Positions 1 to 64,000 of a stretch of DNA of 64,000 nucleotides are shown here, piece by piece (the first letter of the stretch is position 1; every line of letters begins with the position of its first letter). The notes beneath the pieces were generated by a model that saw nothing but the letters and a program-made list of their open reading frames with translations, made no database searches and had not been told where the DNA came from. A program made the position numbers and the translations under genes. The DNA is taken from contig NZ_JAKLLH010000001.1 of assembly GCF_023150235.1 (NCBI RefSeq), forward strand, positions 175,456 to 239,455. The letters run 5' to 3'. The stretch is from Azonexus sp. (GTDB taxonomy: Bacteria > Pseudomonadota > Gammaproteobacteria > Burkholderiales > Rhodocyclaceae).

Positions 1-1
1 C

Positions 2-1669
2 AGTATTTTCCTGCTCACGGCCAGCCTGTCGGCCGCTTTCCCCTTGGCAGCAACGGCCGCCGGCGGCGCCGTCGAAGGTGTGATCGAGAAACAATCGATC
101 AATGTCAGCGCAATCGCGATGTTCCTGGTTTTCGTTCTGGCGACGCTGGGAATTACGTATTGGGCCTCGCGGCGGACCAAATCGACGGCTGATTTCTACA
201 CCGCCGGGGGCGGCATTTCCGGTTTCCAGAACGGCCTGGCGATTGCCGGCGACTACATGTCGGCGGCGACCTTGCTCGGTCTGACGGCGCTGGTGTATGG
301 CAAGGGTTTCGATGGCTTCATCTATGCGATCAGTTTTTTTGTCGGCTGGCCGATCATCTTGTTCCTGATGGCCGAGCGGCTCCGCAATTTGGGCAAATTC
401 ACCTTCGCCGATATTGCTTCCTACCGTCTCGACCAGACGCGGATCCGGACTTTTGCCGCTTTCGGCTCGTTGACCGTGGTTTGCTTCTACCTGATCGTGC
501 AGATGGTCGGCGCCGGGCAGTTGATCCAGTTGCTGTTCGGTCTCGAGTACAACATCGCGGTGATCGCGGTCGGCGTGCTGATGATGATCTACGTCACCTT
601 CGGCGGCATGGTAGCGACGACCTGGGTACAGATCATCAAGGCCTGTCTGCTGCTCGGTGGTGGCATCCTGTTGATGGTGCTGGCCTTCTCGCGCTTCGGC
701 TTTTCGTTCGAGAGCCTGTTCAGCCAGGCCGTCGGCGCGCACAAGGCAGGAATCAAGATCATGGCGCCGGGGTCGCTGATGGCCGATCCGGTTTCTGCGG
801 TGTCGCTGTCGCTCGGCCTGCTGTTCGGCACAGCCGGCTTGCCGCACATCATGATGCGCTTCTTCACCGTACCCAATGCCAAGGAGGCGCGTAAATCGGT
901 CTTCTACGCGACCGGCTTCATCGGCTTCTTCTTCCTGGTGGTGATGGTGTTGGGGATTTCAGCCATCGTGATCGTCGGGCAGGACCCGCAGTTCTTTGAA
1001 AACGGGCAGCTCGGCGGAAAACTGATCGGCGGTTCGAACATGCCGGTGATGCATCTGGCGAAGGCGGTGGGCGGCGACGTCTTCCTCGGCTTCCTCTCGG
1101 CGGTTGCTTTTGCCACCATCCTGGCGGTGGTTTCGGGGCTGGCCCTGGCCGGTGCTTCGGCCATTTCGCACGATCTTTACGCCCGAGTGATCAAGAAAGG
1201 CAGCGCTTCCAGTGCCGATGAAATGCGGGTGACCAAGTACGCTTCGGTCGCCATTGGCCTGATTGCCATCGTGCTCGGCATTCTGTTCAAGGATCAGAAC
1301 GTCGCTTTCCTGGTTGCACTGGCCTTCGGCGTTGCCGCATCGGTCAACTTCCCGGTCTTGATCCTGTCGATGTACTGGCCGGGGCTGACGACGCGCGGTG
1401 CCTTGTGGGGCGGGATTGCCGGCCTGGTTTCAGCGGTCGGCCTGGTGATTTTGTCGCCAGCTGTCTGGGTCAAGGTGCTTGGCTATCCGCAGGCTGTTTT
1501 CCCCTACGATCACCCAGCGATCATTTCGATGAGCCTGGCTTTCCTGGTGACCTGGCTTGGCTCGATCACTGATCGTAGTGCACGTGCTTGTGCCGAGGCC
1601 GCCGCTTACGAAGAACAGTACATCCGGGCACAAACCGGACTGGGGGCTTCCGAGGCGGCCAGCCATTAA
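2..1669 (+). CDS. actP: Cation/acetate symporter ActP (5' end outside window)
   Basis: Sodium:solute symporter (SSS) family permease that takes up acetate and other short monocarboxylates across the inner membrane. The frame is open from base 2 with a hydrophobic, Ala-rich stretch ([15 protein letters not shown]), which fits the cleavable signal peptide known in ActP, so the true start lies just upstream of the window. The remaining protein matches E. coli ActP along its length, with [48 protein letters not shown] and [12 protein letters not shown] blocks and many membrane segments. A terminator follows at once. It neighbours a sensor kinase/regulator pair and a fatty-acid oxidation cluster, so a role in acetate and fatty-acid use is reasonable. 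Identity is secure; only the N-terminus is missing. Confidence 0.95.
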
Positions 1670-1695
1670 GGCGATCCGTGTATTCTTGAAATTCC

Positions 1696-1721
1696 GGGGG
1701 CCTGCGCGGCCCCCTTGTTTT
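1696..1721 (+). terminator. Rho-independent terminator after actP
   Basis: GGGGGCC (1696-1702) pairs with GGCCCCC (1708-1714) around a 5-nt loop and is followed by TTGTTTT. It sits 26 bases after the actP stop. Confidence 0.85.
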
Positions 1722-1732
1722 GCGGAGGCCCC

Positions 1733-2773
1733 ATGGAAAGTGAATTCGAAATTCCCTTTCGCGGCATCGTTGAGCAGTCGTTGGCAGGGATGTACATCAT
1801 TCAGGATGAAGTTTTTCAGTACGTCAATGCCACCTTTGCCGCCATGCTCGGCTACTCGCCGGAGGAAATGACCGGGATGCATTTGCGTCAGGCGGTCTAT
1901 CCCGAGATGCAGGCAGCGACCATTGCCAATTTCCACAAGCGCATCAGTGGCGAGGTGCCGAGCATTCGCTACACCACGCTCGGCTGGCATCGCAACCGCG
2001 AGCCGGTGCATCTCGAAGTACATGGTTCCAGTGTGATCTATCGCGGTCGACCGGCGGTGGTCGGCGTTGGTATCAATATCACCGAACAGCTGCAGCAGCA
2101 GGAAGACTTGCATCAATCGCGCGAGCGCCTGCGCGAACTGGCGGCCTACATCAATACTGTGCGCGAGGAACAGCGTAGCCGGATCGCTCGGGAGTTGCAC
2201 GACGTGGTCGGCGGTTTGCTGACTTCGATGAAACTAGATATCCAGCGAGTTGTACGACGGACCGAAGACCAGGAAATCATAGGCATTACCACTGGTCTGC
2301 TCACTCTGGTTCAGGAGAGCATTGATACGGTACGTTCGATTTCGGAGGACTTACGTCCTGGCCTGCTCGACCACCTGGGCTTGCAGGCTGCGCTGAGCAG
2401 CGTGTTGCGGGAGTTTTCACAACGCAGCGAGATGGTCTGTGAGCTGCTCGAGGGAAAATCGGTACCACCCTTGTCGCAGGCCAGGGCGACCGCGATCTAC
2501 CGGATTTGCCAGGAGGCTTTGACCAATATTGCCCGGCATGCCAAGGCAACGCGGGTCTGGATTCGGTTGGGTGGAGAAGAGGGCGTTTTGCAAGTCGAGA
2601 TCGAAGACAACGGTTGTGGCCTGGTCAGCTTGACGCCTTCGGGGAAAAGTATCGGCCTGCTGAGCATGCAGGAACGGGCGCGGGAAATCGGCGGTGAATT
2701 GTCCACCCGCGTCGTCAGCCAGGGGGGAACCTGCCTGGTTTTGCGCCTACCGGTGAAGGAGTGCGATGATTGA
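1733..2773 (+). CDS. PAS-domain sensor histidine kinase (HisKA_3/NarL-type partner)
   Basis: Cytoplasmic two-component sensor of 346 residues. The N-terminal ~120 residues form a PAS domain (MYIIQDEVFQYVNATFAAML; later VGVGINITEQ). Then come a short coiled-coil, the HisKA_3 dimerisation helix with the phospho-accepting His in RIARELHDVVGG (about H156), and a C-terminal HATPase_c domain (N box ALTNIARHA, G boxes DNGCGL and GLLSMQERA). No membrane segment is evident, so the signal is probably internal. ATG 1733 is preferred over the in-frame TTG at 1715 because GGAGG lies 5 bases upstream of the ATG. The stop overlaps the start of the response regulator, so they form one operon. The signal is unknown; location between actP and a fatty-acid cluster suggests carbon-source control. 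Confidence 0.85.
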   Translation: MESEFEIPFRGIVEQSLAGMYIIQDEVFQYVNATFAAMLGYSPEEMTGMHLRQAVYPEMQAATIANFHKRISGEVPSIRYTTLGWHRNREPVHLEVHGSSVIYRGRPAVVGVGINITEQLQQQEDLHQSRERLRELAAYINTVREEQRSRIARELHDVVGGLLTSMKLDIQRVVRRTEDQEIIGITTGLLTLVQESIDTVRSISEDLRPGLLDHLGLQAALSSVLREFSQRSEMVCELLEGKSVPPLSQARATAIYRICQEALTNIARHAKATRVWIRLGGEEGVLQVEIEDNGCGLVSLTPSGKSIGLLSMQERAREIGGELSTRVVSQGGTCLVLRLPVKECDD

Positions 2774-3392
2774 AATTCTGATGGTCGACGACCACGCCAT
2801 TTTTCGTAGCGGTTTGCGGCGCCTGCTTGCCGATGAGCCCGATATGCGGATCGTCGCCGAGGCGGCAAATGGGCTGGAGGCGATGGAGCATTTGCGTCGC
2901 CGTTCGTATGGCGTGGTTCTGCTCGACGTCAATATGGGCGGGCGCAGTGGTTTCGAAACGCTGCGGCGAATCCGCGCCGAATGGCCGTCGCAGCCAGTGG
3001 TGATGTTGTCGATGTACCCTGAGGCGCAATACGTCCAGTTGGCTCTGGAGGCCGGGGCGCAGGGTTATCTCTCCAAGGACAGGGATGCCGTGCAACTGGT
3101 GACGGCGATTCGCGCCGCAGCCAGCGGCGGCTGCTACCTGGCGCCGGGACTTGCAGCCCCGCGGCTGGGCAGGCAGCGGGATGGAGCGCCCCGGCATTAC
3201 TCCCTGACCGAACGCGAGGGGCAGATCATGCGCCTGATCGTGCAAGGCCATTCGCTGACCGCGATCGGCGAGCAGCTTTGCCTCAGCGTCAAGACGGTCA
3301 GCACCTATCGCGGCCGTTTATTGACCAAGCTGGGGCTTGAAAGCAACGCCGAACTGGTTCGCTATTGCCTGGAAAACGGGATTGAGGACTAA
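2766..3392 (+). CDS. LuxR/NarL-family response regulator
   Basis: DNA-binding response regulator of 208 residues, the partner of the upstream kinase (ATG lies inside the kinase stop region, 8-base overlap). The receiver domain has the acidic pair D8-D9, phospho-acceptor D54 in LLDVNMGG and the conserved Lys in GYLSKD. The C-terminal LuxR helix-turn-helix reads LTEREGQIMRLIVQGHS...SVKTVSTYRGRLLTKLG. Targets cannot be read from the sequence; the beta-oxidation cluster starting 145 bases downstream and actP upstream are the obvious candidates. Confidence 0.9.
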   Translation: MIEILMVDDHAIFRSGLRRLLADEPDMRIVAEAANGLEAMEHLRRRSYGVVLLDVNMGGRSGFETLRRIRAEWPSQPVVMLSMYPEAQYVQLALEAGAQGYLSKDRDAVQLVTAIRAAASGGCYLAPGLAAPRLGRQRDGAPRHYSLTEREGQIMRLIVQGHSLTAIGEQLCLSVKTVSTYRGRLLTKLGLESNAELVRYCLENGIED

Positions 3393-3536
3393 TCCTCCCG
3401 ACGGACTCCCTGCAGTGCCGACCGGCGGCGTGGCAAGAATCAGAAAATTCCTACAGAACTCACGGAAAGTTCCGGCTGGAAGTGTCCCCGAATCTCCTTA
3501 GTCTTGTTGTTTTTACACAAGAACATGGAGACCGCA

Positions 3537-5177
3537 ATGTCCTTGCAAATCATCGAGGCGACACCGTCGGCCTACGCCTACCCGCTGCTGATCAAGCAAT
3601 TGCTACATTCCGCCTGGGCCACTGCAGGCGACCAGGAGATTGTCTATCGCGAACAGGCCCGCTATAGCTATCGCCAGCTCTTCGAGCGTCTTGGCCGCCT
3701 GGCCAATGCCTTGAGCGGGCTGGGTATTGGCCGGGGCGATACGGTTGCCTTCATGGATTGGGATAGCCATCGCTACCTGGAGGCTTTCTTTGCGGTGCCG
3801 ATGATGGGTGCGGTCTTGCAGACGGTGAATGTTCGTCTTTCGCCTGAGCAGATTTTGTACACCCTCAATCACGCCAAGGCCGATGTGATCGTGGTGAATG
3901 TGGAATTCATCCCGATGCTGGCCCTGATCCGGGAGCAGCTCGAAACGGTGAAGCAGTTCGTGCTGATCAGCGACGACGGCGCCACCATGAGCAGCTTCAA
4001 GGTGCCTTACGCCGGCGAGTACGAGTCCCTGCTGGCGGCCGCTGCACCGCATTACGATTTTCCCGATTTCGATGAAAACACGCGGGCGACGACTTTCTAT
4101 ACCACCGGCACCACCGGCTTGCCCAAGGGCGTTTATTTCAGCCATCGCCAGCTGGTGCTGCACACCATGGCGGTGGCGACCGCCTTGGGGAGCGCTGCCG
4201 GACAGGGGAGGGTACATCGACAAGACGTTTATATGCCGATCACGCCAATGTTCCACGTGCATGCCTGGGGTATGCCCTATCTCGCGACCATGCTTGGTCT
4301 GAAGCAGGTTTACCCCGGCCGCTATGCACCGGAAACCCTGCTCAAGCTGATCGATTGCGAAGGTGTGACCTTCTCGCATTGCGTACCGACCATCCTGCAC
4401 ATGCTGCTTTCCAGCAAGGCTTCGGAAAGTGTGGATCTCTCGCGTTGCAAGATGATCATCGGCGGCGCCGCCTTCCCCAAGGGCCTGGCCGCCGCGGCGC
4501 TGGCGCGCGGCATGGACGTGTTCACCGGCTACGGCATGTCGGAAACCTGCCCGATCCTGACCATCGCCCACGTCCGCGACGAACTACCGGACGCCGATGC
4601 CGAGGCGGCCGAGCGCATCCGCACCGGCTACAGCATCCCGCTGGTCGATCTGCACACGGTGGATATGGACATGCTCGACGTGCCGCACGATGGCAAGGCC
4701 AGCGGCGAAATCGTCGTGCGCGCGCCCTGGCTGACGCAGGGCTATCTCAACAATCCGGCTGCATCCGAAGACCTGTGGGCCGGAGGCTACCTGCACACCG
4801 GCGATATCGGCGTGCTTGATCCACGCGGCATGCTGACCGTGACCGATCGCCTCAAGGACGTGATCAAGACCGGCGGCGAGTGGGTCTCGTCGCTGGAACT
4901 GGAAAGCATCATCTCGCAGCACCCGGCGGTCAATGAGGTCGCCATCGTTGGCGTCAAGGACGACAAATGGGGCGAGCGGCCGCTGGCGATGATCGTGCTG
5001 CGCGAAGGGCGGGAAGCGACAGCCGACGACATCCGCACCCACGTCGAGAAATTCGCCAACGAAGGGCATATCTCGAAATACGCAGTCCCGGATCAGGTGC
5101 GCTTCGTCGCCAGCCTGGCGCGCACCAGCGTCGGCAAGTTGAACAAGAAGGCGATGCGCGAAGAAATCGCCGGCTGA
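3537..5177 (+). CDS. AMP-dependent acyl-CoA synthetase (fatty-acid CoA ligase)
   Basis: Activates fatty acids (probably medium to long chain) to acyl-CoA through an acyl-AMP. The 546-residue protein has all hallmark motifs of the ANL superfamily: P-loop YTTGTTGLPKG, GYGMSET (A5), HTGDIG (A7), LKDVIKTGGEWVSS hinge (A8) and the catalytic Lys in VGKLNKKAM near the C-terminus. The start at ATG 3537 is chosen because TGGAG ends 6 bases upstream; in-frame starts upstream lack this. It is the first gene of a collinear beta-oxidation cluster. Substrate range cannot be fixed by eye; the AlkK/medium-chain group is a good guess. Confidence 0.9.
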   Translation: MSLQIIEATPSAYAYPLLIKQLLHSAWATAGDQEIVYREQARYSYRQLFERLGRLANALSGLGIGRGDTVAFMDWDSHRYLEAFFAVPMMGAVLQTVNVRLSPEQILYTLNHAKADVIVVNVEFIPMLALIREQLETVKQFVLISDDGATMSSFKVPYAGEYESLLAAAAPHYDFPDFDENTRATTFYTTGTTGLPKGVYFSHRQLVLHTMAVATALGSAAGQGRVHRQDVYMPITPMFHVHAWGMPYLATMLGLKQVYPGRYAPETLLKLIDCEGVTFSHCVPTILHMLLSSKASESVDLSRCKMIIGGAAFPKGLAAAALARGMDVFTGYGMSETCPILTIAHVRDELPDADAEAAERIRTGYSIPLVDLHTVDMDMLDVPHDGKASGEIVVRAPWLTQGYLNNPAASEDLWAGGYLHTGDIGVLDPRGMLTVTDRLKDVIKTGGEWVSSLELESIISQHPAVNEVAIVGVKDDKWGERPLAMIVLREGREATADDIRTHVEKFANEGHISKYAVPDQVRFVASLARTSVGKLNKKAMREEIAG

Positions 5178-5199
5178 GCCGTTTCACGAAAGGAAAACC

Positions 5200-7596
5200 A
5201 TGAATTTCACGATCAGGAAGGCCGCCGTCCTGGGCGCCGGCGTGATGGGGGCGCAGATTGCCGCGCATCTCGCCAATGCCGATGTGCCGGTGCTGCTCTT
5301 CGATCTCGCCGGGCCGCAAGGCGACGGCAACCGCGTCGTCAACAAGGCGCTCGCTGGCCTGAAAAAGCTGCAGCCGGCGCCAGTGGTCAAGCGCGACCGC
5401 CTGCAATACATCGACGCCGCCAATTACGACGAGCATCTCGAGCAACTGCGCGACTGCGATCTGATCATCGAGGCCATCGCCGAGCGCATGGACTGGAAGA
5501 ACGCGCTCTACACCAAAATCGGCCCGTTTTTGTCGTCGACCGCAATTATCGCGTCCAATACCTCCGGCCTCTCCATCGCGGCGCTGGCCGACGGTCTGCC
5601 CGAGGCGCTGCGCGGCAATTTCTGTGGCATTCACTTCTTCAACCCGCCGCGCACCATGCCGCTGGTCGAGATCGTGCCGACGCCCAGCAGCGATGCCGCC
5701 ATGCTCGACCGTCTGGAAACCTGGCTGACCACGCGCCTGGGCAAGGGCGTGATCCGTGCGCTGGATACCCCGAATTTCGTCGCCAACCGCATCGGCGTCT
5801 TCTCGCTGCTGGCAACAATGCGCCACGCCGAAACCTTCGGCCTCGCGCCGGACACGGTCGACGCCCTGACCGGGCCAAAAATCGGCCGGCCGAAGAGCGC
5901 CACCTACCGTACCGGCGATGTCGTCGGGCTCGACACGCTGGCGCACGTCGTCACCACCTTGCACGCAAGCTTGCCGAACGACCCGTGGCACGTGCTTTTC
6001 TCCTTGCCCGGCTGGCTACGGGGGCTGATCGAGCGGGGGGCTCTGGGGCAGAAGAGCAGGGGTGGCGTCTTCCGCAAGCAGGGCAAGGCAATCCAGGTCT
6101 TCGACCCGACCAGCGGCGATTACCGTGATAGCCGCAACGAGGTGGCGCTTGAAGTCACCGCCATTCTTGGCATGCACGATCCGGTCGGGCGCCTGTGGGC
6201 CTTACGCACCTCCAGCCATCCGCAGGCGCAATTCCTCTGGGCCATCTTCCGTGACCTTTTCCATTACTGCGCCGTGCAATTGGGCGAAGTTGCCGAGAGT
6301 GCCCGCGATCTCGATCTCGCCTTGCGTTGGGGTTTCGGCTGGGCACAAGGGCCGTTCGAGTTATGGCAGGCCGCCGGCTGGCACGAGACCGCCGAGGCGA
6401 TTGCCGCCGACATCGCCGAAGGGCGTACTTTGAGCAGCACACCGCTCCCGGGCTGGGTAACGGCGCCAGAGCGTAGTGGCGTGCATGCGGCACAAGGCTC
6501 GTGGTCGGCGCGGCAAAACACCCATGTGCCGCGCTCGAAGCTGCCGGTCTATCGACGCCAGATTTTCCCGGAGTTGCTGCTCGGTGAAATCGGCGCCCGC
6601 CCGGAAAGCGCCGGTGAAACCCTATTCGAGAACGAGGGCCTGCGGTTTTGGCGTTTGCCGGCGGTCGACCGTGGAATTGGCATCGTTTCCTTCAAGACCA
6701 AGATGCATGCCTTGGGCGGTAGCGTGATCGAGGGCATGCAGGCGGCACTGGCGCAAGCCGAGGCCGAACTGGACGGTCTGGTGATCTGGCACGACGCACC
6801 CTTTGCCGTCGGCGCCGATCTCAAGGAGCTCATGACTGCGGTCGACGACCGGGAATGGGCAAAAATCGCCGCTTACATCGAACGCTTCCAGCAGACGACG
6901 ATGGCGATCAAGTATGCCCAGGTGCCGGTGGTTGCCGCCGTGCAAGGCCTGGCGCTGGGTGGCGGCTGCGAATTCGCCATGCACGCGGCGCGCCGGGTGA
7001 TGGCGCTGGAAAGCCAGCTCGGTCTGGTCGAAGTCGGCGTCGGGCTGATCCCGGCAGGTGGCGGCTGTAAGGAACTGGCGTTGCGTTGCGCCCGCTGGGC
7101 TGCCGAATCGGGGACTGCCACTGAACAACTGGCACGCCTGACGCCGGCCTTCATGGCCGTCGCCACCGGCAAGATGGCGAAGAACGCTGTCGAGGCCATC
7201 GACCTCGGCTTTGCCGAACGCAGCGACCCGATCCGCTTCCATCCGCGCGAACTGCTGTTTGCCGCGCTCAAGCAGGCGCGGGCGCTGGCCGACATCGGTT
7301 ACGCCCCGGCACAGCCGGTGCGCGGCGTGCCGGTGCTGGGCCGCGCCGGCATCGCGGCGATGGAGATGACGCTGGTCAACATGCGCGAAGGCGGCATGAT
7401 TTCCGCCCACGACTACCGCGTTTCACGGGCGGTGGCCGAGGCCCTGTGCGGCGGCGAAGTCGAGGCCGGCACGCTGGTCGACGAGCACTGGCTGCTCGCC
7501 GTCGAGCGCCGCGTCTTCCTCGAACTCCTGCAAACCCCGGAAACTCAGGCCCGCATCCGCCACCTGCTGGACACCGGCAAGGCGTTGAGGAACTAG
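5200..7596 (+). CDS. 3-hydroxyacyl-CoA dehydrogenase / enoyl-CoA hydratase fusion (FadN type)
   Basis: Two beta-oxidation steps in one 798-residue protein: hydration of enoyl-CoA and NAD-dependent oxidation of the 3-hydroxyacyl-CoA. The order is dehydrogenase first (N-terminal Rossmann AVLGAGVMGAQIAAHLAN, catalytic His in FCGIHFFNPP, GDVVGLDTL in the C-terminal 3HCDH part), then a crotonase domain (APFAVGADLKEL, QGLALGGGCEFAMHA, EVGVGLIPAGGGCKE). This order is that of Bacillus FadN-type proteins and the opposite of E. coli FadB. It starts 22 bases after the ligase stop with GGAAAA upstream of the ATG, so co-transcription is likely. Confidence 0.92.
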   Translation: MNFTIRKAAVLGAGVMGAQIAAHLANADVPVLLFDLAGPQGDGNRVVNKALAGLKKLQPAPVVKRDRLQYIDAANYDEHLEQLRDCDLIIEAIAERMDWKNALYTKIGPFLSSTAIIASNTSGLSIAALADGLPEALRGNFCGIHFFNPPRTMPLVEIVPTPSSDAAMLDRLETWLTTRLGKGVIRALDTPNFVANRIGVFSLLATMRHAETFGLAPDTVDALTGPKIGRPKSATYRTGDVVGLDTLAHVVTTLHASLPNDPWHVLFSLPGWLRGLIERGALGQKSRGGVFRKQGKAIQVFDPTSGDYRDSRNEVALEVTAILGMHDPVGRLWALRTSSHPQAQFLWAIFRDLFHYCAVQLGEVAESARDLDLALRWGFGWAQGPFELWQAAGWHETAEAIAADIAEGRTLSSTPLPGWVTAPERSGVHAAQGSWSARQNTHVPRSKLPVYRRQIFPELLLGEIGARPESAGETLFENEGLRFWRLPAVDRGIGIVSFKTKMHALGGSVIEGMQAALAQAEAELDGLVIWHDAPFAVGADLKELMTAVDDREWAKIAAYIERFQQTTMAIKYAQVPVVAAVQGLALGGGCEFAMHAARRVMALESQLGLVEVGVGLIPAGGGCKELALRCARWAAESGTATEQLARLTPAFMAVATGKMAKNAVEAIDLGFAERSDPIRFHPRELLFAALKQARALADIGYAPAQPVRGVPVLGRAGIAAMEMTLVNMREGGMISAHDYRVSRAVAEALCGGEVEAGTLVDEHWLLAVERRVFLELLQTPETQARIRHLLDTGKALRN

Positions 7597-7678
7597 TTGC
7601 CTAGGATCGAGCTGCGAGCAGGCTGCGGTTTTGCTAACAGCTCTAGCTCCCTAACAGCTGCCCGCTAAAAGGAAAAAC

Positions 7679-8875
7679 ATGAAACAGATACAAGACGCCT
7701 ACATCGTCGCCGCCGTGCGCACGCCGGTTGCCAAGCGCAAGGGCCTATTCAAAAACGTCCGTCCGGACGAATTGCTGGCGCATGTGCTGCGCGAAGTGGT
7801 CGCCAAGGCGCCGGGGCTGGACCCGACGCTGATCGGCGACGTCATCGTCGGCTGCGCCATGCCGGAAGCCGAGCAGGGCATGAATGTGGCGCGCATCGGC
7901 GTGCTGCTGTCCGGCCTGCCCAACTGCGTGCCGGGCATCACCATCAACCGCTTCTGCTCCTCCGGCCTGCAGGCCGTGTCGGATGCCGCCAACCAGATCC
8001 GCCTCGGCCAGGCCGAGGTGATGATCGCCGCCGGCACTGAGTCGATGACGGTGATGAACCACATGATGGGCAACAAGGTCACGGTCAGCCCCGATGTCTT
8101 CGCCCACGACGAAAACCGCGCCATCGCCTTCGGCATGGGCCTGACCGCCGAAAAGGTGGCAACGCAGTGGCAGATCGGCCGCGAAGCGCAGGACACCTTC
8201 GCCGTCGAATCGCACCGCCGCGCCTGCGCCGCGATTGCCGCCGGACAGTTTTCGGCCGAAATCGCGCCTTATGAAATCGTCGAGCACCTGCCCGATGGCC
8301 ACAGCGGTGCAGTGCGCGAAGTCCGCCGCTGGGCGAATGACGACGAAGGCGCGCGCGGCGACGTGACGCTGGAGTCGCTGGCCAAGCTGCGCCCGGTCTT
8401 CCATGCCAAAGGCTCGGTCACCGCCGGCAATGCTTCGCAGATGTCGGATGGCGCTGCCGCCGTGCTGCTGGTGTCGGAAAAAATCCTCAAGCAGTTCAAT
8501 CTCGTGCCGCTGGCCCGTTTCTGCAGCTTCGCCGTCGCTGGTGTGCCGCCGGAAATCATGGGCATCGGCCCGATTGCGGCGATTCCCAAGGCCCTGCAGC
8601 AGGCCGGTATCGGTCAGCAGGATCTCGACTGGATCGAACTCAACGAAGCCTTTGCCGCGCAGGCGCTGGCGGTGCTGAAGGACATCACGCTCGATCCGGC
8701 CAAGGTCAATCCACAAGGCGGCGCGATTGCGCTCGGCCATCCGCTCGGCGCCACCGGCGCCATCCGCACGGCGACACTGGTGCACGGCCTGCAACGGACC
8801 GGCGGCAAATACGGCATGGTCAGCATGTGCATCGGCACCGGGATGGGCGCGGCCGGTGTCTTCGAGCGGCTGTGA
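7679..8875 (+). CDS. Acetyl-CoA C-acyltransferase (thiolase)
   Basis: Performs the thiolytic cleavage that ends each beta-oxidation round. The 398-residue protein has the nucleophile Cys in NRFCSSGLQ, the His of ALGHPLGATGA and the second Cys in SMCIGTGMGAA. AGGAAAA lies just ahead of the ATG. The 82-base gap after the HAD/ECH gene shows no strong terminator, so it is probably in the same operon and the protein partners the FadN-type fusion. Confidence 0.93.
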   Translation: MKQIQDAYIVAAVRTPVAKRKGLFKNVRPDELLAHVLREVVAKAPGLDPTLIGDVIVGCAMPEAEQGMNVARIGVLLSGLPNCVPGITINRFCSSGLQAVSDAANQIRLGQAEVMIAAGTESMTVMNHMMGNKVTVSPDVFAHDENRAIAFGMGLTAEKVATQWQIGREAQDTFAVESHRRACAAIAAGQFSAEIAPYEIVEHLPDGHSGAVREVRRWANDDEGARGDVTLESLAKLRPVFHAKGSVTAGNASQMSDGAAAVLLVSEKILKQFNLVPLARFCSFAVAGVPPEIMGIGPIAAIPKALQQAGIGQQDLDWIELNEAFAAQALAVLKDITLDPAKVNPQGGAIALGHPLGATGAIRTATLVHGLQRTGGKYGMVSMCIGTGMGAAGVFERL

Positions 8876-8885
8876 GGAAAAACGA

Positions 8886-10694
8886 ATGAGCCATTATCAA
8901 GCTCCGGTGCAGGACATGCGCTTCGTGCTCGACGAGATCGTCGGGCTGGACGAGATTGCGCAACTGCCCGGTTACGAAGAAGCGACGCCCGACCTGGTGG
9001 ATGCGGTGCTCGACGAGGCGGCCAGGTTGAGCACCGAGGTGCTGGCACCGCTCAATCGTGTTGGCGATGTCGAAGGCTGCCAATTGACAGCGGCGGGTGT
9101 CCGCACGCCGACGGGCTGGAAGGAGGCTTATCGCGCCTTCAGTGCCGGCGGCTGGATTGGCCTGGCCTCGCCGCCCAAGTTTGGTGGCCAGGGGCTGCCG
9201 CAAGTCCTGGGTGCGGCAGTCAAGGAAATGAGCAGCGCGGCGAATCTGGCTTTTTCGGTCGGCACCCTGTTGACCATGGGCGCAATCGAAGCGCTGCTTT
9301 TCTGCGCCAGCGACGAACTGAAAGCGATTTATCTGGACAAAATGGTCAGCGGCGAATGGACCGGGACGATGAATCTGACCGAGCCGCAGGCCGGTTCCGA
9401 TCTTGCCCTGATCCGCTCCCGGGCAGAGCCGCAGGCGGATGGCAGTTACCGCATCTTCGGCCAGAAAATTTTCATCAGCTACGGCGATCATGATTTGGCA
9501 GACAACATCGTGCATCTGGTGCTTGCTCGCTTGCCGGACGCGCCGGCCGGCGTCAAGGGTATCTCGCTGTTCCTGGTGCCGAAATTCCTGGTCAATGGCG
9601 ATGGTTCGCTGGGAGCGCGCAACGATGCTTACTGCGTTTCGCTCGAACACAAGTTGGGCATCCACGGCAGTCCGACCTGTGTCATGGCCTATGGCGACCA
9701 GGGCACATTCGGCGGCGGAGCGGTCGGCTACCTGCTCGGCCAGCCGAATCGCGGCCTCGAATACATGTTCGTGATGATGAACGAAGCTCGCCTTGGTGTT
9801 GGCTTGCAAGGCGTAGCGCTCGGCGAGCGCGCCTACCAGCAGGCGCGGGCCTATGCCGGCGAACGCCAGCAAGGGCGCGATGCGTTGAGCGGCGAGGCGC
9901 TGGTTACTCTCGACCGTCACCCCGATATCCGCCGCATGCTGTTGTCGATGAAATCGCGCGTCGAAGCCGCCAGGGCACTGGCTTATTACACCGCCGGCCT
10001 GCTCGATCGGGCGCACACGGTCGACGACCCGGAGCAGGCAAAAAGCTATCTCGACCAGGCCGAGTTGCTGATTCCCATCGTCAAGGGCGGTGCCACCGAG
10101 ATGAGTGTCGAGGTGACTTCGCTAGGGATTCAGATTCACGGCGGCATGGGCTTCATCGAGGAAACCGGTGCCGCCCAGTATTGGCGCGATGCGCGGATCA
10201 CGACGATCTACGAGGGAACAACCGGTATTCAGGCCAACGACCTGGTGTTCCGGAAATTGTTGCGTGATCGCGGCGCCTGCCTCAAGCGGATCGGTACGCA
10301 AATTGCAGCCACGATTTGTGGTTTGGACCAGTCGACGCCGCCGTTGCAGGCATTTGGCAAGAAGCTGCAGGAGGCCTGGACAGCCTGGCTGACGGCCAGC
10401 GACTGGCTGCTCGGTCAGGCGCAAGTTGATCCGGAAAGCGTGCTGATCGCAGCCGTTCCTTACCTTGATCTGGCAACGGCCGTTACCGGAGGCTGGATGC
10501 TCGGCCAATCGGCATTGGCCGCCGCGTTGCGCCTGGAGAGGGGCGAGGGCGATCCGGAGTTTTTCCGCGCCAAGATCGTCAGCGCTTGCTTTTACGCCGA
10601 CCAACGCCTGCCCCTGGCGGTGGCGCTGGCCGCTACGGTGATGGCCGGGGCGACTGCACTGTCCGCTCCTTGCCCGGATGGCTCGCCGGCTTGA
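8886..10694 (+). CDS. Acyl-CoA dehydrogenase, long form with C-terminal extension
   Basis: FAD-dependent first oxidation of acyl-CoA in beta-oxidation. The 602-residue protein is longer than the common ~380-residue family, as in the FadE/DmdC-like group with an extra C-terminal helical domain. Visible motifs include MNLTEPQAGSDLALIRS (FAD/substrate region), KIFISYGDHD, MMNEARLGVGLQG and GGMGFIEETGAAQYWRDAR...YEGTTGIQANDL. ATG 8886 follows GAGGAAA and starts 10 bases after the thiolase stop, so the upstream in-frame extension into thiolase is rejected. It is the last gene of the cluster; a terminator follows. Confidence 0.92.
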   Translation: MSHYQAPVQDMRFVLDEIVGLDEIAQLPGYEEATPDLVDAVLDEAARLSTEVLAPLNRVGDVEGCQLTAAGVRTPTGWKEAYRAFSAGGWIGLASPPKFGGQGLPQVLGAAVKEMSSAANLAFSVGTLLTMGAIEALLFCASDELKAIYLDKMVSGEWTGTMNLTEPQAGSDLALIRSRAEPQADGSYRIFGQKIFISYGDHDLADNIVHLVLARLPDAPAGVKGISLFLVPKFLVNGDGSLGARNDAYCVSLEHKLGIHGSPTCVMAYGDQGTFGGGAVGYLLGQPNRGLEYMFVMMNEARLGVGLQGVALGERAYQQARAYAGERQQGRDALSGEALVTLDRHPDIRRMLLSMKSRVEAARALAYYTAGLLDRAHTVDDPEQAKSYLDQAELLIPIVKGGATEMSVEVTSLGIQIHGGMGFIEETGAAQYWRDARITTIYEGTTGIQANDLVFRKLLRDRGACLKRIGTQIAATICGLDQSTPPLQAFGKKLQEAWTAWLTASDWLLGQAQVDPESVLIAAVPYLDLATAVTGGWMLGQSALAAALRLERGEGDPEFFRAKIVSACFYADQRLPLAVALAATVMAGATALSAPCPDGSPA

Positions 10695-10755
10695 CTTAGT
10701 GAAGAACAACGTGCGACCGGAAATTTGAACCCGATCGCACACCGTCTCCTTGTTC

Positions 10756-10780
10756 GCCCCCTCTTCTGGGGGCTTTTTTT
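10756..10780 (+). terminator. Terminator after the beta-oxidation cluster
   Basis: GCCCCC (10756-10761) and GGGGGC (10768-10773) pair around TCTTCT and are followed by a run of T. It ends the fad-like operon and lies 3' of the convergent Spy-like gene. Confidence 0.9.
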
Positions 10781-10848
10781 TGCTTGTCGGCCTGCTTGCG
10801 GAATGTGCGGCCTGCGGTCAGCGGCGCATCCTCTGCTTGCCCGAGAAA

Positions 10849-11346
10849 TCAGCGAGCCGGTGCCGGTGCTTCCGCCGCCGGAGCGCGGCCCGGGCCGCGT
10901 GCGCCGCGGCGCGGTCCCTGCATTTGGTAGTCGTCGAAGGTCTTCTTCTGTTCCGGCGTCAGCTGGTTATAGAAATCCTTCAGGGCGGCAACATGCTGGC
11001 TCATCGTCTCGAGGTGTTTTTTCTGCGACTCCAGCATCTTCTCCGCCCGTTCCGGCGGGCTCAGCTTGCCCATCTCGGCGCGCTCGTTACGGCGTTCCTG
11101 CATCTGTGCGAAGGGGTGGCTTGCCTGGAACTTGCTCCAGGCCGCTTCCTGTTCGGAATTGAGTTTCAGCGCGTCGTGCAATTGCTGCTGCCGCTGCTGC
11201 ATGCGCTGGCCGCGCATTTCGGCACGTTGTCCGCCCATCGGGCCGAAACCCGTGCAGTCGTTCGGCTGGGCGATGCCGGCGGTGGAAAAGAAGGTGGCGC
11301 CGAGGGCCAATGCGATTGCAGAGGCGAGGTTAGTGCGCTTGTTCAT
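10849..11346 (-). CDS. Spy/CpxP (LTXXQ) family periplasmic protein
   Basis: Predicted periplasmic, helical, Gln/Met-rich protein of 165 residues. It has an N-terminal signal peptide (MNKRTNLASAIALALGATFF, cleavage near AGIAQ) and two LTxxQ-like elements, LKLNSEQEAAW and YNQLTPEQKKTFDDY, typical of Spy/CpxP. Members bind unfolded proteins or act in envelope or metal stress. The C-terminal tail is low-complexity (Pro/Ala/Arg). It is transcribed alone, convergent with the acyl-CoA dehydrogenase. Family placement is firm, precise role not. Confidence 0.8.
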   Translation of the reverse strand: MNKRTNLASAIALALGATFFSTAGIAQPNDCTGFGPMGGQRAEMRGQRMQQRQQQLHDALKLNSEQEAAWSKFQASHPFAQMQERRNERAEMGKLSPPERAEKMLESQKKHLETMSQHVAALKDFYNQLTPEQKKTFDDYQMQGPRRGARGPGRAPAAEAPAPAR

Positions 11347-11556
11347 GATGCTCTCCTGTCGGTTTGCGGGATTCGCGGGCAGCTACTGCCGCCGTCGAAA
11401 TCATTAAAGCGCAAGCCTGTAATTCAAGTATGTCCGGGAGCGGGCAAGTTGTTGCAGGGTGTTTCCGACGCTTTGGAAACGAGTGATGGATTGGACAAAG
11501 CCATGACTTTGGCGTGAAATAGGCGTTTTGCAGCCGTTATACATGGAGGATGTTTC

Positions 11557-12648
11557 ATGGTGACCAGAAAAAGTAGTCCGACGACCACCAGCAGCCCGGT
11601 CAATCCGAATCCGGCGCGTCGCGTTGCCCAGGGCGATGTCTCGCCGTCGCTGACCGTGGCCGGTATCGAGGGCTTCGTCGTCCAGGGAGCGCTGGATGGC
11701 GCCCAGGAGACCCGGCTGGGTGCCTTGCGCGATGTCTTGCAGGGGATGCCGGAAGAAGAGTCCATCGCCTTGCTCAAGGGTTTGCTCAAGGAGCAGCGGA
11801 TGGAAATCGGCGGACCGGTGCCGAATCCCGACGATGAACTGGTCAAGGACTGGCGCGACGGCGGCTATCCCTACAAGAACCTGATGCAGCGCAAAAATTA
11901 CGAGCGGCAGAAATACCGCCTGCAGGTCGAGTTGCTCAAGCTCCAGGCCTGGGTGAAGGAAACCGGGCAGAAGGTGGTGATTTTGTTCGAGGGGCGCGAC
12001 GCGGCCGGCAAGGGTGGGGCGATCAAGCGTTTCATGGAACACCTCAATCCGCGTGGCGCACGGGTCGTGGCGCTGGAAAAGCCGACCGAAACCGAGCGCG
12101 GGCAGTGGTATTTCCAGCGTTATGTCCAACATTTGCCGACCAATGGCGAAATCGTGCTTTTCGACCGTTCCTGGTACAACCGGGCCGGGGTCGAGCGGGT
12201 GATGGGCTTTTGCAGCGATCAGGAATATTCGGAGTTTGTGCGCCAGGCGCCGGAATTCGAGCGCATGCTGGCGCGCAACGGCATTCACCTGATCAAGTTC
12301 TGGTTCTCGGTCAGTCGCGAAGAGCAGCGCCGCCGCTTCGGCGAGCGCAAGCTGCATCCACTCAAGCAATGGAAACTATCACCCATCGACATGGCCTCGC
12401 TCGATAAATGGGACGACTACACCAAGGCCAAGGAAGCGATGTTCTTCCACACCGATACCGCCGATGCCCCATGGACGGTCATCAAATCCGACTGCAAGAA
12501 GCGCGCCCGGCTCAATGCCATGCGCTACATCCTGCACAAGCTACCCTATGCCAACAAGGTCGGCGAACGCATCGGCAAGCTCGATCCGCTGATCGTCGGT
12601 CGTGCCAATGTGGTCTATGAACGCGGCGAACACGCCGTGGCGCTGTAG
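11557..12648 (+). CDS. ppk2: Polyphosphate kinase 2
   Basis: PPK2 transfers phosphate between polyphosphate and nucleotides. The 363-residue protein carries Walker A GRDAAGKGG, the PPK2 lid and Walker B regions (DRSWYNRAGVERVMGF) and VSREEQRRRF. About 70 N-terminal residues ahead of the core (Thr/Ser/Pro-rich at first) are poorly conserved in the family. The ATG follows TGGAGGA. It stands alone, between a Spy-like gene and convergent ubiG. Which nucleotide it prefers cannot be told here. Confidence 0.93.
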   Translation: MVTRKSSPTTTSSPVNPNPARRVAQGDVSPSLTVAGIEGFVVQGALDGAQETRLGALRDVLQGMPEEESIALLKGLLKEQRMEIGGPVPNPDDELVKDWRDGGYPYKNLMQRKNYERQKYRLQVELLKLQAWVKETGQKVVILFEGRDAAGKGGAIKRFMEHLNPRGARVVALEKPTETERGQWYFQRYVQHLPTNGEIVLFDRSWYNRAGVERVMGFCSDQEYSEFVRQAPEFERMLARNGIHLIKFWFSVSREEQRRRFGERKLHPLKQWKLSPIDMASLDKWDDYTKAKEAMFFHTDTADAPWTVIKSDCKKRARLNAMRYILHKLPYANKVGERIGKLDPLIVGRANVVYERGEHAVAL

Positions 12649-12707
12649 CCGGCGACCGGCTTCGATACCGGGTGCGGAGCTCGTTGATTACCACCGCTCC
12701 CGGGAAA

Positions 12708-12725
12708 CGCCCGCCAGGGCGGTTT
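12708..12725 (+). terminator. Terminator between convergent ppk2 and ubiG
   Basis: CGCCC (12708-12712) pairs with GGGCG (12717-12721) around GCCA and is followed by GTTTTG. Confidence 0.6.
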
Positions 12726-12748
12726 TGTGCCCTGGTTCCGGTCGGTGC

Positions 12749-13447
12749 TCAGGCAGCGTGCCGGGTACGCATCAGGTAATTGACCGAGGTATCGCGACCG
12801 AGGCGATACTGGCGCGAGAGGGGGTTGTAGCTCATGCCGATGATTTCTTCCGGTTCGAGACCGGCGAACTTCGCCCAGCGGGCCAGTTCGGCCGGACGGA
12901 TGAAGCGGGCGTAGTCGTGCGTTCCCTTCGGCAGCAGCTTGAGCACGTACTCGGCACCGATCACGGCAAACAGGTAGGCCTTGGGATTGCGGTTGAGGGT
13001 CGAGAAGAAGACCTGTCCGCCGGGCTTGACCAAGCGCGCGCAAGCGGCGACGACACTGGCCGGATCGGGAACGTGTTCGAGCATTTCCATGCAGGTCACG
13101 ATGTCGAAGGTCGCGGGCAGGGATTCCGCCAGTTGTTCGGCGGAGGCAAGGCGGTAGTCGACTTGCCGGCCACTCTCCAGGAGGTGCAGGCGGGCAACGG
13201 CCAGCGGTTTTTCGGAAAGATCGATGCCGGTCACCTGTGCCCCCCGTGCCGCCATGCCTTCCGAGAGCAGGCCGCCGCCGCAGCCGACGTCGAGAACCCG
13301 CTTGCCGGCGAGTCCGGCCTCGCGCTCGATCCAGTCGAGACGCAGCGGGTTGATGTCGTGCAAGGGCTTGAATTCGCTGTTCGGATCCCACCAGCGATGG
13401 GCAAGTTCGCCAAATTTATCGAGTTCCGCGCGGTCGGCATTGAGCAT
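12749..13447 (-). CDS. ubiG: Ubiquinone biosynthesis O-methyltransferase UbiG
   Basis: SAM-dependent methyltransferase for both O-methylations in ubiquinone synthesis. The 232-residue protein starts [20 protein letters not shown], characteristic of UbiG, followed by motif [14 protein letters not shown], the acidic loop GIDLSEKPL and motif [11 protein letters not shown]. The ATG at 13447 gives the family's usual length; a longer in-frame extension to 13630 crosses non-coding DNA and is rejected. It is single and convergent to ppk2. Confidence 0.95.
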
Positions 13448-14095
13448 GATGGTCCTGGTGCAGCAAAAAAAATCGAGGTCGCGATTGTACGGCCTCGGCC
13501 ACAATCCGGGAATGCTCACGACAGCGGCCGGGGGGCCGACAGCGGAGCGCTGCGCGCAGGCAGGAGGACGATCCGGGAAGCAGCAAAGGCTGTCTCTGGT
13601 CGGAGAGGGGGAAAATTCCCCATCCAGCACGTCGACCGTGTTATTCCATGCTCTGGGCCACTATCCACAAAAGCTGTGGATAAGTCTGTGGGCGAGTCGG
13701 GGAGCAATGCGCTAAGTACCGCTGGCAAAAGACTTTTCCTTGCCTTGCCGCAAACTTGAGCACTGGAGCAAGCAATTGATTTTCAAGGAATTTAACCGAG
13801 CACATGGTTTTTGGTCCGTATCCGGTCTGTCAAGGGGGGTGAGCAGGAATATTTCTTTCTGCCTGTGTGTAAGACGGCCTTGACTTGGCGCCTGTCAAGA
13901 GATTTCAAAAATATTTCCGGGGGAAAAATCGATTCAGGCACGAAGATTGCCGGTGTTGATGGCCAAATCCACTGGATGCGCCGGGGCTAGCGAAACTGGA
14001 TTGCCTTGTGTGTAGCGGGTATATTACTTTAGTGATAAGAGCCTATCCGTGAGTTCTGCGCGCCGCTGCCCGGCATTTTCCCTGGACCCGATTCG
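13448..14095. other. 648-bp intergenic region with a pair of DnaA-box-like sites
   Basis: No convincing gene is seen. At 13662-13683 an inverted pair of DnaA-box-like 9-mers occurs: CTATCCACA and the reverse complement of TTATCCACA, separated by 5 bases. From about 13740 the DNA is more AT-rich. A plausible sigma-70 promoter for the downstream GGDEF/EAL gene lies near 14000-14030 (TTGCCT, then TATATT). Confidence 0.5.
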
Positions 14096-17000
14096 ATGAT
14101 CCGCTTTCCCGCCTCTTCCTTGCTGCCCGCATTGCTGGCCTTTGTTCTGGGTTGTGCTGCCAGCGTCGTGGTGGGCCAGCTCGACGCCGAGCGCCTGGCG
14201 TCGGAGGAGCGGAACAAGGTCATCGTCGAGCTGGCCTTGGTGCGCGCCCGGCTTGAAGGCAGCCTGAAGGCAACCTTCAGGTCGACCGACGGGCTGGTGC
14301 ATCTCATCTCCCTGCAGGGGGGCATCGGCGAGGCCTTGTTCAAGGACATGGCGCGCCTGGCGCTTGAAGGCAATCCGCACGTCCGCAACATCACCGTCGC
14401 TCCGGACGACGTGGTTCGCCACGTCTATCCCCTGGCTGGCAACGAACGGGTTCTTGGTTTTGCCTTTGCTTCGCGCCCGGAGCAGATGATTACCGTCCAG
14501 CGCGCCCGCGAGCGGCGCGAACCCTTGCTTGCCGGGCCGCTTGAACTGATCCAGGGCGGTCGGGCGCTGATTCAGCGGGCGCCGGTTTTCGTTCCCGACG
14601 ACAGCGGGGAGCGTTACTGGGGAACAATTTCCATCGTTGCCTACATCGACGGCTTGCTCCAGCCCGGCGGCGAGGCCTTGCCTTCCTCGATCCGGCTGGC
14701 GATTCGCGGCCGCGACGGGCTGGGAGCCGCCGGGGCGGTGGTCGATGGCGATCCGGAGATTTTTTCACTGCAGCCGGTACTCATGGATGTCCCGGTTCCC
14801 GGCGGTACCTGGCAGATCGCCGCCCTGCCGGCAAGGGGCTGGCAGGCAAAGCACTTCCACGTTTCGCCCTATTTTCACGCGGGGATGCTGATCAGCCTGT
14901 TGCTGGCCCTGGTGGCCGGGCTGCGTTCGCGGCATCTGCGTCTTTTCGCCGAGCGCAACGCCGTTCTCGAGCAGGAGATTCGCGAGCGCAAGCGGGTGGA
15001 GGCCGATCTGCGCGATGAGGAAGAACGCTTCCGGGTGCTGTTCGAGCTCTCCCCGGATCCGGCATGGATCATCGAGGGTAACGAATTCGTGGCCTGGAAC
15101 GAGGCCGCCCGCCAGGTTTTCGGACTCTCCGGCGAAACCCGGACCATTCATCCGGCCACGCTCTCGCCCGAGTTCCAGCCCGATGGGCAGTCCTCGCAGG
15201 TCAAGGCCGAATACCTGATCGACGAGGCGCGGCAAAGCGGCGTCAGGCGTTTCGAGTGGATCCATCTGCGCGCCGATGGCTCGCCCTTCACCGCCGAGGT
15301 GACCTTGCTTGCGGTCGGCATGCGCGACCACCAGATCATTCACGCGGCGGTGCGCGACATTTCAAAGCGCAAACAGGCAGAACACGAGTTGCAGGCCAGC
15401 CGCAATCTCCTGCAGGCCCTGGTCGAAAGCGCCGGCGCGGTGATTTACGTCTTCGACCGGGATGAACGTCTCCTGCTCTGCAACCAGCAATTCGAGGAAG
15501 TGCTCGGACAGCCGCGTGAGCGGATGCTGGGCCGGCGGCGCCACGAATTCATGCCGGCGGCGGTGGCGGAACAACACGAGCGCAACGACAGTGCCGTGAT
15601 CGACTCGCATCAGCGTACCAGTTTCGAGGAAATCAACTTCGAGCCGGACGGTGTTCACCATTACCTGACGATCAAATGCCCGGTGTTCAGCGACGGGGAA
15701 ATTCGTGGCGTCGTCGGTATCTCGACCGACATCACCGAGCGCAAGCGCGATGAGGAGCAACTGAAGCTGGCGGGAGCGATCCTGGCCTCGACCTCGGAGG
15801 GCGTGATCATCACCGATGTTTCCGGCGTGATTGTCGCGGTCAACCGTGCTTTTAGCGAAATTACCGGCTACAGCGAAGCCGAAACCCTGGGCCAGAGACC
15901 CAATCTGCTGCGCTCCGAACGGCAGGCACCGGAGTTTTATCGTTCGATGTGGGCCACCCTGAATGAAACCGGCGGCTGGCAAGGAGAAATCTGGAATCGT
16001 CGCAAATCCGGCGAAGCCTATCCACAGTGGATGGCCATCAGCACCATACGCGATAACGAGGGGCAGGTAACGCACTACGTCGGCGTTTTCTCGGACATCT
16101 CCTCGCTGAAACACTCGCAGGAACGGCTGGAACACCTGGCACATTTCGATCCCCTGACCGACCTGCCCAACCGGGTGCTTTTCCAGGACCGCCTGACCCA
16201 CGCCATTGACCGCGCCGCCCGCTATCGCCACGGAATCGCCGTTCTCCTGCTCGATCTCGACGGCTTCAAGAACGTCAACGACAGCCTGGGTCACCCGGTC
16301 GGCGACCAATTGCTCATCCAGGTAGCCAGCCGTCTCAGTGCTTGCGTCCGCGTCGAGGATACCGTTGCCCGCCTGGGAGGCGACGAATTCGCCATCATTC
16401 TCGCCAACATGCGCGATAGCAGCGATGCCATAGAAGTGGTGCGCAAGATTCTCGCCAGTGTCGAGCGTCCCTTCGATCTCGATGGTACTGGCGCCCTGAT
16501 CAGTGCCAGCATCGGCATTGCCGTCTACCCGGCCGATGGCGCCAGCGCCACCGAGCTGGTGCGCAATGCCGACACGGCGATGTACGGCGCCAAGGAAGCC
16601 GGGCGCAATACCTATTGTTTCTACCAGGGCGGCATGACGCAGAAAGCGCAGGAACGCCTGCGCCTCGAAGCGGCGCTCAAGCGCGCCATCGAACATGGCG
16701 AGTTCGAGGTCTGGTTCCAACCGCAGATCGCGCTCGATACGGGAAAAGTCACCGGTGCCGAGGCGCTGCTGCGCTGGCGCGATCCGGAGCGTGGCCTGGT
16801 GCCGCCAATCGACTTCATCCCCCTCGCCGAGCGCACCGGCCTGATCCTGCCGATAGGCGAACTGGTCATGATCGAGGTGGCCCGCCAGGCGCGACGCTGG
16901 CTGGATGCGGGTCTCGATTTTGGCCGACTGGCAATCAACGTCGCCACCCCACAGCTGGAACGCAGCGATTTTGCCGCCCTGCTGCAACGCACCCTGGAAG

Positions 17001-17419
17001 AAGCCGGCGTGCCGGCCAGCGTGCTCGAAATCGAGATTACCGAGAGCTTCATCATGAGCAACGCCGCCACCGCGCGCGAATCCCTGCTCGCCATCAGGGC
17101 GCTCGGCGTGACGACGGCGGTGGATGACTTCGGCACCGGCTATTCGTCGCTGGCTTATCTCAAGGACCTGCCCATCAATAGCCTGAAAATCGACCGGGCC
17201 TTCGTCCGCGATCTGCCAGCCAATACTCACGACGCGGCGATCAACCGGGCGATTATCGCCATGGCCCACAGCCTCGGCTTCAAGGTCGTCGCCGAAGGCA
17301 TCGAAAGCAGCGAACAGCAGGCCTGGCTTGCCGGCGAGGGCTGCGACCAGGGACAGGGTTACCTGATCGCCCGGCCGATGCCGGCGGCGGACTTCACCGC
17401 CTGGCTGCGCCAGCGCTGA
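14096..17419 (+). CDS. CHASE-PAS-GGDEF-EAL cyclic-di-GMP protein
   Basis: Membrane-bound c-di-GMP signalling protein of 1107 residues. An N-terminal membrane helix (about 1-25), a periplasmic CHASE sensor (about 40-230) and a second helix (about 262-282) are followed by three PAS/PAC units (about 310-680). The GGDEF domain keeps a full active site (ARLGGDEFAIIL), so cyclase activity is possible. The EAL domain keeps GAEALLRW, ITESF, DDFGTGYSSLAYL and KIDRAFV, so phosphodiesterase activity is likely. CHASE ligands are usually small extracellular molecules; the ligand here is unknown. It is transcribed alone, with a short gap before the convergent YitT-like gene. Confidence 0.92.
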   Translation: MIRFPASSLLPALLAFVLGCAASVVVGQLDAERLASEERNKVIVELALVRARLEGSLKATFRSTDGLVHLISLQGGIGEALFKDMARLALEGNPHVRNITVAPDDVVRHVYPLAGNERVLGFAFASRPEQMITVQRARERREPLLAGPLELIQGGRALIQRAPVFVPDDSGERYWGTISIVAYIDGLLQPGGEALPSSIRLAIRGRDGLGAAGAVVDGDPEIFSLQPVLMDVPVPGGTWQIAALPARGWQAKHFHVSPYFHAGMLISLLLALVAGLRSRHLRLFAERNAVLEQEIRERKRVEADLRDEEERFRVLFELSPDPAWIIEGNEFVAWNEAARQVFGLSGETRTIHPATLSPEFQPDGQSSQVKAEYLIDEARQSGVRRFEWIHLRADGSPFTAEVTLLAVGMRDHQIIHAAVRDISKRKQAEHELQASRNLLQALVESAGAVIYVFDRDERLLLCNQQFEEVLGQPRERMLGRRRHEFMPAAVAEQHERNDSAVIDSHQRTSFEEINFEPDGVHHYLTIKCPVFSDGEIRGVVGISTDITERKRDEEQLKLAGAILASTSEGVIITDVSGVIVAVNRAFSEITGYSEAETLGQRPNLLRSERQAPEFYRSMWATLNETGGWQGEIWNRRKSGEAYPQWMAISTIRDNEGQVTHYVGVFSDISSLKHSQERLEHLAHFDPLTDLPNRVLFQDRLTHAIDRAARYRHGIAVLLLDLDGFKNVNDSLGHPVGDQLLIQVASRLSACVRVEDTVARLGGDEFAIILANMRDSSDAIEVVRKILASVERPFDLDGTGALISASIGIAVYPADGASATELVRNADTAMYGAKEAGRNTYCFYQGGMTQKAQERLRLEAALKRAIEHGEFEVWFQPQIALDTGKVTGAEALLRWRDPERGLVPPIDFIPLAERTGLILPIGELVMIEVARQARRWLDAGLDFGRLAINVATPQLERSDFAALLQRTLEEAGVPASVLEIEITESFIMSNAATARESLLAIRALGVTTAVDDFGTGYSSLAYLKDLPINSLKIDRAFVRDLPANTHDAAINRAIIAMAHSLGFKVVAEGIESSEQQAWLAGEGCDQGQGYLIARPMPAADFTAWLRQR

Positions 17420-17428
17420 GCGGGTCTT

Positions 17429-18070
17429 TCAGGTTCCCATGTAGCGGCCTGATTTGTGATTGACCGCGAGCACCAGGTTGAGCGCCAGCGCGCCGACAAT
17501 CGACAAGGCCACGCTCGCCGGGTCGCGCATCAGCAGGCCGGCCACCAGGATCAGGGCATCGGCCAGCATTTGCACCTTGCCGGCAGCCCAGCCGCGCCGG
17601 CTCTGCCAGTACAGGGCCAGCACGCCGATGCCGCCGAGGCTGGCCTTGTGACGGACGATGATGAGGAGACCGACGCCGATCATGAATCCGCCCATGATCG
17701 CCGCGAACAGCCGATCGACGCGGGTGAATTCGATAAGCAGCGGCAAGAGGGCGGCGTAGGCCGAGAGCAGGCCGACGGTAGCGAAGGTCTTGAGCGTGAA
17801 GCCAGGCCCCATCGCCCGCAAGGCAAAGGCGTAAAAGGGCAGGTTGATTCCGAAAAGGAGCCAGGGAAGCGGCCAGTCCAGCAGATAGTGGAGCAGGAAG
17901 GCAACGCCGACGATACCACCGGAAAGCAGCCCGGCCTGCTGGAAGAGGGCGACGCCGAAAGCGACGAACAAGGGGGCGACGAGAAGGGCCTGAAGATCGT
18001 CGAAAAGCGAATGCCGGGGTGGCGGAGAAGGCGATGCCGGCGGGGAAGGGGGAAGGGAGTGTTCAGCCAT
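17429..18070 (-). CDS. YitT family membrane protein (DUF161)
   Basis: Integral membrane protein of 213 residues with about six hydrophobic segments. The segment LLSGGIVGVAFLLHYLLDWPLPWLLFGINLPFY matches the YitT/DUF161 domain, followed by RVDRLFAAIMGGFMIGVGLLIIVRHKASLGGIGVLALY. The N-terminus is Pro/Ser-rich. ATG 18070 is chosen because the longer frame to 18178 runs into a palindromic repeat. No transport substrate is established for the family. Confidence 0.85.
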   Translation of the reverse strand: MAEHSLPPSPPASPSPPPRHSLFDDLQALLVAPLFVAFGVALFQQAGLLSGGIVGVAFLLHYLLDWPLPWLLFGINLPFYAFALRAMGPGFTLKTFATVGLLSAYAALLPLLIEFTRVDRLFAAIMGGFMIGVGLLIIVRHKASLGGIGVLALYWQSRRGWAAGKVQMLADALILVAGLLMRDPASVALSIVGALALNLVLAVNHKSGRYMGT

Positions 18071-18144
18071 GCCCGTATTTTGCCGCGCCCCCTGGTCTTT
18101 GTGGGCCGACTCAGGGTTTTCCCCAGGGCAGCGCTGGCGGAAAC

Positions 18145-18176
18145 GCGGATTTTCACGGTCGACCGTAAAAATCCGC
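18145..18176. repeat. Palindromic repeat, core ACGGTCGACCGT
   Basis: GCGGATTTT and AAAATCCGC arms flank the GTCGAC-centred core with one mismatch over 16-bp arms. It lies between the divergent YitT-like and chemoreceptor genes, so it is not simply a terminator. Confidence 0.8.
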
Positions 18177-18321
18177 ATTTATTGGTCTTTTCAGGATTTT
18201 TCCAGATGATAAAGCCCGGCGATTGCAGTACGCTTGCGGCCTTGGAGCCGGTCGCCGCCTAGCCAGGGGATCGCCGTTCCGCTGGATGAGTCAAGAGATT
18301 GGTCGGGAGGAGAGAGCGTTC

Positions 18322-20898
18322 ATGAAATTACGTGACAAGTTGCTGTTGATGGTACTGATTCCGCTGGTCTGCATGCTGGCCTTTGCCCTTGCAGCCGCCA
18401 ATACCAGCCTGAAGAAGGCTCGCGAAATGTCGGCCTTGGCGGAGCTGTCCAGGGTATCGGTGGGCATCGGTGCGCTGGTGCACGAAATGCAGAAGGAGCG
18501 CGGCATGAGCGCCGGCTTCCTGGGTAGCAAGGGGAGCAAGTTCGTGCAGGAACTGGCGGCACAGCGGAGCGAGGTCGACAAGCGCCAGAGCGAGCTCAAC
18601 AGCCTGCTCGGTACTTTCGATGCGTCCTTTTACGGCGAGGATTTTCGCCGGCAGCTGGAAATTCTGTCGCAACGCGTGCAGCAACTCGCCGCCAAGCGCA
18701 AGGAAATCAGCGAATTGACCCTTTCCGGCCGCGAAGCCGTGGCCTTCTATACCGCCACCATCGCCAATCTGCTGAATATCGTCGGCCAGTCGGCCACGCT
18801 CTCGAGCGACGCCGGCATCACTCGCCTGGGTACCGGCTATGGCGCCTTCCTGCAAAGCAAGGAAATGGCGGGCATCGAGCGGGCAACGCTCTCCAACATC
18901 ATCGGCGCCGACCGCTTCACCAACGAAACCCTGGATCGCCTGCTCTCCATCGCCGCCGCGCAGGAGACCTGGCAGCAGATGTTCCTGACCTATGCCACGG
19001 CCACGCAACGCGATCTGCTGCAGCAGAAGATGGCAACGCCGGTGGTCCGTGAAGTGGCAGCAATCAAGCAGGCGGCACTCGACAAGGCTCAGGCCGAATC
19101 GCTGGGTATGGACCCCCTGGCGTGGTTCAGCAAATCGACGCAGCGTATCGAACTCCTCAAGCAGGTCGAGGATAGCCTGGCCGCCGAATTGACGCAGGTT
19201 GCCCTCGGCGGTCGCGACGATGCGCAACGCTGGCTGCTGATCAATGCGGTGCTGTCCGTGGCGGCGCTGCTGCTGACCTTCTTCGTCGCCCGGCGCCAGA
19301 TCGCCAACATCCTGGGCCAGATCGGTGGCGAGCCGGAGGCTGCCGTGCGCGTGGCCCAAGCCATTGCCGAGGGCAAGCTCGACAACGACATTCCGGTCCG
19401 CGCTGGCGACACCACCAGCCTTTTCGCCGATATGCGGCGCATGCAGCGGCAGTTGAAGGAACGCATCGAGGCCGACCGCGTCCTGGCCGAAACCAATCAG
19501 CGCATCCGCATCGCGCTCGATAACGTCAGTACCGGCGTCATGATCGCCAATACCGAGCGCGAAATCATCTACGTCAACAAGTCCGTCCAGCGCATTCTCA
19601 AGGCCTGCGAAGCCGGCATCCGCCGCCAGCTACCGGAGTTCAGCGCCGACCGTCTGCTCGGTACGAATATCGACAGCTTCCATAGCCACCCCGCGCACCA
19701 GGCCGATTTGCTGGCCAACCTCCACACCTCGCACCTTGCCCGTTTGACCCTGGGCGATGCGCATATGACCATTACCGCGAATCCGGTGATCAGCGAGCAG
19801 GGCGAACGCCTGGGAACGATTGCGGAATGGATGGACCGCACGGCGGAAGTGATGGTCGAGCGAGAAATCGAAAGCATCGTCGACGCCGCCGCCAATGGCA
19901 ACCTGGAGGCCAGGATCGATACCGCCAGCAAGGAAGGCTTCTTCGCAACGCTGGGTCTGGGCACCAACCGCCTGCTGGATACCACCAACGATGCGCTCGA
20001 AGCCACGCTCGGTGTGCTCGACAAGCTGGCGCACGGCGACCTGACCGCGACCATCGACCGCGATTACGCGGGGATTTTCGGCCAGCTCAGGCACGACACC
20101 AATCTCACCGTGCAGAACCTGCGCGCGGTCGTCGGACGGATCAAGGAAGCGGCCGAGGCGATCAACACCGCGGCGCACGAAATCGCCGCCGGCAACCAGG
20201 ATCTCTCGGGAAGAACCGAGGAACAGGCCAGCAGCCTGGAAGAAACCGCCAGCTCGATGGAAGAACTGAGCTCGACCGTCAAGCAAAATGCCGAAAGCTC
20301 GCGTCAGGCAGTGGCCCTGGCCGAGCAGTCGAACCAGATTGCCACCCGTGGTGGTGACCTGGTGCGCCAGGTTGTGACACGGATGAGCGCCATCGAGGCC
20401 ACCTCGCACAAGATTTCCGACATCATCGGCGTGATCGACGGCATTGCCTTCCAAACCAATATCCTGGCGCTCAATGCCGCCGTCGAGGCCGCACGGGCCG
20501 GAGAGCAGGGGCGGGGCTTCGCGGTGGTAGCCACCGAAGTGCGCAATCTCGCCCAGCGCAGTGCGACGGCCGCCAAGGAAATCAAGGCCCTGATCGTCGA
20601 CTCGGTGGTGGAAATCGAGCAGGGTAGCCGCTTGGTCAGCCAGGCGGGCAAGACGATGGACGATATCGTCAGCAGCTTCCGGCAGGTGGCGCTACTGGTC
20701 AATGGCATCAGCTCGGCCAGCGTCGAACAGAGTGCCGGCATCGAGCAAGTGGCGCTGGCGGTCGGACAGATGGACGAGGTGACGCAACAGAATGCGGCCC
20801 TGGTCGAGGAAGCGGCGGCAGCAGCGGAAAGTCTGGAAGAACAGGCGCAGATGCTGATGGTTGCCATCGGGGATTTCAAACTGCCACCCCGGTACTAA
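18322..20898 (+). CDS. Methyl-accepting chemotaxis protein with NIT-type sensor
   Basis: Chemoreceptor of 858 residues. After an N-terminal membrane helix comes a helical periplasmic domain of the nitrate/nitrite-sensing (NIT) type ([19 protein letters not shown], about residues 50-300), then a second helix ([19 protein letters not shown]), HAMP, a PAS-like module (about 390-510), a second HAMP-like stretch and the signalling hairpin with tip [38 protein letters not shown] split across two helices. No NWETF-type CheR pentapeptide is present at the C-terminus. The ATG follows GGGAGGAGAG. Nitrate/nitrite sensing is inferred from the domain type and would fit an organism that respires without oxygen. 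Confidence 0.9.
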
Positions 20899-20905
20899 AC
20901 CCGGG

Positions 20906-20922
20906 GCGGCCGTTCAGGCCGC
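20906..20922. terminator. Possible hairpin between convergent MCP and uraA
   Basis: GCGGCC and GGCCGC pair around GTTCA; only a weak T tract follows, so terminator function is uncertain. Confidence 0.35.
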
Positions 20923-20929
20923 TTCGTCC

Positions 20930-22162
20930 TCAGGCCGCTCCGTCTTTTCCCGGCAGAACCAGATTGAGGAGCACGGCCAGCACGCCGCACAGGCTGATGC
21001 CCTGCAGCGAGAAACTGCCGAGATGCACGCCGAGGCCGCCGATGCCGGTCACCAGCGTCACCGAGACGATGCACAGGTTGCGCGGAATGGCCAGATCGAC
21101 CTTGGCATCCATCAGGGTTTTCAGGCCGATGCCGGCAATCGAGCCGAAGAGCAGGACCATGATTCCGCCCATCACTGGCAGCGGGATGGTCTGCAGCAGC
21201 GCACCGAATTTGCCGACGAAGGCCATCAGGATCGCGAAGCCGGCCGCCCAGGTCATGATCGCCGGGTTGTAATTCCGGGTCAGCATCACCGCGCCGGTGA
21301 CTTCGCCGTAGGTGGTGACCGGTGGGCCACCGAACAGGCCGACGAGGTTGACCGCCAGGCCGTCGCCGAGCAGGGTGCGGTGCAGGCCGGGGCTTGCGGT
21401 GTAATCCTTGCCCGAGACCGAGCCGATGGCGAGGATGCCGCCAACGTGTTCGACAATCGGCGCAATCGCCACCGGGATCATGAACAGGATCGCCGCCAGG
21501 TTGAATTCCGGCTGGCCGAACTCGGGAACGGCGATCCAGGCGGCATCATGCACCTTGCCGAAATCGACGATGCCGGCAAACAGCGAAACGACGTAGCCGA
21601 CCGCGACACCGACCAGGATCGGCACCAGCTTGAGCAGGCCCTGGGCGCGGATGGCGGTCAGCATCGTCGCGAGCAGGGAAATCGCGGCAATCGCAATCGC
21701 GGTTTCGTAGGGTACAACCTGGGCGTCGCCAGCCTTGCCGGTGGCCATGCCGACCGCGACCTGGGCAAGGCCGAGGCCGATCACCATCACCACCGGCCCG
21801 ATCACTACCGGTGGCAGCAGGCGGTGGATGAAGCCGACACCGCGCCATTTCACCAGTCCGGCGGCGACGTAGTAGAACAAGCTGGCGGCGGCCAGCGCGC
21901 CGAGCGTGGCGTTCATGCCCCAGGTCTGCACCGAATAGATCACCGGGGCGATGAAGGCAAAACTGGAACCGAGGTAGATCGGCACCTGACGCTTGGTGCA
22001 CAGCTGGAAGATCAGGGTGCCGACGCCGGCGCCGAGCAGTGCCAGGCTGGGGTTGAGGCCGGTCAGCAGCGGTACCAGCACGGTGGCGCCAAAGGCGACG
22101 AAGAGGATCTGGGCGCCGGACAGCGCGGTGCGCCAGGTTGGCTCGTGGGCGTACGCGCTCAT
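20930..22162 (-). CDS. uraA: Uracil permease UraA
   Basis: Nucleobase:cation symporter-2 family protein of 410 residues that imports uracil. Characteristic blocks are [13 protein letters not shown], the [20 protein letters not shown] segment with the substrate-binding Glu, and [23 protein letters not shown]. The ATG at 22162 overlaps the upp stop by one base (TGATG), so the two are translated from one message. A GTG one codon upstream is possible. Confidence 0.95.
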
Positions 22163-22794
22163 CACGCCTCCTTGGTGCCGAAGATCTTGTCGCCGGCGTC
22201 ACCGAGGCCAGGGATGATGTAGCCGACCTCGTTGAGATGGCTGTCGACGGCAGCGGTGTAAAGCTGCACGTCGGGGTGCGCCGCTTCGAGCGCCTTGATC
22301 CCTTCCGGAGCTGCAACCAGGACCAGTGCCTTGATGTGCTGGCAGCCGTTGCGCTTCAACATGTCGATGGTCGCGATCAGCGAGCCGCCGGTCGCCAGCA
22401 TCGGGTCGATGATCATCGCCAGGCGCTCTTCGAGCTGGCCGACGAAGCGCTCGAAATAGGGCTCAGGCATCAGCGTGTCGTGGTTGCGGGCAATGCCGAC
22501 GACGCTGACCTTGGCATTCGGGATCAGGTCGAGCACGCCGTCGAGCATGCCGAGGCCGGCGCGCAGGATGGGCACGACGGTGACCTTCTTGCCCTTGATC
22601 TGGTCGATCTCGACCGGACCGGCCCAGCCAGCGATGGTGACTTTTTCCATCTCGAAATCGGCGCAGGCTTCGTAAGTCAGCAGGCGGGCGACTTCAGCGG
22701 TCAGTTCGCGGAATTTCTTGGTGCTGATCTCGCCTTCGCGCATCAGGCCGATCTTGTGTTTGACGAGGGGGTGTTGGAGTTCGATGACGGGCAT
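22162..22794 (-). CDS. upp: Uracil phosphoribosyltransferase
   Basis: Salvages uracil to UMP with PRPP. The 210-residue protein has the Upp start [39 protein letters not shown] and the PRPP loop [18 protein letters not shown], and ends in the uracil-binding [16 protein letters not shown]. It leads the upp-uraA operon. Confidence 0.97.
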
Positions 22795-22904
22795 GGCCGT
22801 TCCCGGGCAGAAAAATGACCGCCCGAGCTTAGCCGATCACGCCCCGCCTGACTATGCGGGAAATCCGCAGGCGCCAGCACGACGGCACGACGGCATTTTT
22901 GCTC

Positions 22905-22928
22905 TTTTTCACGGTCGACCGTGAAGAA
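22905..22928. repeat. Palindromic repeat, core CACGGTCGACCGTG
   Basis: Core at 22910-22923 with T-rich and A-rich flanks, between upp and the Fic gene. Confidence 0.8.
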
Positions 22929-23151
22929 TCGAGCGACGGGGCATGCATCATTCTTCAGGGGTATCCGTGGCAGAAGTCGCCGAAATAGCGGTCCCCGGAA
23001 TCTCGGTCGCCAGACTCTCTGACGGGCGCCCTGCTTTTCAGGTGCATCGACGGGTGCTGATTCGTCAGCAGCAGGAACAACTCCCAGGCAGCCAAAGGGA
23101 TGGCCCGGTGATTGCGAGTTCCCACCGGCTGTTCATAGCCAGACCACGTTT

Positions 23152-23178
23152 TGTAGCCTGCGGCTGACGCAGGCTACA
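23152..23178. repeat. REP-like perfect hairpin
   Basis: TGTAGCCTGCG (23152-23162) and CGCAGGCTACA (23168-23178) form a perfect 11-bp stem with a 5-base loop. It looks like a REP element. The surrounding 22795-23280 interval (486 bp) has no credible gene. Confidence 0.7.
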
Positions 23179-23280
23179 CCAGGCCCGCGGCCTGAGTTTG
23201 AGTGAGCCCCCCCGCTCACGCGCCGCCCTGATCCGTTCCGGTGAGGGCTGGGCGACCCTTTCGGTAATCGTCCGCATCCG

Positions 23281-24090
23281 TCAAAAGGGGCTTGGACCAT
23301 TCGACGACGGCTCGTCAGGGTCAGGTGGCGTCGGTTGCTGTACCTGGGCGAGATCCGGGTGGCATGCCACCAGGAAGTGCATCATTTCGGTTGCGTCCTT
23401 GGTGAGGTAGAACCGCACCATCTTCTCGTTGAATTCCAGCGCCTTCGCCGCCGGCACGCTGATGGCGTCGATCCCCGCCGACATCAGGATGCCGTTCATC
23501 ATGAAGCGGGAGGTGCGCTTGTTGCCGTCGAAGAAGAACTGTTGCAGGGCACCGAACAGGAAGAAGGCCAGTCCCTTCTCGAGCGGGGTGCACGCGTCCA
23601 GTGCCGACAGACCGTTTCGGAAAACTCGATTCAGCTCGGGGGCTCCCGGCGCTGTTGGCAAAGGCGTGTAGCGACCGTGCTCTCCCAAGCCCACGTCCGG
23701 GGTATAGTTCGTTTCCTCCCCTTCGCCCCGGAAATGCCCCCATTCCAGCGCCTCGTTTCGGGCCACGATGGCGTGAAGCTCGTAGAAAATCGCCTTGTCG
23801 GGTGAAAACTGGCCAGTTTTCACCAGGGCCAGCAGCCGCTTTGAACTTTCGGCCAGATTCAGAATTTGCTCCTGGTCGGTGACCTTCCGACCGCCCACGG
23901 TAATGCCGTCCAGGAGGGTCTTCACCTCCGGGAAGGTGAAGGGGTTGCCCTCCAAAACGCTGGCGTCCCAGACAAACTCCGGAAGCATGCGGCGGAAGCG
24001 ATAGCACACCCGCTCGATGGAGTGCATCGGCACAGCCGAAGGGACGGAAGGCCTATCCCAGCGAAAACCAAGTTCGGTGAAGAGTTCCAT
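23281..24090 (-). CDS. Fic domain protein with altered catalytic motif
   Basis: Fic proteins transfer AMP or other phosphate groups to proteins. The 269-residue product has the N-terminal SVLEGN element resembling the inhibitory motif, and a core reading QFFFDGNKRTSR where the family pattern is HPFxDGNGR. The usual catalytic His is therefore Gln and the following Pro is Phe, so AMPylation may be lost or changed. ATG 24090 is preferred; the extension to 24168 runs into hairpin repeats. The C-terminal ~25 residues are Pro-rich. It is a lone gene flanked by REP-like hairpins, which suggests a mobile or recently acquired locus. Confidence 0.75.
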   Translation of the reverse strand: MELFTELGFRWDRPSVPSAVPMHSIERVCYRFRRMLPEFVWDASVLEGNPFTFPEVKTLLDGITVGGRKVTDQEQILNLAESSKRLLALVKTGQFSPDKAIFYELHAIVARNEALEWGHFRGEGEETNYTPDVGLGEHGRYTPLPTAPGAPELNRVFRNGLSALDACTPLEKGLAFFLFGALQQFFFDGNKRTSRFMMNGILMSAGIDAISVPAAKALEFNEKMVRFYLTKDATEMMHFLVACHPDLAQVQQPTPPDPDEPSSNGPSPF

Positions 24091-24117
24091 GGCGAATACC
24101 AGTAAGCAAGAAATTAG

Positions 24118-24214
24118 CGACAGGCATTCATGCCTGTCGGTCAAACATGTTTTGGAAGGGGTTTGCATCCCCTCCCAAAACGGTCGCCTGAAACCCCGGC
24201 CTTCAGGCCGGGGT
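24118..24214. repeat. Cluster of three hairpins upstream of the Fic gene
   Basis: CGACAGGCAT/ATGCCTGTCG (24118-24139, 2-base loop), a TTTTGG-AGGGG/CCCCT-CCAAAA stem (about 24149-24181) and CCCCGGCC/GGCCGGGG (24194-24213). Such tightly spaced hairpins resemble ends of IS200/IS605-type elements or REP clusters. No transposase is left. The rest of 24215-24401 shows no gene. Confidence 0.55.
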
Positions 24215-24401
24215 CAGCTCCCACCGCCCTGAAGTGCGGGGTTTCAAACCGGAGTTAGTCTTACGATCAATGGCCACCTCAAAGCCCGGGGACTGCTGCT
24301 AGGCCAAGCTCGCTTGGCTGCAAGCCTGGCACATCCGCCGCCACGGCTGCTGCAACCGGCTTGGTGTACGATTTTTTCCATTTTCCGAGACGCCCCCTGT
24401 T

Positions 24402-27233
24402 TCAGTGCTCTGACGGCGCAAGCCAGGAGAGCAGGGCGAGCATCAGCCGGTCTGGCATCACCGGTTTGGCCAAGTGGGCGTTCATTCCGGCCTCGAGGCA
24501 GAGCCGCCGGTCCTCGTCGAAGGCGTTGGCCGTCATCGCCAGGATCGGGGTTTCCCGGTTCAGCGTTTCGCTACGTATGGCGCGAGTGGCATCGAGACCG
24601 TTGAGCCGGGGCATCTGGATATCCATCAGGATCAAGTCGTAGCGCCGGATGCGCGCCAGTTCGACGGCTTCCTCGCCATCGACGGCGGTGTCGACCTGCA
24701 AGCCGGCCGAGGAGAGCAGGGCGGTCGCGATTTCGGCATTGAGCGGTTCGTCTTCGGCCAGCAGAATCCGCTTGCCGCCGTGCAGGCGACGCAGGCTGGC
24801 CTCGCTTGTCGCGATATCGACTGTCCACTCGCGGGGAGCGGACAGTTCGCTCCGCGCCAGGCGTACGACAAACCAGAAACAGCAACCGCCGCCGGGGTTG
24901 TCGTCCATCCCGATCTCGCCTCCCATCAAGCCGACCAGACGCTTGCAAATGGCCAGGCCAAGGCCGGTGCCACCGTATTTGCGCGTGGTCGAATTGTCGC
25001 CTTGCTCAAAACTGGTGAACAGGCGCGAACGCACCTCCGGCGGGATGCCGATGCCGGTATCGCGCACCTCGAAACGCAGCTCGACGGCATCCGCCAGTTC
25101 GCAAACTGGCTCGACACGAACGGTAACGCCACCTTCGCGAGTAAATTTGATGGCATTGCCGGTGAGGTTGAGCAGGATCTGCCCGAGGCGCAGGCTGTCG
25201 CCAAGCAGCGGCCGGCCGGCGATTTCCGCCGCGATATCGACTGTAAAGCGCAGCCCGCGCTCACGCGCCTGCACCGCCTGAATTTGCGTCACCCCCTCGA
25301 GCAAGGCGCCCAACTGCAAAGGCTGCTGTTCAAGCTCGAGACGCTCTGCCTCGATCTTGGAGAGATCGAGAATGTCGTTGAGCACCGCCAGCAGGCGCTT
25401 GGCGGCGCCGGTCGCCTTGTCGATCTGCTCGCTGCCGAGCGGGTCGGTCATTCGCCGCCGAGCCAGCGCCAGCATGCCAAGGATACCGTTCATCGGTGTC
25501 CGCAGTTCGTGGCTCATATTGGCCAGGAAGGCGCTTTTCGCCCGGCTTGCGGTTTCGGCGGTTTCCTTGGCCTGGAGCAGGGCTTCGGTGCGTTCGGCCA
25601 CCAGGGTTTCCAGGTGCTCCCGGTAACGCTCCAGTTCTTCCAAGGCCCGTTTGCGTTCGTCGATGTCGGCGATCACCCCGATCAGGTCGCTCGTCCCGGA
25701 AGGCTGGTCAGTGAGCCGGATACCGTTGAGATGCCCCCAGAATTGCGTACCGTCCGGACGCCAATAAAGGCGGTCGAGATCGACGGCGTTGATCTGGCTG
25801 CGCATCAACTGCAGCATCTTGGTGTGGCCGACCTCGCGCTCTTCCGGCGCGATCAGGCTGACGTACTCGCTCCCCTGCAATTGGTCCTGGCTGCGCGCAA
25901 ACAACTCGCTCATGTAACGGTTGGCGTGCGTGATCACCCCATCGCCATTGACGACGAAAATACCGACGCGGGCGGTATCGAGCAGGGCGCGCATCTGTCG
26001 CTCGCTGCGCAGCAGGTCAGCCGTGCGTGCCGCCACCGTCTGTTCCAGTTGCGTTCGCTCCGCCGCCAGCAGGCGCACCGCCTGGCGCCGCTCGCGCATG
26101 CTGCGGATCAGCCAGAAAATGAGCAAGGTCTGGAGCAGGATCAGGCTGACGGTGGCGATAATTTCGCTGCGGAAGTCGTACCACAGCGAATGCGGATGGC
26201 CGATGATTTTTGCCCCGTCCGGCAACGAACTCTCGGCAATGCCAAAACGCTGCATCGCCCGGTAGTCGAAGATCGGCGTCGTCGGCGACTGCATCAGGAT
26301 GGGAATCTGCTCCGCCCGCGTCCCGCCGAGAATGCGCAAGGCCTGATCGGCTGCCGCCAGTCCTTGGTCGAGACCGTTGACCACTCGTCCACCGACAACG
26401 CCGGTGCCGAGATAGAAATCCCAGAAGCTGTAGAGTGGCCAGGGGCTGGCCTCGGCGATCATGCGTCCATTTTCGACCGGCGTCAGCATCCGGCCATTGA
26501 CCTGATCGCGCAGCTGGCCAGCAACGAAGACCAGCGTCCGCGGCGGCAAAGCCGCCAGTCCGGCCCGGATCTCGTCCAGGCTCGGGTCGCGAAAGACCTC
26601 CAGCCGATAGCGTTCGCGCAGGCGGGGAAATACTGTTGTCTCAGCCACTTCGGTAATTCGGCGATTGGTGCTGTCGTTACCCGAGAGAACAAAAGCCAGC
26701 GTTTGGGTGGAAGGATGGATTTTCAGTGCGGTTTCGACCGTCGCCAGGATGTCGGCTTCTTCATTGACCCCGGTCAGCTGCCGCAAGCCTTCGCGCATCT
26801 CCGGCCGGTAGTAGTTATAGCCACAAAACACCACGGGAATGCCGGGAAAAAGCCGCTCGCGTTCCTGCAGGATGAATTCGTAGGCGGCGTTGTCGGAAAC
26901 GACGATCAAGTTCGGCGGATACGTGTCGTATTTGCGGGCAAGCAGGCGGGCGAGCAAGGGCTGCTGGCGGCTGAGAGGAAAACGCTTGGAATCGAGATAT
27001 TCGACCGAGAGTTCCACATGCCTGCCCGACTTGTCCAGGCCCTGGCGCAGGCCGGTCTCGATGTTGTCGCTCCAGGCGTAACCCGGATGATAGGAATTGA
27101 TCAGCAGGACATGGGTGTCGGGAATCTCGCTGACCGACGCCGTGGCAGCCAGGCAGAGCAGGGAGAGCAAGGCCAGGCAAGCCAGGCGGATGCCGTCGAC
27201 GATGCGAGGAGGATTTCGGGACGATTTTTTCAT
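24402..27233 (-). CDS. Hybrid histidine kinase with periplasmic ABC-substrate-binding-like sensor
   Basis: Membrane sensor of about 943 residues. An N-terminal signal/anchor helix is followed by a periplasmic ABC_sub_bind-like domain (about 45-330; [21 protein letters not shown]), a membrane helix (about 360-380), a PAS domain, a HisKA domain with [14 protein letters not shown], HATPase_c (N box [29 protein letters not shown]) and a C-terminal receiver ([10 protein letters not shown]; phospho-acceptor in [13 protein letters not shown]). No output regulator is adjacent. ATG 27233 is used; a GTG at 27254 is also in frame and neither has a strong ribosome site. Confidence 0.9.
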
Positions 27234-27346
27234 GGCCAGACAGGCGACGGACACTCCGGAAGCGTCGAAGCATAAGCCCGATGGGCCGGAAATGCACGGG
27301 CAGGGCGCCTGTTTTGCCTATAAGCCGCTTGTGTCGGGCATATTTT

Positions 27347-27378
27347 CCGTTTTTTCACGGTCGACCGTGAAAAAACGG
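27347..27378. repeat. Palindromic repeat, perfect 16-bp arms
   Basis: CCGTTTTTTCACGGTC and its exact complement, centred on GTCGAC, between the HPP gene and the hybrid kinase. Confidence 0.85.
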
Positions 27379-27410
27379 CATTTTCCCCCACCTGTTTCCG
27401 GCCCCTTCGT

Positions 27411-27968
27411 TCAAAACCAGATTTCCGGATAGCGGCGGGAACGTGCCAGGTTGTTGAAGAGCAGGGCAATCAACAACATCAGCAGCGGCCCCAACGTTGC
27501 CGGTAGAAGCACGTACCAGAATCCCAGACGATGAATTTCAGCCGAACCGGTAACGGCAATCAACGCGGTGGCACCCCCCGGCGGGTGCAGGGTCCGGGTC
27601 AGGTGCATCACGGCAATGGCCGTGGCCACGGCCAGCGCTGCCGCCAGCCAGGGAAAGGGCGACAGCCATTTCCAGCAGGCGACGCCGATCAGCGCCGAAA
27701 GCATGTGGCCGCCCACCAGATTGCGCGGCTGCGCCAGCGGACTGCGGGGCGCACCGAACAGCAGGACGGCGGAAGCACCGAAGGAGCCCAGCAACAGCAC
27801 GCGGTCGGCCTCGGCAAAACAGGCATTGATCAACCCGGCGAGCAGGCCGATGCCGATGAAGGCTCCCAGCCAGGAAAGCAGGATTTCCTCGACGCTCACC
27901 CGCGGCGGACTGCCGCGCGTCGTCCCGCGCATTTTCTTCCAGTAATCGGACCAATGGCGCTCGAACAT
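27411..27968 (-). CDS. HPP family integral membrane protein
   Basis: Membrane protein of 185 residues with four to five hydrophobic segments and the family signature HPPGGATALIAV. Related proteins in plants and cyanobacteria transport nitrite; here that is only a possibility. The start overlaps the stop of the upstream small gene by one base, so both are on one message. Confidence 0.85.
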   Translation of the reverse strand: MFERHWSDYWKKMRGTTRGSPPRVSVEEILLSWLGAFIGIGLLAGLINACFAEADRVLLLGSFGASAVLLFGAPRSPLAQPRNLVGGHMLSALIGVACWKWLSPFPWLAAALAVATAIAVMHLTRTLHPPGGATALIAVTGSAEIHRLGFWYVLLPATLGPLLMLLIALLFNNLARSRRYPEIWF

Positions 27969-28165
27969 CAGGCTTTACCGCCCTGGCCGCCCGCCCGCAA
28001 ACGCGCTACCGCGTGGCGCCAGGCGAGGTGGTAGACCGTACGGAAATCCTCGGTCGAAATGTCGATATAACCCGGCACATGAGCCAGGGCATCGAGAATG
28101 TCCTCGTCGGTCAATTCCAGTTCCGATAGAACGTCGATATCGGTGTTGGCAGGCTGGGTATCCAT
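27968..28165 (-). CDS. Small acidic protein, partner of HPP protein
   Basis: A 65-residue protein, acidic in its first half (DIDVLSELELTDEDILDALAHVPGYIDIS) and basic at the C-terminus. No domain is recognised and no membrane segment is present. The start has CGGAGG upstream on the minus strand and the stop overlaps the HPP start (TGATG), which supports a real, translationally coupled gene. Function unknown. Confidence 0.7.
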   Translation of the reverse strand: MDTQPANTDIDVLSELELTDEDILDALAHVPGYIDISTEDFRTVYHLAWRHAVARLRAGGQGGKA

Positions 28166-28233
28166 GATTCCTCCGGTTGGGGGACGGAATGCTAATCAAT
28201 GCGCGCTCCGGACGCTATCGGACAATCGCGGGG

Positions 28234-28587
28234 TCAGCTTCGTTCATCGGAGGTATCGGCAATAGAACGACTGCCGCCTTGGTGGTGCCGTAATTTTACA
28301 TAATACAAATATTGCGAACGGCATACGTCGGCATCATTGGCCGGCTCAGGGGCGGGCGGGGGTACTGGCGCGGTCGGGTTTTGGGGCTCCACGGTAGCGA
28401 GTTGGGCGCGCTCGACGAACAGCGGCGCCGGGTCGATTTTGAGCAATTTTGCGGCGCGCAAAATCGCGGAATCACTGAGCCGGTGGCGTTTTGTGGCTTG
28501 GCTGTATGCCTGTCGGCTAATGCCGAGGGCGGCGGCAATCGCGGCCGATGTGGGGAATTTATCGGCAAGCAGGGCGAACAGTGTCAT
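28234..28587 (-). CDS. HTH repressor-like protein of the integrated element, truncated by integration
   Basis: N-terminal helix-turn-helix of Cro/CI or YdaS type (FPTSAAIAAALGISRQAYSQ, residues about 11-30) followed by a Pro-rich linker. The frame passes through the left dif-type site: the codons over it give YLYYVK. The last ~19 residues and the stop are encoded by chromosomal DNA outside the element, giving 117 residues. In the circular form the same frame continues into the segment now at 39881-39393, giving a 256-residue protein. It is divergent from the element's rightward genes, with an inverted repeat between them, as expected for a lysogeny-type repressor. Role is inferred from the HTH and position. 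Confidence 0.75.
   Translation of the reverse strand: MTLFALLADKFPTSAAIAAALGISRQAYSQATKRHRLSDSAILRAAKLLKIDPAPLFVERAQLATVEPQNPTAPVPPPAPEPANDADVCRSQYLYYVKLRHHQGGSRSIADTSDERS
28293..28320 (-). other. Left XerC/XerD (dif-type) attachment site
   Basis: Read on the minus strand: XerC arm CGTTCGCAATA, central TTTGTA, XerD arm TTATGTAAAAT. The XerD arm (outer, chromosomal side) is dif-like; the XerC arm (inner, element side) is degenerate (CAATA instead of CATAA). Layout matches the 11+6+11 structure of E. coli dif. Confidence 0.85.
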
Positions 28588-28633
28588 TCCGGATTCCTCT
28601 CAAAAATGGCTGGTTTGTGGGTGCTTCTGCGTG

Positions 28634-28650
28634 GTCAACGCGCGGTTGAC
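28634..28650. promoter_or_regulatory. Candidate operator between repressor and rightward genes
   Basis: GTCAAC (28634-28639) and GTTGAC (28645-28650) form an inverted repeat with a 5-base spacer in the 94-bp divergent gap. It overlaps TTGACG, a possible -35 element. A good -10 is not obvious. Confidence 0.45.
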
Positions 28651-28681
28651 GGATGCGATGACAAGGTTCCTGGGGGTCGTC

Positions 28682-29392
28682 ATGTTGGTTGCTGATTTGC
28701 TGGCAGAGGGCGGATTTGCTCGGGCGGTGCCGTCGGTGCGTGCCGGTGGTGTGGTGGTGTCGCTGGCGTTGCTGCGCGTGGTGTTGCAGATATCGAACGA
28801 GCGGGCCAGGGTTCGTCATAACGATCAAATGGATCAAATGCTGGCCTGGATGGATGAGGCGGGGATTGACCAGTGCGATTTGTGCGTGGATTGGCGGGAG
28901 AGGGTGGCGGCGTTTGCGGATGATTATTTGGTGTCGGATTCGCCTTGTGAGGTGGCGTTTTCAGAGCATCGCGATTGGTATTTGCCGATTCAGCACGCTG
29001 ATTGCATGACTTATGCCGGTCGGCCTTTGTGGTCGGTGTGGCGCGATGACGCGGGCGGGCCGTTGGATGCGCCGGATTGGATCGCGGCGGGGGGGGTGTG
29101 TGAGGAGGCAGGCGAGATTGAGCAGTTGGTTTTGCGGCGCGGTGAGTGCGATTCTGCTGCGAGGGAGGCGGCGTTTGGAGTTTGCGCGCCGGCTATTTGG
29201 CGGGATTTGTCGGGGCGCGTGGTGATGATTACTGCGCTGTCGCAAGAGGCAAGATGGTTAAGAGAGGGCTTTTGTGAAGTGGTGATTGATGCGCCGGATT
29301 ATATGCCGGCGGGCTCAATGCTTGCGTTTCAATCGGGCAAAGAGGTGTGCGCGTCAGATCGGCGGTTTTTTCGTGATGGGTGGCTTTCATGA
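28682..29392 (+). CDS. Element protein of unknown function, first rightward gene
   Basis: A 236-residue protein with an apolar N-terminus (RAGGVVVSLALLRVVLQI) and many Cys and Trp residues later (CDLCVDW, YLPIQHADCM, GGVCEEAGE, GECDS, FGVCAP). GGGGG ends just upstream of ATG 28682. An in-frame start to 28337 exists but crosses the divergent repressor gene. It overlaps the next gene at ATGA. No family recognised. Confidence 0.65.
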   Translation: MLVADLLAEGGFARAVPSVRAGGVVVSLALLRVVLQISNERARVRHNDQMDQMLAWMDEAGIDQCDLCVDWRERVAAFADDYLVSDSPCEVAFSEHRDWYLPIQHADCMTYAGRPLWSVWRDDAGGPLDAPDWIAAGGVCEEAGEIEQLVLRRGECDSAAREAAFGVCAPAIWRDLSGRVVMITALSQEARWLREGFCEVVIDAPDYMPAGSMLAFQSGKEVCASDRRFFRDGWLS

Positions 29393-29991
29393 ATCCATAT
29401 CGTATCGAGGGGCCGGCGACTACTTCGTTTTCCGGTGGGCGGGCCAGGGTGGCAGCGCTGTTTGTGAGGCGCGATTCGATTTGCAAAAAAATTGATGGTG
29501 TCGAATGTTTCGACATAGACAGAGACGCAAGAAATTTTTTGGGCGGGATTCCGGTGGTGGCGCATCCGCCGTGTCGTGCTTGGGGGCAGTTGCGGCATAT
29601 GGCGAAACCAAGGGCGGACGAGAAAGAGTTAGCGATATTTGCAGTCGATATCGTTAGGCGGTGCGGCGGTGTTTTGGAGCATCCAGAACGGTCTAGTTTG
29701 TGGCCAGTTGCAGGGTTGCCGGATGGCGAAGAAGTTGATTGCTTTGGCGGTTTTTCGTTGGTGGTTGACCAATATTGGTGGGGGCATAGGGCAAGAAAAA
29801 GGACGAAGTTCTACATTGTTGGGTGCGATAGGTCGGAGGTTACGAACATTCCTCTTGTGCTTGGGGGAGCGGAATATGTGGTTGGTTCGTCATCTTCTGG
29901 CAAGCCGGAAATAACAAAGAGGGAGAGGGAGGAGACGCCGGTAGGGCTAGCGTTGTGGTTGGTTGATTTGGCTGCGCGGTGTCGAAAATGA
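29389..29991 (+). CDS. Protein with cytosine-methylase-like PPC motif
   Basis: A 200-residue protein with IPVVAHPPCRAWGQLRH, resembling the catalytic PPC loop of C5-cytosine methyltransferases, then VDIVRRCGGVLEHPERSSLW. Proteins of this kind are common in phages and are annotated as methylase-like; the SAM-binding glycine motif of true methylases is not evident here, so activity is doubtful. It overlaps its neighbours on both sides by 4 bases (ATGA). A role in protection from restriction is only a guess. Confidence 0.55.
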   Translation: MNPYRIEGPATTSFSGGRARVAALFVRRDSICKKIDGVECFDIDRDARNFLGGIPVVAHPPCRAWGQLRHMAKPRADEKELAIFAVDIVRRCGGVLEHPERSSLWPVAGLPDGEEVDCFGGFSLVVDQYWWGHRARKRTKFYIVGCDRSEVTNIPLVLGGAEYVVGSSSSGKPEITKREREETPVGLALWLVDLAARCRK

Positions 29992-30236
29992 CGCCGGGTG
30001 AGTGTTTGAAGCAAATGCGTGAAGTGTTGGGTGCTGAGCGTGACCCGATGTTGTTGGTGTGGGCCGAGCAGGCGACGACGAAGGATCGCCGTTTGCTGCT
30101 GGCGATGGCGGGGGAGCCACCGGGGAGTGCTCGCATTTTGGCGGGCCGGGCTTGGCTGGATTTGTCGCCTGAGTTGCGGGCTCGGGTTAAGGGCGGATTG
30201 CGGCGGTTTTCGGCCTGGGCGGGGCGATTGCAATGA
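29988..30236 (+). CDS. Small hypothetical element protein
   Basis: An 82-residue basic protein (WAEQATTKDRRLLLAMAGEP; LRARVKGGLRRFSAWAGRL). It starts inside the previous stop (ATGA) and overlaps the next gene by 4 bases. No domain recognised. Confidence 0.6.
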   Translation: MTPGECLKQMREVLGAERDPMLLVWAEQATTKDRRLLLAMAGEPPGSARILAGRAWLDLSPELRARVKGGLRRFSAWAGRLQ

Positions 30237-30451
30237 ATGCCAGCGGCTTTTTAGGCGAGTTGTCGGCCTTGGTGGGTAAGTGTGCCAGTTGTCGGCATGC
30301 GGCGGCGGCTGGGGATGGGCGGGCTCGGGCGTCGTTGGTGTGCATGCGCGAGCATCGGGGCGACTGGCGGGGGGCTGTCGAGGCGGGGGAATTTGTCCGT
30401 CCTGGGTGGTCGTGCAACGCTTATGACTATGAGCCGGGGTCTTTGGCGTGA
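30233..30451 (+). CDS. Small Cys-containing element protein
   Basis: A 72-residue protein with KCASCRHA, VCMREHRG and WSCNAYDYEPGS. The spacing of four Cys with His suggests a small zinc-binding module. It overlaps the replication gene start at GTGA. Function unknown. Confidence 0.6.
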   Translation: MNASGFLGELSALVGKCASCRHAAAAGDGRARASLVCMREHRGDWRGAVEAGEFVRPGWSCNAYDYEPGSLA

Positions 30452-32280
30452 AGGGGTCGTTGCGTGATTGGGCGCCGAAGGCGGCGGCGATTGATCGGGC
30501 TGAGGCGCTACGGCAGGCGGCGTGGGTTGATCGCCAGGTGTGTGATATGCCGCAGCGTGAGGCGGCTCGGGTATTGGCTGCGCATCGGCGGGGGGGCGGT
30601 GTTGAGTCGGCGGCGGCGAATCGTTTGCTGTTGTTGGAATCTGAGATTGCGGCAGTGCTGCGATTGTTGCCGGATCGGTGGGCGGGGCATTTGCGCGGCG
30701 AGTTGCGGCGGGCTGGCGGCGTGGGTAATGCGGTCGCGGTGGGTCGGGTGTTGTCGACCGGTGAGGAGGCGGGCGGGCGTTTGTCGCTGGGGGCGTCTGA
30801 CGAGGAGATAAGGGCGGCGGCAAAGGAGGCTGCGGAAGAGGCGGCGGCGTTGGTGTCGGTGGCTCCGGGTGGTGGGCTGGCGGCGGCTCGGTGGTTGCTG
30901 GCGAAGCATTGCGCCAAGTGGGGGGTTGAGGCGCCGGATTGTCGCGATGATGGGCCGGCGGTGCGGCGGATGTTGTGTGCTCGTTGGTATTTGCGGCGGC
31001 TGCGTCGGGCGCATGTGCGGCGGGCTGAGGGGGTGGCGATTCGTGCAGGCTTGGTGCGTCGTGGTTTGTGGATTTATTCATCTCAAGATGCGGTGGAGCG
31101 GCGGCAGGCGCAGCGGGCGCGTAATGCTTTGGCGATTGATCGGGCGTCAGTGTGCTGTTTGGAGACTGGCGAGGATATAGATTTGGCGGGGGTGGTCGCG
31201 GCGTCGGTGGCTAATCCTGAAGTGAAGCGGGCTGAGTTGATGACGCGGGTAAAGGGGTGTGATGCGGTCGCGGCTGACCGGGGGTGTGCGTGCGAATTTT
31301 GGACGCTGACGGCGCCGGGTCGAATGCACGCGCAGCGGATTGTCGGCGGGGTTGCGGTGGTGAATGATCGATTTGACGGCACGACTCCGAAAGAGGCGCA
31401 GGCGTATTTGTCCAAGGTGTGGGCTCGGGCTCGGGCTGCATGGAAGCGGCGGGGGCTTGAGGTCTTCGGCTTGCGCACGGCTGAGCCGCATCATGACGGT
31501 ACGCCGCATTGGCATTTGATCGCTTATGGCCGGCGTCGGGAGTTGCGTTTTGCACGGCGGTTGTTGCGGGTGTATGCCTTGCGTGAGGCGCCGGACGAGG
31601 AGGGGGCTCGGGAGCATCGTTTTAAGGTATTGGAAGCTCGGGCGGGTACGCGGGGGGCTGCGTATGCGGCAAAGTACGTTAGCAAAAATATCGACGGCAA
31701 GGGGTTGGATGGTCAGATTGATGCGGAAGGGGAGCGGAAAATTTCCGCCAGCGTGCGGCGCGTGGATGCCTGGGCGGCGGCTTGGGGGATTCGCCAATTC
31801 CAGTTTTTTGGTACGCCGGCGATTACGGCTTGGCGTGTGTTGCGGCGGATGCGCTCTCCGGTTGCTTTGCCGGGGTCGGCGTTGGAGCGGGCGAGGGTGG
31901 CGGCGGATGATGGGGATTTTGCCGAGTTTTGGCGGGCGTGCGAGGCTGGTCCGATAGCCATTAGCTATCGCTCAGTTGATCGGGAAACGGCGTATGGGGA
32001 CCCGGCGCAGCCAAAGGTGGTCGGCGTGGAAGAGGGCGGGCGGCGCGCTGAACTGCCGGAAAAGACCTGGGTGATTTCGTGGGCCGGGGTAAAGACCCGG
32101 CTTGATGAAACGATTTTTAAGGTTTTTTCGGCCGTTGACCGTGGAAAATCGGCGACGATGCCGGGGGGTTTTGGGTTTCCTCGGTCTTGTGTCAATAACT
32201 GTACGGGGTCGGGTGATTTTTCGTCGGCGGTGGTCGGGGCGCTCGGCGCGGATGATTTTTCGCGATGGTGGCCGGGGTAA
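30448..32280 (+). CDS. Rolling-circle replication endonuclease, P2 gpA-like (HUH)
   Basis: A 610-residue replication initiator of the HUH endonuclease superfamily. Motif I is FWTLTAPGRMH; motif II is HHDGTPHWHL with the metal-binding H354-W-H356; motif III is YAAKYVSKN with paired tyrosines Y406 and Y410, the YxxxY arrangement of phiX174 gpA and P2 gpA. It would nick one strand at the origin, bind its 5' end and drive rolling-circle synthesis. The GTG start overlaps the previous stop. Codons strongly favour G or T in third position. It is the key evidence for a replicating phage or satellite. Confidence 0.9.
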   Translation: MKGSLRDWAPKAAAIDRAEALRQAAWVDRQVCDMPQREAARVLAAHRRGGGVESAAANRLLLLESEIAAVLRLLPDRWAGHLRGELRRAGGVGNAVAVGRVLSTGEEAGGRLSLGASDEEIRAAAKEAAEEAAALVSVAPGGGLAAARWLLAKHCAKWGVEAPDCRDDGPAVRRMLCARWYLRRLRRAHVRRAEGVAIRAGLVRRGLWIYSSQDAVERRQAQRARNALAIDRASVCCLETGEDIDLAGVVAASVANPEVKRAELMTRVKGCDAVAADRGCACEFWTLTAPGRMHAQRIVGGVAVVNDRFDGTTPKEAQAYLSKVWARARAAWKRRGLEVFGLRTAEPHHDGTPHWHLIAYGRRRELRFARRLLRVYALREAPDEEGAREHRFKVLEARAGTRGAAYAAKYVSKNIDGKGLDGQIDAEGERKISASVRRVDAWAAAWGIRQFQFFGTPAITAWRVLRRMRSPVALPGSALERARVAADDGDFAEFWRACEAGPIAISYRSVDRETAYGDPAQPKVVGVEEGGRRAELPEKTWVISWAGVKTRLDETIFKVFSAVDRGKSATMPGGFGFPRSCVNNCTGSGDFSSAVVGALGADDFSRWWPG

Positions 32281-32399
32281 TTTCAGGCAAGTTTCACAAA
32301 TTTTCTTGCATGTCCAATTGATTTTGGCTATCGTCGCGTCAATAGCTTTTGGCTATTGGTTTGATTTTTTCGATAACTTTGTTTTGGGGGTGTAAAAAA

Positions 32400-32987
32400 A
32401 TGGGTACTGGCGCTGGTGAAACTGGGGGTGGTGGTGGTGTGGGCGGCGCGGATAACCGTCGCACGGTCCGCGATTTGGCGGGCATCTACCGGCTGGCAAA
32501 GGAGGCGAATCCGGGCATTGCCCCGGTCTTCCAGGTCGCGTCCGTTGGTTCGGATCGCTCGCTGAAGTTCGTGGGCTCGGTCGAGATTGAGGGGGTCACT
32601 TACGTTCCGGCGGGTGATACAGGCAAGGTCAAGTCGTTTGCCGATGTGGATGCCTTCGTTGCCTACATGTCGAAGTGCTGCGAAGCCAGTGATGGCGTTT
32701 ATCAGGTTTCGGTGAATACGGCGTCAATCTTGGCGTCGAAAGTGCCGAATGACATGAAGGCATGGGCGGCGTCGCAAATCGTCAGCCTCAGCCAGAAGCG
32801 CACGGGGCAGGTGGCCGTGGTCAATACGATCGATCAGCAGTTGTCGCTCATGATCGGCTGGGAAGCGGGTAATCAGGCGCAGCGCGCAAAGAAGGCAGAA
32901 GTCGAGGCGCAGCGCGCTTGCGTCCAGGCCGACATTGCGGCAATTGATGCTGAAGTGACTCGACTGACCGCCATTGCCAATGCCTGA
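32400..32987 (+). CDS. Element protein of unknown function, possible abundant virion protein
   Basis: A 195-residue protein with a Gly-rich N-terminus, a middle part (VFQVASVGSDRSLKFVGSVEIEGV split by turns) and a C-terminal helical, coiled-coil-like stretch (QAQRAKKAEVEAQRA... VTRLTAIANA). GGGGGTG lies 7 bases ahead of ATG 32400. Its codons use C far more than neighbouring genes, as expected for a highly expressed gene, and it has its own leader after a 119-bp gap. A structural role is inference. An upstream TTG extension would add a signal-like segment but the ribosome site favours the ATG. Confidence 0.6.
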   Translation: MGTGAGETGGGGGVGGADNRRTVRDLAGIYRLAKEANPGIAPVFQVASVGSDRSLKFVGSVEIEGVTYVPAGDTGKVKSFADVDAFVAYMSKCCEASDGVYQVSVNTASILASKVPNDMKAWAASQIVSLSQKRTGQVAVVNTIDQQLSLMIGWEAGNQAQRAKKAEVEAQRACVQADIAAIDAEVTRLTAIANA

Positions 32988-33162
32988 TAGCGGCTTGGTC
33001 TTCCAGGTGCTGGCTGCGCTGGTCGCGGCTGGCGCGGTGTATGGCGGTATTCGTTCGGATATCCGCCATATCCATCAGCAGTTGGAGCACTTGGGGCGTG
33101 CGGCGGATAGTGCGCATGCGCGCATCGACCGAATCAGCGAAGGGCGGCGCGGCGATGTTTGA
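32980..33162 (+). CDS. Small membrane protein, holin- or spanin-like
   Basis: A 60-residue protein with one N-terminal membrane helix (LVFQVLAALVAAGAVYGGI) and a polar helical tail (IRHIHQQLEHLGRAAD). It overlaps the genes on both sides and directly precedes the lysozyme, as lysis accessory genes do. Function is inferred from position. Confidence 0.6.
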   Translation: MPDSGLVFQVLAALVAAGAVYGGIRSDIRHIHQQLEHLGRAADSAHARIDRISEGRRGDV

Positions 33163-33619
33163 CGACGTGATTGATCTGGCAGCTGTCACGGTCATTGATT
33201 TTGAGGGGCTGAAGTTAGCCCCTTATTTGTGTCCGGCGGGAAAGTTGACCGTGGGTGTCGGGCATGTCATTCGGCGTGGTGAATCGGCGCTGAAGAGTGG
33301 GGTCACGAGGCAGCAGGCGGTTGAGCTGTTGCATGCTGATTTGCAGGTCGCATTGGATGATGTGAGGCGGGGTTTGCCGGCGGAATGTTCTGCGCGGCTG
33401 ACGGTCGGGCAGTGGGCGGCGTTGGTGTCGTTCGTGTTCAACGTTGGCGGGCCTGCGTGGCGTTCGTCGACATTGCGGTGTCGAGTGGTGGCCGGTGACG
33501 ATGCGGCGGCGGCAGCTGAGTTCGGGCGATGGGTCAAGGCAGGCGGCAAGGTGTTGCCGGGTTTGGTCAAGCGGCGGGCGCGTGAGTCCGCTATTTACCT
33601 AGGGGAGTGGAAGCAATGA
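33155..33619 (+). CDS. Phage lysozyme (GH24 endolysin)
   Basis: Peptidoglycan-cleaving endolysin of 154 residues. The catalytic signature is E17-(8)-C26-(5)-T32 (FEGLKLAPYLCP, then KLTVGVGH), the E-C-T variant of the usual E-D-T triad. FNVGGPAWRSSTL and GLVKRRARESAIYL complete the family pattern. No signal peptide is present, so it needs a holin; the adjacent small membrane proteins are candidates. It overlaps both neighbours. Confidence 0.88.
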   Translation: MFDDVIDLAAVTVIDFEGLKLAPYLCPAGKLTVGVGHVIRRGESALKSGVTRQQAVELLHADLQVALDDVRRGLPAECSARLTVGQWAALVSFVFNVGGPAWRSSTLRCRVVAGDDAAAAAEFGRWVKAGGKVLPGLVKRRARESAIYLGEWKQ

Positions 33620-33786
33620 AGTTCTTGAAATGGATGGGTGCCAGGGCTGGCGAGGCGTCGACGTGGCGTGGCCTGGGGCTGTTCCTGGCTGCAATGGGTA
33701 TTTTGCCGGCGGACGCGGTTGAGCCGTTGATTGCCGCTGGGGTTGCGATTGCCGGCGCGGTGGATATCGTGCGTCGGGAGGATTGA
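33616..33786 (+). CDS. Small membrane protein, holin candidate
   Basis: A 56-residue protein starting MKFLKWMGARAGEAS, with two hydrophobic stretches (GLGLFLAAMGILPA and VEPLIAAGVAIAGAVDIV). The ATG overlaps the lysozyme stop (ATGA). Two membrane segments next to an endolysin suggest a class II holin; this is inference. Confidence 0.6.
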   Translation: MKFLKWMGARAGEASTWRGLGLFLAAMGILPADAVEPLIAAGVAIAGAVDIVRRED

Positions 33787-33788
33787 CC

Positions 33789-34205
33789 GTGACGCCGGTG
33801 GTTCGGCATCGAAAGCGGGTGATGGCGTTGGATTTCCCGGCGCCGGATGCGGCTTTGGTGCAGCCTTCTGATTGGAATGATGATCATGAGGTTGTTTGTG
33901 CGGCTGGGCGGGTTGAGTTGTGGGTGCTGCCGGGGGAGCTGCCGGCGGGCTGGTTGCAGTGTTTGGGGCAAGTGGTTCGCAAGGCGGATTTCCCGGAACT
34001 CTACGGGGCAATCGGCGGTGCCTTTGGCGAAAGCGGCGCCTATTTCGCGCTCCCGAACATCAAATTGATGGTTGGAACGGGTGTCGTCAAAGCAACGATG
34101 ACGCGGGCGGTGCTGGAAGAGGATGAAAGCGGGGCGCGAGTCGTCGGGGTCGATGCGGCGGCGGGGTCTTGGTTGGCGCGTTACGTCATTTCTACGGGGC
34201 GGTGA
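33789..34205 (+). CDS. Tail-collar-domain-like protein
   Basis: A 138-residue protein from GTG 33789 (TTG 33783 is an alternative that overlaps the previous stop). The segment LPAGWLQCLGQVVRKADFPE followed by LYGAIGGAFGESGAYFALPN matches the phage tail collar domain, found at the ends of fibres that touch the host surface. Its presence suggests that the element makes, or once made, a receptor-binding virion part. Confidence 0.65.
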   Translation: MTPVVRHRKRVMALDFPAPDAALVQPSDWNDDHEVVCAAGRVELWVLPGELPAGWLQCLGQVVRKADFPELYGAIGGAFGESGAYFALPNIKLMVGTGVVKATMTRAVLEEDESGARVVGVDAAAGSWLARYVISTGR

Positions 34206-34687
34206 TGCAAGGGGGGTTCGCGGCCTGGGCGTTTGCGCCGGGGGCGTTTGCTACGGCTTGGGCGCAACGTCCGGCGGCGACGGCTTTGCCTCCTGGCTGG
34301 ATGGCGGCAGAGCTGGGGGCGGCGGGCTACATTGGGCCGGTGTCGGCTGCGCTTGCTCTGGCTCGGGGTGAGGCGCACGAATACCATGACGGCGAGTTGC
34401 GGGTGGGCGGTCGTGTCTTGATCGGGCCGGCGGGTAAGGTCTATGCCTTCCAGTCGCCTGGATCGGCTGCGCGATGGGTCGAGCTGAACAGGGGGCGACC
34501 ACTAAAGGAATGGGCATTGATTGCCGGTTTGGTGCCGGGTTCGGCTGAGGTTGCCAAAAGTCGAAAGCGGGCGGCGTTGACCGCAATCGCGGCGCGTGTG
34601 GTGGCGGCGGCGGGTCGCTGCAAGGACGCGGGCCGGGCGGCGGGCTTGATTGCTGAGTCGGATTGGTGCTTGCGGAAATGGGAATGA
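34205..34687 (+). CDS. Element protein of unknown function, downstream of collar-like gene
   Basis: A 160-residue, Ala/Gly-rich protein; the start overlaps the collar-like stop (TGATG). A central part (YHDGELRVGGRVLIGPAGKVY) could be beta-rich and the C-terminus is basic and helical. Position suggests a fibre or fibre-assembly partner. No family recognised. Confidence 0.55.
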   Translation: MQGGFAAWAFAPGAFATAWAQRPAATALPPGWMAAELGAAGYIGPVSAALALARGEAHEYHDGELRVGGRVLIGPAGKVYAFQSPGSAARWVELNRGRPLKEWALIAGLVPGSAEVAKSRKRAALTAIAARVVAAAGRCKDAGRAAGLIAESDWCLRKWE

Positions 34688-34855
34688 AGCGTGGTCGAGC
34701 TGGCGCGGTTGGGCTGGCCAGGCGCGGTCGTTTGTACGGCTGGTGCGGCTGGTGTGATTGGGAGTGAGTGCTGTATGGCTATGGCGATCTGGTCTGGGCC
34801 GCGATATGGGCGCGGCTGTGTTCGGGTGGGGGTTTTTGGGGATGGGGGTGGGGCG

Positions 34856-35008
34856 ATGAAAATACCAGTGGCGCAAAAGCCGCGTTACGGGCGCGGAAAC
34901 TTGGCGGCGGCTCAACGTGCACTGTCGCAGGGTGACATTCTCGAGGTGGTCAGGCGCATCAATGCGCATGCCTTTAACCGGCAAAAAACAGGGAGCGGGA
35001 AAAAATGA
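34856..35008 (+). CDS. Small basic element protein
   Basis: A 50-residue, Lys/Arg-rich protein (VAQKPRYGRGNLAAAQRALS). GGGGTGGGG precedes ATG 34856 and the stop overlaps the next gene (ATGA). A GTG at 34691 would extend it through low-complexity DNA and is less likely. Possibly nucleic-acid binding. Confidence 0.5.
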   Translation: MKIPVAQKPRYGRGNLAAAQRALSQGDILEVVRRINAHAFNRQKTGSGKK

Positions 35009-35601
35009 GTCTGAATCTCAACGTTTTGCGTTGCACCATCTTTGCGCTGGGCGGGAAGATGTTTCAATTTCTGGCCAATGGCGGGGATTGGAAGGATGTG
35101 ACGGTTACGGTTCGGGCGCAATATTCCGGCGCACGGCTGCGTTGCACGGCCACGGTTCATTTTCCAGTCGTGATCCATGGGGGCGGGGAGCCGTGGGAGC
35201 CCTACGACTGGGAAATTTCCGATTTCGCGGGCCGGGTGCGTGTCTGGAATGATCTCGGCGCGTTGATTGCCAAGTTGCGGGCTGCATTGGCCCATCCTGG
35301 GGGCGAAATCACGGTGCGGATTCTGTTTGAAAATATCCGCGTGCCGGCCATTGGTGACGTGGCAGAAGTGGCCAGAAAACGCGATGTTACGCTGCGCAAG
35401 ATTCAGAACCAGGCGCAGTTGGCGATGTCGAGGGCGGGGGCTTACATGACCTTGATGGAAGGAATGCAGCCGTGGTCGGTCGTGGAGCAGGCGCGTTACG
35501 ATGATTTGCTGATGATTGCAAAATCAGCGGGCGAGGATGATACGGAAGCGTATCGTCAGCTGGCAAAGTTGCCGATTGTGTCGCTGCGGCCAGATTATTG
35601 A
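35005..35601 (+). CDS. Hypothetical element protein
   Basis: A 198-residue protein. The N-terminal half has alternating polar/apolar stretches (VTVTVRAQYSGARLRCTATVHFPVV) that suggest beta-structure; the C-terminal half is helical (DVAEVARKRDVTLRKIQNQ). It begins at ATGA overlap and is followed by a terminator, so it closes the first operon. No family recognised. Confidence 0.6.
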   Translation: MSLNLNVLRCTIFALGGKMFQFLANGGDWKDVTVTVRAQYSGARLRCTATVHFPVVIHGGGEPWEPYDWEISDFAGRVRVWNDLGALIAKLRAALAHPGGEITVRILFENIRVPAIGDVAEVARKRDVTLRKIQNQAQLAMSRAGAYMTLMEGMQPWSVVEQARYDDLLMIAKSAGEDDTEAYRQLAKLPIVSLRPDY

Positions 35602-35628
35602 GGCAGTGGGCGGGCGATTTGATAATTC

Positions 35629-35656
35629 CGGGCGGCGCGTGCTGCCCGTTTTTTTG
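35629..35656 (+). terminator. Terminator closing the first rightward operon
   Basis: CGGGCGGC (35629-35636) pairs with GCTGCCCG (35641-35648) around GCGT, one G-T pair, followed by eight or so T. Confidence 0.85.
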
Positions 35657-35670
35657 GGGGGCTGGATTAT

Positions 35671-36633
35671 ATGGCGGACATGATAGATGTACGGTATGGG
35701 TACGATGAGGGAACGGCGCCAATTGGCATTGGTCGATATGTGGCTAATGCTCATTTGAATTGCGGCGAGGATGTGGATAAATACTATATCGACGAACAGG
35801 GAATATTGCGGAACGGGAATCGGGCGGATGGTGAGGTGACCTTTGAAAAATTTGATTGGGTTGCCACAGGGGATTGGAAACGTCTTAAATATGGGGAAGA
35901 TACAAGTGTCAGGCCGTCGAATCTTGTTAAAGAAAAATCAGCGCATGTGTGGCTTGTTTCTTTCCCTGGGGTTACTGTCCGTGAATACTATGATAATTGC
36001 CGAATAATATCTTCCAATAGCAGCGGATGGCAGGTGGGTTGGACTCATTATGGAGTTAGCGTAGGCGGTATAAAGGTTGTTTCGCCGTCTGGGAAGCCCA
36101 TGAAGTGGCGGGACGGGGAGCCTCGGGGGGGAAGAAATAAATGGCTGAAAACCGTTGTGGCGCGTGAACTGGCATGGTGGCGCAAATACGACGAGGGGAA
36201 CATAAAAGAAAAGCACGCGATGTTCATGAAGTTGGATTTGACCGTAAAGGTCATGCGTAAATATTTTTTTCCGAAAATGGGGGTGTCTGCCATATTGTCG
36301 TGGGATCGCTATGGCGTACAAAGGGAGCGATGGCTGATGCAGGCATTATTCAACGCAGCGGAACGCAGTATGAGAAGGCAGGGTAGGTTGTATCCGTATA
36401 CATTACTTTGGGGGGCGCTCGAAATAGAAGTTAAGGAGAGTTTTTGGCTACCGGAATGTACGGGGGGGTGGGAAAATAGGATTCATTTGGATTTGATTAT
36501 GAGGAAAAAATCGGATTGGTTTGAAGAGCAGCATTCGGAAGCCTTTGAGAGGTATATCAATAGAAAATGGTGCGATGGGCAAATTCTTGAAATGAGTCAC
36601 GACGACGTTTGGGGTACTGGTATCATGAAATAG
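35671..36633 (+). CDS. Independently transcribed accessory gene (moron candidate)
   Basis: A 320-residue Trp- and Tyr-rich protein (VWLVSFPGVTVREYYDN, GWQVGWTHYGVSVGGI, KWLKTVVARELAWWRKYDE). No family is recognised. Base composition is visibly more AT-rich than the flanking element genes and lacks their G/T third-position bias. It is bracketed by its own terminators (35629 and 36735), starts after GGGGGG, and sits alone. This is the pattern of a moron, a later-added gene often active in the lysogen, for example in defence or host fitness. Function unknown. Confidence 0.65.
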   Translation: MADMIDVRYGYDEGTAPIGIGRYVANAHLNCGEDVDKYYIDEQGILRNGNRADGEVTFEKFDWVATGDWKRLKYGEDTSVRPSNLVKEKSAHVWLVSFPGVTVREYYDNCRIISSNSSGWQVGWTHYGVSVGGIKVVSPSGKPMKWRDGEPRGGRNKWLKTVVARELAWWRKYDEGNIKEKHAMFMKLDLTVKVMRKYFFPKMGVSAILSWDRYGVQRERWLMQALFNAAERSMRRQGRLYPYTLLWGALEIEVKESFWLPECTGGWENRIHLDLIMRKKSDWFEEQHSEAFERYINRKWCDGQILEMSHDDVWGTGIMK

Positions 36634-36663
36634 TCGCCTGGGGCTTCGGTTTTTTGGGGTGGT

Positions 36664-36699
36664 GTGATTTCGGTGGTTGTAGGGCGTGATTTCGGTGGT
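36664..36699. repeat. Two direct 14-bp repeats with 22-bp period
   Basis: GTGATTTCGGTGGT occurs at 36664-36677 and 36686-36699, two helical turns apart, in a 462-bp non-coding interval (36634-37095). Likely repeated protein-binding sites. Confidence 0.7.
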
Positions 36700-36734
36700 C
36701 ACGAATAGTTTTTTTCGGTTATCGTTATTTTTCA

Positions 36735-36758
36735 GGCAGCGGGCGCTGCCTTTTTTTT
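36735..36758 (+). terminator. Terminator after the moron candidate
   Basis: GGCAGC (36735-36740) and GCTGCC (36745-36750) around GGGC, then eight T. Confidence 0.85.
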
Positions 36759-36936
36759 CGTTTGTCGCCTGGGGTAGTGCTTCAAATTTCCGTAGCGGGC
36801 GAAAGTTTCCGGGCATTGCTTCAAAAAGATCGGATGGGGTCTTGTTTTGTGTCTGTAGTGGGGCGGGGTGAAGGCAAAAAACGTGTTTTTCGGGTCACTT
36901 GCTCAAACCATTGTCCGCGTAGGAAAAAACGGCCTG

Positions 36937-37026
36937 AAAAAACGTTACACCTAATCGACCCGGAAAAATATCGAAAAAAGCCGTGAAAAAAGCGTGTTTT
37001 TTCGCCAATTAGGTGTAACGTTTTTT
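36937..37026. repeat. Large inverted repeat with 19-bp perfect arms
   Basis: AAAAAACGTTACACCTAAT (36937-36955) is repeated in reverse complement at 37008-37026. The 52 bases between hold a further GAAAAAA/TTTTTTC hairpin. It is the strongest secondary structure in the element and lies just before the second operon. It could be a replication origin, packaging signal or regulatory site. Confidence 0.8.
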
Positions 37027-37095
37027 CGGCGGCAAGCTGGAATTTTTTTTAAAAACGGGAAATAATCTTGCTGCATTATTCGGTGAGGTAAAAAA

Positions 37096-37860
37096 ATGGC
37101 AGGTTCGAGGGAATTGGCTGCATCGTTGGCGTTTCTTGATGCCGTAGCGGATGAAATGGGGGAGGGGAGTCTATCGCCGGTGGTTGAGAAAGAATCGGTG
37201 GCTGCGCTGGCTCGTGTTGCGGCTTTGATAGAGCCGGTAATGCAGTCCGCTTTGGGTGCGTATCTGGAAAAGTGCGAATTGCAGCATGTGAGACTGCATT
37301 CTGACCGGCCTTTTTCGGATGAATCCTTATCCGGGGCTTTGTCGCAGCTGCTGGGGGTGCCGGTGGCGTCAATCAAGGATCGTGCGGCGCTGAAAATGTC
37401 GTTTCGGGCGGCGGTGCAAAATCAGGTCAGTATTGCGGCTGGCTATCCGTTTGAAAACATCTACGACAAGAAGCTGTTATTCCGCGATGTGCTGCGGGCG
37501 ACGGGGCAGCGGTCGTCACGTCTGGTGCCAGGTTTGGAGCTGCGGGATTTGTCGAGCAAGGAAATCACCAAAGAGGATTTCATTCTTTATGGCCAGCGAA
37601 TGTTGTCCGATTTGACGGGGGTGAATTTCACCAATTTGCGCGACAAGCAAGCGATCAAGGAAGACGTTTACGCCTATGTGATGCCGATTATTCGGGCTGA
37701 AATTACCGGGGAAGTGATGGTGACTGGATACAAGCGTCCGTTACGCATGGATCGGAAGAGCGTGAGGAATCGGGAGCGGCAGCGGCGATTCCGGGCGCAG
37801 CGGGGAAATCGGGATAAATATGTAGGCGTGCGGGCGAGGGAAGAAGGCTATGGCGGATGA
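37096..37860 (+). CDS. Repeat protein A of the element (four ~29-residue repeats)
   Basis: A 254-residue protein with four copies of an 18-residue motif, G-h-x-h-x-x-h-x-D-x-x-x-h-K-x-D-h-h, starting at G87, G116, G146 and G175, so a 29-30-residue period. Examples are GYPFENIYDKKLLFRDVL and GVNFTNLRDKQAIKEDVY. The C-terminus is very basic (RNRERQRRFRAQRGNRDKY). GAGG lies upstream of the ATG. It overlaps the next gene, a paralogue, by 11 bases. No known family is recognised; a basic tail suggests DNA contact or packaging. Confidence 0.7.
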   Translation: MAGSRELAASLAFLDAVADEMGEGSLSPVVEKESVAALARVAALIEPVMQSALGAYLEKCELQHVRLHSDRPFSDESLSGALSQLLGVPVASIKDRAALKMSFRAAVQNQVSIAAGYPFENIYDKKLLFRDVLRATGQRSSRLVPGLELRDLSSKEITKEDFILYGQRMLSDLTGVNFTNLRDKQAIKEDVYAYVMPIIRAEITGEVMVTGYKRPLRMDRKSVRNRERQRRFRAQRGNRDKYVGVRAREEGYGG

Positions 37861-38632
37861 GGATTTGAAGGTCCGCATTCTGTCGGCGGTGGCGTCGACA
37901 AATGCGGGCGTGCGGCGTATCCAGTTGCAGGCAAACCCGCTGCGCCATGTGGCGGATAGCATCGGCTTTGGCGAGTCTTACCGGCGGCTTCAGGGGCTTA
38001 CTGACTCGTCGCGGTATGACTTCGCGGCGGCTCGGGTGGTTGCCGATTATGCCCGTGCGCAGTTGTCGGCTCGGGTGGGTTTGGAGATTGAGGAAATTTC
38101 AGAAGCTGGGCTAGCGAGGGCTATTGGCAAGCGGGCCGGGTTTGATCTTAATTCCCTGTCGGACGTTGAGCAGATCAAGCGGGATTTGCTGATTGCGGCG
38201 GTGATCTTCATGGCGTCGCGTTTGGGCTGGGTGGTCGAGGAAGCAATCGATACGGTTGAAAAGCTGGCGCGGCTGCTGGAACGCAAGGTGGCTGCGTATC
38301 TGGAAGGGCGGTTCAAGGGATTGCAATTGCATGATCTTTTTGACCCGGAACAGACCAAAAAAGATGTGCTGCGGTATGTCTGCCTGTTGATCCGAATGAA
38401 GACCGGGATCAATGTGCGAAATGTTGATGACATTGACGCCTTCAAGAAAGAACTGCTAGATTGGGCGGACGCGGAAGTAAGGCGGCGGCTCGGGATCAGG
38501 GGAACGGGCGGCGGCTTGCGCATGACGGCGGCAGCAATCAGAAGTCGGCGGGCGCAGCGCGTTTTTTATGCCAAGCATGGCAATCTGAAAATTTATCAAC
38601 CTGTCGGCCAGCAAGACGCGCTTCCGCCTTGA
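37850..38632 (+). CDS. Repeat protein B of the element, paralogue of A
   Basis: A 260-residue protein with the same motif at G97, G126, G157 and G186 (period 29-31) and a shorter related segment at G77. Examples are GFDLNSLSDVEQIKRDLL, GLQLHDLFDPEQTKKDVL and GINVRNVDDIDAFKKELL. The C-terminal basic block RSRRAQRVFYAKHGNLKIY matches that of protein A in place and pattern. The pair probably arose by duplication. Function unknown. Confidence 0.7.
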   Translation: MADEDLKVRILSAVASTNAGVRRIQLQANPLRHVADSIGFGESYRRLQGLTDSSRYDFAAARVVADYARAQLSARVGLEIEEISEAGLARAIGKRAGFDLNSLSDVEQIKRDLLIAAVIFMASRLGWVVEEAIDTVEKLARLLERKVAAYLEGRFKGLQLHDLFDPEQTKKDVLRYVCLLIRMKTGINVRNVDDIDAFKKELLDWADAEVRRRLGIRGTGGGLRMTAAAIRSRRAQRVFYAKHGNLKIYQPVGQQDALPP

Positions 38633-38666
38633 TCGGGGCGGTTTCCTGGTCAGAGAAAGGGCGGCA

Positions 38667-39044
38667 ATGACAATCTTGTTTTGGTTGGGCTTCCTCCTGG
38701 CTGCGGCGGTGGCATCGGTCGTGATGGGCCGAATGGCCGTGATGTTGTTTGAGCCCGTGGATGGTCGCTTTGGCGCCGTGGGCTCGGCGTTGCAACTGCT
38801 GGCGATGTGTGCCATTGCGGCCAGTGTCTGGATCGGCGTGGCGGCGGTTGCTGGCCTGGGGATCGTCTATCTGCCGGCTGCGCTCAGGCTTTGCGCCATG
38901 CTCTTGGTGCTGGGTGGCATTGCGTTGCAGTTCGGCGGATTCGTTGGCGCCTGGGGGTTTGCCATGCTCCTGGCTGCGGCAGTCTGCGCGGCGGGCCTGT
39001 TCGCGTTCTGGATCATGGGCGGGCGTCGAAAATGCGCGGCTTGA
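38667..39044 (+). CDS. Multi-pass membrane protein of the element
   Basis: A 125-residue, very hydrophobic protein with four predicted membrane helices (ILFWLGFLLAAAVASVVMG; LLAMCAIAASVWIGVAAVAG; LCAMLLVLGGIALQFGGFVG; AMLLAAAVCAAGLFAFWIMGG). It starts 35 bases after repeat protein B. Such a protein could serve a membrane-containing virion, lysis or superinfection exclusion; the sequence does not decide. Confidence 0.65.
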   Translation: MTILFWLGFLLAAAVASVVMGRMAVMLFEPVDGRFGAVGSALQLLAMCAIAASVWIGVAAVAGLGIVYLPAALRLCAMLLVLGGIALQFGGFVGAWGFAMLLAAAVCAAGLFAFWIMGGRRKCAA

Positions 39045-39247
39045 TCTTCATGGCCATGCTGGCGCTGGCGCTGGCCACACAAGCGGCGCCGGCCAAAAAA
39101 GCAGCCAGGTCGCGGCCTGTCGGCGGCATCGCTTACACTCAACCGCGACCGGTGGTAAGTTGCGCGTGCGTCGACGGCGCCTATTGTGTCGGGCCGCGTG
39201 GCGGGCGATTCTGCATCAATGGCAGCGGTCGAAAACGCTATTTTTGA
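39032..39247 (+). CDS. Small secreted Cys-containing protein of the element
   Basis: A 71-residue protein with a signal peptide (MRGLIFMAMLALALATQAA) and a short mature part holding four Cys (VVSCACVDGAYCVGPRGGRFC), probably two disulfides. It overlaps the upstream gene by 13 bases and ends the second operon. Function unknown; a small periplasmic or secreted factor is likely. Confidence 0.6.
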   Translation: MRGLIFMAMLALALATQAAPAKKAARSRPVGGIAYTQPRPVVSCACVDGAYCVGPRGGRFCINGSGRKRYF

Positions 39248-39264
39248 GACTGGTCAGGCAGTCG

Positions 39265-39300
39265 ATGAAAACGGGAGTCCTTCGGGGCTCCCGTTTTCAT
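39265..39300. terminator. Bidirectional terminator
   Basis: ATGAAAACGGGAG (39265-39277) and CTCCCGTTTTCAT (39288-39300) are exact complements; the A and T ends serve both strands. It separates the rightward operon from the leftward gene fragment. Confidence 0.9.
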
Positions 39301-39392
39301 TTGGGCCGGCGCCGGCTGGCCAGGTGTGGTCGAGCTGGCCGGGCGCGGCTGGCGGCTATCGATAAGTTCTATTTATCCGTCGATCAAAATAT

Positions 39393-39782
39393 CTATTTTG
39401 CGGATTTCCGTTTGCGCGCTAGTGTTGATGCGCTCTCGGTTGCGGCTTTGGCTGGGGTCTTGGTGCTTTTTTTGGCCTTGATTTCAGGGGTGCGCAGGGG
39501 TTTTCGTGGGTAAAGGGCTTTGAAGCGTTCGTATTCTTCAAGCGCAGCCGGTACGAAGCGTATCCACGAGGGATCGAAAGGTGGGCAGTCTGCCACGGCT
39601 TCATCAAACCATCCTTCGGCTTTCGCCAGTGCGATTTTTTCGGGGACAACCCATCGGCTGACGTACTGAGCAAAGCGAGGCGAGTCCGCGCTTATGCGTG
39701 CTACGGCAAGAGTCCATCGGATCAAATCGATAGCGTCGCGATGTTTTGCATATGTTGGATGCAGGTGTAATTGAGCAATCAC
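39393..39782 (-). pseudogene. Separated C-terminal part of the element's repressor-like gene
   Basis: Minus-strand frame ending in a Lys/Arg/Ala-rich tail (KAKKSTKTPAKAATESAS). Its frame is open through the right dif-type site (NLYYVK) and, in the circular element, joins the HTH gene at 28587 in the same frame (site offset 11,576 bases, consistent with the frame change between the two coordinates). In the integrated state it lacks the HTH part. A GTG at 39782 could start a 129-residue stand-alone product (MIAQLHLHPTYAKHRD), but its ribosome site is weak. The domain (YVSRWVVPEKIALAKAEGWF) is not recognised. Confidence 0.65.
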
Positions 39783-39868
39783 GTTGGTTTCTTCGTTTTT
39801 TTGAGGGCTTTGATTATGTCGGAAAAGTTTTTCTTGGGCGCCGTCGGTCGGTTCTTTTTGGGGCTTCG

Positions 39869-39896
39869 GCTTTACATAATACAAATTATGCGAACT
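39869..39896 (-). other. Right XerC/XerD (dif-type) attachment site
   Basis: Read on the minus strand: XerC arm AGTTCGCATAA, central TTTGTA, XerD arm TTATGTAAAGC. The outer XerC arm is a textbook dif half. Joined to the outer XerD arm of the left site (TTATGTAAAAT) it restores a clean chromosomal dif. Confidence 0.9.
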
Positions 39897-39955
39897 AGAG
39901 AACACCTTCAAAAGCCCACCAGGAACGCTCGCTCGACCGTCGTTTGCAGGATGCT

Positions 39956-40855
39956 TCAGTCTTTCCAGAAGCCTTCCAGGCGCTCGGCGAGAAAATCGAT
40001 GAAGGCCCGAACGCGCGCCGGTAGATGGTGGCGTTGCGGGTAAACGGCGTGGATATCGGCACCCAGGCCCATCCAGGGCGACAGGATGCGGCGCAGTTCG
40101 CCGCTCTCGAGCGCGCTGGCCACGTCCCATTCAGAACGCAGCACGATGCCGTGTCCGGCCACGGCCCAGTCCACGGCGACTTCACCGTGATTGCTGCTCA
40201 GGTGGCCGGCAACTTTGACCAGGATCTGCTCCTTGCCGTCGTTGAGATACCAGTGATTGAAAACCGCGTTGTTTTCGCGGATCACGATACAGCGGTGCTC
40301 GCTCAAGGCTTGCGGCGTGACCGGCTCGCCGTGTGTCGCCAGATAGGCGGGAGAAGCACAGAGCAGACGCCGGTTGTGCAGCAGCCGACGAGCAACGATA
40401 CGGGTATCCGGCGGCGGGCCGAAGCGGATGCCGACATCGAAAGCGTGTTCGGCCAGGTCGAGGGGACGATCGGTCAGCTGGAGAAGAACTTCGAGCTGAG
40501 GATGGCGCAATGAAAACTCGGAAACCAGGCCCGCCAGGTGTCGGCGACCGAAACCGAAGGTGGCGTTCACCCGCAGCAGCCCGGCGAGCTCGTCGCGGCT
40601 GGCTGCCAGCGAGCGTTCGAGGCCGGCCAGATCCTGCTGGATCTGCTCACCCTGTTCGAGATAACGCCGCCCTTCGCCGGTCAGGCTCAGCCGGCGCGTG
40701 GTCCGGTTGAGCAGGCGTACCCCCAGACGGCGCTCCATGGCCGCCAAGCGACGGCTGACATTGGGTGGCGTCACCCCCAGTTCCTGCGCCGCGGCCGCCA
40801 GGCTCGGGTGGCGTGCCAGCTCGATGAAGAATGCCAGGTCCGATAAATCGCTCAT
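39956..40855 (-). CDS. LysR-family transcriptional regulator
   Basis: A 299-residue LTTR. The N-terminal winged HTH is LAFFIELARHPSLAAAAQEL followed by GVTPPNVSRRLAAMERRLG; the C-terminal effector domain begins near residue 90 (GLLRVNATFGFGRRHLAGLV) and is of the CrgA/DmlR-like group. It is divergent from the TauE/SafE gene across a 184-bp gap, the usual arrangement for an LTTR and its target. The effector is unknown. It is the first chromosomal gene to the right of dif. Confidence 0.92.
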   Translation of the reverse strand: MSDLSDLAFFIELARHPSLAAAAQELGVTPPNVSRRLAAMERRLGVRLLNRTTRRLSLTGEGRRYLEQGEQIQQDLAGLERSLAASRDELAGLLRVNATFGFGRRHLAGLVSEFSLRHPQLEVLLQLTDRPLDLAEHAFDVGIRFGPPPDTRIVARRLLHNRRLLCASPAYLATHGEPVTPQALSEHRCIVIRENNAVFNHWYLNDGKEQILVKVAGHLSSNHGEVAVDWAVAGHGIVLRSEWDVASALESGELRRILSPWMGLGADIHAVYPQRHHLPARVRAFIDFLAERLEGFWKD

Positions 40856-41039
40856 CCATCCTCCCAGGAGCAGGCTTCAAGGCCCATCAATCATTCGTGC
40901 ATTTTACGCATTAATGTATTTTATTCAATCCAATTGAATCATCCAGCGCAATAGCTATTCTCCAGTCCACGCACTCGAACCGTGGCGCCATCCTCTGGCG
41001 CCCTCTTCTTCCCGGCCTCTTTCATTCAAGCGAACTCCG

Positions 41040-41813
41040 ATGGATACCCTGTTTTCACTCCCCCCTGCCTGGAACCCGATCTGGCTCAGCCTGCCGCTCG
41101 GGGCCGCCCTGGGATTTCTTGGGGGTCTCTTCGGCATTGGCAGCGGCATTGTCGCCATTCCGCTGCTGGTCGCCGGTTTTGGCATGGATCAGCCACTGGC
41201 CCAAGGGACGGCACTGGTCCTGATGGTTCCCAACCTGCTGCTTGGCTGGCGTCGCTACCACCAGCGCCATCCCCTCCCCTGGCGCAGCATCCTGCCAATG
41301 GTGCTTTCTGCCAGCACCACTACCTGGATGCTCGCCCGTTTTGCCAACGATCTCGACCCCCGGCTGTTGCGCAGTGTCTTCTGCGCTTTTCTCGCGCTGC
41401 TGGCGCTCAATCTGCTCTATCGGCGCCACCGGGTGCACAACGAGGAAAAACCCCTGAACCACCGCCTGATCCCGCTGGTCGGTATCGTCGGCGGCTGCAG
41501 CATGGGATTGCTCGGGATAGGCGGCGGGCTGTTGGCCAGCCCCCTCCTCTCCGGCTGGCTCGGCCAGCGGCAGACCACGGCGCAAGGACTGTCGCTGGCC
41601 TTGGTGGCCCCCAGCTCGCTGGTGGCGCTGCTGACCTACGCCCAGGCGGGACGAGTCGAGTGGTCGCTGGGGCTGCCGCTGGCCGCCGGCGGCGTATTCA
41701 CCGTCTCGGCCGGCGTTGCGCTCGCCCACCGCTTGCCGGAGCGCCGCCTGCGCACGGCCTTTGCCACCATGCTGCTTCTGGCAAGCGCCTGGCTATGGGC
41801 GGGAACGACCTGA
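41040..41813 (+). CDS. Sulfite exporter TauE/SafE family permease
   Basis: A 257-residue membrane protein with about eight helices and the duplicated family motif (LGAALGFLGGLFGIGSGIVA; LVGIVGGCSMGLLGIGGGLLASP). Family members move sulfite, sulfoacetate or other organosulfur anions. Probably regulated by the divergent LysR protein. Substrate unknown. Confidence 0.88.
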   Translation: MDTLFSLPPAWNPIWLSLPLGAALGFLGGLFGIGSGIVAIPLLVAGFGMDQPLAQGTALVLMVPNLLLGWRRYHQRHPLPWRSILPMVLSASTTTWMLARFANDLDPRLLRSVFCAFLALLALNLLYRRHRVHNEEKPLNHRLIPLVGIVGGCSMGLLGIGGGLLASPLLSGWLGQRQTTAQGLSLALVAPSSLVALLTYAQAGRVEWSLGLPLAAGGVFTVSAGVALAHRLPERRLRTAFATMLLLASAWLWAGTT

Positions 41814-41877
41814 TTCTCCAGCAGCGCAAGCCAGGCCAATCGGTGCCGTAGGCGCTGCCCTTTTGCCTGCTTTTTCG

Positions 41878-41908
41878 GGATTTTCACGGTCGACCGTGGA
41901 AATATCCA
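41878..41908. repeat. Palindromic repeat, core CACGGTCGACCGTG
   Basis: Core at 41885-41898 with imperfect GGATTTT/AAATATCC flanks, between the TauE-like and diguanylate cyclase genes, both rightward. Confidence 0.8.
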
Positions 41909-42048
41909 TTTTTCAACGCCCGATACCTGGCGCCGGATCGACGGCAGGCATGGCGCTTGCAAAGCACACGACAGGCATCAGCAAAATTTGCTTGCCCTCG
42001 GCTGGCCGGCCCTTACAATTCCCGGCCTGCATATTCTGAGCCTCCGCC

Positions 42049-43200
42049 TTGGACTTCATCGATCCCCGTACCTTCCTGCTGGTCGCCAACCTGTTCGGCA
42101 TTCTCTGCGCCTTTGTGCTCTGGGTGCAGGCGCGCAGCTTTCCCGACGATATTCAGGGCCTGCGCGACTGGGCGCGGGCCGTGGTCCTGATTGGCTGTGC
42201 CTCCGGCCTGGCCTCGATGCGCGGGCACCTGCCGGACCTGCTGAGCATCGTCGCCGCCAGTGGCTTGCTCCTCTTCGGCCAATTGCTGCTGATCGTCGGC
42301 CTGCAACGCTACGCCGGTCAGGCTCCGACCTGGCGGCCGGCACTCGATGCCATCGGTGCCGTGCTTTTCCTCACCCTCTGGCTGACCTACGGCTCGCCAC
42401 ATTACCAGGGGCGGCTGCTGATCATGGGCCTGGCGCACATCGGCCTCTTCTCCTTCGGCGCCCTGCTCGCCGCGCGGGCTCGCCCGGCAGGCTTCGGCAA
42501 CCGCTTTCTCGCCGCGTTTTTCGTCCTCGGCGTGGTCATTGCCCTGTGGCGCATCGCCACCCTGCCGGCCAACGTGGCGCAGAGCGACGATATTTTCGAT
42601 CACAACCTGATCCAGCAAGCCTATCTGGCCATGTTCTCGCTTGGCGTGCTCGGCCTGTCGATCGGCTTCATCCTGCTCGCCAACGAACGCCTGCGCGTCG
42701 AACTCGAATTTCTCGCCACCCGCGACCCAATGACCGGCGCCCTCAACCGGCGCGCCTTCTTTGCCCGTGCCGATATCGAATGGGCTCGCAGCCAGCGCGG
42801 GCGCCGGCCGCTGGCGGCAATTGCCTCGGACATCGATTTTTTCAAGAAGGTAAACGACACCTACGGCCACCACGTCGGCGACTTGGTGATCAAGGACTAC
42901 TCACGCCGCGCGGGCGAACAGCTACGGCTTCCCGATGTCCTGGCCCGTTTCGGCGGCGAGGAATTTGTCATCCTGCTGCCGGATACCGGGCTGGCCGAAG
43001 CCAAAAAGGTGGCCGAACGCATCCGCCGCGAGATCGAAAACCAGCGCGATCCCGAACTGCCGGTCTACACCGTCAGCCTGGGCGTGGCCGCCTGCTTTGG
43101 CGACGAAGCCAGCCGCGGGGATATGGAAAACCTGCTTGCCGCCGCCGACGAGGCGCTTTACCGCGCCAAGCAGGGCGGGCGCAACCGCGTCGTCGCCTGA
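42049..43200 (+). CDS. Membrane diguanylate cyclase
   Basis: A 383-residue protein with about six N-terminal membrane helices (to about residue 205) and a C-terminal GGDEF domain. The active site is intact (RFGGEEFVILLPD), and RLPD lies five residues before GGEEF, the normal position of the inhibitory I-site, so product feedback inhibition is expected. The start is TTG 42049; there is no clear ribosome site and no ATG near, so the start is uncertain. Confidence 0.85.
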   Translation: MDFIDPRTFLLVANLFGILCAFVLWVQARSFPDDIQGLRDWARAVVLIGCASGLASMRGHLPDLLSIVAASGLLLFGQLLLIVGLQRYAGQAPTWRPALDAIGAVLFLTLWLTYGSPHYQGRLLIMGLAHIGLFSFGALLAARARPAGFGNRFLAAFFVLGVVIALWRIATLPANVAQSDDIFDHNLIQQAYLAMFSLGVLGLSIGFILLANERLRVELEFLATRDPMTGALNRRAFFARADIEWARSQRGRRPLAAIASDIDFFKKVNDTYGHHVGDLVIKDYSRRAGEQLRLPDVLARFGGEEFVILLPDTGLAEAKKVAERIRREIENQRDPELPVYTVSLGVAACFGDEASRGDMENLLAAADEALYRAKQGGRNRVVA

Positions 43201-43285
43201 CGCCGCCTTTCCGGAAAGCAGCGGCATCCGCGCCCGATCCGCCCTGCCTCGGGCGGCGCGGCGCATTCCGCCAATTGCATTCAGA

Positions 43286-43308
43286 TTATTGACAACGATT
43301 CTCAATAA
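43286..43308. promoter_or_regulatory. Putative Fur box upstream of hemP
   Basis: TTATTGA and TCAATAA arms surround CAACGATTC; the AACGATTCTCAATAA part resembles known Fur boxes. A second similar stretch, AACAATTCTCAATTAA, follows at about 43320-43335. Together they suggest iron repression of the hemP-tonB operon. Confidence 0.6.
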
Positions 43309-43359
43309 GGTATTATGGGAACAATTCTCAATTAATTATTACTTCATTTGCGACCCATC

Positions 43360-43539
43360 ATGCTGCAGACCTCCAGTTCCCCTTCCCAGCCGATCCTCCG
43401 CACCGAGCAGGGCGAGAGCAAGACCTGCATCGACAGCCGCCAGCTGCTCGGCGGCAGGAACCTGATCGAAATCGAACACGCCGGCCAGCGTTATCAATTA
43501 CGCATCACGCGTGAAAACAAGTTGATCCTGACCAAGTAA
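43360..43539 (+). CDS. hemP: Hemin uptake protein HemP
   Basis: A 59-residue HemP/HmuP family protein; the core SRQLLGGRNLIEIEHAG followed by YQLRITRENKLILTK is characteristic. In other betaproteobacteria HemP is needed for, or activates, haem and iron uptake genes. It sits directly behind Fur-like boxes and ahead of tonB. ATG 43360 is taken; a TTG four codons upstream is possible. Confidence 0.88.
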   Translation: MLQTSSSPSQPILRTEQGESKTCIDSRQLLGGRNLIEIEHAGQRYQLRITRENKLILTK

Positions 43540-43643
43540 GCCTCTCCGCTTCTTCTGCCTCTTTCCATCTCTCCGTTGTAATCCTTCCCCACAGCCAGCC
43601 AGCGTCCGCAAGCAAGCCACGGGTTTTTTGTGCCTTGCGGGCG

Positions 43644-44300
43644 ATGCGAAAGATCATGAGTTACGCACTTTCCTCTCCCACCGCCGGTCGTCGCGGCAGT
43701 CTGCTCGGTATTGTCATCGGCCTGCATGTCGGCGTTTTTGCCGTGATCATGGCCGCCAAGACCATCGCGCCGCAGATTCTCGAAATGCCGCTGATCGTCG
43801 ACCTGATTCCGCCGGTCGAAATCCCCAAGCCACCGCCGGAAGAAGCCAAACCCCTGCCCATGGCCAAGCCGCAGCCGGTACGCTCGCAACCCCAGCCCAG
43901 ACCGGCGCAGCCACAGATCGAAACCACCACCAGCACGGCCCCGGCACCGGCCGCGCCACTCGCCCCGGTGGTCGAAAACAAGCCGACGCCGCCCGCGCCG
44001 CCCGCGCCCGAGCCGGTCAGCCAGGCGCGGTTCGACGCCGATTACCTGAAAAACCCGGCCCCCGCCTATCCGCCCCTCTCCCGCCGCATGGGTGAGGAAG
44101 GCAAGGTCATCCTGCGCGTTTCGGTCACGCCGCAAGGCACGGCCGAGGAGGTCGAGATCAAGACTTCCTCCGGCAGCCCGCGTCTTGACGAAGCCGCCCA
44201 GAAAACTGTCCGCAGCTGGCGCTTCATCGCCGCCAAGCGCGGCGACACCCCGGTGCATAGCTGGGTCCTGGTTCCCATCATCTTCAAACTGGAGCAATAA
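43644..44300 (+). CDS. tonB: Energy transducer TonB
   Basis: A 218-residue protein with an N-terminal membrane anchor (GSLLGIVIGLHVGVFAVIMAA), a Pro-rich periplasmic spacer (about 55-125) and a TonB_C domain (YPPLSRRMGEEGKVILRVSV, ending VPIIFKLEQ). It carries proton-motive energy from ExbB/ExbD to outer-membrane receptors. ExbB starts 4 bases after the stop. The exact start among 43635, 43644 and 43656 is uncertain. Confidence 0.92.
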   Translation: MRKIMSYALSSPTAGRRGSLLGIVIGLHVGVFAVIMAAKTIAPQILEMPLIVDLIPPVEIPKPPPEEAKPLPMAKPQPVRSQPQPRPAQPQIETTTSTAPAPAAPLAPVVENKPTPPAPPAPEPVSQARFDADYLKNPAPAYPPLSRRMGEEGKVILRVSVTPQGTAEEVEIKTSSGSPRLDEAAQKTVRSWRFIAAKRGDTPVHSWVLVPIIFKLEQ

Positions 44301-44303
44301 GAC

Positions 44304-45047
44304 ATGCAGGAAAATACGCAAAACGCCTTTGGCTTTGCCCACCTCTGGGCTGCGGGCGACACCATTTCGCACAGCGTCGCGGTCATTCTGGCGCTGATGT
44401 CGGTTGCCAGCTGGTACCTGATCCTGGCCAAGGCCTGGGACTGGTACAGCGTGCGCCGCGCTGCTCGCGCCGTCGGTGCCTTCTGGAGTGCACGCAGCGT
44501 TGCCGAGGGTCTGGAGCGCCTGCGCGAGGCCGGTAACGACAGTCCCTACGCCCAGCTGGCGGCCCAGGCCAACTGCTGCAACCGCGACTGCGAAGCCGCG
44601 ACCGGTCGCCTGGCTTCCCGCTTCGACCCGGCCGAGCAGATGGAGCGCGCCTTGCGCCAGCAACTGTCGACCACCCAGGCCGGGATGGAAAACGGCCTGA
44701 CCCTGCTCGCCACCACCGGCGCCACCGCGCCTTTCGTCGGTCTCTTCGGCACCGTCTGGGGCATCTATCACGCATTGGTCGCCATCGGCATTTCCGGCCA
44801 GGCCGCCCTGGAAAAGGTCGCCGGCCCGGTCGGCGAAGCGCTGATCATGACCGCTGCCGGCCTCGCCGTCGCACTGCCGGCGGTCTTCGCCTACAACGCC
44901 TTCACCCGCGCCAACCGCGTCATCCTCGCCGACCTCGACGCCTTCGCCCACGACCTGCATGCCTTCTTCACCGTCGGCAAGCCCTTCGTCGCCAACAGCG
45001 CCCAGATCCACCCGATGCGCGCCCGCGCTGCGGCGGAGGTGGCCTAA
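44304..45047 (+). CDS. exbB: ExbB, MotA/TolQ/ExbB proton channel
   Basis: A 247-residue inner-membrane protein with three helices and the family core GATAPFVGLFGTVWGIYHAL followed by ITAAGLAVALPAVFAYN-like sequence (MTAAGLAVALPAVFAYNAF). It powers TonB with ExbD. The exbD ATG follows the stop immediately. Confidence 0.94.
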   Translation: MQENTQNAFGFAHLWAAGDTISHSVAVILALMSVASWYLILAKAWDWYSVRRAARAVGAFWSARSVAEGLERLREAGNDSPYAQLAAQANCCNRDCEAATGRLASRFDPAEQMERALRQQLSTTQAGMENGLTLLATTGATAPFVGLFGTVWGIYHALVAIGISGQAALEKVAGPVGEALIMTAAGLAVALPAVFAYNAFTRANRVILADLDAFAHDLHAFFTVGKPFVANSAQIHPMRARAAAEVA

Positions 45048-45467
45048 ATGGCGATGGGTTCGTTCAACTCCGGCGGCAGTCAGATGCCGACTGCCGAAAT
45101 CAACATGACGCCGCTGGTCGACGTGATGCTGGTGCTGCTGATCATCTTCATCATCACCGCACCGCTGATGACGCACTCGGTCAAGGTTGACCTGCCGCGC
45201 GCCGCGAGCAATCCAACACCGGAAAAGCCGATGACCTTGCAAGTGTCGATCAACGCCGAGAACCAGGTTTTTATCGGTTCCGAGCCGGTTGACCGTAACG
45301 CGCTCGAAGCCCGGGTGCGCGAGGCCGTCCAGCAGGATGCCCAGGTCGAGATGCACCTCAAGGCCGACCGTGCCACCCGTTACGAGACGGTGGCCGAAAC
45401 CATGAGCGCGGCCCGCCGCGCCGGTCTGGCCAAGATCGGCTTCGTGACCCAGCCCGGACAGGAGTGA
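45048..45467 (+). CDS. exbD: ExbD, biopolymer transport protein
   Basis: A 139-residue protein with a single membrane helix that carries the essential Asp (EINMTPLVDVMLVLLIIFII) and a small periplasmic domain (VFIGSEPVDRNALEARVREA). It completes the TonB-ExbB-ExbD complex. Confidence 0.94.
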   Translation: MAMGSFNSGGSQMPTAEINMTPLVDVMLVLLIIFIITAPLMTHSVKVDLPRAASNPTPEKPMTLQVSINAENQVFIGSEPVDRNALEARVREAVQQDAQVEMHLKADRATRYETVAETMSAARRAGLAKIGFVTQPGQE

Positions 45468-45623
45468 GCCGGACACGAGACTGTCTACGCTCTCCGCCGC
45501 CACAAGGATGACCCCGAACCGGATGACCCCGAACCGCCCGCAAGGCGGTTGTGGCGGTGAACCGCTGCCCATCGTTTGCAGCCGGTTCGCCTGGCCCATC
45601 CACCGAATCAGGGAGAACTTACA

Positions 45624-47756
45624 ATGCAAAAACCGTATCTGCGTCCGCTGGTGGCAGCGTTGGCTGTCGCCTTTGCCGGACCGACACTGGCCGACAAGCA
45701 ACTCGGCGAAATTACCGTTTCCAGCGGCCGCTCTGTCGGTGCCAAGCCGCAGTTGCGCGACGAAATCGTCGCCACCGAATCGATCGGCGCGCGCGAACTG
45801 GAAAAAACCGGCGCCACCATGCTGACCGAAGCCCTCGACAAGCGCCCCGGCATCTCGGTCCAGGGCGAATGTTCGATCTGCAATGTGCGCAATGTCGTGC
45901 TCAACAACCTGCCGGGTCGCTACACGACCCTGCTGATCGACGGCATCCCCATCTTTTCCTCGGTCTCCTCCGCCTACGGTCTCGATAGCGTCAATCTCGG
46001 CGGTATCGAGCGCATCGACATTTCCCGGGGCGCCGGCACCAGCCTGATCGCACCGGAAGCACTGGCCGGCTCGGTCAATATCGTCACCCGCCGCCCGAAC
46101 CGGGACGAGTTCATTGCCAATCAGCAATTCGGCAGCTACGGCCAAAACAGCACCGATCTTTTTGCCGCCAAGGCTTTCGAGCGCGGCGCGCTGACCGCCA
46201 ATTTCCAGCACAACCAGCATGACACGGTCGACGCGGATAAAAACAGGGTTTCCGAATACACCGGCTACGAGCGCAAGCTTGGCGGTATCGGCTTCTTTGC
46301 CGACGATCTCGGCGGATTCAAGCTCAAGGGACGCTTCGACATTGTTGATGAAAAGCGCATGGGCGGTGCCAAGGGACGCAATTACAGCGCGGTGAAGGCC
46401 GATGGCGACAGCAACCCCTTCGACTGGAGTCGCGGTCCCAATGCCTCGCCCGATCCGCGCGGCTGGGTCACGCCCGACGGCAGCGGCGGCGATACCCTGC
46501 GTAATGGTCAACCCGGCCTTTTTTACCGCGACGGCGGTGCGGGCATGTCGGAAATCATCTTCACCGACCGCAAGCAGTTCGTTTCCAGCGCCACGCGCGC
46601 CCTCGGCGCCGGCAGTCTGCGCCTGGCCTTCGGTTATGCCAATCACAAGCAGGATTCGTTCTACGAAAAAGCCTTGTACAAGGCGGACCAGGACCAGTAT
46701 TACTTCGAGGCCAGTACCCAGCAGCCTTTCGGTGCCACCCTGGTCACTGTCGGCGCCAACTACCGTTACGAAGACCTCAAGAGCAAGGGCAGCGATGCCA
46801 GCGGTCGCGTCAACGACGGTATCGACAACTACACCTATCGCACGCCCGGCGCCTTCGTCCAGGCCTACCGCGCCTTCTTCGACGGCAATGTGGAAGTCAA
46901 TGGCTCGCTGCGTCACGACGAGCACAATGTCTTCGGCGGCATCACCAGCCCGCGCCTGAACCTGCTGTGGACTCACAGCCACGAGCTCAATAGCCGCTTT
47001 GCCGTTGGCCACGGCTATCGCGCGCCGACTTCGTTCTTCGAGCAGGACCACGGGATTCTCGATACTACCCGCGTCGTGCGCGAAATCAAGAAACCGGAAA
47101 CCGCGGACAATTTCTCCTACGCGCTCTCCTATGCCGGCGACCGCCTGGCCTGGGTCGGTTCCTTGAACTACAACCGCATCAAGAACATGGCGCTGCTTGA
47201 TTCGGGCGCAATCGATCCCGCCACCGGCGATGCAATCACTCGCTTCACCTCGGCCCGCCAACCGGTGACGGTGATCGGCGGCGACCTGACCTTCACCTAC
47301 AAGCTGACCCCGCAGCTCGAAGCAACCGTGGCCGGCGAACACTTCAAGTACGACTTCTCGGAAGCCGGCACACTCGCCTTTGCCCGTCCGGAAACCCGTG
47401 CCTACCTGCGCCTCGACTACGACAGCGGTCCGTGGAGCGGCATGCTGCGAGCCACCTGGACCGGGGCAATGGACCTGGCCAAGTTCTACGATTACGACAA
47501 CAACCAGCGTTACAACTTCGATGGCACGCCGAAAAAGCGCAAGAGCCCGGCTTACTGGGTCGTCGATGCGCGTGGCGAGTACCGCCTGAACAAGCAGTGG
47601 TCGGCCTATGTCGGCGTGGATAACCTGTTCGACTTCAAGCAGTCGGACAAGGAAAGCATGCTCTGGATCGATGCCGCCGGCAGCTATGACGTGACCCATA
47701 TCTGGGGTCCGAACCGTGGCCGCTTCATCTACGGCGGAGTCAAATTTGCGCTGTAA
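45624..47756 (+). CDS. TonB-dependent outer-membrane receptor with CxxC in the plug
   Basis: A 710-residue receptor with a signal peptide (cut near PTLA-DKQ), a TonB box right at the mature N-terminus (LGEITVSSGR), a plug (about 45-160: TMLTEALDKRPGISVQ, LLIDGIPIFSSVSS, GAGTSLIAPEALAGSVNIV) and a beta-barrel ending in ...GRFIYGGVKFAL, with terminal Leu rather than Phe/Trp. The plug holds ECSICNVRNV, a CxxC that could bind metal or form a disulfide. GGGAGAA lies upstream of ATG 45624. Lying with tonB-exbBD, a thioredoxin-like protein and feoBA, it probably imports an iron or other metal species; the ligand is not known. Confidence 0.88.
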   Translation: MQKPYLRPLVAALAVAFAGPTLADKQLGEITVSSGRSVGAKPQLRDEIVATESIGARELEKTGATMLTEALDKRPGISVQGECSICNVRNVVLNNLPGRYTTLLIDGIPIFSSVSSAYGLDSVNLGGIERIDISRGAGTSLIAPEALAGSVNIVTRRPNRDEFIANQQFGSYGQNSTDLFAAKAFERGALTANFQHNQHDTVDADKNRVSEYTGYERKLGGIGFFADDLGGFKLKGRFDIVDEKRMGGAKGRNYSAVKADGDSNPFDWSRGPNASPDPRGWVTPDGSGGDTLRNGQPGLFYRDGGAGMSEIIFTDRKQFVSSATRALGAGSLRLAFGYANHKQDSFYEKALYKADQDQYYFEASTQQPFGATLVTVGANYRYEDLKSKGSDASGRVNDGIDNYTYRTPGAFVQAYRAFFDGNVEVNGSLRHDEHNVFGGITSPRLNLLWTHSHELNSRFAVGHGYRAPTSFFEQDHGILDTTRVVREIKKPETADNFSYALSYAGDRLAWVGSLNYNRIKNMALLDSGAIDPATGDAITRFTSARQPVTVIGGDLTFTYKLTPQLEATVAGEHFKYDFSEAGTLAFARPETRAYLRLDYDSGPWSGMLRATWTGAMDLAKFYDYDNNQRYNFDGTPKKRKSPAYWVVDARGEYRLNKQWSAYVGVDNLFDFKQSDKESMLWIDAAGSYDVTHIWGPNRGRFIYGGVKFAL

Positions 47757-47793
47757 GCCCGGCGCTTGCCCTGGACAACCCGTTCGCACCCCG

Positions 47794-48327
47794 GTGCGGG
47801 CGGGTTGTCGTTCGCTCTCGAGGCGGCTTTCACTACCTGTGCTCGCCTTGGCGCTTTTTGCTACGACATTGACGGTCCACGCCGAAAATCCGGCTTTTTC
47901 ACGCACGCCGCTCGATTTCGAGCTGGCCGCCGGCACGAGTTTTGTCCGTCTTGCCGACTTACCGCCCCAAGTCAGCGTGATCAATTTCTGGCGCAGCGAT
48001 TGCCCGCCCTGCATTCGCGAAATGCCGCTGCTGGCGGCCAGCGCCGTCAACCACGCGGCCAGTGCCCGCATCGTTGCCGTCGCCCTGCAGCGCCCGCAGG
48101 AAACCGCCCGAGCCCCAGCCGAAGTGCAACGCGCCTTGCGTCCGCCGCTCATCCTGCTGCACGGCCCGAGTGAGCCGCGCGGCCTGCTTGCCCGCTTCGG
48201 CAACCGCGTCGGTGCCCTCCCCTACACGCTCGTTCTCACCCCGGATCGCCGTCCCTGTGCCCGCCACAGCGGCGAAATCGGCGAGCAATGGCTGAATACC
48301 GCCATTGCCCGCTGCCAGCACACCTGA
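47794..48327 (+). CDS. Periplasmic TlpA/thioredoxin-like protein
   Basis: A 177-residue protein from GTG 47794 with a basic n-region and hydrophobic core (RRLSLPVLALALFATTLTVHA) and a thioredoxin fold with active site WRSDCPPCIREMP. The cis-Pro lies in GALPYTLVLTP. The CPPC site suggests a disulfide oxidoreductase; it may act on the CxxC of the neighbouring receptor. It ends 4 bases before the feoB ATG. The GTG start is a judgement; other starts lie downstream inside the signal sequence. Confidence 0.75.
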   Translation: MRAGCRSLSRRLSLPVLALALFATTLTVHAENPAFSRTPLDFELAAGTSFVRLADLPPQVSVINFWRSDCPPCIREMPLLAASAVNHAASARIVAVALQRPQETARAPAEVQRALRPPLILLHGPSEPRGLLARFGNRVGALPYTLVLTPDRRPCARHSGEIGEQWLNTAIARCQHT

Positions 48328-48331
48328 ATCG

Positions 48332-50275
48332 ATGAATAACACTTCCGCCAGCGCCATTCTTCTCGTCGGCCATCCCAACGTCGGCAAATCGGTCCTGTTC
48401 CACCGTCTGACCGGGGCCTACGTCAATGTCTCCAACTACCCCGGAACCACCGTCGAGGTCACCCGCGCCACGGCCCGTTTCGATGCCAGCGCCAGCCTGC
48501 TCGATACGCCGGGCGTGCTCGCGCTACCCTCGCGCAGTGACGACGAGCGGGCGACGATGCGCGCGCTGCTCGGCGAGGATGCTCGCTGCTGGCTACAGGT
48601 GGGCGACGCCAAGAACCTGCGCCGGACGTTGACGCTAACCGCCTTGCTCGCCGAGCTGGGGGTGCCGATGGTGCTCAACCTGAACATGCACGACGAAGCC
48701 GCCGCCCGTGGCGTCACCGTTGACCTGGCTGCGCTCGGCAAAGAATTGGCGATTCCGGTGCTGGCCACCGTCGCCACCGGTGGCGAGGGGATAGAGGCGC
48801 TGACCCAGGCGCTGCCGCAAGCCCGCCGTCCCGACCCGCTGCTGCACTACGACAGCACCACCGAAAGCCTGATCGCAAGCACCGGCGAAGCCATTGCCCG
48901 CCTGGCACCGCACCCGCATCTGGCGGCGCGCGGCCTGGCCATCCTCTTTCTCGGCAACGACAGCCAGGTCGATGACTGGCTGCGCGAACGCGCCGGCGAT
49001 AACTACGGTCAACTGGCCGAAATCCGTAAAAATGCCCAGGCCGGGTACAACGGCAAACTGCCGGCCGAACTTGCCCGCGAACGTACCCGCGCCGCCGATA
49101 CCCTGGCTGCCAGCGTCATTCGGCGCAGCGCGCAGAGCAGCCCGCTACTGTCGCAACGGATCGGCCAGTACGTGGTGCATCCGCTGTGGGGCGTTCCCTG
49201 CCTGCTCGCGGTGCTGTTCGCCGTGTATGAATTCGTCGGCGTCTTCGGCGCCACGACCCTGGTCGGACTGATGGAAGAAGATCTTTTCGAGGGGATACTC
49301 AACCCGGCCTTCACCGCGTTCGTGAAATCCACGGTCGACCAGGCCTGGCTGGCCGAATTGCTGGTCGGCCAGTACGGTTTGTGGACCATGGGCATGACCT
49401 ATGCGCTGGCACTGATCCTGCCCATCGTCACTACCTTCTTCATCGCCTTCGGCGTGCTGGAAGATTCCGGCTATCTGCCCCGGTTGACCGTGATCGCCAA
49501 CCGCCTCTTCGCCGCCATCGGTCTCAACGGTCGCGCCGTGCTGCCGATGGTGCTCGGCCTCGGCTGCGTGACCATGGCCACCTTGACCACCCGCATCCTG
49601 CATTCGCAACGCGAACGCCTGATCACCACCTTCCTGCTGGCGCTGGCGATCCCCTGCTCGGCGCAGCTCGGTGTGGTCCTCGGGATGCTCGGCGGCGTTT
49701 CCTTCCAGGCGGTGCTGATCTGGGCCCTGGCGATGGTCGGCGTGCTGCTGCTGGCCGGCTTCCTCGCCGCCCGGCTGATCCCCGGCCGGCGCATTCCGCT
49801 GGTCACCGAACTGCCGCCGATGCGTCTGCCCATCCTCGGCAACGTGCTGAAAAAGACCGGCGGCCGTCTCAAGTGGTACCTGATCGAGGTTATTCCGCTC
49901 TTCCTGCTCGGCACCCTGATCATGTATTCGCTCGACAAATTCGGCATCCTGCCGGCAATCATCCGCTTCGGCGAACCGCTGGTCGGCGGCTGGCTCGGCC
50001 TGCCGCCGGAAGCCTCGGCAGCCTTCGTAATGGGCTTTTTGCGCCGCGATTTCGGCGCCACCGGCCTCTTTGCCATGGCCGGCAGCCTCGATCCGATCCA
50101 GGCCGTGGTCGGGATGATCACCATCACCCTGTTCATCCCCTGTTTTGCCAGCCTGATGATGATGGTCAAGGAACAAGGCCTGAAAACCGCGCTTGGCATG
50201 GTCGCCACCGTCGTTCCCTTTGCCTTTTTCGTCGGCGGCCTGTTCAACATCGCGCTGCGCGCGCTGTGGTCGTGA
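48332..50275 (+). CDS. feoB: Ferrous iron transporter FeoB
   Basis: A 647-residue Fe(II) transporter. The N-terminal G domain has G1 GHPNVGKS, G3 DTPGV and G4 NMHD. Two gate-like repeats follow in the membrane part: LPMVLGLGCVTMATLTTRIL and AIPCSAQLGVVLG. The first reads GCVTMA where many FeoB have GCNVPA, so this is a divergent FeoB subfamily, and it is shorter than the ~770-residue E. coli protein. feoA follows after 11 bases. It would supply Fe(II) to the downstream iron-storage cluster. Confidence 0.9.
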   Translation: MNNTSASAILLVGHPNVGKSVLFHRLTGAYVNVSNYPGTTVEVTRATARFDASASLLDTPGVLALPSRSDDERATMRALLGEDARCWLQVGDAKNLRRTLTLTALLAELGVPMVLNLNMHDEAAARGVTVDLAALGKELAIPVLATVATGGEGIEALTQALPQARRPDPLLHYDSTTESLIASTGEAIARLAPHPHLAARGLAILFLGNDSQVDDWLRERAGDNYGQLAEIRKNAQAGYNGKLPAELARERTRAADTLAASVIRRSAQSSPLLSQRIGQYVVHPLWGVPCLLAVLFAVYEFVGVFGATTLVGLMEEDLFEGILNPAFTAFVKSTVDQAWLAELLVGQYGLWTMGMTYALALILPIVTTFFIAFGVLEDSGYLPRLTVIANRLFAAIGLNGRAVLPMVLGLGCVTMATLTTRILHSQRERLITTFLLALAIPCSAQLGVVLGMLGGVSFQAVLIWALAMVGVLLLAGFLAARLIPGRRIPLVTELPPMRLPILGNVLKKTGGRLKWYLIEVIPLFLLGTLIMYSLDKFGILPAIIRFGEPLVGGWLGLPPEASAAFVMGFLRRDFGATGLFAMAGSLDPIQAVVGMITITLFIPCFASLMMMVKEQGLKTALGMVATVVPFAFFVGGLFNIALRALWS

Positions 50276-50286
50276 GAAAATAGCCC

Positions 50287-50529
50287 ATGACGCCGAAAAA
50301 CCAACCCCGCCTGCCGCTGGCCTTTGTGCCGACCGGCCAACAGGTCAAACTCGCCGAACTCGGCGACGAGATCGACCCGGTACAGCGCGAACAGCTCACC
50401 GCCTACGGCCTGGCACTCGGTCAACCGCTGAAGGTACTGCAGCAGCGGCCGATGACCGTCATTCTTGCCGATGAGGTTGAACTTGCCCTCGAACACAGTG
50501 TTGCCCGCCATGTCTGGGTCGATCGCTAA
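50287..50529 (+). CDS. feoA: FeoA-domain protein
   Basis: An 80-residue SH3-like FeoA protein (VKLAELGDEIDPVQREQLTAYGLALGQPLKV, ending in LALEHSVARHVWVDR). It assists FeoB. Its 3' end overlaps the next gene by 20 bases, which ties the feo genes to the fez-like cluster. Confidence 0.85.
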   Translation: MTPKNQPRLPLAFVPTGQQVKLAELGDEIDPVQREQLTAYGLALGQPLKVLQQRPMTVILADEVELALEHSVARHVWVDR

Positions 50530-50965
50530 GCCCGCCACGCGCATCGTCTCCGCCACGCCGGGACGGATCCGCATCCGCGACCGGGCCTTGCGCAGCCCGG
50601 CCTTGCTCGAGCGCCTCGAAGCCGCCGTGAACTGCTTCGAGGGCGTGACCGAAACCCGCGGCAACGCAGCGGCTGCGAGTCTGGTGCTGCATTTCGACCT
50701 GGCCCGGACCGCGGTCGAACAACTGGAAAGCGAGGTCGAGCGAGCCCTGGATGCCCTGCTCAGGCAGCCTGCCGCCGATTCGGGCAGCAAATCGCGGCGC
50801 CGGCAGATCAATCGGCTGGCAAAGGCTGGGATGCTGGGTAGCCTGGCCGTCTCCCTGGCGCTCGTCGCCGCCGGCAAGAAACGAGGGCACGCCGTCGCCG
50901 GAGCACTTTTTCTCGGCGCACTCGGGGTGCATCTGACGGTGCATCGCAAATCGCTGCTGCGCTGA
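50510..50965 (+). CDS. HMA-like domain plus membrane segments (FezC-like)
   Basis: A 151-residue protein. Residues about 9-85 resemble a heavy-metal-associated (HMA_2) fold starting with ATPGRIRIRDRALRSP but without the metal-binding CxxC. The C-terminus has a basic stretch and two hydrophobic segments (MLGSLAVSLALVAAG; HAVAGALFLGALGVHL). As I recall, FezC of ferrosome clusters combines an HMA-type domain with a hydrophobic part; assignment here rests on that and on the neighbours. It overlaps feoA by 20 bases. Confidence 0.65.
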   Translation: MSGSIAKPATRIVSATPGRIRIRDRALRSPALLERLEAAVNCFEGVTETRGNAAAASLVLHFDLARTAVEQLESEVERALDALLRQPAADSGSKSRRRQINRLAKAGMLGSLAVSLALVAAGKKRGHAVAGALFLGALGVHLTVHRKSLLR

Positions 50966-51102
50966 GACCCAACAACCGCCGACTCGTTTTTTTCTTCCGC
51001 GCCACCCGGCTTGCCGCTACTTTCTCGACGTCGGTTTGACTTTTTCGATCCTGAAATATAAATAATACTGATAACGCCTATCACCAACGACCCAACGGCA
51101 GC

Positions 51103-51116
51103 TTGATCCAGGTCAA
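51103..51116. promoter_or_regulatory. FNR-type site upstream of the fez-like operon
   Basis: TTGATCCAGGTCAA differs from the FNR/ANR consensus TTGAT-N4-ATCAA at one position. Its centre is about 41 bases ahead of a start point placed by the -10-like GATAAA (51138-51143), the class II position. It predicts induction without oxygen. The gap 50966-51220 has no gene. Confidence 0.65.
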
Positions 51117-51220
51117 CCGATACCAGGGTTTGTGAATGATAAATTGCGGTCGCTCCCCCCTCTCAACAGCCAGCCAGGCGCCGCGCGCCAGCCAGCCAAC
51201 AGCACCGGATAGATAACGCC

Positions 51221-51634
51221 ATGGTTGGCCATGCTTCGCCCTCTCTTCCCTCCGCACTTGCCTCGCTCTCCGGCGCCACGCCCGGGGCTGTCGATCTGGC
51301 CGCGCTGATGCCGCGTATCGCCACCTATCTCGCCATCGCTCACCAGATTCCCGGCCGCATCCGTTTCAAGATCGATGCCGGCGTGCTCAAGGATCCGGCC
51401 TTGCAGGCCCTGGGCGATCGAGGACTGTCCGATGCCCTCGGTGTCATCCCCGGCGTGCGGGAAATCCGCATCAACAAGCTGGCCCGCTCCTGCACCGTCG
51501 AATACGACGGCACAATCATCCCCGACATCGCCTGGAGCGACCTGCTCGCCGGCCGCAGGACCGCGGCGGCGGCGACGCTGCTCGGAATCATCGAAAACAA
51601 ATACGACGAGGTGTGCCATGGCCAATCACGATGA
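51221..51634 (+). CDS. HMA-like domain protein lacking CxxC
   Basis: A 137-residue protein with the same PGRIRFK signature (HQIPGRIRFKIDAGVLKDP) and the following beta-alpha-beta pattern (GVIPGVREIRINKLARSCTVEYD) as the previous HMA-like protein. No CxxC and no membrane segment. It is the first gene after the FNR-type promoter and overlaps the next gene by 17 bases. It may be a metal-trafficking or scaffold part of the iron-storage system; function unproven. Confidence 0.65.
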   Translation: MVGHASPSLPSALASLSGATPGAVDLAALMPRIATYLAIAHQIPGRIRFKIDAGVLKDPALQALGDRGLSDALGVIPGVREIRINKLARSCTVEYDGTIIPDIAWSDLLAGRRTAAAATLLGIIENKYDEVCHGQSR

Positions 51635-52313
51635 AAGCATCCTGCGCGGCCAGCGCCTGCAGCCCGCAGCCCCCTTTCCTCTTCCCTACCAGGCGCTGCG
51701 CATCGCGCTTTATCACGAATATGCGGCACGGGCTTTCCATCGCCAGGTGACGGAGGCTTTCGGCGCACAGCCACCGTTTGCCGACGTCCTGCGCACCCGG
51801 GAACAGCGGATTGCCGCCTTGAGCGAGCTTTGCCAGCGTTATGGCGTGCCCCGCCCGCTCGACCCCTTCCCTGCCGAAACCACCATTTCTCCCGGTTGGC
51901 GCGACAATCTCCAGCGTGCGCTCGCCGGCGAGGCCGCCGGCATCCGGCTGTATCGCTATCTGGCGCAACAGGTCGTCGCACGGGATATCCAGAAAACCCT
52001 GCTCAGGCTGCAAACCGCCTCGCTCGACCACCTTCCGGCTTTCGAGCAGGCCCTGCAATCGGCGCAGGCACGCGAACGCTACCACGCCGAACGCGGCATT
52101 CCGGCCAGTCAGGCCTATGTCAAGCACGGCCCCCTGACCGATCTGCTCGAACGCGGTTTTTCCCTGCTGGCCCGCCAGCACGGTGCGCTCGGGCTGGTCG
52201 GCTCCCTGGTCCGGGCGACGCACCCGGCAACGCTAGCCGGCATCGTCGCCGGTGGCGCCGCGGTCCATTACCTGCGCAAGCGGGACCACACTTCCCAACC
52301 CCTGGAGGAATGA
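51618..52313 (+). CDS. Ferritin-like (DUF2202-type) protein
   Basis: A 231-residue helical protein. The segment LRIALYHEYAARAFHRQVTE followed by AFGAQPPFADVLRTREQRI matches the DUF2202 ferritin-like domain, which has carboxylate/His metal ligands in helical pairs; a second pair lies around ALAGEAAGIRLYRYLAQQ. The C-terminus has a hydrophobic stretch (LAGIVAGGAAVHYL), unusual for a soluble ferritin, so it may sit at a membrane. Its place between HMA-like and P1B-ATPase genes supports an iron role. Confidence 0.65.
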   Translation: MANHDESILRGQRLQPAAPFPLPYQALRIALYHEYAARAFHRQVTEAFGAQPPFADVLRTREQRIAALSELCQRYGVPRPLDPFPAETTISPGWRDNLQRALAGEAAGIRLYRYLAQQVVARDIQKTLLRLQTASLDHLPAFEQALQSAQARERYHAERGIPASQAYVKHGPLTDLLERGFSLLARQHGALGLVGSLVRATHPATLAGIVAGGAAVHYLRKRDHTSQPLEE

Positions 52314-52315
52314 TC

Positions 52316-52615
52316 ATGCTCCCCTTACTTCCCTTCGTCGCCGGATTGGCCGCTGGCGCGGCTGCCGTCAAACTCTGGCGCAACGACAAGGCCACGCAAG
52401 CCCTGGAAAGCGCCCGCTCGCGTATCCGCGAAGCAACCGTCGGCGGCCTCTCGCGCATTGAATCTTCATCCGCCGCGCTGCGCGAGAAGCTGAGCGGCAG
52501 CGAGGACGAAGCCGGCGGCGACATCGGCACCGATGCCGTCGCCACACCGACCGCGACGGTCGAAACGGCGCTTCCCGCACCCAGCGACAAGCCGGCCGCC
52601 GGAGACGGGGCATGA
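52316..52615 (+). CDS. Small single-span membrane protein
   Basis: A 99-residue protein: N-terminal membrane helix rich in small residues (LLPFVAGLAAGAAAVKLW, GxxxG-like packing), a helical middle and a Thr/Ala/Pro tail. AGGAATGATC precedes the ATG and it overlaps the next gene by 4 bases. Ferrosome clusters include a FezA-type protein with a GxxxG membrane motif; this or the next two genes could play that part. Confidence 0.55.
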   Translation: MLPLLPFVAGLAAGAAAVKLWRNDKATQALESARSRIREATVGGLSRIESSSAALREKLSGSEDEAGGDIGTDAVATPTATVETALPAPSDKPAAGDGA

Positions 52616-52944
52616 AACGTCGCCAGCCGCCCCAGCCGTTCTGCGAAATCGCCGCTCCCGGCGTGGGCGGTGAATTTCTGCGCGGCTTTTTTACCACCGG
52701 GCTGCTGGCGGCGGCACAGGATCGCCCGGGCAAGCCCCGGCTCGACCGCCGTGCCTTGCGCCTCGCCCTCCAGGGCGGCAGCGCCCTGGCCGCCGGCTCG
52801 CACGCCGCACGCGCCTGGCGTTTCGGCGAACCCGTGCGCGCATTGACCAGTGTCGCTCTCGGCCTGGTGGCCGTCGCCACTTTTGAACAGATTTTGCAGG
52901 ACCCCGTAGCCAAGGAGAATTCAGATGGGCAAGAAGAAGCATAA
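52612..52944 (+). CDS. Small membrane-associated protein
   Basis: A 110-residue protein with apolar stretches GGEFLRGFFTTGLLAAAQ and VRALTSVALGLVAVATFEQIL. It starts in the previous stop (ATGA) and overlaps the next gene by 20 bases. No family recognised; membership of the cluster is clear from the overlaps. Confidence 0.55.
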   Translation: MKRRQPPQPFCEIAAPGVGGEFLRGFFTTGLLAAAQDRPGKPRLDRRALRLALQGGSALAAGSHAARAWRFGEPVRALTSVALGLVAVATFEQILQDPVAKENSDGQEEA

Positions 52945-53332
52945 GAAACAATCCGCACGCCAGACCGACTGGGCAGAATCCGGTTACGGCCGGGGTGGCT
53001 TCGACACCGGCGAGGGGATGGACTGGTCGCGCCAGGGCGCCGGCTTCGACGCCGGCGCTGCCTGGAACGGCATGATGAACGGCCTGCCGCCCGGACAGCA
53101 GGGTTTTCTCCACGGTTTGCAGGGCATGGTCGGCTCGCGCCGGACGGAGCAGTTCGTGCTTGGCGCCTTGATTGGCGCGGCGGCCGTCTATGTGCTTGGC
53201 GACGAGGAGATGCGCAACAAGCTGATCAAGTCGGCCATGAAGCTCTATGCCGGTGTCGCCGGTGGAGTCGAGGAAATCAAGGAGCAGATGGCCGACATCC
53301 GTGCCGAAGTGGAATCCGAGGCTCAAGGCTGA
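52925..53332 (+). CDS. Small membrane protein with Gly/Met-rich region
   Basis: A 135-residue protein: Lys-rich start, a Gly-rich section (GYGRGGFDTGEGMDWSRQGA), a membrane helix (FVLGALIGAAAVYVLG, GxxxA packing) and a helical acidic tail (VEEIKEQMADIRAEVESEA) like YtxH-type proteins. AAGGAG is upstream of the ATG. It directly precedes the ATPase gene. Possible FezA-type component; not proven. Confidence 0.55.
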   Translation: MGKKKHKKQSARQTDWAESGYGRGGFDTGEGMDWSRQGAGFDAGAAWNGMMNGLPPGQQGFLHGLQGMVGSRRTEQFVLGALIGAAAVYVLGDEEMRNKLIKSAMKLYAGVAGGVEEIKEQMADIRAEVESEAQG

Positions 53333-53357
53333 GCAACACCGACACAGGCTTCCCCGC

Positions 53358-55439
53358 ATGACTTCCTCTCCCGCCACCCCGCCCTTCGCCGCTCTCTGGC
53401 CAGTCCATCGGCTCGCTGACCGGGTCCGCTTCCGCTATCGCGCCGAAACGCCGGTCGACGCCGAGGGCGTCGTCCGTGCCGCCAGGAATCTGCACGGCGT
53501 CCGCAATGTCCGCCTGAATCCTGCCGCCCGTTCGCTGGCGGTGGACTTCGACCCGGCGGAAACCGATGCCGCCAGGCTGCGAGCAGCCCTGCTCGGGCTG
53601 GACCTGACGGGAAGCGCGCGCGTCCACGATGGGGTCGACCATCGTGACGGCCTGCTTGGGGTTGCCGCCAGCGGTGCGCTGCTACTCGGCCAGAAACTGG
53701 TTCCCGCCGGCCTGATGCTGCCGGCAACGCTCGCTGTCGCGCTGCCGGTCTTTTCCGAGGCGGTCGAGGATCTGCGAACCGAAGGCATCACCTCGCATGT
53801 ACTGGAAGCGCTGGCCGTGGCCATTTCCACGCTGCGCCGCGATTTCACCGCCGCCAACGCCACCAGCTTCATGCTTGCGCTTGGCGAATATCTCGAACAA
53901 TCGATTGCCCGCCGCTCCGACGAGTTGCTCAAGGAACTGCTGCGCCCCGATACCGGCCGCGTCTGGGTCGAGATCGATGGGCAGGAACGGCAGATCGCCA
54001 GCGCCGCCGTCGAGGTCGGAATGACCGTGGTCGTCGCTGCCGGCGCGACGGTGCCGGTGGACGGAACCGTGCTCGGCGGCGAGGCCAGCCTGAACGAAAC
54101 CGCGATGACCGGCGAGAGTCGGCCGATTGCCAAGAAGCGCGGCGATCAGGTGCTTTCGGGAACCCTGGTCGAGGAAGGACGGCTACGCATTTATGCCGAG
54201 CACGTCGGTTGCAATACCGCTGCCGCACGCATTGCCGATTATGTCGAGCGTTCCCTCGCGGCAAAAAGCCAGGCGCAGTTGGGGGCAGCCCGTCTTGCGG
54301 ATCGTCTGGTACCGGCAGTACTGGGTCTGGCCGGGGTCAGCTGGCTGCTCACCGGCGATTGGCAACGTGCCGCCGCGGTACTGCAGGCCGACTATTCCTG
54401 CGCACTCAAGCTGGCGACGCCGGTGGCTTTCAAGGCCGCCATGCACCGCGCCGGCGTGCGCGGCATCCTCTTCAAGGGCGGGGATATCGTCGAGCGTCTG
54501 GCCGAGGCCGATACCTTCGTCTTCGACAAGACCGGAACGCTGACTACCGGCCAGCTGGCCGTGACCGATGCCATCGCCTTCGATCCGCAGTACACGCCGA
54601 AGGACATCATCGATCTTGCCGCCTCGGTCGAGGAACACTATTTCCATCCCCTGGCGCTGGCCGTGGTCAATGCGGCGAAAAAGCACCAGGGACGCCATTT
54701 CGACCACAAGGAGGTCGAATTCATCGCTGCCCACGGCGTCGCCAGCGTTATCGACGGCCAGCGCATCGTGGTTGGTTCGCGCCACTTTGTCGAAGAGGAC
54801 GAGGGCATCCCCATCGGCCAGCACCGGCAACGCCTGGAAGAGCTGTTTCAACAGGGCAAGACCCTGCTCTACATCGGCTTCGGTGGCCGCCTGATCGGTG
54901 TCATCGCCCTGAAGGACGAGTTGCGGTCGGCAAGCCTGGCGACCTTGCGGCAACTCCGCGCGCTGGGGGTCAAGCGCATCGTGATGCTCACCGGCGACCA
55001 CCGCGACCGGGCGGCCGAACTGGCCGAAGCCCTGGATATCGACGAATTCCACGCCGAACTCTTGCCGCAGCAGAAAGCCGAACTGGTCGCCCGCATGAAG
55101 GCCGAGGGGGCACGCATCGCCTTTGTCGGCGACGGGATCAACGATGCACCGGCGCTAGCCGGCGCCCATGTCGGGATTGCCATGCAGAAAGGGGCGGACA
55201 TCGCCCGCCTCACCGCCGACGTTGCTCTCCTCGAGGACGGCATCGAGCGCGTGGCCGAGGCCAAGGCGACCGCCTGCTCGACGATGAAACGTATCGAAAG
55301 CAATTTCCGCCTGACCATCGCCACCAACACCGGCATCCTGGCGGCGGCGGCAAGCGGCCGGATGTCGCCGGTCACTTCGAGCATCGCCCACAACGGCAGC
55401 ACCATTGCCATCCTGCTCAACGCCCTGCGCGCTGCCTGA
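53358..55439 (+). CDS. P1B-type metal ATPase of the P1B-6/FezB group
   Basis: A 693-residue P-type ATPase. The N-terminal ~85 residues are an HMA-like fold without CxxC (ADRVRFRYRAETPVDAEGV). TGES, the phosphorylation site DKTGTLTTGQ, HP in YFHPLALAV and [12 protein letters not shown] are all intact. The transmembrane metal motif is DYSCALKLATP, SCA in place of the CPC of copper pumps. As I recall, SCA marks subgroup P1B-6, to which ferrosome FezB belongs. In the setting of feoBA, HMA-like and ferritin-like genes, it is a good candidate to load iron into an intracellular compartment. Confidence 0.8.
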   Translation: MTSSPATPPFAALWPVHRLADRVRFRYRAETPVDAEGVVRAARNLHGVRNVRLNPAARSLAVDFDPAETDAARLRAALLGLDLTGSARVHDGVDHRDGLLGVAASGALLLGQKLVPAGLMLPATLAVALPVFSEAVEDLRTEGITSHVLEALAVAISTLRRDFTAANATSFMLALGEYLEQSIARRSDELLKELLRPDTGRVWVEIDGQERQIASAAVEVGMTVVVAAGATVPVDGTVLGGEASLNETAMTGESRPIAKKRGDQVLSGTLVEEGRLRIYAEHVGCNTAAARIADYVERSLAAKSQAQLGAARLADRLVPAVLGLAGVSWLLTGDWQRAAAVLQADYSCALKLATPVAFKAAMHRAGVRGILFKGGDIVERLAEADTFVFDKTGTLTTGQLAVTDAIAFDPQYTPKDIIDLAASVEEHYFHPLALAVVNAAKKHQGRHFDHKEVEFIAAHGVASVIDGQRIVVGSRHFVEEDEGIPIGQHRQRLEELFQQGKTLLYIGFGGRLIGVIALKDELRSASLATLRQLRALGVKRIVMLTGDHRDRAAELAEALDIDEFHAELLPQQKAELVARMKAEGARIAFVGDGINDAPALAGAHVGIAMQKGADIARLTADVALLEDGIERVAEAKATACSTMKRIESNFRLTIATNTGILAAAASGRMSPVTSSIAHNGSTIAILLNALRAA

Positions 55440-55474
55440 GCCGCGGCTGCCGGATCGGGTCCGATAGACGACGG

Positions 55475-55516
55475 TTTTTGCACTTTGTCACGGTCGACCG
55501 TGACAAAGTGCAAAAA
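55475..55516. repeat. 42-bp perfect palindrome of the GGTCGACC family
   Basis: Arms of 21 bases, TTTTTGCACTTTGTCACGGT plus C, complement exactly. It lies between the convergent P1B-ATPase and selD genes, where it could also act as a bidirectional terminator. Confidence 0.9.
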
Positions 55517-55532
55517 AGCCCCGATCGCTCCC

Positions 55533-56600
55533 CTACACCACCTCGACCCCGGCCGGGCCATCGACGATTTCGCCAACCACCGTCGCATGGTTGAAGCCGT
55601 GCTGCAGGAAAGCCGACAGCACTTCGGTGACGGTATCCGGGGCGCAGGCGACGAGCAGGCCGCCCGAGGTTTGCGGATCGGTGAGCAAGGCGCGGTCGAG
55701 GTCACTGACGCTGGCGGCCAGGCTGACTTCCTCGCCGTAGCTGGCCCAGTTGCGGCCGGAGGCGCCGGTGATGTAGCCGGCCGCTGCAAACTCGCGGGCA
55801 CGCGGCAGCAGCGGAATCTCGGCCAGATTCAGGCGGGCACGCAGGCCGCTGCCGCGTGCGATTTCGAGCAGGTGCCCGAGCAGGCCGAAGCCGGTGACAT
55901 CGGTCAGCGCATGCACGCCGTCGAGGCAGGCGAGCAGCTGCCCCGGCGTATTCAGCTGGGTGGTGGTGTCGACCAGCGTCGTGTAATCACCCGGATGCAG
56001 TTGCTCCTTCTTCAGCGCCGCACTGTAAACGCCGACGCCGAGCGGCTTGCCGAGGATCAATTTATCGCCGGGGCGGGCGCCGGAGTTGCGCTTGAGGTGG
56101 CGCGGATCGACCAGGCCGATGGCGACCAGGCCGTAAATCGGCTCGACCGAATCGATGGTGTGGCCGCCGGCAATCGGAATCCCGGCCGCCTTGCACACGC
56201 TCTCGCCGCCGGCCAGGATGCGGCCGATGGTCTCCAGCGGCAGCACGTTGACCGGCATCCCGACCAGCGCCAGCGCGAACAGCGGCGTGCCGCCCATCGC
56301 ATAAACGTCGGAAATGGCATTGGTTGCGGCGATGCGGCCGAAGTCGTAGGGATCGTCGACAATCGGCATGAAGAAATCGGTGGTCGCGACTATCGCCTGG
56401 GTTTCGTTGATCTGGTAGACCGCTGCGTCGTCGCTGGTCTCGGTGCCGACCAGCAGCTGCGGCGGGACGATGCCGGCAACACCGGAAGCGGCGAGAATCT
56501 GGCGCAGCACGGCGGGCGCGATCTTGCAGCCGCAGCCGCCGCCGTGCGACAGCTGGGTCAGGCGCGGCGGGGCGCTGTTCGGGGGGGTGGCTTGCGTCAT
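55533..56600 (-). CDS. selD: Selenide, water dikinase SelD
   Basis: Makes selenophosphate for selenoproteins and seleno-tRNA. The 355-residue protein has the active segment HGGGCGCKI with C23 (not Sec) and K26, DDAAVY, and DVYAMGGTPLFALALVGMP. Its presence means that selenium use, probably formate dehydrogenase or 2-selenouridine tRNA, should be found elsewhere in the genome. Confidence 0.95.
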   Translation of the reverse strand: MTQATPPNSAPPRLTQLSHGGGCGCKIAPAVLRQILAASGVAGIVPPQLLVGTETSDDAAVYQINETQAIVATTDFFMPIVDDPYDFGRIAATNAISDVYAMGGTPLFALALVGMPVNVLPLETIGRILAGGESVCKAAGIPIAGGHTIDSVEPIYGLVAIGLVDPRHLKRNSGARPGDKLILGKPLGVGVYSAALKKEQLHPGDYTTLVDTTTQLNTPGQLLACLDGVHALTDVTGFGLLGHLLEIARGSGLRARLNLAEIPLLPRAREFAAAGYITGASGRNWASYGEEVSLAASVSDLDRALLTDPQTSGGLLVACAPDTVTEVLSAFLQHGFNHATVVGEIVDGPAGVEVV

Positions 56601-56617
56601 GCGGGGCTCCGGGCGTG

Positions 56618-56842
56618 TTATTCGGCGTCGAAGCCGGCGTCTTCGATCGCCGCCAGCAAGTCGGCGCGGCTGATCTGCTGCGGGTCGAAGCAGACCTGCG
56701 CGGTATTCTGCTCCAGCGACACCTCGGCGCTGGCGACGCCGGGCAAGGCGGCGAGCACGCCGCCGATATTCTTGACGCAGCCCTGGCAGCTCATGCCGCC
56801 GATCTTGATTTCCGTACTGATTTGCGTACCTTCCACGGTCAA
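56618..56842 (-). CDS. copZ: Copper chaperone CopZ-like HMA protein
   Basis: A 74-residue single HMA domain with metal-binding GGMSCQGCVKN and the usual beta-alpha-beta pattern (VASAEVSLEQNTAQVCFDP). It lies 19 bases downstream of copA on the same strand and would deliver Cu(I) to it. Confidence 0.88.
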   Translation of the reverse strand: MTVEGTQISTEIKIGGMSCQGCVKNIGGVLAALPGVASAEVSLEQNTAQVCFDPQQISRADLLAAIEDAGFDAE

Positions 56843-56861
56843 CTCCTGAAAAAGTGAATTT

Positions 56862-59189
56862 TTAACGCCCGGCGCGCCAGCGCTTGAGCAGCAGCGAATT
56901 GCTGACCACCGACACCGAACTCGCCGCCATCGCCGCGCCGGCGATCACCGGATTGAGCAGGCCGAAGGCGGCGGCGGGAATGCCGAGCACGTTGTAAATG
57001 AAGGCGAAGAACAGGTTCTGGCGGATCTTGCCCAGCGTCGCCCGCGACAGGTCGATGGCGTCGGCCAGGCCATGCAGGTCGCTGCGGATCAGCGTCAGGT
57101 CGGCGGCCTCGACCGCCGCGTCGGAACCAGCGCCCATCGCGAAGCCGACATCGGCAGCGGCCAGGGCCGGCGCGTCGTTGATCCCGTCGCCGACCATCGC
57201 CACCAGCGCCTTGGCGTCCGCTGCCTGCGCGGCAGCGCGCAGTTCGCCGATGGCGGCGGCCTTGGCGCCGGGCAGGATGCCGGCGCGGAACTCATCGACC
57301 CCGGCCTCGGCGGCAATCGCCGCTGCGGTCAGCGCCTGGTCGCCGGTCAGCATCACTACCCGGATGCCCTGGGCGCGCAGCCGCGCCACCGCCGCCCGCG
57401 AAGTCGGACGCAGCGCGTCGGCAATCGCCAGCAGCGCCAGAATCGTCGGCGCGGCCTCGGTCTGGCCGGCGGCGACCGCCCCCGCAACCGCGTCGTTGGC
57501 AGAATCTGCGCTAACTTCGGCGCTAACTTCAGCACCAGGCAACTCGGCCAGCACCACCACCGTCTTGCCCGCCTGCTGCAGGCGTTGCACCTCGGCGTCG
57601 GCGGCCAGCCCGAGCCAGGCCGGCGACCCCAGACGCAGGCGCCGTTCGCCGGCCGGGGTCGTCACCCAGGCTTCAACGCCGTGGCCGGGCAGTGCCCGGA
57701 AGTCGCGCACCGGCAAAAATTGGGCATTTTCACGGTCGACCGTGAAATGATGCAAAATCGCCCGCGCCAGCGGGTGTTCGGACGACTGTTCGAGCGCGGC
57801 GGCCAGCGCCAGCGCCTCGTCAGCCGTTGCGGCACGCGGCAGCAAGTCGGTCAGCTGCGGTTCGCCGCAGGTCAGGGTGCCGGTCTTGTCGAGCGCCAGC
57901 ACCTTGATCTTCTCGGCCCGCTCCAGCGCCTCGGCATTGCGCACCAGCACCCCGGCGCGCGCGCCCTGGCCGGTGCCGACCATGATCGCGGTCGGCGTCG
58001 CCAGCCCGAGGGCGCAGGGGCAGGCGATCACCAGCACCGCGACGGCATTGACCAGTGCCGTCGCAAAACCGGCGCCGGCCAGCCACCAGCCGATGAAGGT
58101 CGCCAGCGCCAGGGCGCACACCACCGGCACGAAAATTCCGGAAATCTGGTCGGCCAGCCGCTGCACCGGCGCTTTCGAGCCCTGCGCCTCGCCCACCAGG
58201 CGGATGATCCCGGCCAGCAGCGTGTGTTCGCCGACACCGGTGGCACGACAGGTGAGCGCCCCTTCGCCGTTGTGGGTCGCGGCAAAGACCCGGTCGCCGG
58301 CGGCCTTGCCGACCGGCATGCTCTCGCCGGTGAGCATCGCCTCGTTGACGCTGGAGGCACCGTCGACCACCTCGCCATCGACCGGCACCGCCTCGCCGGG
58401 GCGAACCAGAAAGACATCGCCCGGCATCAACGCCTCGACCGGCAGTTCCCGCCAGACCACCGCGCCGTCCTGCTCGCGGCGGACGCGGGCGGTCTTCGGC
58501 TGCAGCCGGATCAGCGCCTCGATCGCCTCCGAGGTGCGCGCCTTGGCCCGCGCTTCGAGCAGCTTGCCGAGCAGGACCAGGGTGATCACCGCCGCCCCGC
58601 CCTCGAAATAGACATGCTCGTCGAGCGCCAGCAGCGTCACCACCGCCGACAGCAGCCAGGCCATCGTCGTCCCCAGCGCCACCAGCACGTCCATGTTGGC
58701 GCCGCCACCGCGCAGCGCCTTCCAGGCGCCGTCGTAAAAGCGCCAGCCGATCCAGAACTGCACCGGCGTCGCCAGCGCCAATTGCAACCAGCGCGGCAAT
58801 TCGGCGTGGCCATGTCCGTCGGCCGGGAACATCCACAGCATCTGCAGCACCAGCGGCAGGGTCAGCGCGGCTGCGATCCAGAACTGGCGCAATTCCTGGG
58901 CATAAGCCGCCTGTTTGGCCACCTTCTCGCGCTCGCGGGTGCCGGCATCGACCGGGGTGGCGCTGAAACCGGCCTTGGCCACGGCAGCGACCACCGCCGC
59001 CGCCGCGACCCCGCCGGCCAGGCGCACCCGAGCCCGTTCGGCAGCCAGATTGACGTTGGCCTGCATGCCCGGCTGGCGGTTGAGCACCTTTTCCAGCCGG
59101 GTCGAGCAGGCGGCACAGGTCATGCCGCCAATCGCGAACTCGACGACCTGCTCGCTGCCGGCAGCGGTCTCCTGCGGCGCGGCGCTCAT
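56862..59189 (-). CDS. copA: Cu(I)-translocating P1B-type ATPase CopA
   Basis: A 775-residue copper pump. One N-terminal HMA domain ([14 protein letters not shown]), TGES, transmembrane [30 protein letters not shown] and [20 protein letters not shown] are all present. Within the nucleotide-binding domain, just after [12 protein letters not shown], the frame runs through a genomic palindromic repeat and encodes [10 protein letters not shown], an insertion point where families vary. The ATG overlaps the uspA stop (ATGA). The GC-rich frame extending to 59579 is a shadow of uspA. Confidence 0.93.
57729..57750. repeat. Palindromic repeat inside copA
   Basis: Core CACGGTCGACCGTG at 57731-57744 with GCATTTT and AAATGATGC flanks. 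It is read in frame as TVDRE within CopA, so the element has been inserted into, or tolerated by, coding sequence. Confidence 0.85.
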
Positions 59190-59611
59190 TTGACCAGCAG
59201 CAGCGGCGTTTTCAGCAGCTGCGCCAGCTTCTGCACGACCGAGCCGAGCAGCACGCCGGCCAGCGCCGTGCGTCCGTGCGAACCGATCACCACCTGATCG
59301 ACCGCCAGCAACTCGGCCTGGTGCACGATCACTTCCGCCGGCAGGCCGACGTGCAGGTGCGGCGTATACGCCAGCCCGGCCGCGGCCAGCCGCTGCTGCG
59401 CAGTGGCCAACACCGCTTCGCCCTCCTCGCGGTAATGCGCTGCCAGCGTTTCCTTGCCGATGTGCGCCTGCACCCGGCCGAGCGGAATCGGCGGGTGTAC
59501 GTGCAGCAAGTGGATCTGCGGCGGCGTCCGCCATTGCGCGACCAGTTCGATCAAGTGGTCTACCGCGCGTAGCGAACAATCGGAGCCATCGACAGCGAGC
59601 AGGAGTTTCAT
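59186..59611 (-). CDS. Universal stress protein (UspA family)
   Basis: A 141-residue protein with the ATP-binding Usp pattern: [19 protein letters not shown] at the N-terminus and [20 protein letters not shown] near the end. It is in one operon with copA (4-base overlap) and the membrane protein gene 4 bases upstream. Usp proteins of this type are often induced without oxygen. Confidence 0.9.
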
Positions 59612-59615
59612 CGTT

Positions 59616-60299
59616 TCATTTTCCTTCGAGAGCCAGCAGGCGGAACCAGCCGAGCAGGCCATACAAGCCAAAACCGAGCACCAGCGCGCCCGACAACAGG
59701 CGTACGACCGGGCGGCGGACGAATTCGTTCAGACGGGCGAGGACGATCCCGGCGAGCAGCAGGTTGGGCAGGGTGCCGAGGCCGAAAGCCAGCATCAGCG
59801 CCGCCCCGCGCCCGGGCGAGCCGGCAGTCAAGGCCGTCGCCAGCGCGCTATAGACCAGGCCGCAGGGCAGCCAGCCCCACAGCAGGCCGAGCGGGAACGC
59901 CTGGGCGACGCTGCGCGCCGGCAGGAAACGCCGGGTCAGCGGTTGCAGGCGTTGCCACAGCACTTGGCCGGCACGCTCGGTCAGCGCCAGCGCCCGGGTG
60001 GCGCCAAGCAGGTAAAGACCGAGCGCGATCAGCATCAGGTTGGCGAGCAGGTACAGGGTCAGCCGCACCGGCGCGACACCGTCGAAACCCAGGCTGGCCG
60101 CGCCGAGCGCCCCGGCCAGGGTGCCGGCCAGCGCATACGACGCGATCCGCCCGCCGTTGTAGGCCAGGTGCAGCGACCAGCGGCCGCTACCCGGGGCGCC
60201 CAGGCTCAAGGCGCCGACAATCCCGCCGCACATGCCGACGCAATGCGTACCGCCAAGCAGGCCAACCAGGAACAGTGCGAGATAGCCGGAATCGGGCAT
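59616..60299 (-). CDS. TauE/SafE- or DsbD-like membrane protein (cytochrome biogenesis type)
   Basis: A 227-residue protein with six or so membrane helices and LLGGTHCVGMCGGIVGALSL, the Cys-containing motif of the UreH/DsbD_2-like family often found beside copper ATPases and cbb3 oxidase assembly genes, plus GLLWGWLPCGLVYSALATAL. It heads the operon with uspA, copA and copZ, so a role in copper delivery to the envelope is likely. Confidence 0.75.
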   Translation of the reverse strand: MPDSGYLALFLVGLLGGTHCVGMCGGIVGALSLGAPGSGRWSLHLAYNGGRIASYALAGTLAGALGAASLGFDGVAPVRLTLYLLANLMLIALGLYLLGATRALALTERAGQVLWQRLQPLTRRFLPARSVAQAFPLGLLWGWLPCGLVYSALATALTAGSPGRGAALMLAFGLGTLPNLLLAGIVLARLNEFVRRPVVRLLSGALVLGFGLYGLLGWFRLLALEGK

Positions 60300-60438
60300 G
60301 AACGACCAGCGCAATGACAAAGGCCGCACAGTGTAGCGAAGAGCAGCCGCCGACGCGACCCTGAAGCAAGGGATATCCGCCAAGGCACGCGAAACGCGAG
60401 GGGTGGCCCTCTTCTCTTTTTTCTCCCGGCTCGTGCCG

Positions 60439-61989
60439 TCAAGTCTCCTGCCGATCCCGCCGCAACTGGGAACGCAGCCGGCCATCCTCATGCACGATGT
60501 GGAATACCAGCCACTGCCGTAGATAAACCAGTACGTCGAATTGCGTCGTCAGGGGATTGACATGCATTGCCTCGTAAAAGGCACGCAGGCGATTTTCAAA
60601 TTCGGCATGTTGCGACTGCTGCAGTTCGAGGCCGGTGTAGCCCCAATGGGCCATCATCCTTTCTTCGGCCCGGAAGTGCACCTGTGCGTACTGATCGAGC
60701 GCCCGCAGTACGCGCATGACCTCGCGTCCGCCACGTTTTTGCGAAACGACCTCGAACAAGTCGTTGGTCAGGTCGAAGAGGTAGTGATGGTGAGCATCGA
60801 TCACGTCGATACCGATGTTGTAGCTTTCGTCCCAGGACACCCATTGGCTGTCGTGAAGGGTAATTTCCGGCAGAAGCAGCGATTGATTGGGATCGATGAT
60901 GTCGTCGCGATAGAGTTCGCGTATGCGCAGGATTTCCGGCAGCGCCCGGTCGAAGGCCGCGACCACCGCCGGATCGAAATGCGACCCGGATTGCTGGCGA
61001 ATCCAGGCAACCGCATCGCTGACCGGCCACGGCTGCTTGTAGGGACGCGAGGAGGTCAAGGCATCGAAAACGTCGGAAACCGCGCAAATCCTTGCCAGCA
61101 AGGGAATCCGCTCTCCCGCCAGGCCATGCGGATAACCGCTGCCGTCCCAGCGTTCGTGGTGGCTCTCGGCAATTTCACGCGCGGCCAGGATCAGGCTGTC
61201 GTCGCCGGTCAGAAGGCGGCTGCCGATGTCGGTGTGCGTCTGCATGATCCGGAATTCGTCTTCCGAAAGCTTGCCCGGTTTGAGCAGGATGGCGTCGGGG
61301 ATGCCGATCTTGCCGACATCGTGCATGGGCGCGCAGATGGCCAGCAGCTCCCGCTGCTCCGGCGGCAGCCCCAGGGCCTTGGCAATACTGCTGGCAAAAT
61401 GGGACATCCGCATGACATGCATGCCGGTTTCGTTGTCGCGATACTCGGAAGCGGCGCCAAGGCGGCGGATGGCGTCGGTACGAGCTTCCTCCAGCTCGAT
61501 TTCGCGCACTCGCAGCGCCTCGTTGGCCAGCGTGCGCAGGATGATCACCGAAAGTGCCCGAGCCAGATCCTCCATGAATTCGTGGTCGACGGCATCGGGC
61601 TGCCAATCGGGAGCGATGAATAGCAGCAGGCGTCCGCCTTGCCAGACCGGCAAGGCAAAGCAGCGGCTTGTATCGTCGAGTTCGGCAAAGTGCAAGACTG
61701 GCCGTGATTCGCTCAGGGTCAGAACGGTAGCCCGGCGCAGGGGCTCGGCCTTTTCCGGTTCGCCTTTCGGCTGTAGCCAGACCGGCAGCAAGCCGTGTTG
61801 CGCCACCTGCGTCAACACCCCGTCGATATTGGGTAGAAGAAGAACCGCCCGATTCTGTACGCACATTCCGGGCAGGCCAGGCAGTAGTTGGCACAGATGT
61901 TCGAGCATCCGGTCAAGATCGTCGTCGCCGATGCGCGTCAATTCCAGCACCGCGCGACTGACCGCAAGAATCTCCGACTTTTTATCCAT
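60439..61989 (-). CDS. HD-GYP phosphodiesterase with GAF-like and hemerythrin domains
   Basis: A 516-residue c-di-GMP phosphodiesterase. An N-terminal GAF-like part (about 15-160) precedes an HD-GYP domain with intact HDVGKIGIPD and HHERWDGSGYP. The C-terminal ~130 residues are a bacteriohemerythrin: IDAHHHYLFDLTNDLFEVV, HFRAEERMMAHWGYTG, QHAEFENRL and FHIVHED supply the di-iron ligands. Such a domain binds O2, so turnover of c-di-GMP is probably oxygen- or redox-controlled. ATG 61989 follows an FNR-type promoter; the longer frame to 62085 crosses it and is rejected. Confidence 0.9.
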   Translation of the reverse strand: MDKKSEILAVSRAVLELTRIGDDDLDRMLEHLCQLLPGLPGMCVQNRAVLLLPNIDGVLTQVAQHGLLPVWLQPKGEPEKAEPLRRATVLTLSESRPVLHFAELDDTSRCFALPVWQGGRLLLFIAPDWQPDAVDHEFMEDLARALSVIILRTLANEALRVREIELEEARTDAIRRLGAASEYRDNETGMHVMRMSHFASSIAKALGLPPEQRELLAICAPMHDVGKIGIPDAILLKPGKLSEDEFRIMQTHTDIGSRLLTGDDSLILAAREIAESHHERWDGSGYPHGLAGERIPLLARICAVSDVFDALTSSRPYKQPWPVSDAVAWIRQQSGSHFDPAVVAAFDRALPEILRIRELYRDDIIDPNQSLLLPEITLHDSQWVSWDESYNIGIDVIDAHHHYLFDLTNDLFEVVSQKRGGREVMRVLRALDQYAQVHFRAEERMMAHWGYTGLELQQSQHAEFENRLRAFYEAMHVNPLTTQFDVLVYLRQWLVFHIVHEDGRLRSQLRRDRQET

Positions 61990-62065
61990 GAAGCCCTTAT
62001 TCGCGAGAATAAGCCAAGTAAATATCACAAGGGGCCACATGCTAATCGCAAGGCGATATACCGCC

Positions 62066-62079
62066 TTGATCAAGGTCAA
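62066..62079. promoter_or_regulatory. FNR-type site upstream of the HD-GYP-hemerythrin gene
   Basis: TTGATCAAGGTCAA (complement TTGACCTTGATCAA), one mismatch to consensus. On the minus strand a -10-like TAGCAT lies about 30 bases from its centre, the class II layout, and the gene starts about 80 bases on. Confidence 0.6.
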
Positions 62080-62139
62080 TACCACTGATGGCTCGCCGGT
62101 ACCCCTGCCGCAAGCTAGGGATAGGCGGATGTGGGATGT

Positions 62140-63771
62140 TCAGGCGGTCTGAGCGAGGATCGACAGCGCCACCGCTTCCGCCACCTTGATTCCATCGACC
62201 CCGGCCGACAGGATGCCGCCCGCGTAGCCGGCGCCTTCACCGGCCGGGAACAGGCCACGGGTATTGATGCTCTGGAAATCGGCACCGCGCTTGATCCGGA
62301 TCGGCGACGAGGTGCGTGTTTCGACCCCGGTCAGCACCGCATCCGCCATCGCGAAGCCCTTGATCTGACGGTCGAAGGCTGGAATCGCCTCACGCAGCGC
62401 CTCGATCACGAAGGGCGGCACGCAGCTGGCGAGGTCGGTCATCCTGACCCCAGGCTGGTACGAAGGCTCGACGCTGCCCAACACGGTCGACGGCCGGCCG
62501 GCGAGAAAATCGCCGACCTTCTGCGCCGGTGCATCGTAATTTTCGCCACCGGCGACGAAGGCCGCCGACTCCCATTGCCGCTGGAAGTCGATCCCGGCCA
62601 GCGGATTGCTGCGGTAATCGCCGGGGAAATCTTCCGGCTTGACTTCGACCACCAGTGCCGCGTTGGCATTGCGCTCGGCGCGCGAATACTGGCTCATGCC
62701 GTTGGTCACCACCCGTCCCGGCTCGGAAGTCGCGGCCACCACCTGGCCGCCCGGACACATGCAGAAGCTGTAGGCGGCCCGCCCGTTGGCACAGTGGTGC
62801 ACCAGCTTGTAGTCGGCGGCACCGAGGATCGGATGCCCGGCCGCCGGGCCGAAGCGCGCCTTGTCGATCAAGGTCTGCGGATGCTCGACACGGAATCCGA
62901 TCGAGAAGGGTTTGGCTTCGACGTAAATCCCCTGCTCGTACACCATCTGGAAGGTATCGCGGGCGCTGTGGCCAACCGCCAGCACCACATGCCGGGTGGC
63001 GATCCTTTCGCCGCCGGCGAGTTCGACTGCGACCACCTGCCCGCTGTCCTTGCCTGATTCGCGAACGATACGGTCGACCTTGCTTTCGAAGCGGATTTCA
63101 CCACCCAGCTCGGTGATCTTGGTGCGGATGTTTTCGACCATCTTGACCAGCCGGAAGGTGCCGATGTGCGGCTTGCTGACGTAAATGATCTCTTCCGGCG
63201 CCCCGGCCATGACAAACTCTTCCAGCACCTTGCGGCCGTAGAAATTGGGGTCCTTGATCTGGCTGTAGAGCTTGCCGTCGGAGAAAGTGCCGGCCCCGCC
63301 CTCACCGAACTGGACGTTGGACTCCGGATTGAGCTTGTGCTTGCGCCACAGCCCCCAGGTATCCTTGGTCCGCTCGCGGACGGCCTTGCCGCGTTCGAGG
63401 ATGATCGGCCGGAAGCCCATCTGCGCCAGCAACAGCCCGGCCATGAAGCCGCACGGTCCCATCCCGATCACCACCGGCCGCTCGTTGAGCCCGGCCGGTG
63501 CCTGCGCGACATACTGGTAGCGGGTATCCGGCGCCGGCTGCACCTGCTTGTCGCCGGCAAAGCGGGCGAGCACCGCCGCTTCGTCGGCCAGGGTCACATC
63601 CAGCGTGTAGATCAGCGAAATCTGGCTCTTGCGCCGGGCATCGTAGCCGCGCCGGAAAATGCTGTAGCCGAGCACTGCCTCTGCAGGAACATCCAGGCGC
63701 GCGCAGATCGCAGCCAGCAGCGCTTCCTGCGGGTGATCGAGGGGGAGTTTGACTTCGGTAATTCTGAGCAT
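62140..63771 (-). CDS. NAD(P)/FAD-dependent oxidoreductase
   Basis: A 543-residue flavoprotein. An N-terminal ~95-residue domain precedes the dinucleotide fold (PVVIGMGPCGFMAGLLLAQMG) with ILERGKAVRERTKDTWGLW, FGEGGAGTFSDGKLYSQI and the C-terminal FAD motif GLFPAGEGAGYAGGILSAGVDG. This matches the widespread family of uncharacterised FAD-dependent dehydrogenases. ATG 63771 gives the family start MLRITEVKLPLDHP. Substrate unknown. Confidence 0.85.
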   Translation of the reverse strand: MLRITEVKLPLDHPQEALLAAICARLDVPAEAVLGYSIFRRGYDARRKSQISLIYTLDVTLADEAAVLARFAGDKQVQPAPDTRYQYVAQAPAGLNERPVVIGMGPCGFMAGLLLAQMGFRPIILERGKAVRERTKDTWGLWRKHKLNPESNVQFGEGGAGTFSDGKLYSQIKDPNFYGRKVLEEFVMAGAPEEIIYVSKPHIGTFRLVKMVENIRTKITELGGEIRFESKVDRIVRESGKDSGQVVAVELAGGERIATRHVVLAVGHSARDTFQMVYEQGIYVEAKPFSIGFRVEHPQTLIDKARFGPAAGHPILGAADYKLVHHCANGRAAYSFCMCPGGQVVAATSEPGRVVTNGMSQYSRAERNANAALVVEVKPEDFPGDYRSNPLAGIDFQRQWESAAFVAGGENYDAPAQKVGDFLAGRPSTVLGSVEPSYQPGVRMTDLASCVPPFVIEALREAIPAFDRQIKGFAMADAVLTGVETRTSSPIRIKRGADFQSINTRGLFPAGEGAGYAGGILSAGVDGIKVAEAVALSILAQTA

Positions 63772-64000
63772 GCGTTTGATCCGGCTGGCCGCAGGCGGCT
63801 GCCCCGGCAAAAACCGGCATTTTACCGGCTTCCTCGATGACCGCGAAAAGCCTTGCGAAACAAATCGGCATAGGGGGCAACTATTATAGGCTGCACCCCT
63901 GCCACACCACCCGGCATGCGGGTCCGCACCGGGCGGTTCGAGAAGTTGAGGTCATGAGAGACGAGGCACCCTGAGTCGATCAAAGTAGGCGATGGTCAGT
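63772..64000. other. Right-end non-coding stretch with possible mobile-element edge
   Basis: No gene is complete here. From about 63905 the sequence ACCCGGCATGCGGGT and CCGCACCGGGCGGTTCGAGA forms overlapping hairpins of a kind I associate with group II intron or IS leader regions. The element, if any, continues outside the window. Confidence 0.25.

What the first reader, a model, noticed from the sequence alone, without database searches (positions are those of the whole stretch)
28234..39782. attP lies inside the repressor gene: integration would switch protein form
On the minus strand the HTH gene (start 28587) reads through the left att site, and the fragment ending at 39393 reads through the right att site in the matching frame (YLYYVK and NLYYVK). 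The offset of 11,576 bases preserves the frame, so the circular form encodes one 256-residue protein. Integration replaces its 163-codon C-terminal part with 19 chromosomal residues. This is the logic of integration-dependent immunity known in some mycobacteriophages, where removal of a C-terminal tag stabilises the repressor, but here driven by XerCD at dif. I know of no described case of this with dif.
Basis: partly seen in the sequence, partly recalled or inferred. Interest (0 to 1): 0.95.

Follow-up and report, generated by a model that had tools for sequence, protein, structure and literature searches.

The report
dif attP splits a two-domain repressor
A small virus-like element inserts at the host's chromosome-resolution site (dif) through a spot in the middle of its own regulator gene, so insertion cuts off the second half of the regulator; relatives hold the two halves as one gene, and many of them carry a degradation-tag-like ending, which suggests that insertion turns a short-lived protein into a stable one.

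Summary
Two dif-like att copies, 11,576 bp apart, are each read in the same frame by an HTH ORF (left) and a C-half ORF (right). All five Rhodocyclaceae elements in which I found both halves are in frame, and the dif polarity differs between them. A viral contig (L089) carries two uninterrupted HTH+C-domain genes, so the fused protein occurs naturally. Two C-halves have no ATG/GTG/TTG before their domain and a stop in the dif arm.
The C-half is a conserved, confidently predicted helical domain without a known fold match. Seven of nine C-halves of this type end in Ala-Ala (background 14 of 445 ORFs), like the host ssrA tag ANDESFALAA. The window's own copy ends SAK: an exception. A palindrome, GTCAAC-N5-STTGAC, lies only upstream of these HTH genes among 128 loci.
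New here are the whole-domain swap, attP in an interdomain linker, ssrA-like ends and a non-filamentous element. Repression, proteolysis and immunity are untested.

The parts
28295..28587 (-). HTH half of the regulator (ATG 28587; GAGAGGAAT upstream), running into the left att through a Pro-rich linker
   Evidence: ORF; HTH_3 E 0.003, below the Pfam cut-off; phrog_7241 5.7e-5, phrog_638 1.6e-4
28234..28294 (-). host-encoded tail of the prophage form (19 residues after LYYVK) and stop
28295..28319 (+). left att copy; the element-side XerC-type arm is degenerate (GTTCGCAATAT)
   Evidence: arm names recalled
39871..39895 (+). right att copy; complete dif word
39393..39870 (-). C-terminal half: linker, conserved helical domain, low-confidence tail ending KSAK
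   Evidence: four homologs 46-57% identical; AF2 block pLDDT 95-97 over residues 21-90 of the 39396-39785 construct; no fold match at E 0.001
28634..28650 (.). operator-like palindrome GTCAAC-N5-GTTGAC upstream of the HTH gene
   Evidence: only match in the window; 0.09 expected at up to 1 mismatch, 9 of 100 shuffles had one; among 128 loci only upstream of related HTH genes
30448..32280 (+). replication initiator, Phage_GPA
   Evidence: PF05840 1.9e-66; phrog_91 3.5e-133
33041..33619 (+). phage lysozyme
   Evidence: PF00959 7.5e-34
33783..34205 (+). tail-collar-domain protein
   Evidence: PF07484 1.5e-10
37096..38632 (+). pair of related proteins of unknown function, with relatives in other elements
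   Evidence: AF2 mean pLDDT only 63.7
28295..39895 (.). integrated element between the two att copies

Best explanation
An element that appears to use host Xer/dif recombination keeps attP in the linker of a two-domain regulator gene. In the circle one ORF makes HTH-linker-C-domain. Integration at dif leaves the HTH half with its own start and a short host-encoded tail, and strands the C-domain at the other end, in two relatives without a usable start. Most likely this is an integration-dependent lysogeny switch: the circular form is unstable (ssrA-like Ala-Ala end in most relatives) and/or modified by its C-domain, and the prophage form is the stable repressor of the divergent early genes. 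Shown by sequence: att copies, shared frame, natural fused genes, purifying selection on both domains, C-terminal Ala-Ala enrichment, operator-like palindrome. Inferred: XerCD catalysis, proteolysis by ClpXP, repression, immunity, and that all this applies to the window's own copy, which lacks the Ala-Ala end.
For: In frame in 5 of 5 elements with both halves, in both dif polarities. Two uninterrupted fused genes in L089, 230 codons from the Met before the HTH, no indels between them; omega HTH 0.32, linker 0.67, C-domain 0.14. C-halves of L008 and L009: no ATG/GTG/TTG before the domain and a TAA in the dif arm. Ala-Ala ends in 7 of 9 C-halves of this type versus 14 of 445 mechanical ORFs or 13 of 331 longer ATG ORFs; by divergent tail groups 4 of 6, p 1.4e-5; versus 0 of 8 other C-domain ORFs, Fisher p 0.002. 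Tails are 0-20% identical between groups. Host tmRNA tag ANDESFALAA; the terminal Ala-Ala is the most important ClpXP element (PMC7652416 passages). None of 5 prophage forms ends in AA. The palindrome lies only upstream of these HTH genes. Precedent: BPs repressor (PMC4557955 passages).
Against: The window's C-half ends KSAK and L010's KKAM. Two of the 8 'other' C-domain ORFs (L081, L030) are also open through an att-like site and do not end AA; moved to the first class the contrast weakens (7 of 10 versus 0 of 7, p 0.0098; 7 of 11 versus 0 of 6, p 0.035). The C-domain is too conserved to be a mere tag and is a separate gene in other elements. Met codons precede the domain in L028, L010 and both L089 copies, and a GTG in the window, so a separate C-domain product is possible there. 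L028 and L057 lack the palindrome. L089 is a tandem array, not a proven free circle. No expression, binding, stability or immunity data.
Confidence: 0.5

Rival explanations
1. The C-domain is the effector. The full-length or C-domain protein acts only in the circle (anti-repressor, or control of replication or Xer recombination), and integration is a way to switch it off; the truncated HTH matters little.
For: C-domain omega 0.14 versus 0.32 for the HTH. It also occurs as a separate co-oriented gene: in the terminally redundant viral contig L111 directly after an HTH gene, and in G534 across the att from an HTH gene, so circle-only expression may be the older design.
Against: Ala-Ala ends were seen only on C-halves of the fused type. 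A specific palindrome points to an HTH function at the early promoter.
Confidence: 0.25
2. Two separate genes that only happen to be open across attP: HTH and C-domain are translated independently and no fused protein matters.
For: Separate genes in L111 and G534; Met codons before the domain in L028, L010 and L089.
Against: No start in L008 and L009; 7 of 9 modules in which I saw both parts are one frame (window, L011, L028, L056/L008, L057/L009, two in L089 against G534 and L111); Ala-Ala ends.
Confidence: 0.15
3. Hitchhiking: the gene end is simply where attP fell; truncation is tolerated and has no regulatory role.
For: Prophage tails are not conserved, 11 to 136 residues; some relatives are remnants (L009, L081).
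Against: Recurrence in phiRSS0 and XacF1, where a 5' deletion of ORF12 made the integrated state unstable (PMC5666396); frame kept in both dif polarities.
Confidence: 0.1

Closest known systems
Integration-dependent immunity of mycobacteriophage BPs (gp33-136 / gp33-103)
   Same: attP inside the repressor ORF; integration shortens the C-terminus; ssrA-like C-terminus on the circular form (here in 7 of 9 C-halves of this type, not in the window's)
   Different: BPs encodes its own integrase and loses 33 residues; here dif is used, no integrase was recognised, a whole domain is lost, and there are no functional data
Ralstonia filamentous phage phiRSS0 ORF13
   Same: dif attP inside an HTH gene, truncated on integration; a two-form hypothesis with immunity by the truncated form is already in print
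   Different: Inovirus; only 26 residues lost (156 to 130)
Xanthomonas filamentous phage XacF1 / Cf1c ORF12
   Same: dif attP inside an HTH regulator (phrog_638) that is split by integration; a second small gene, ORF11, follows
   Different: Inovirus; ORF11 is DUF3653-like (E 4.5e-4, just below the Pfam cut-off) with no detectable similarity to our C-domain
Jorvik (dif-type corticovirus-like phage)
   Same: Small non-filamentous element, dif-type attP, P15-like HTH repressor
   Different: In Jorvik a non-coding stretch separates attP from the HTH gene gp1 (PMC10589892 passages)
SSV-type integrase partition; Tn916 circle-dependent transcription (both recalled, not looked up)
   Same: Integration splits a gene or transcript that is whole only in the circle
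   Different: Other genes, other recombinases

Membership tests
BPs-type integration-dependent immunity | attP inside the repressor ORF, truncated by integration | tested here: met
   that the HTH protein is a repressor is inferred
BPs-type integration-dependent immunity | ssrA-like C-terminus on the circular form | tested here: inconclusive
   7 of 9 C-halves of this type end AA; the window's own does not
BPs-type integration-dependent immunity | phage-encoded integrase next to the repressor | tested here: not met
   no integrase among the 16 window ORFs scanned in one or more libraries; smaller ORFs were not scanned; att is dif-like
BPs-type integration-dependent immunity | short form represses the early promoter and gives immunity | not testable with these tools
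   only an operator-like palindrome
phiRSS0/XacF1-type dif prophages | dif attP inside an HTH gene | tested here: met
phiRSS0/XacF1-type dif prophages | HTH of the phrog_638 type | tested here: inconclusive
   window 1.6e-4 versus XacF1 ORF12 4.9e-43
phiRSS0/XacF1-type dif prophages | filamentous phage gene set (Zot, coat) | tested here: not met
   GPA Rep, lysozyme and collar; no Zot match among the 16 window ORFs scanned
Xer-using mobile elements | flanked by dif copies at the host dif | tested here: met
   the only two dif-like sites of the genome flank the element
Xer-using mobile elements | integration catalysed by host XerC/XerD | not testable with these tools
   -
Corticovirus-like (Vinavirales) phages | double-jelly-roll capsid protein and packaging ATPase | tested here: inconclusive
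   none recognised by sequence among the 16 window ORFs scanned; L111, which carries the C-domain, has a phrog_8536 major head protein

The most novel reading that the evidence does not exclude
A XerCD/dif element independently evolved the mycobacteriophage-type integration-dependent switch: attP was placed in the linker of a two-domain repressor so that host dif recombination removes both an ssrA-like degron and a second, circle-only effector domain. One cut would stabilise the repressor and silence the effector at once. Unfused HTH and C-domain gene pairs in other dif viruses could be the ancestral stage.
Probability: 0.4. Interest if true: 0.8.

Novelty: new variant of a known kind. Interest (0 to 1): 0.6.

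Why it matters
If true, host XerCD, whose normal job is chromosome dimer resolution, also sets the lysogeny state of its parasite by trimming the repressor, and a degron-controlled integration switch would have arisen outside actinobacteriophages. It gives a comparative set (fused, unfused, both dif polarities) and a named strain, Dechloromonas denitrificans ATCC BAA-841 (its C-half ends RLAA), in which to test the 2013 hypothesis on phiRSS0.

Tried and rejected
Viral-contig scans with single window proteins and with the first C-half alignment found no relative; A3 brought only the contig of L028; phages and plasmids had none. The Rep alignment then brought L089, and A8 brought L111. The phiSHP2 hit (E 1) was rejected: that gene resembles XacF1 ORF11, which is no detectable relative of the C-domain. 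Structure matches to PDB and BFVD: none at E 0.001. DUF3701 (E 0.061, 1 of 9 members) not used. The idea that g37096 is a capsid protein got no support (low-confidence helical model). Flank genes of the window were not found in 20 fetched dif regions of the genus, so no syntenic empty site was shown; the perfect dif word of G013 stands in for it. An HTH search in G757, G211, G004 and G084 found nothing.

Rows set aside or weak: L010 (contig edge, no att seen) and G757 (att in frame in the window's polarity, upstream reads N, no HTH found) count among the 9 C-termini, not among the 5 frame pairs. L031 is an exception in which the C-domain reads toward dif. At the far end of G211's element I saw no HTH gene. 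L008/L056 lie on two contigs of one genome; L009/L057 lie 43 kb apart with foreign genes between and could be two remnants. In L111 the att is presumptive: a search with up to 7 mismatches found no dif-like site, and I rely by eye on an 11-nt arm-like stretch (TATTATGTAAA) inside the HTH ORF. In G534 the second att copy has 5 mismatches in 24. L045, L088 and L110 are one contig, the same element as L028; L109 repeats L089. The AA background is made of mechanical ORFs and is rough.
Full report
What is there. The window lies in a 3.4-Mb genome of 50 contigs, in a genus that includes Dechloromonas denitrificans ATCC BAA-841. Two dif-like sites, the only ones in that genome at up to 3 mismatches, flank an 11.6-kb element with a Phage_GPA replication initiator, a lysozyme and a tail-collar protein. 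No capsid, terminase or integrase was recognised by sequence among the 16 window ORFs scanned, so it may be a small virus or a satellite.

The split gene. The HTH ORF and the C-half ORF cross their att copies in the same frame. Matches to the C-half were found in 5 of 76 genomes of the genus, 8 of 297 and 8 of 395 of the family and 7 of 399 of the order, the window's genome included. Where both halves were found (window, L011, L028, L056/L008, L057/L009) all 5 are in frame. The dif polarity relative to the gene is opposite in the window and in the other four; G757 has the window's polarity and frame, but its HTH half was not seen. In all five the element's arm on the HTH side is degenerate and its arm on the C-half side is close to the host's.

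Natural fused genes. Contig L089 (IMG/VR, 15.7 kb) looks like a tandem array of this element type. It has two uninterrupted ORFs (273 and 356 aa from their first starts) that read HTH, linker with the att core (TTNYAR), C-domain. From the Met before the HTH they are 230 codons each without an indel; omega is 0.32 (HTH), 0.67 (linker) and 0.14 (C-domain). A tandem array is not a proven free circle, but it shows the junction gene whole. In L008 and L009 a TAA in the dif arm precedes the C-half and no ATG, GTG or TTG occurs before the conserved domain, so an ordinary start cannot make it in the prophage. The window has a GTG (weak GAAGAA upstream), L011 two TTG and L028 an ATG, so there a separate product is possible.

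The second part. The C-domain is predicted as a helical domain (pLDDT 95-97 over residues 21-90) with no fold match and only weak to moderate hits to a PHROG of unknown function (phrog_10187, best 1.6e-10). Elsewhere it is a separate gene just inside att: L079/L084, where an HTH gene stops about 20 bp before a partial second att; L029 and L083. In L111, a 9.1-kb terminally redundant viral contig with a phrog_8536 major head protein, an HTH ORF is followed by a C-domain gene with its own Shine-Dalgarno-like stretch; the att there is presumptive. L031 is an exception. So of 9 modules in which I saw both parts, 7 are fused and 2 are adjacent genes. The common order is HTH, (presumed) attP, C-domain, in one direction.

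Degron-like ends. Seven of 9 C-halves of this type end in Ala-Ala, three of them RLAA. Background: 14 of 445 mechanical ORFs of at least 90 aa, or 13 of 331 ATG ORFs of at least 150 aa. The naive p is 1e-9; counting the sequences as 6 tail groups, 4 of 6 gives 1.4e-5. The rest of the tails is 0-20% identical between groups, 30-50% within the L011/L008/L009 group, and the Ala codons differ synonymously. None of 8 other C-domain ORFs ends in AA. Two of those, L081 and L030, are open through an att-like site; counted with the first class the contrast weakens to p 0.0098 or 0.035. None of 5 prophage forms ends in AA. The host tmRNA tag is ANDESFALAA, and ANDERFALAA in G118. [quoted passage not shown] Against: the window copy ends KSAK and L010 ends KKAM.

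Operator. GTCAAC-N5-GTTGAC occurs once in the window, upstream of the HTH gene. With S at one position it occurs, among 128 fetched loci, in 8 loci and there only upstream of these HTH genes: window, L011, L056 and both L089 copies, the rest being duplicate loci of the same places. L028, whose recognition helix looks different by eye, and L057 lack it. This supports, but does not show, autoregulation and control of the early genes.

Literature. Searches. BPs (PMC4557955, passages) is the model. For dif, phiRSS0 ORF13 (PMC3816273, section 7 read, other passages) and XacF1 ORF12 (PMC4076744 passages; PMC5666396 abstract and passages) already have attP inside an HTH regulator, with a printed hypothesis that the truncated form stabilises the prophage and gives immunity, and with an ORF12 5' deletion that destabilises the prophage. 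Thus the concept with dif is not new. In those listings I saw no report of a whole-domain swap, of a linker attP, or of ssrA-like ends with dif; most subscription papers are not in the library.

Verdict. The architecture is well supported for the family; the switch mechanism is about an even bet, and weaker for the window copy than for its relatives.

Noticed in passing
L028 904-16193: Array at dif: a window-type element followed by an apparent inovirus (Zot-like ORF 9901-11232, recognised by eye) whose own HTH (phrog_638) ends inside dif.
   Followed up: partly
L111 1-9242: Terminally redundant 9.1-kb viral contig with a phrog_8536 head protein and a phrog_2666 packaging match, carrying an HTH gene followed by the C-domain gene.
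   Followed up: partly
L008 ~2930-2955, L009 ~8907-8930, L011 ~11528-11550: Hairpin plus eight T on the antisense strand just inside att on the C-half side: an intrinsic-terminator-like site inside the coding linker, clear in 3 of the 5 looked at.
   Followed up: partly
window 36936-37027: Perfect 20-nt inverted repeat with a 52-nt loop upstream of the 37096 gene.
   Followed up: no
L086 148-986 (XacF1): phrog_34897 (279 positions) matches ORF12 and ORF11 in its two halves, so an inovirus fusion across this attP region may exist.
   Followed up: no
window 39032-39247; L060 6983-7291: Small protein with a CVGPRGGxFCI motif at the element's right end (NF007464 E 6e-7, below its cut-off); a similar ORF abuts dif in another genome of the genus.
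   Followed up: no
L009/L032/L057 (G042 440872-484350): Related element apparently interrupted by about 30 kb that includes metal-resistance-like genes (by eye).
   Followed up: no
window 28295-28319, L011 2056-2080, L028 880-904, L056 14638-14662, L057 ~14328-14353: The element's degenerate dif arm lies on the HTH side in all five, in both dif polarities.
   Followed up: partly
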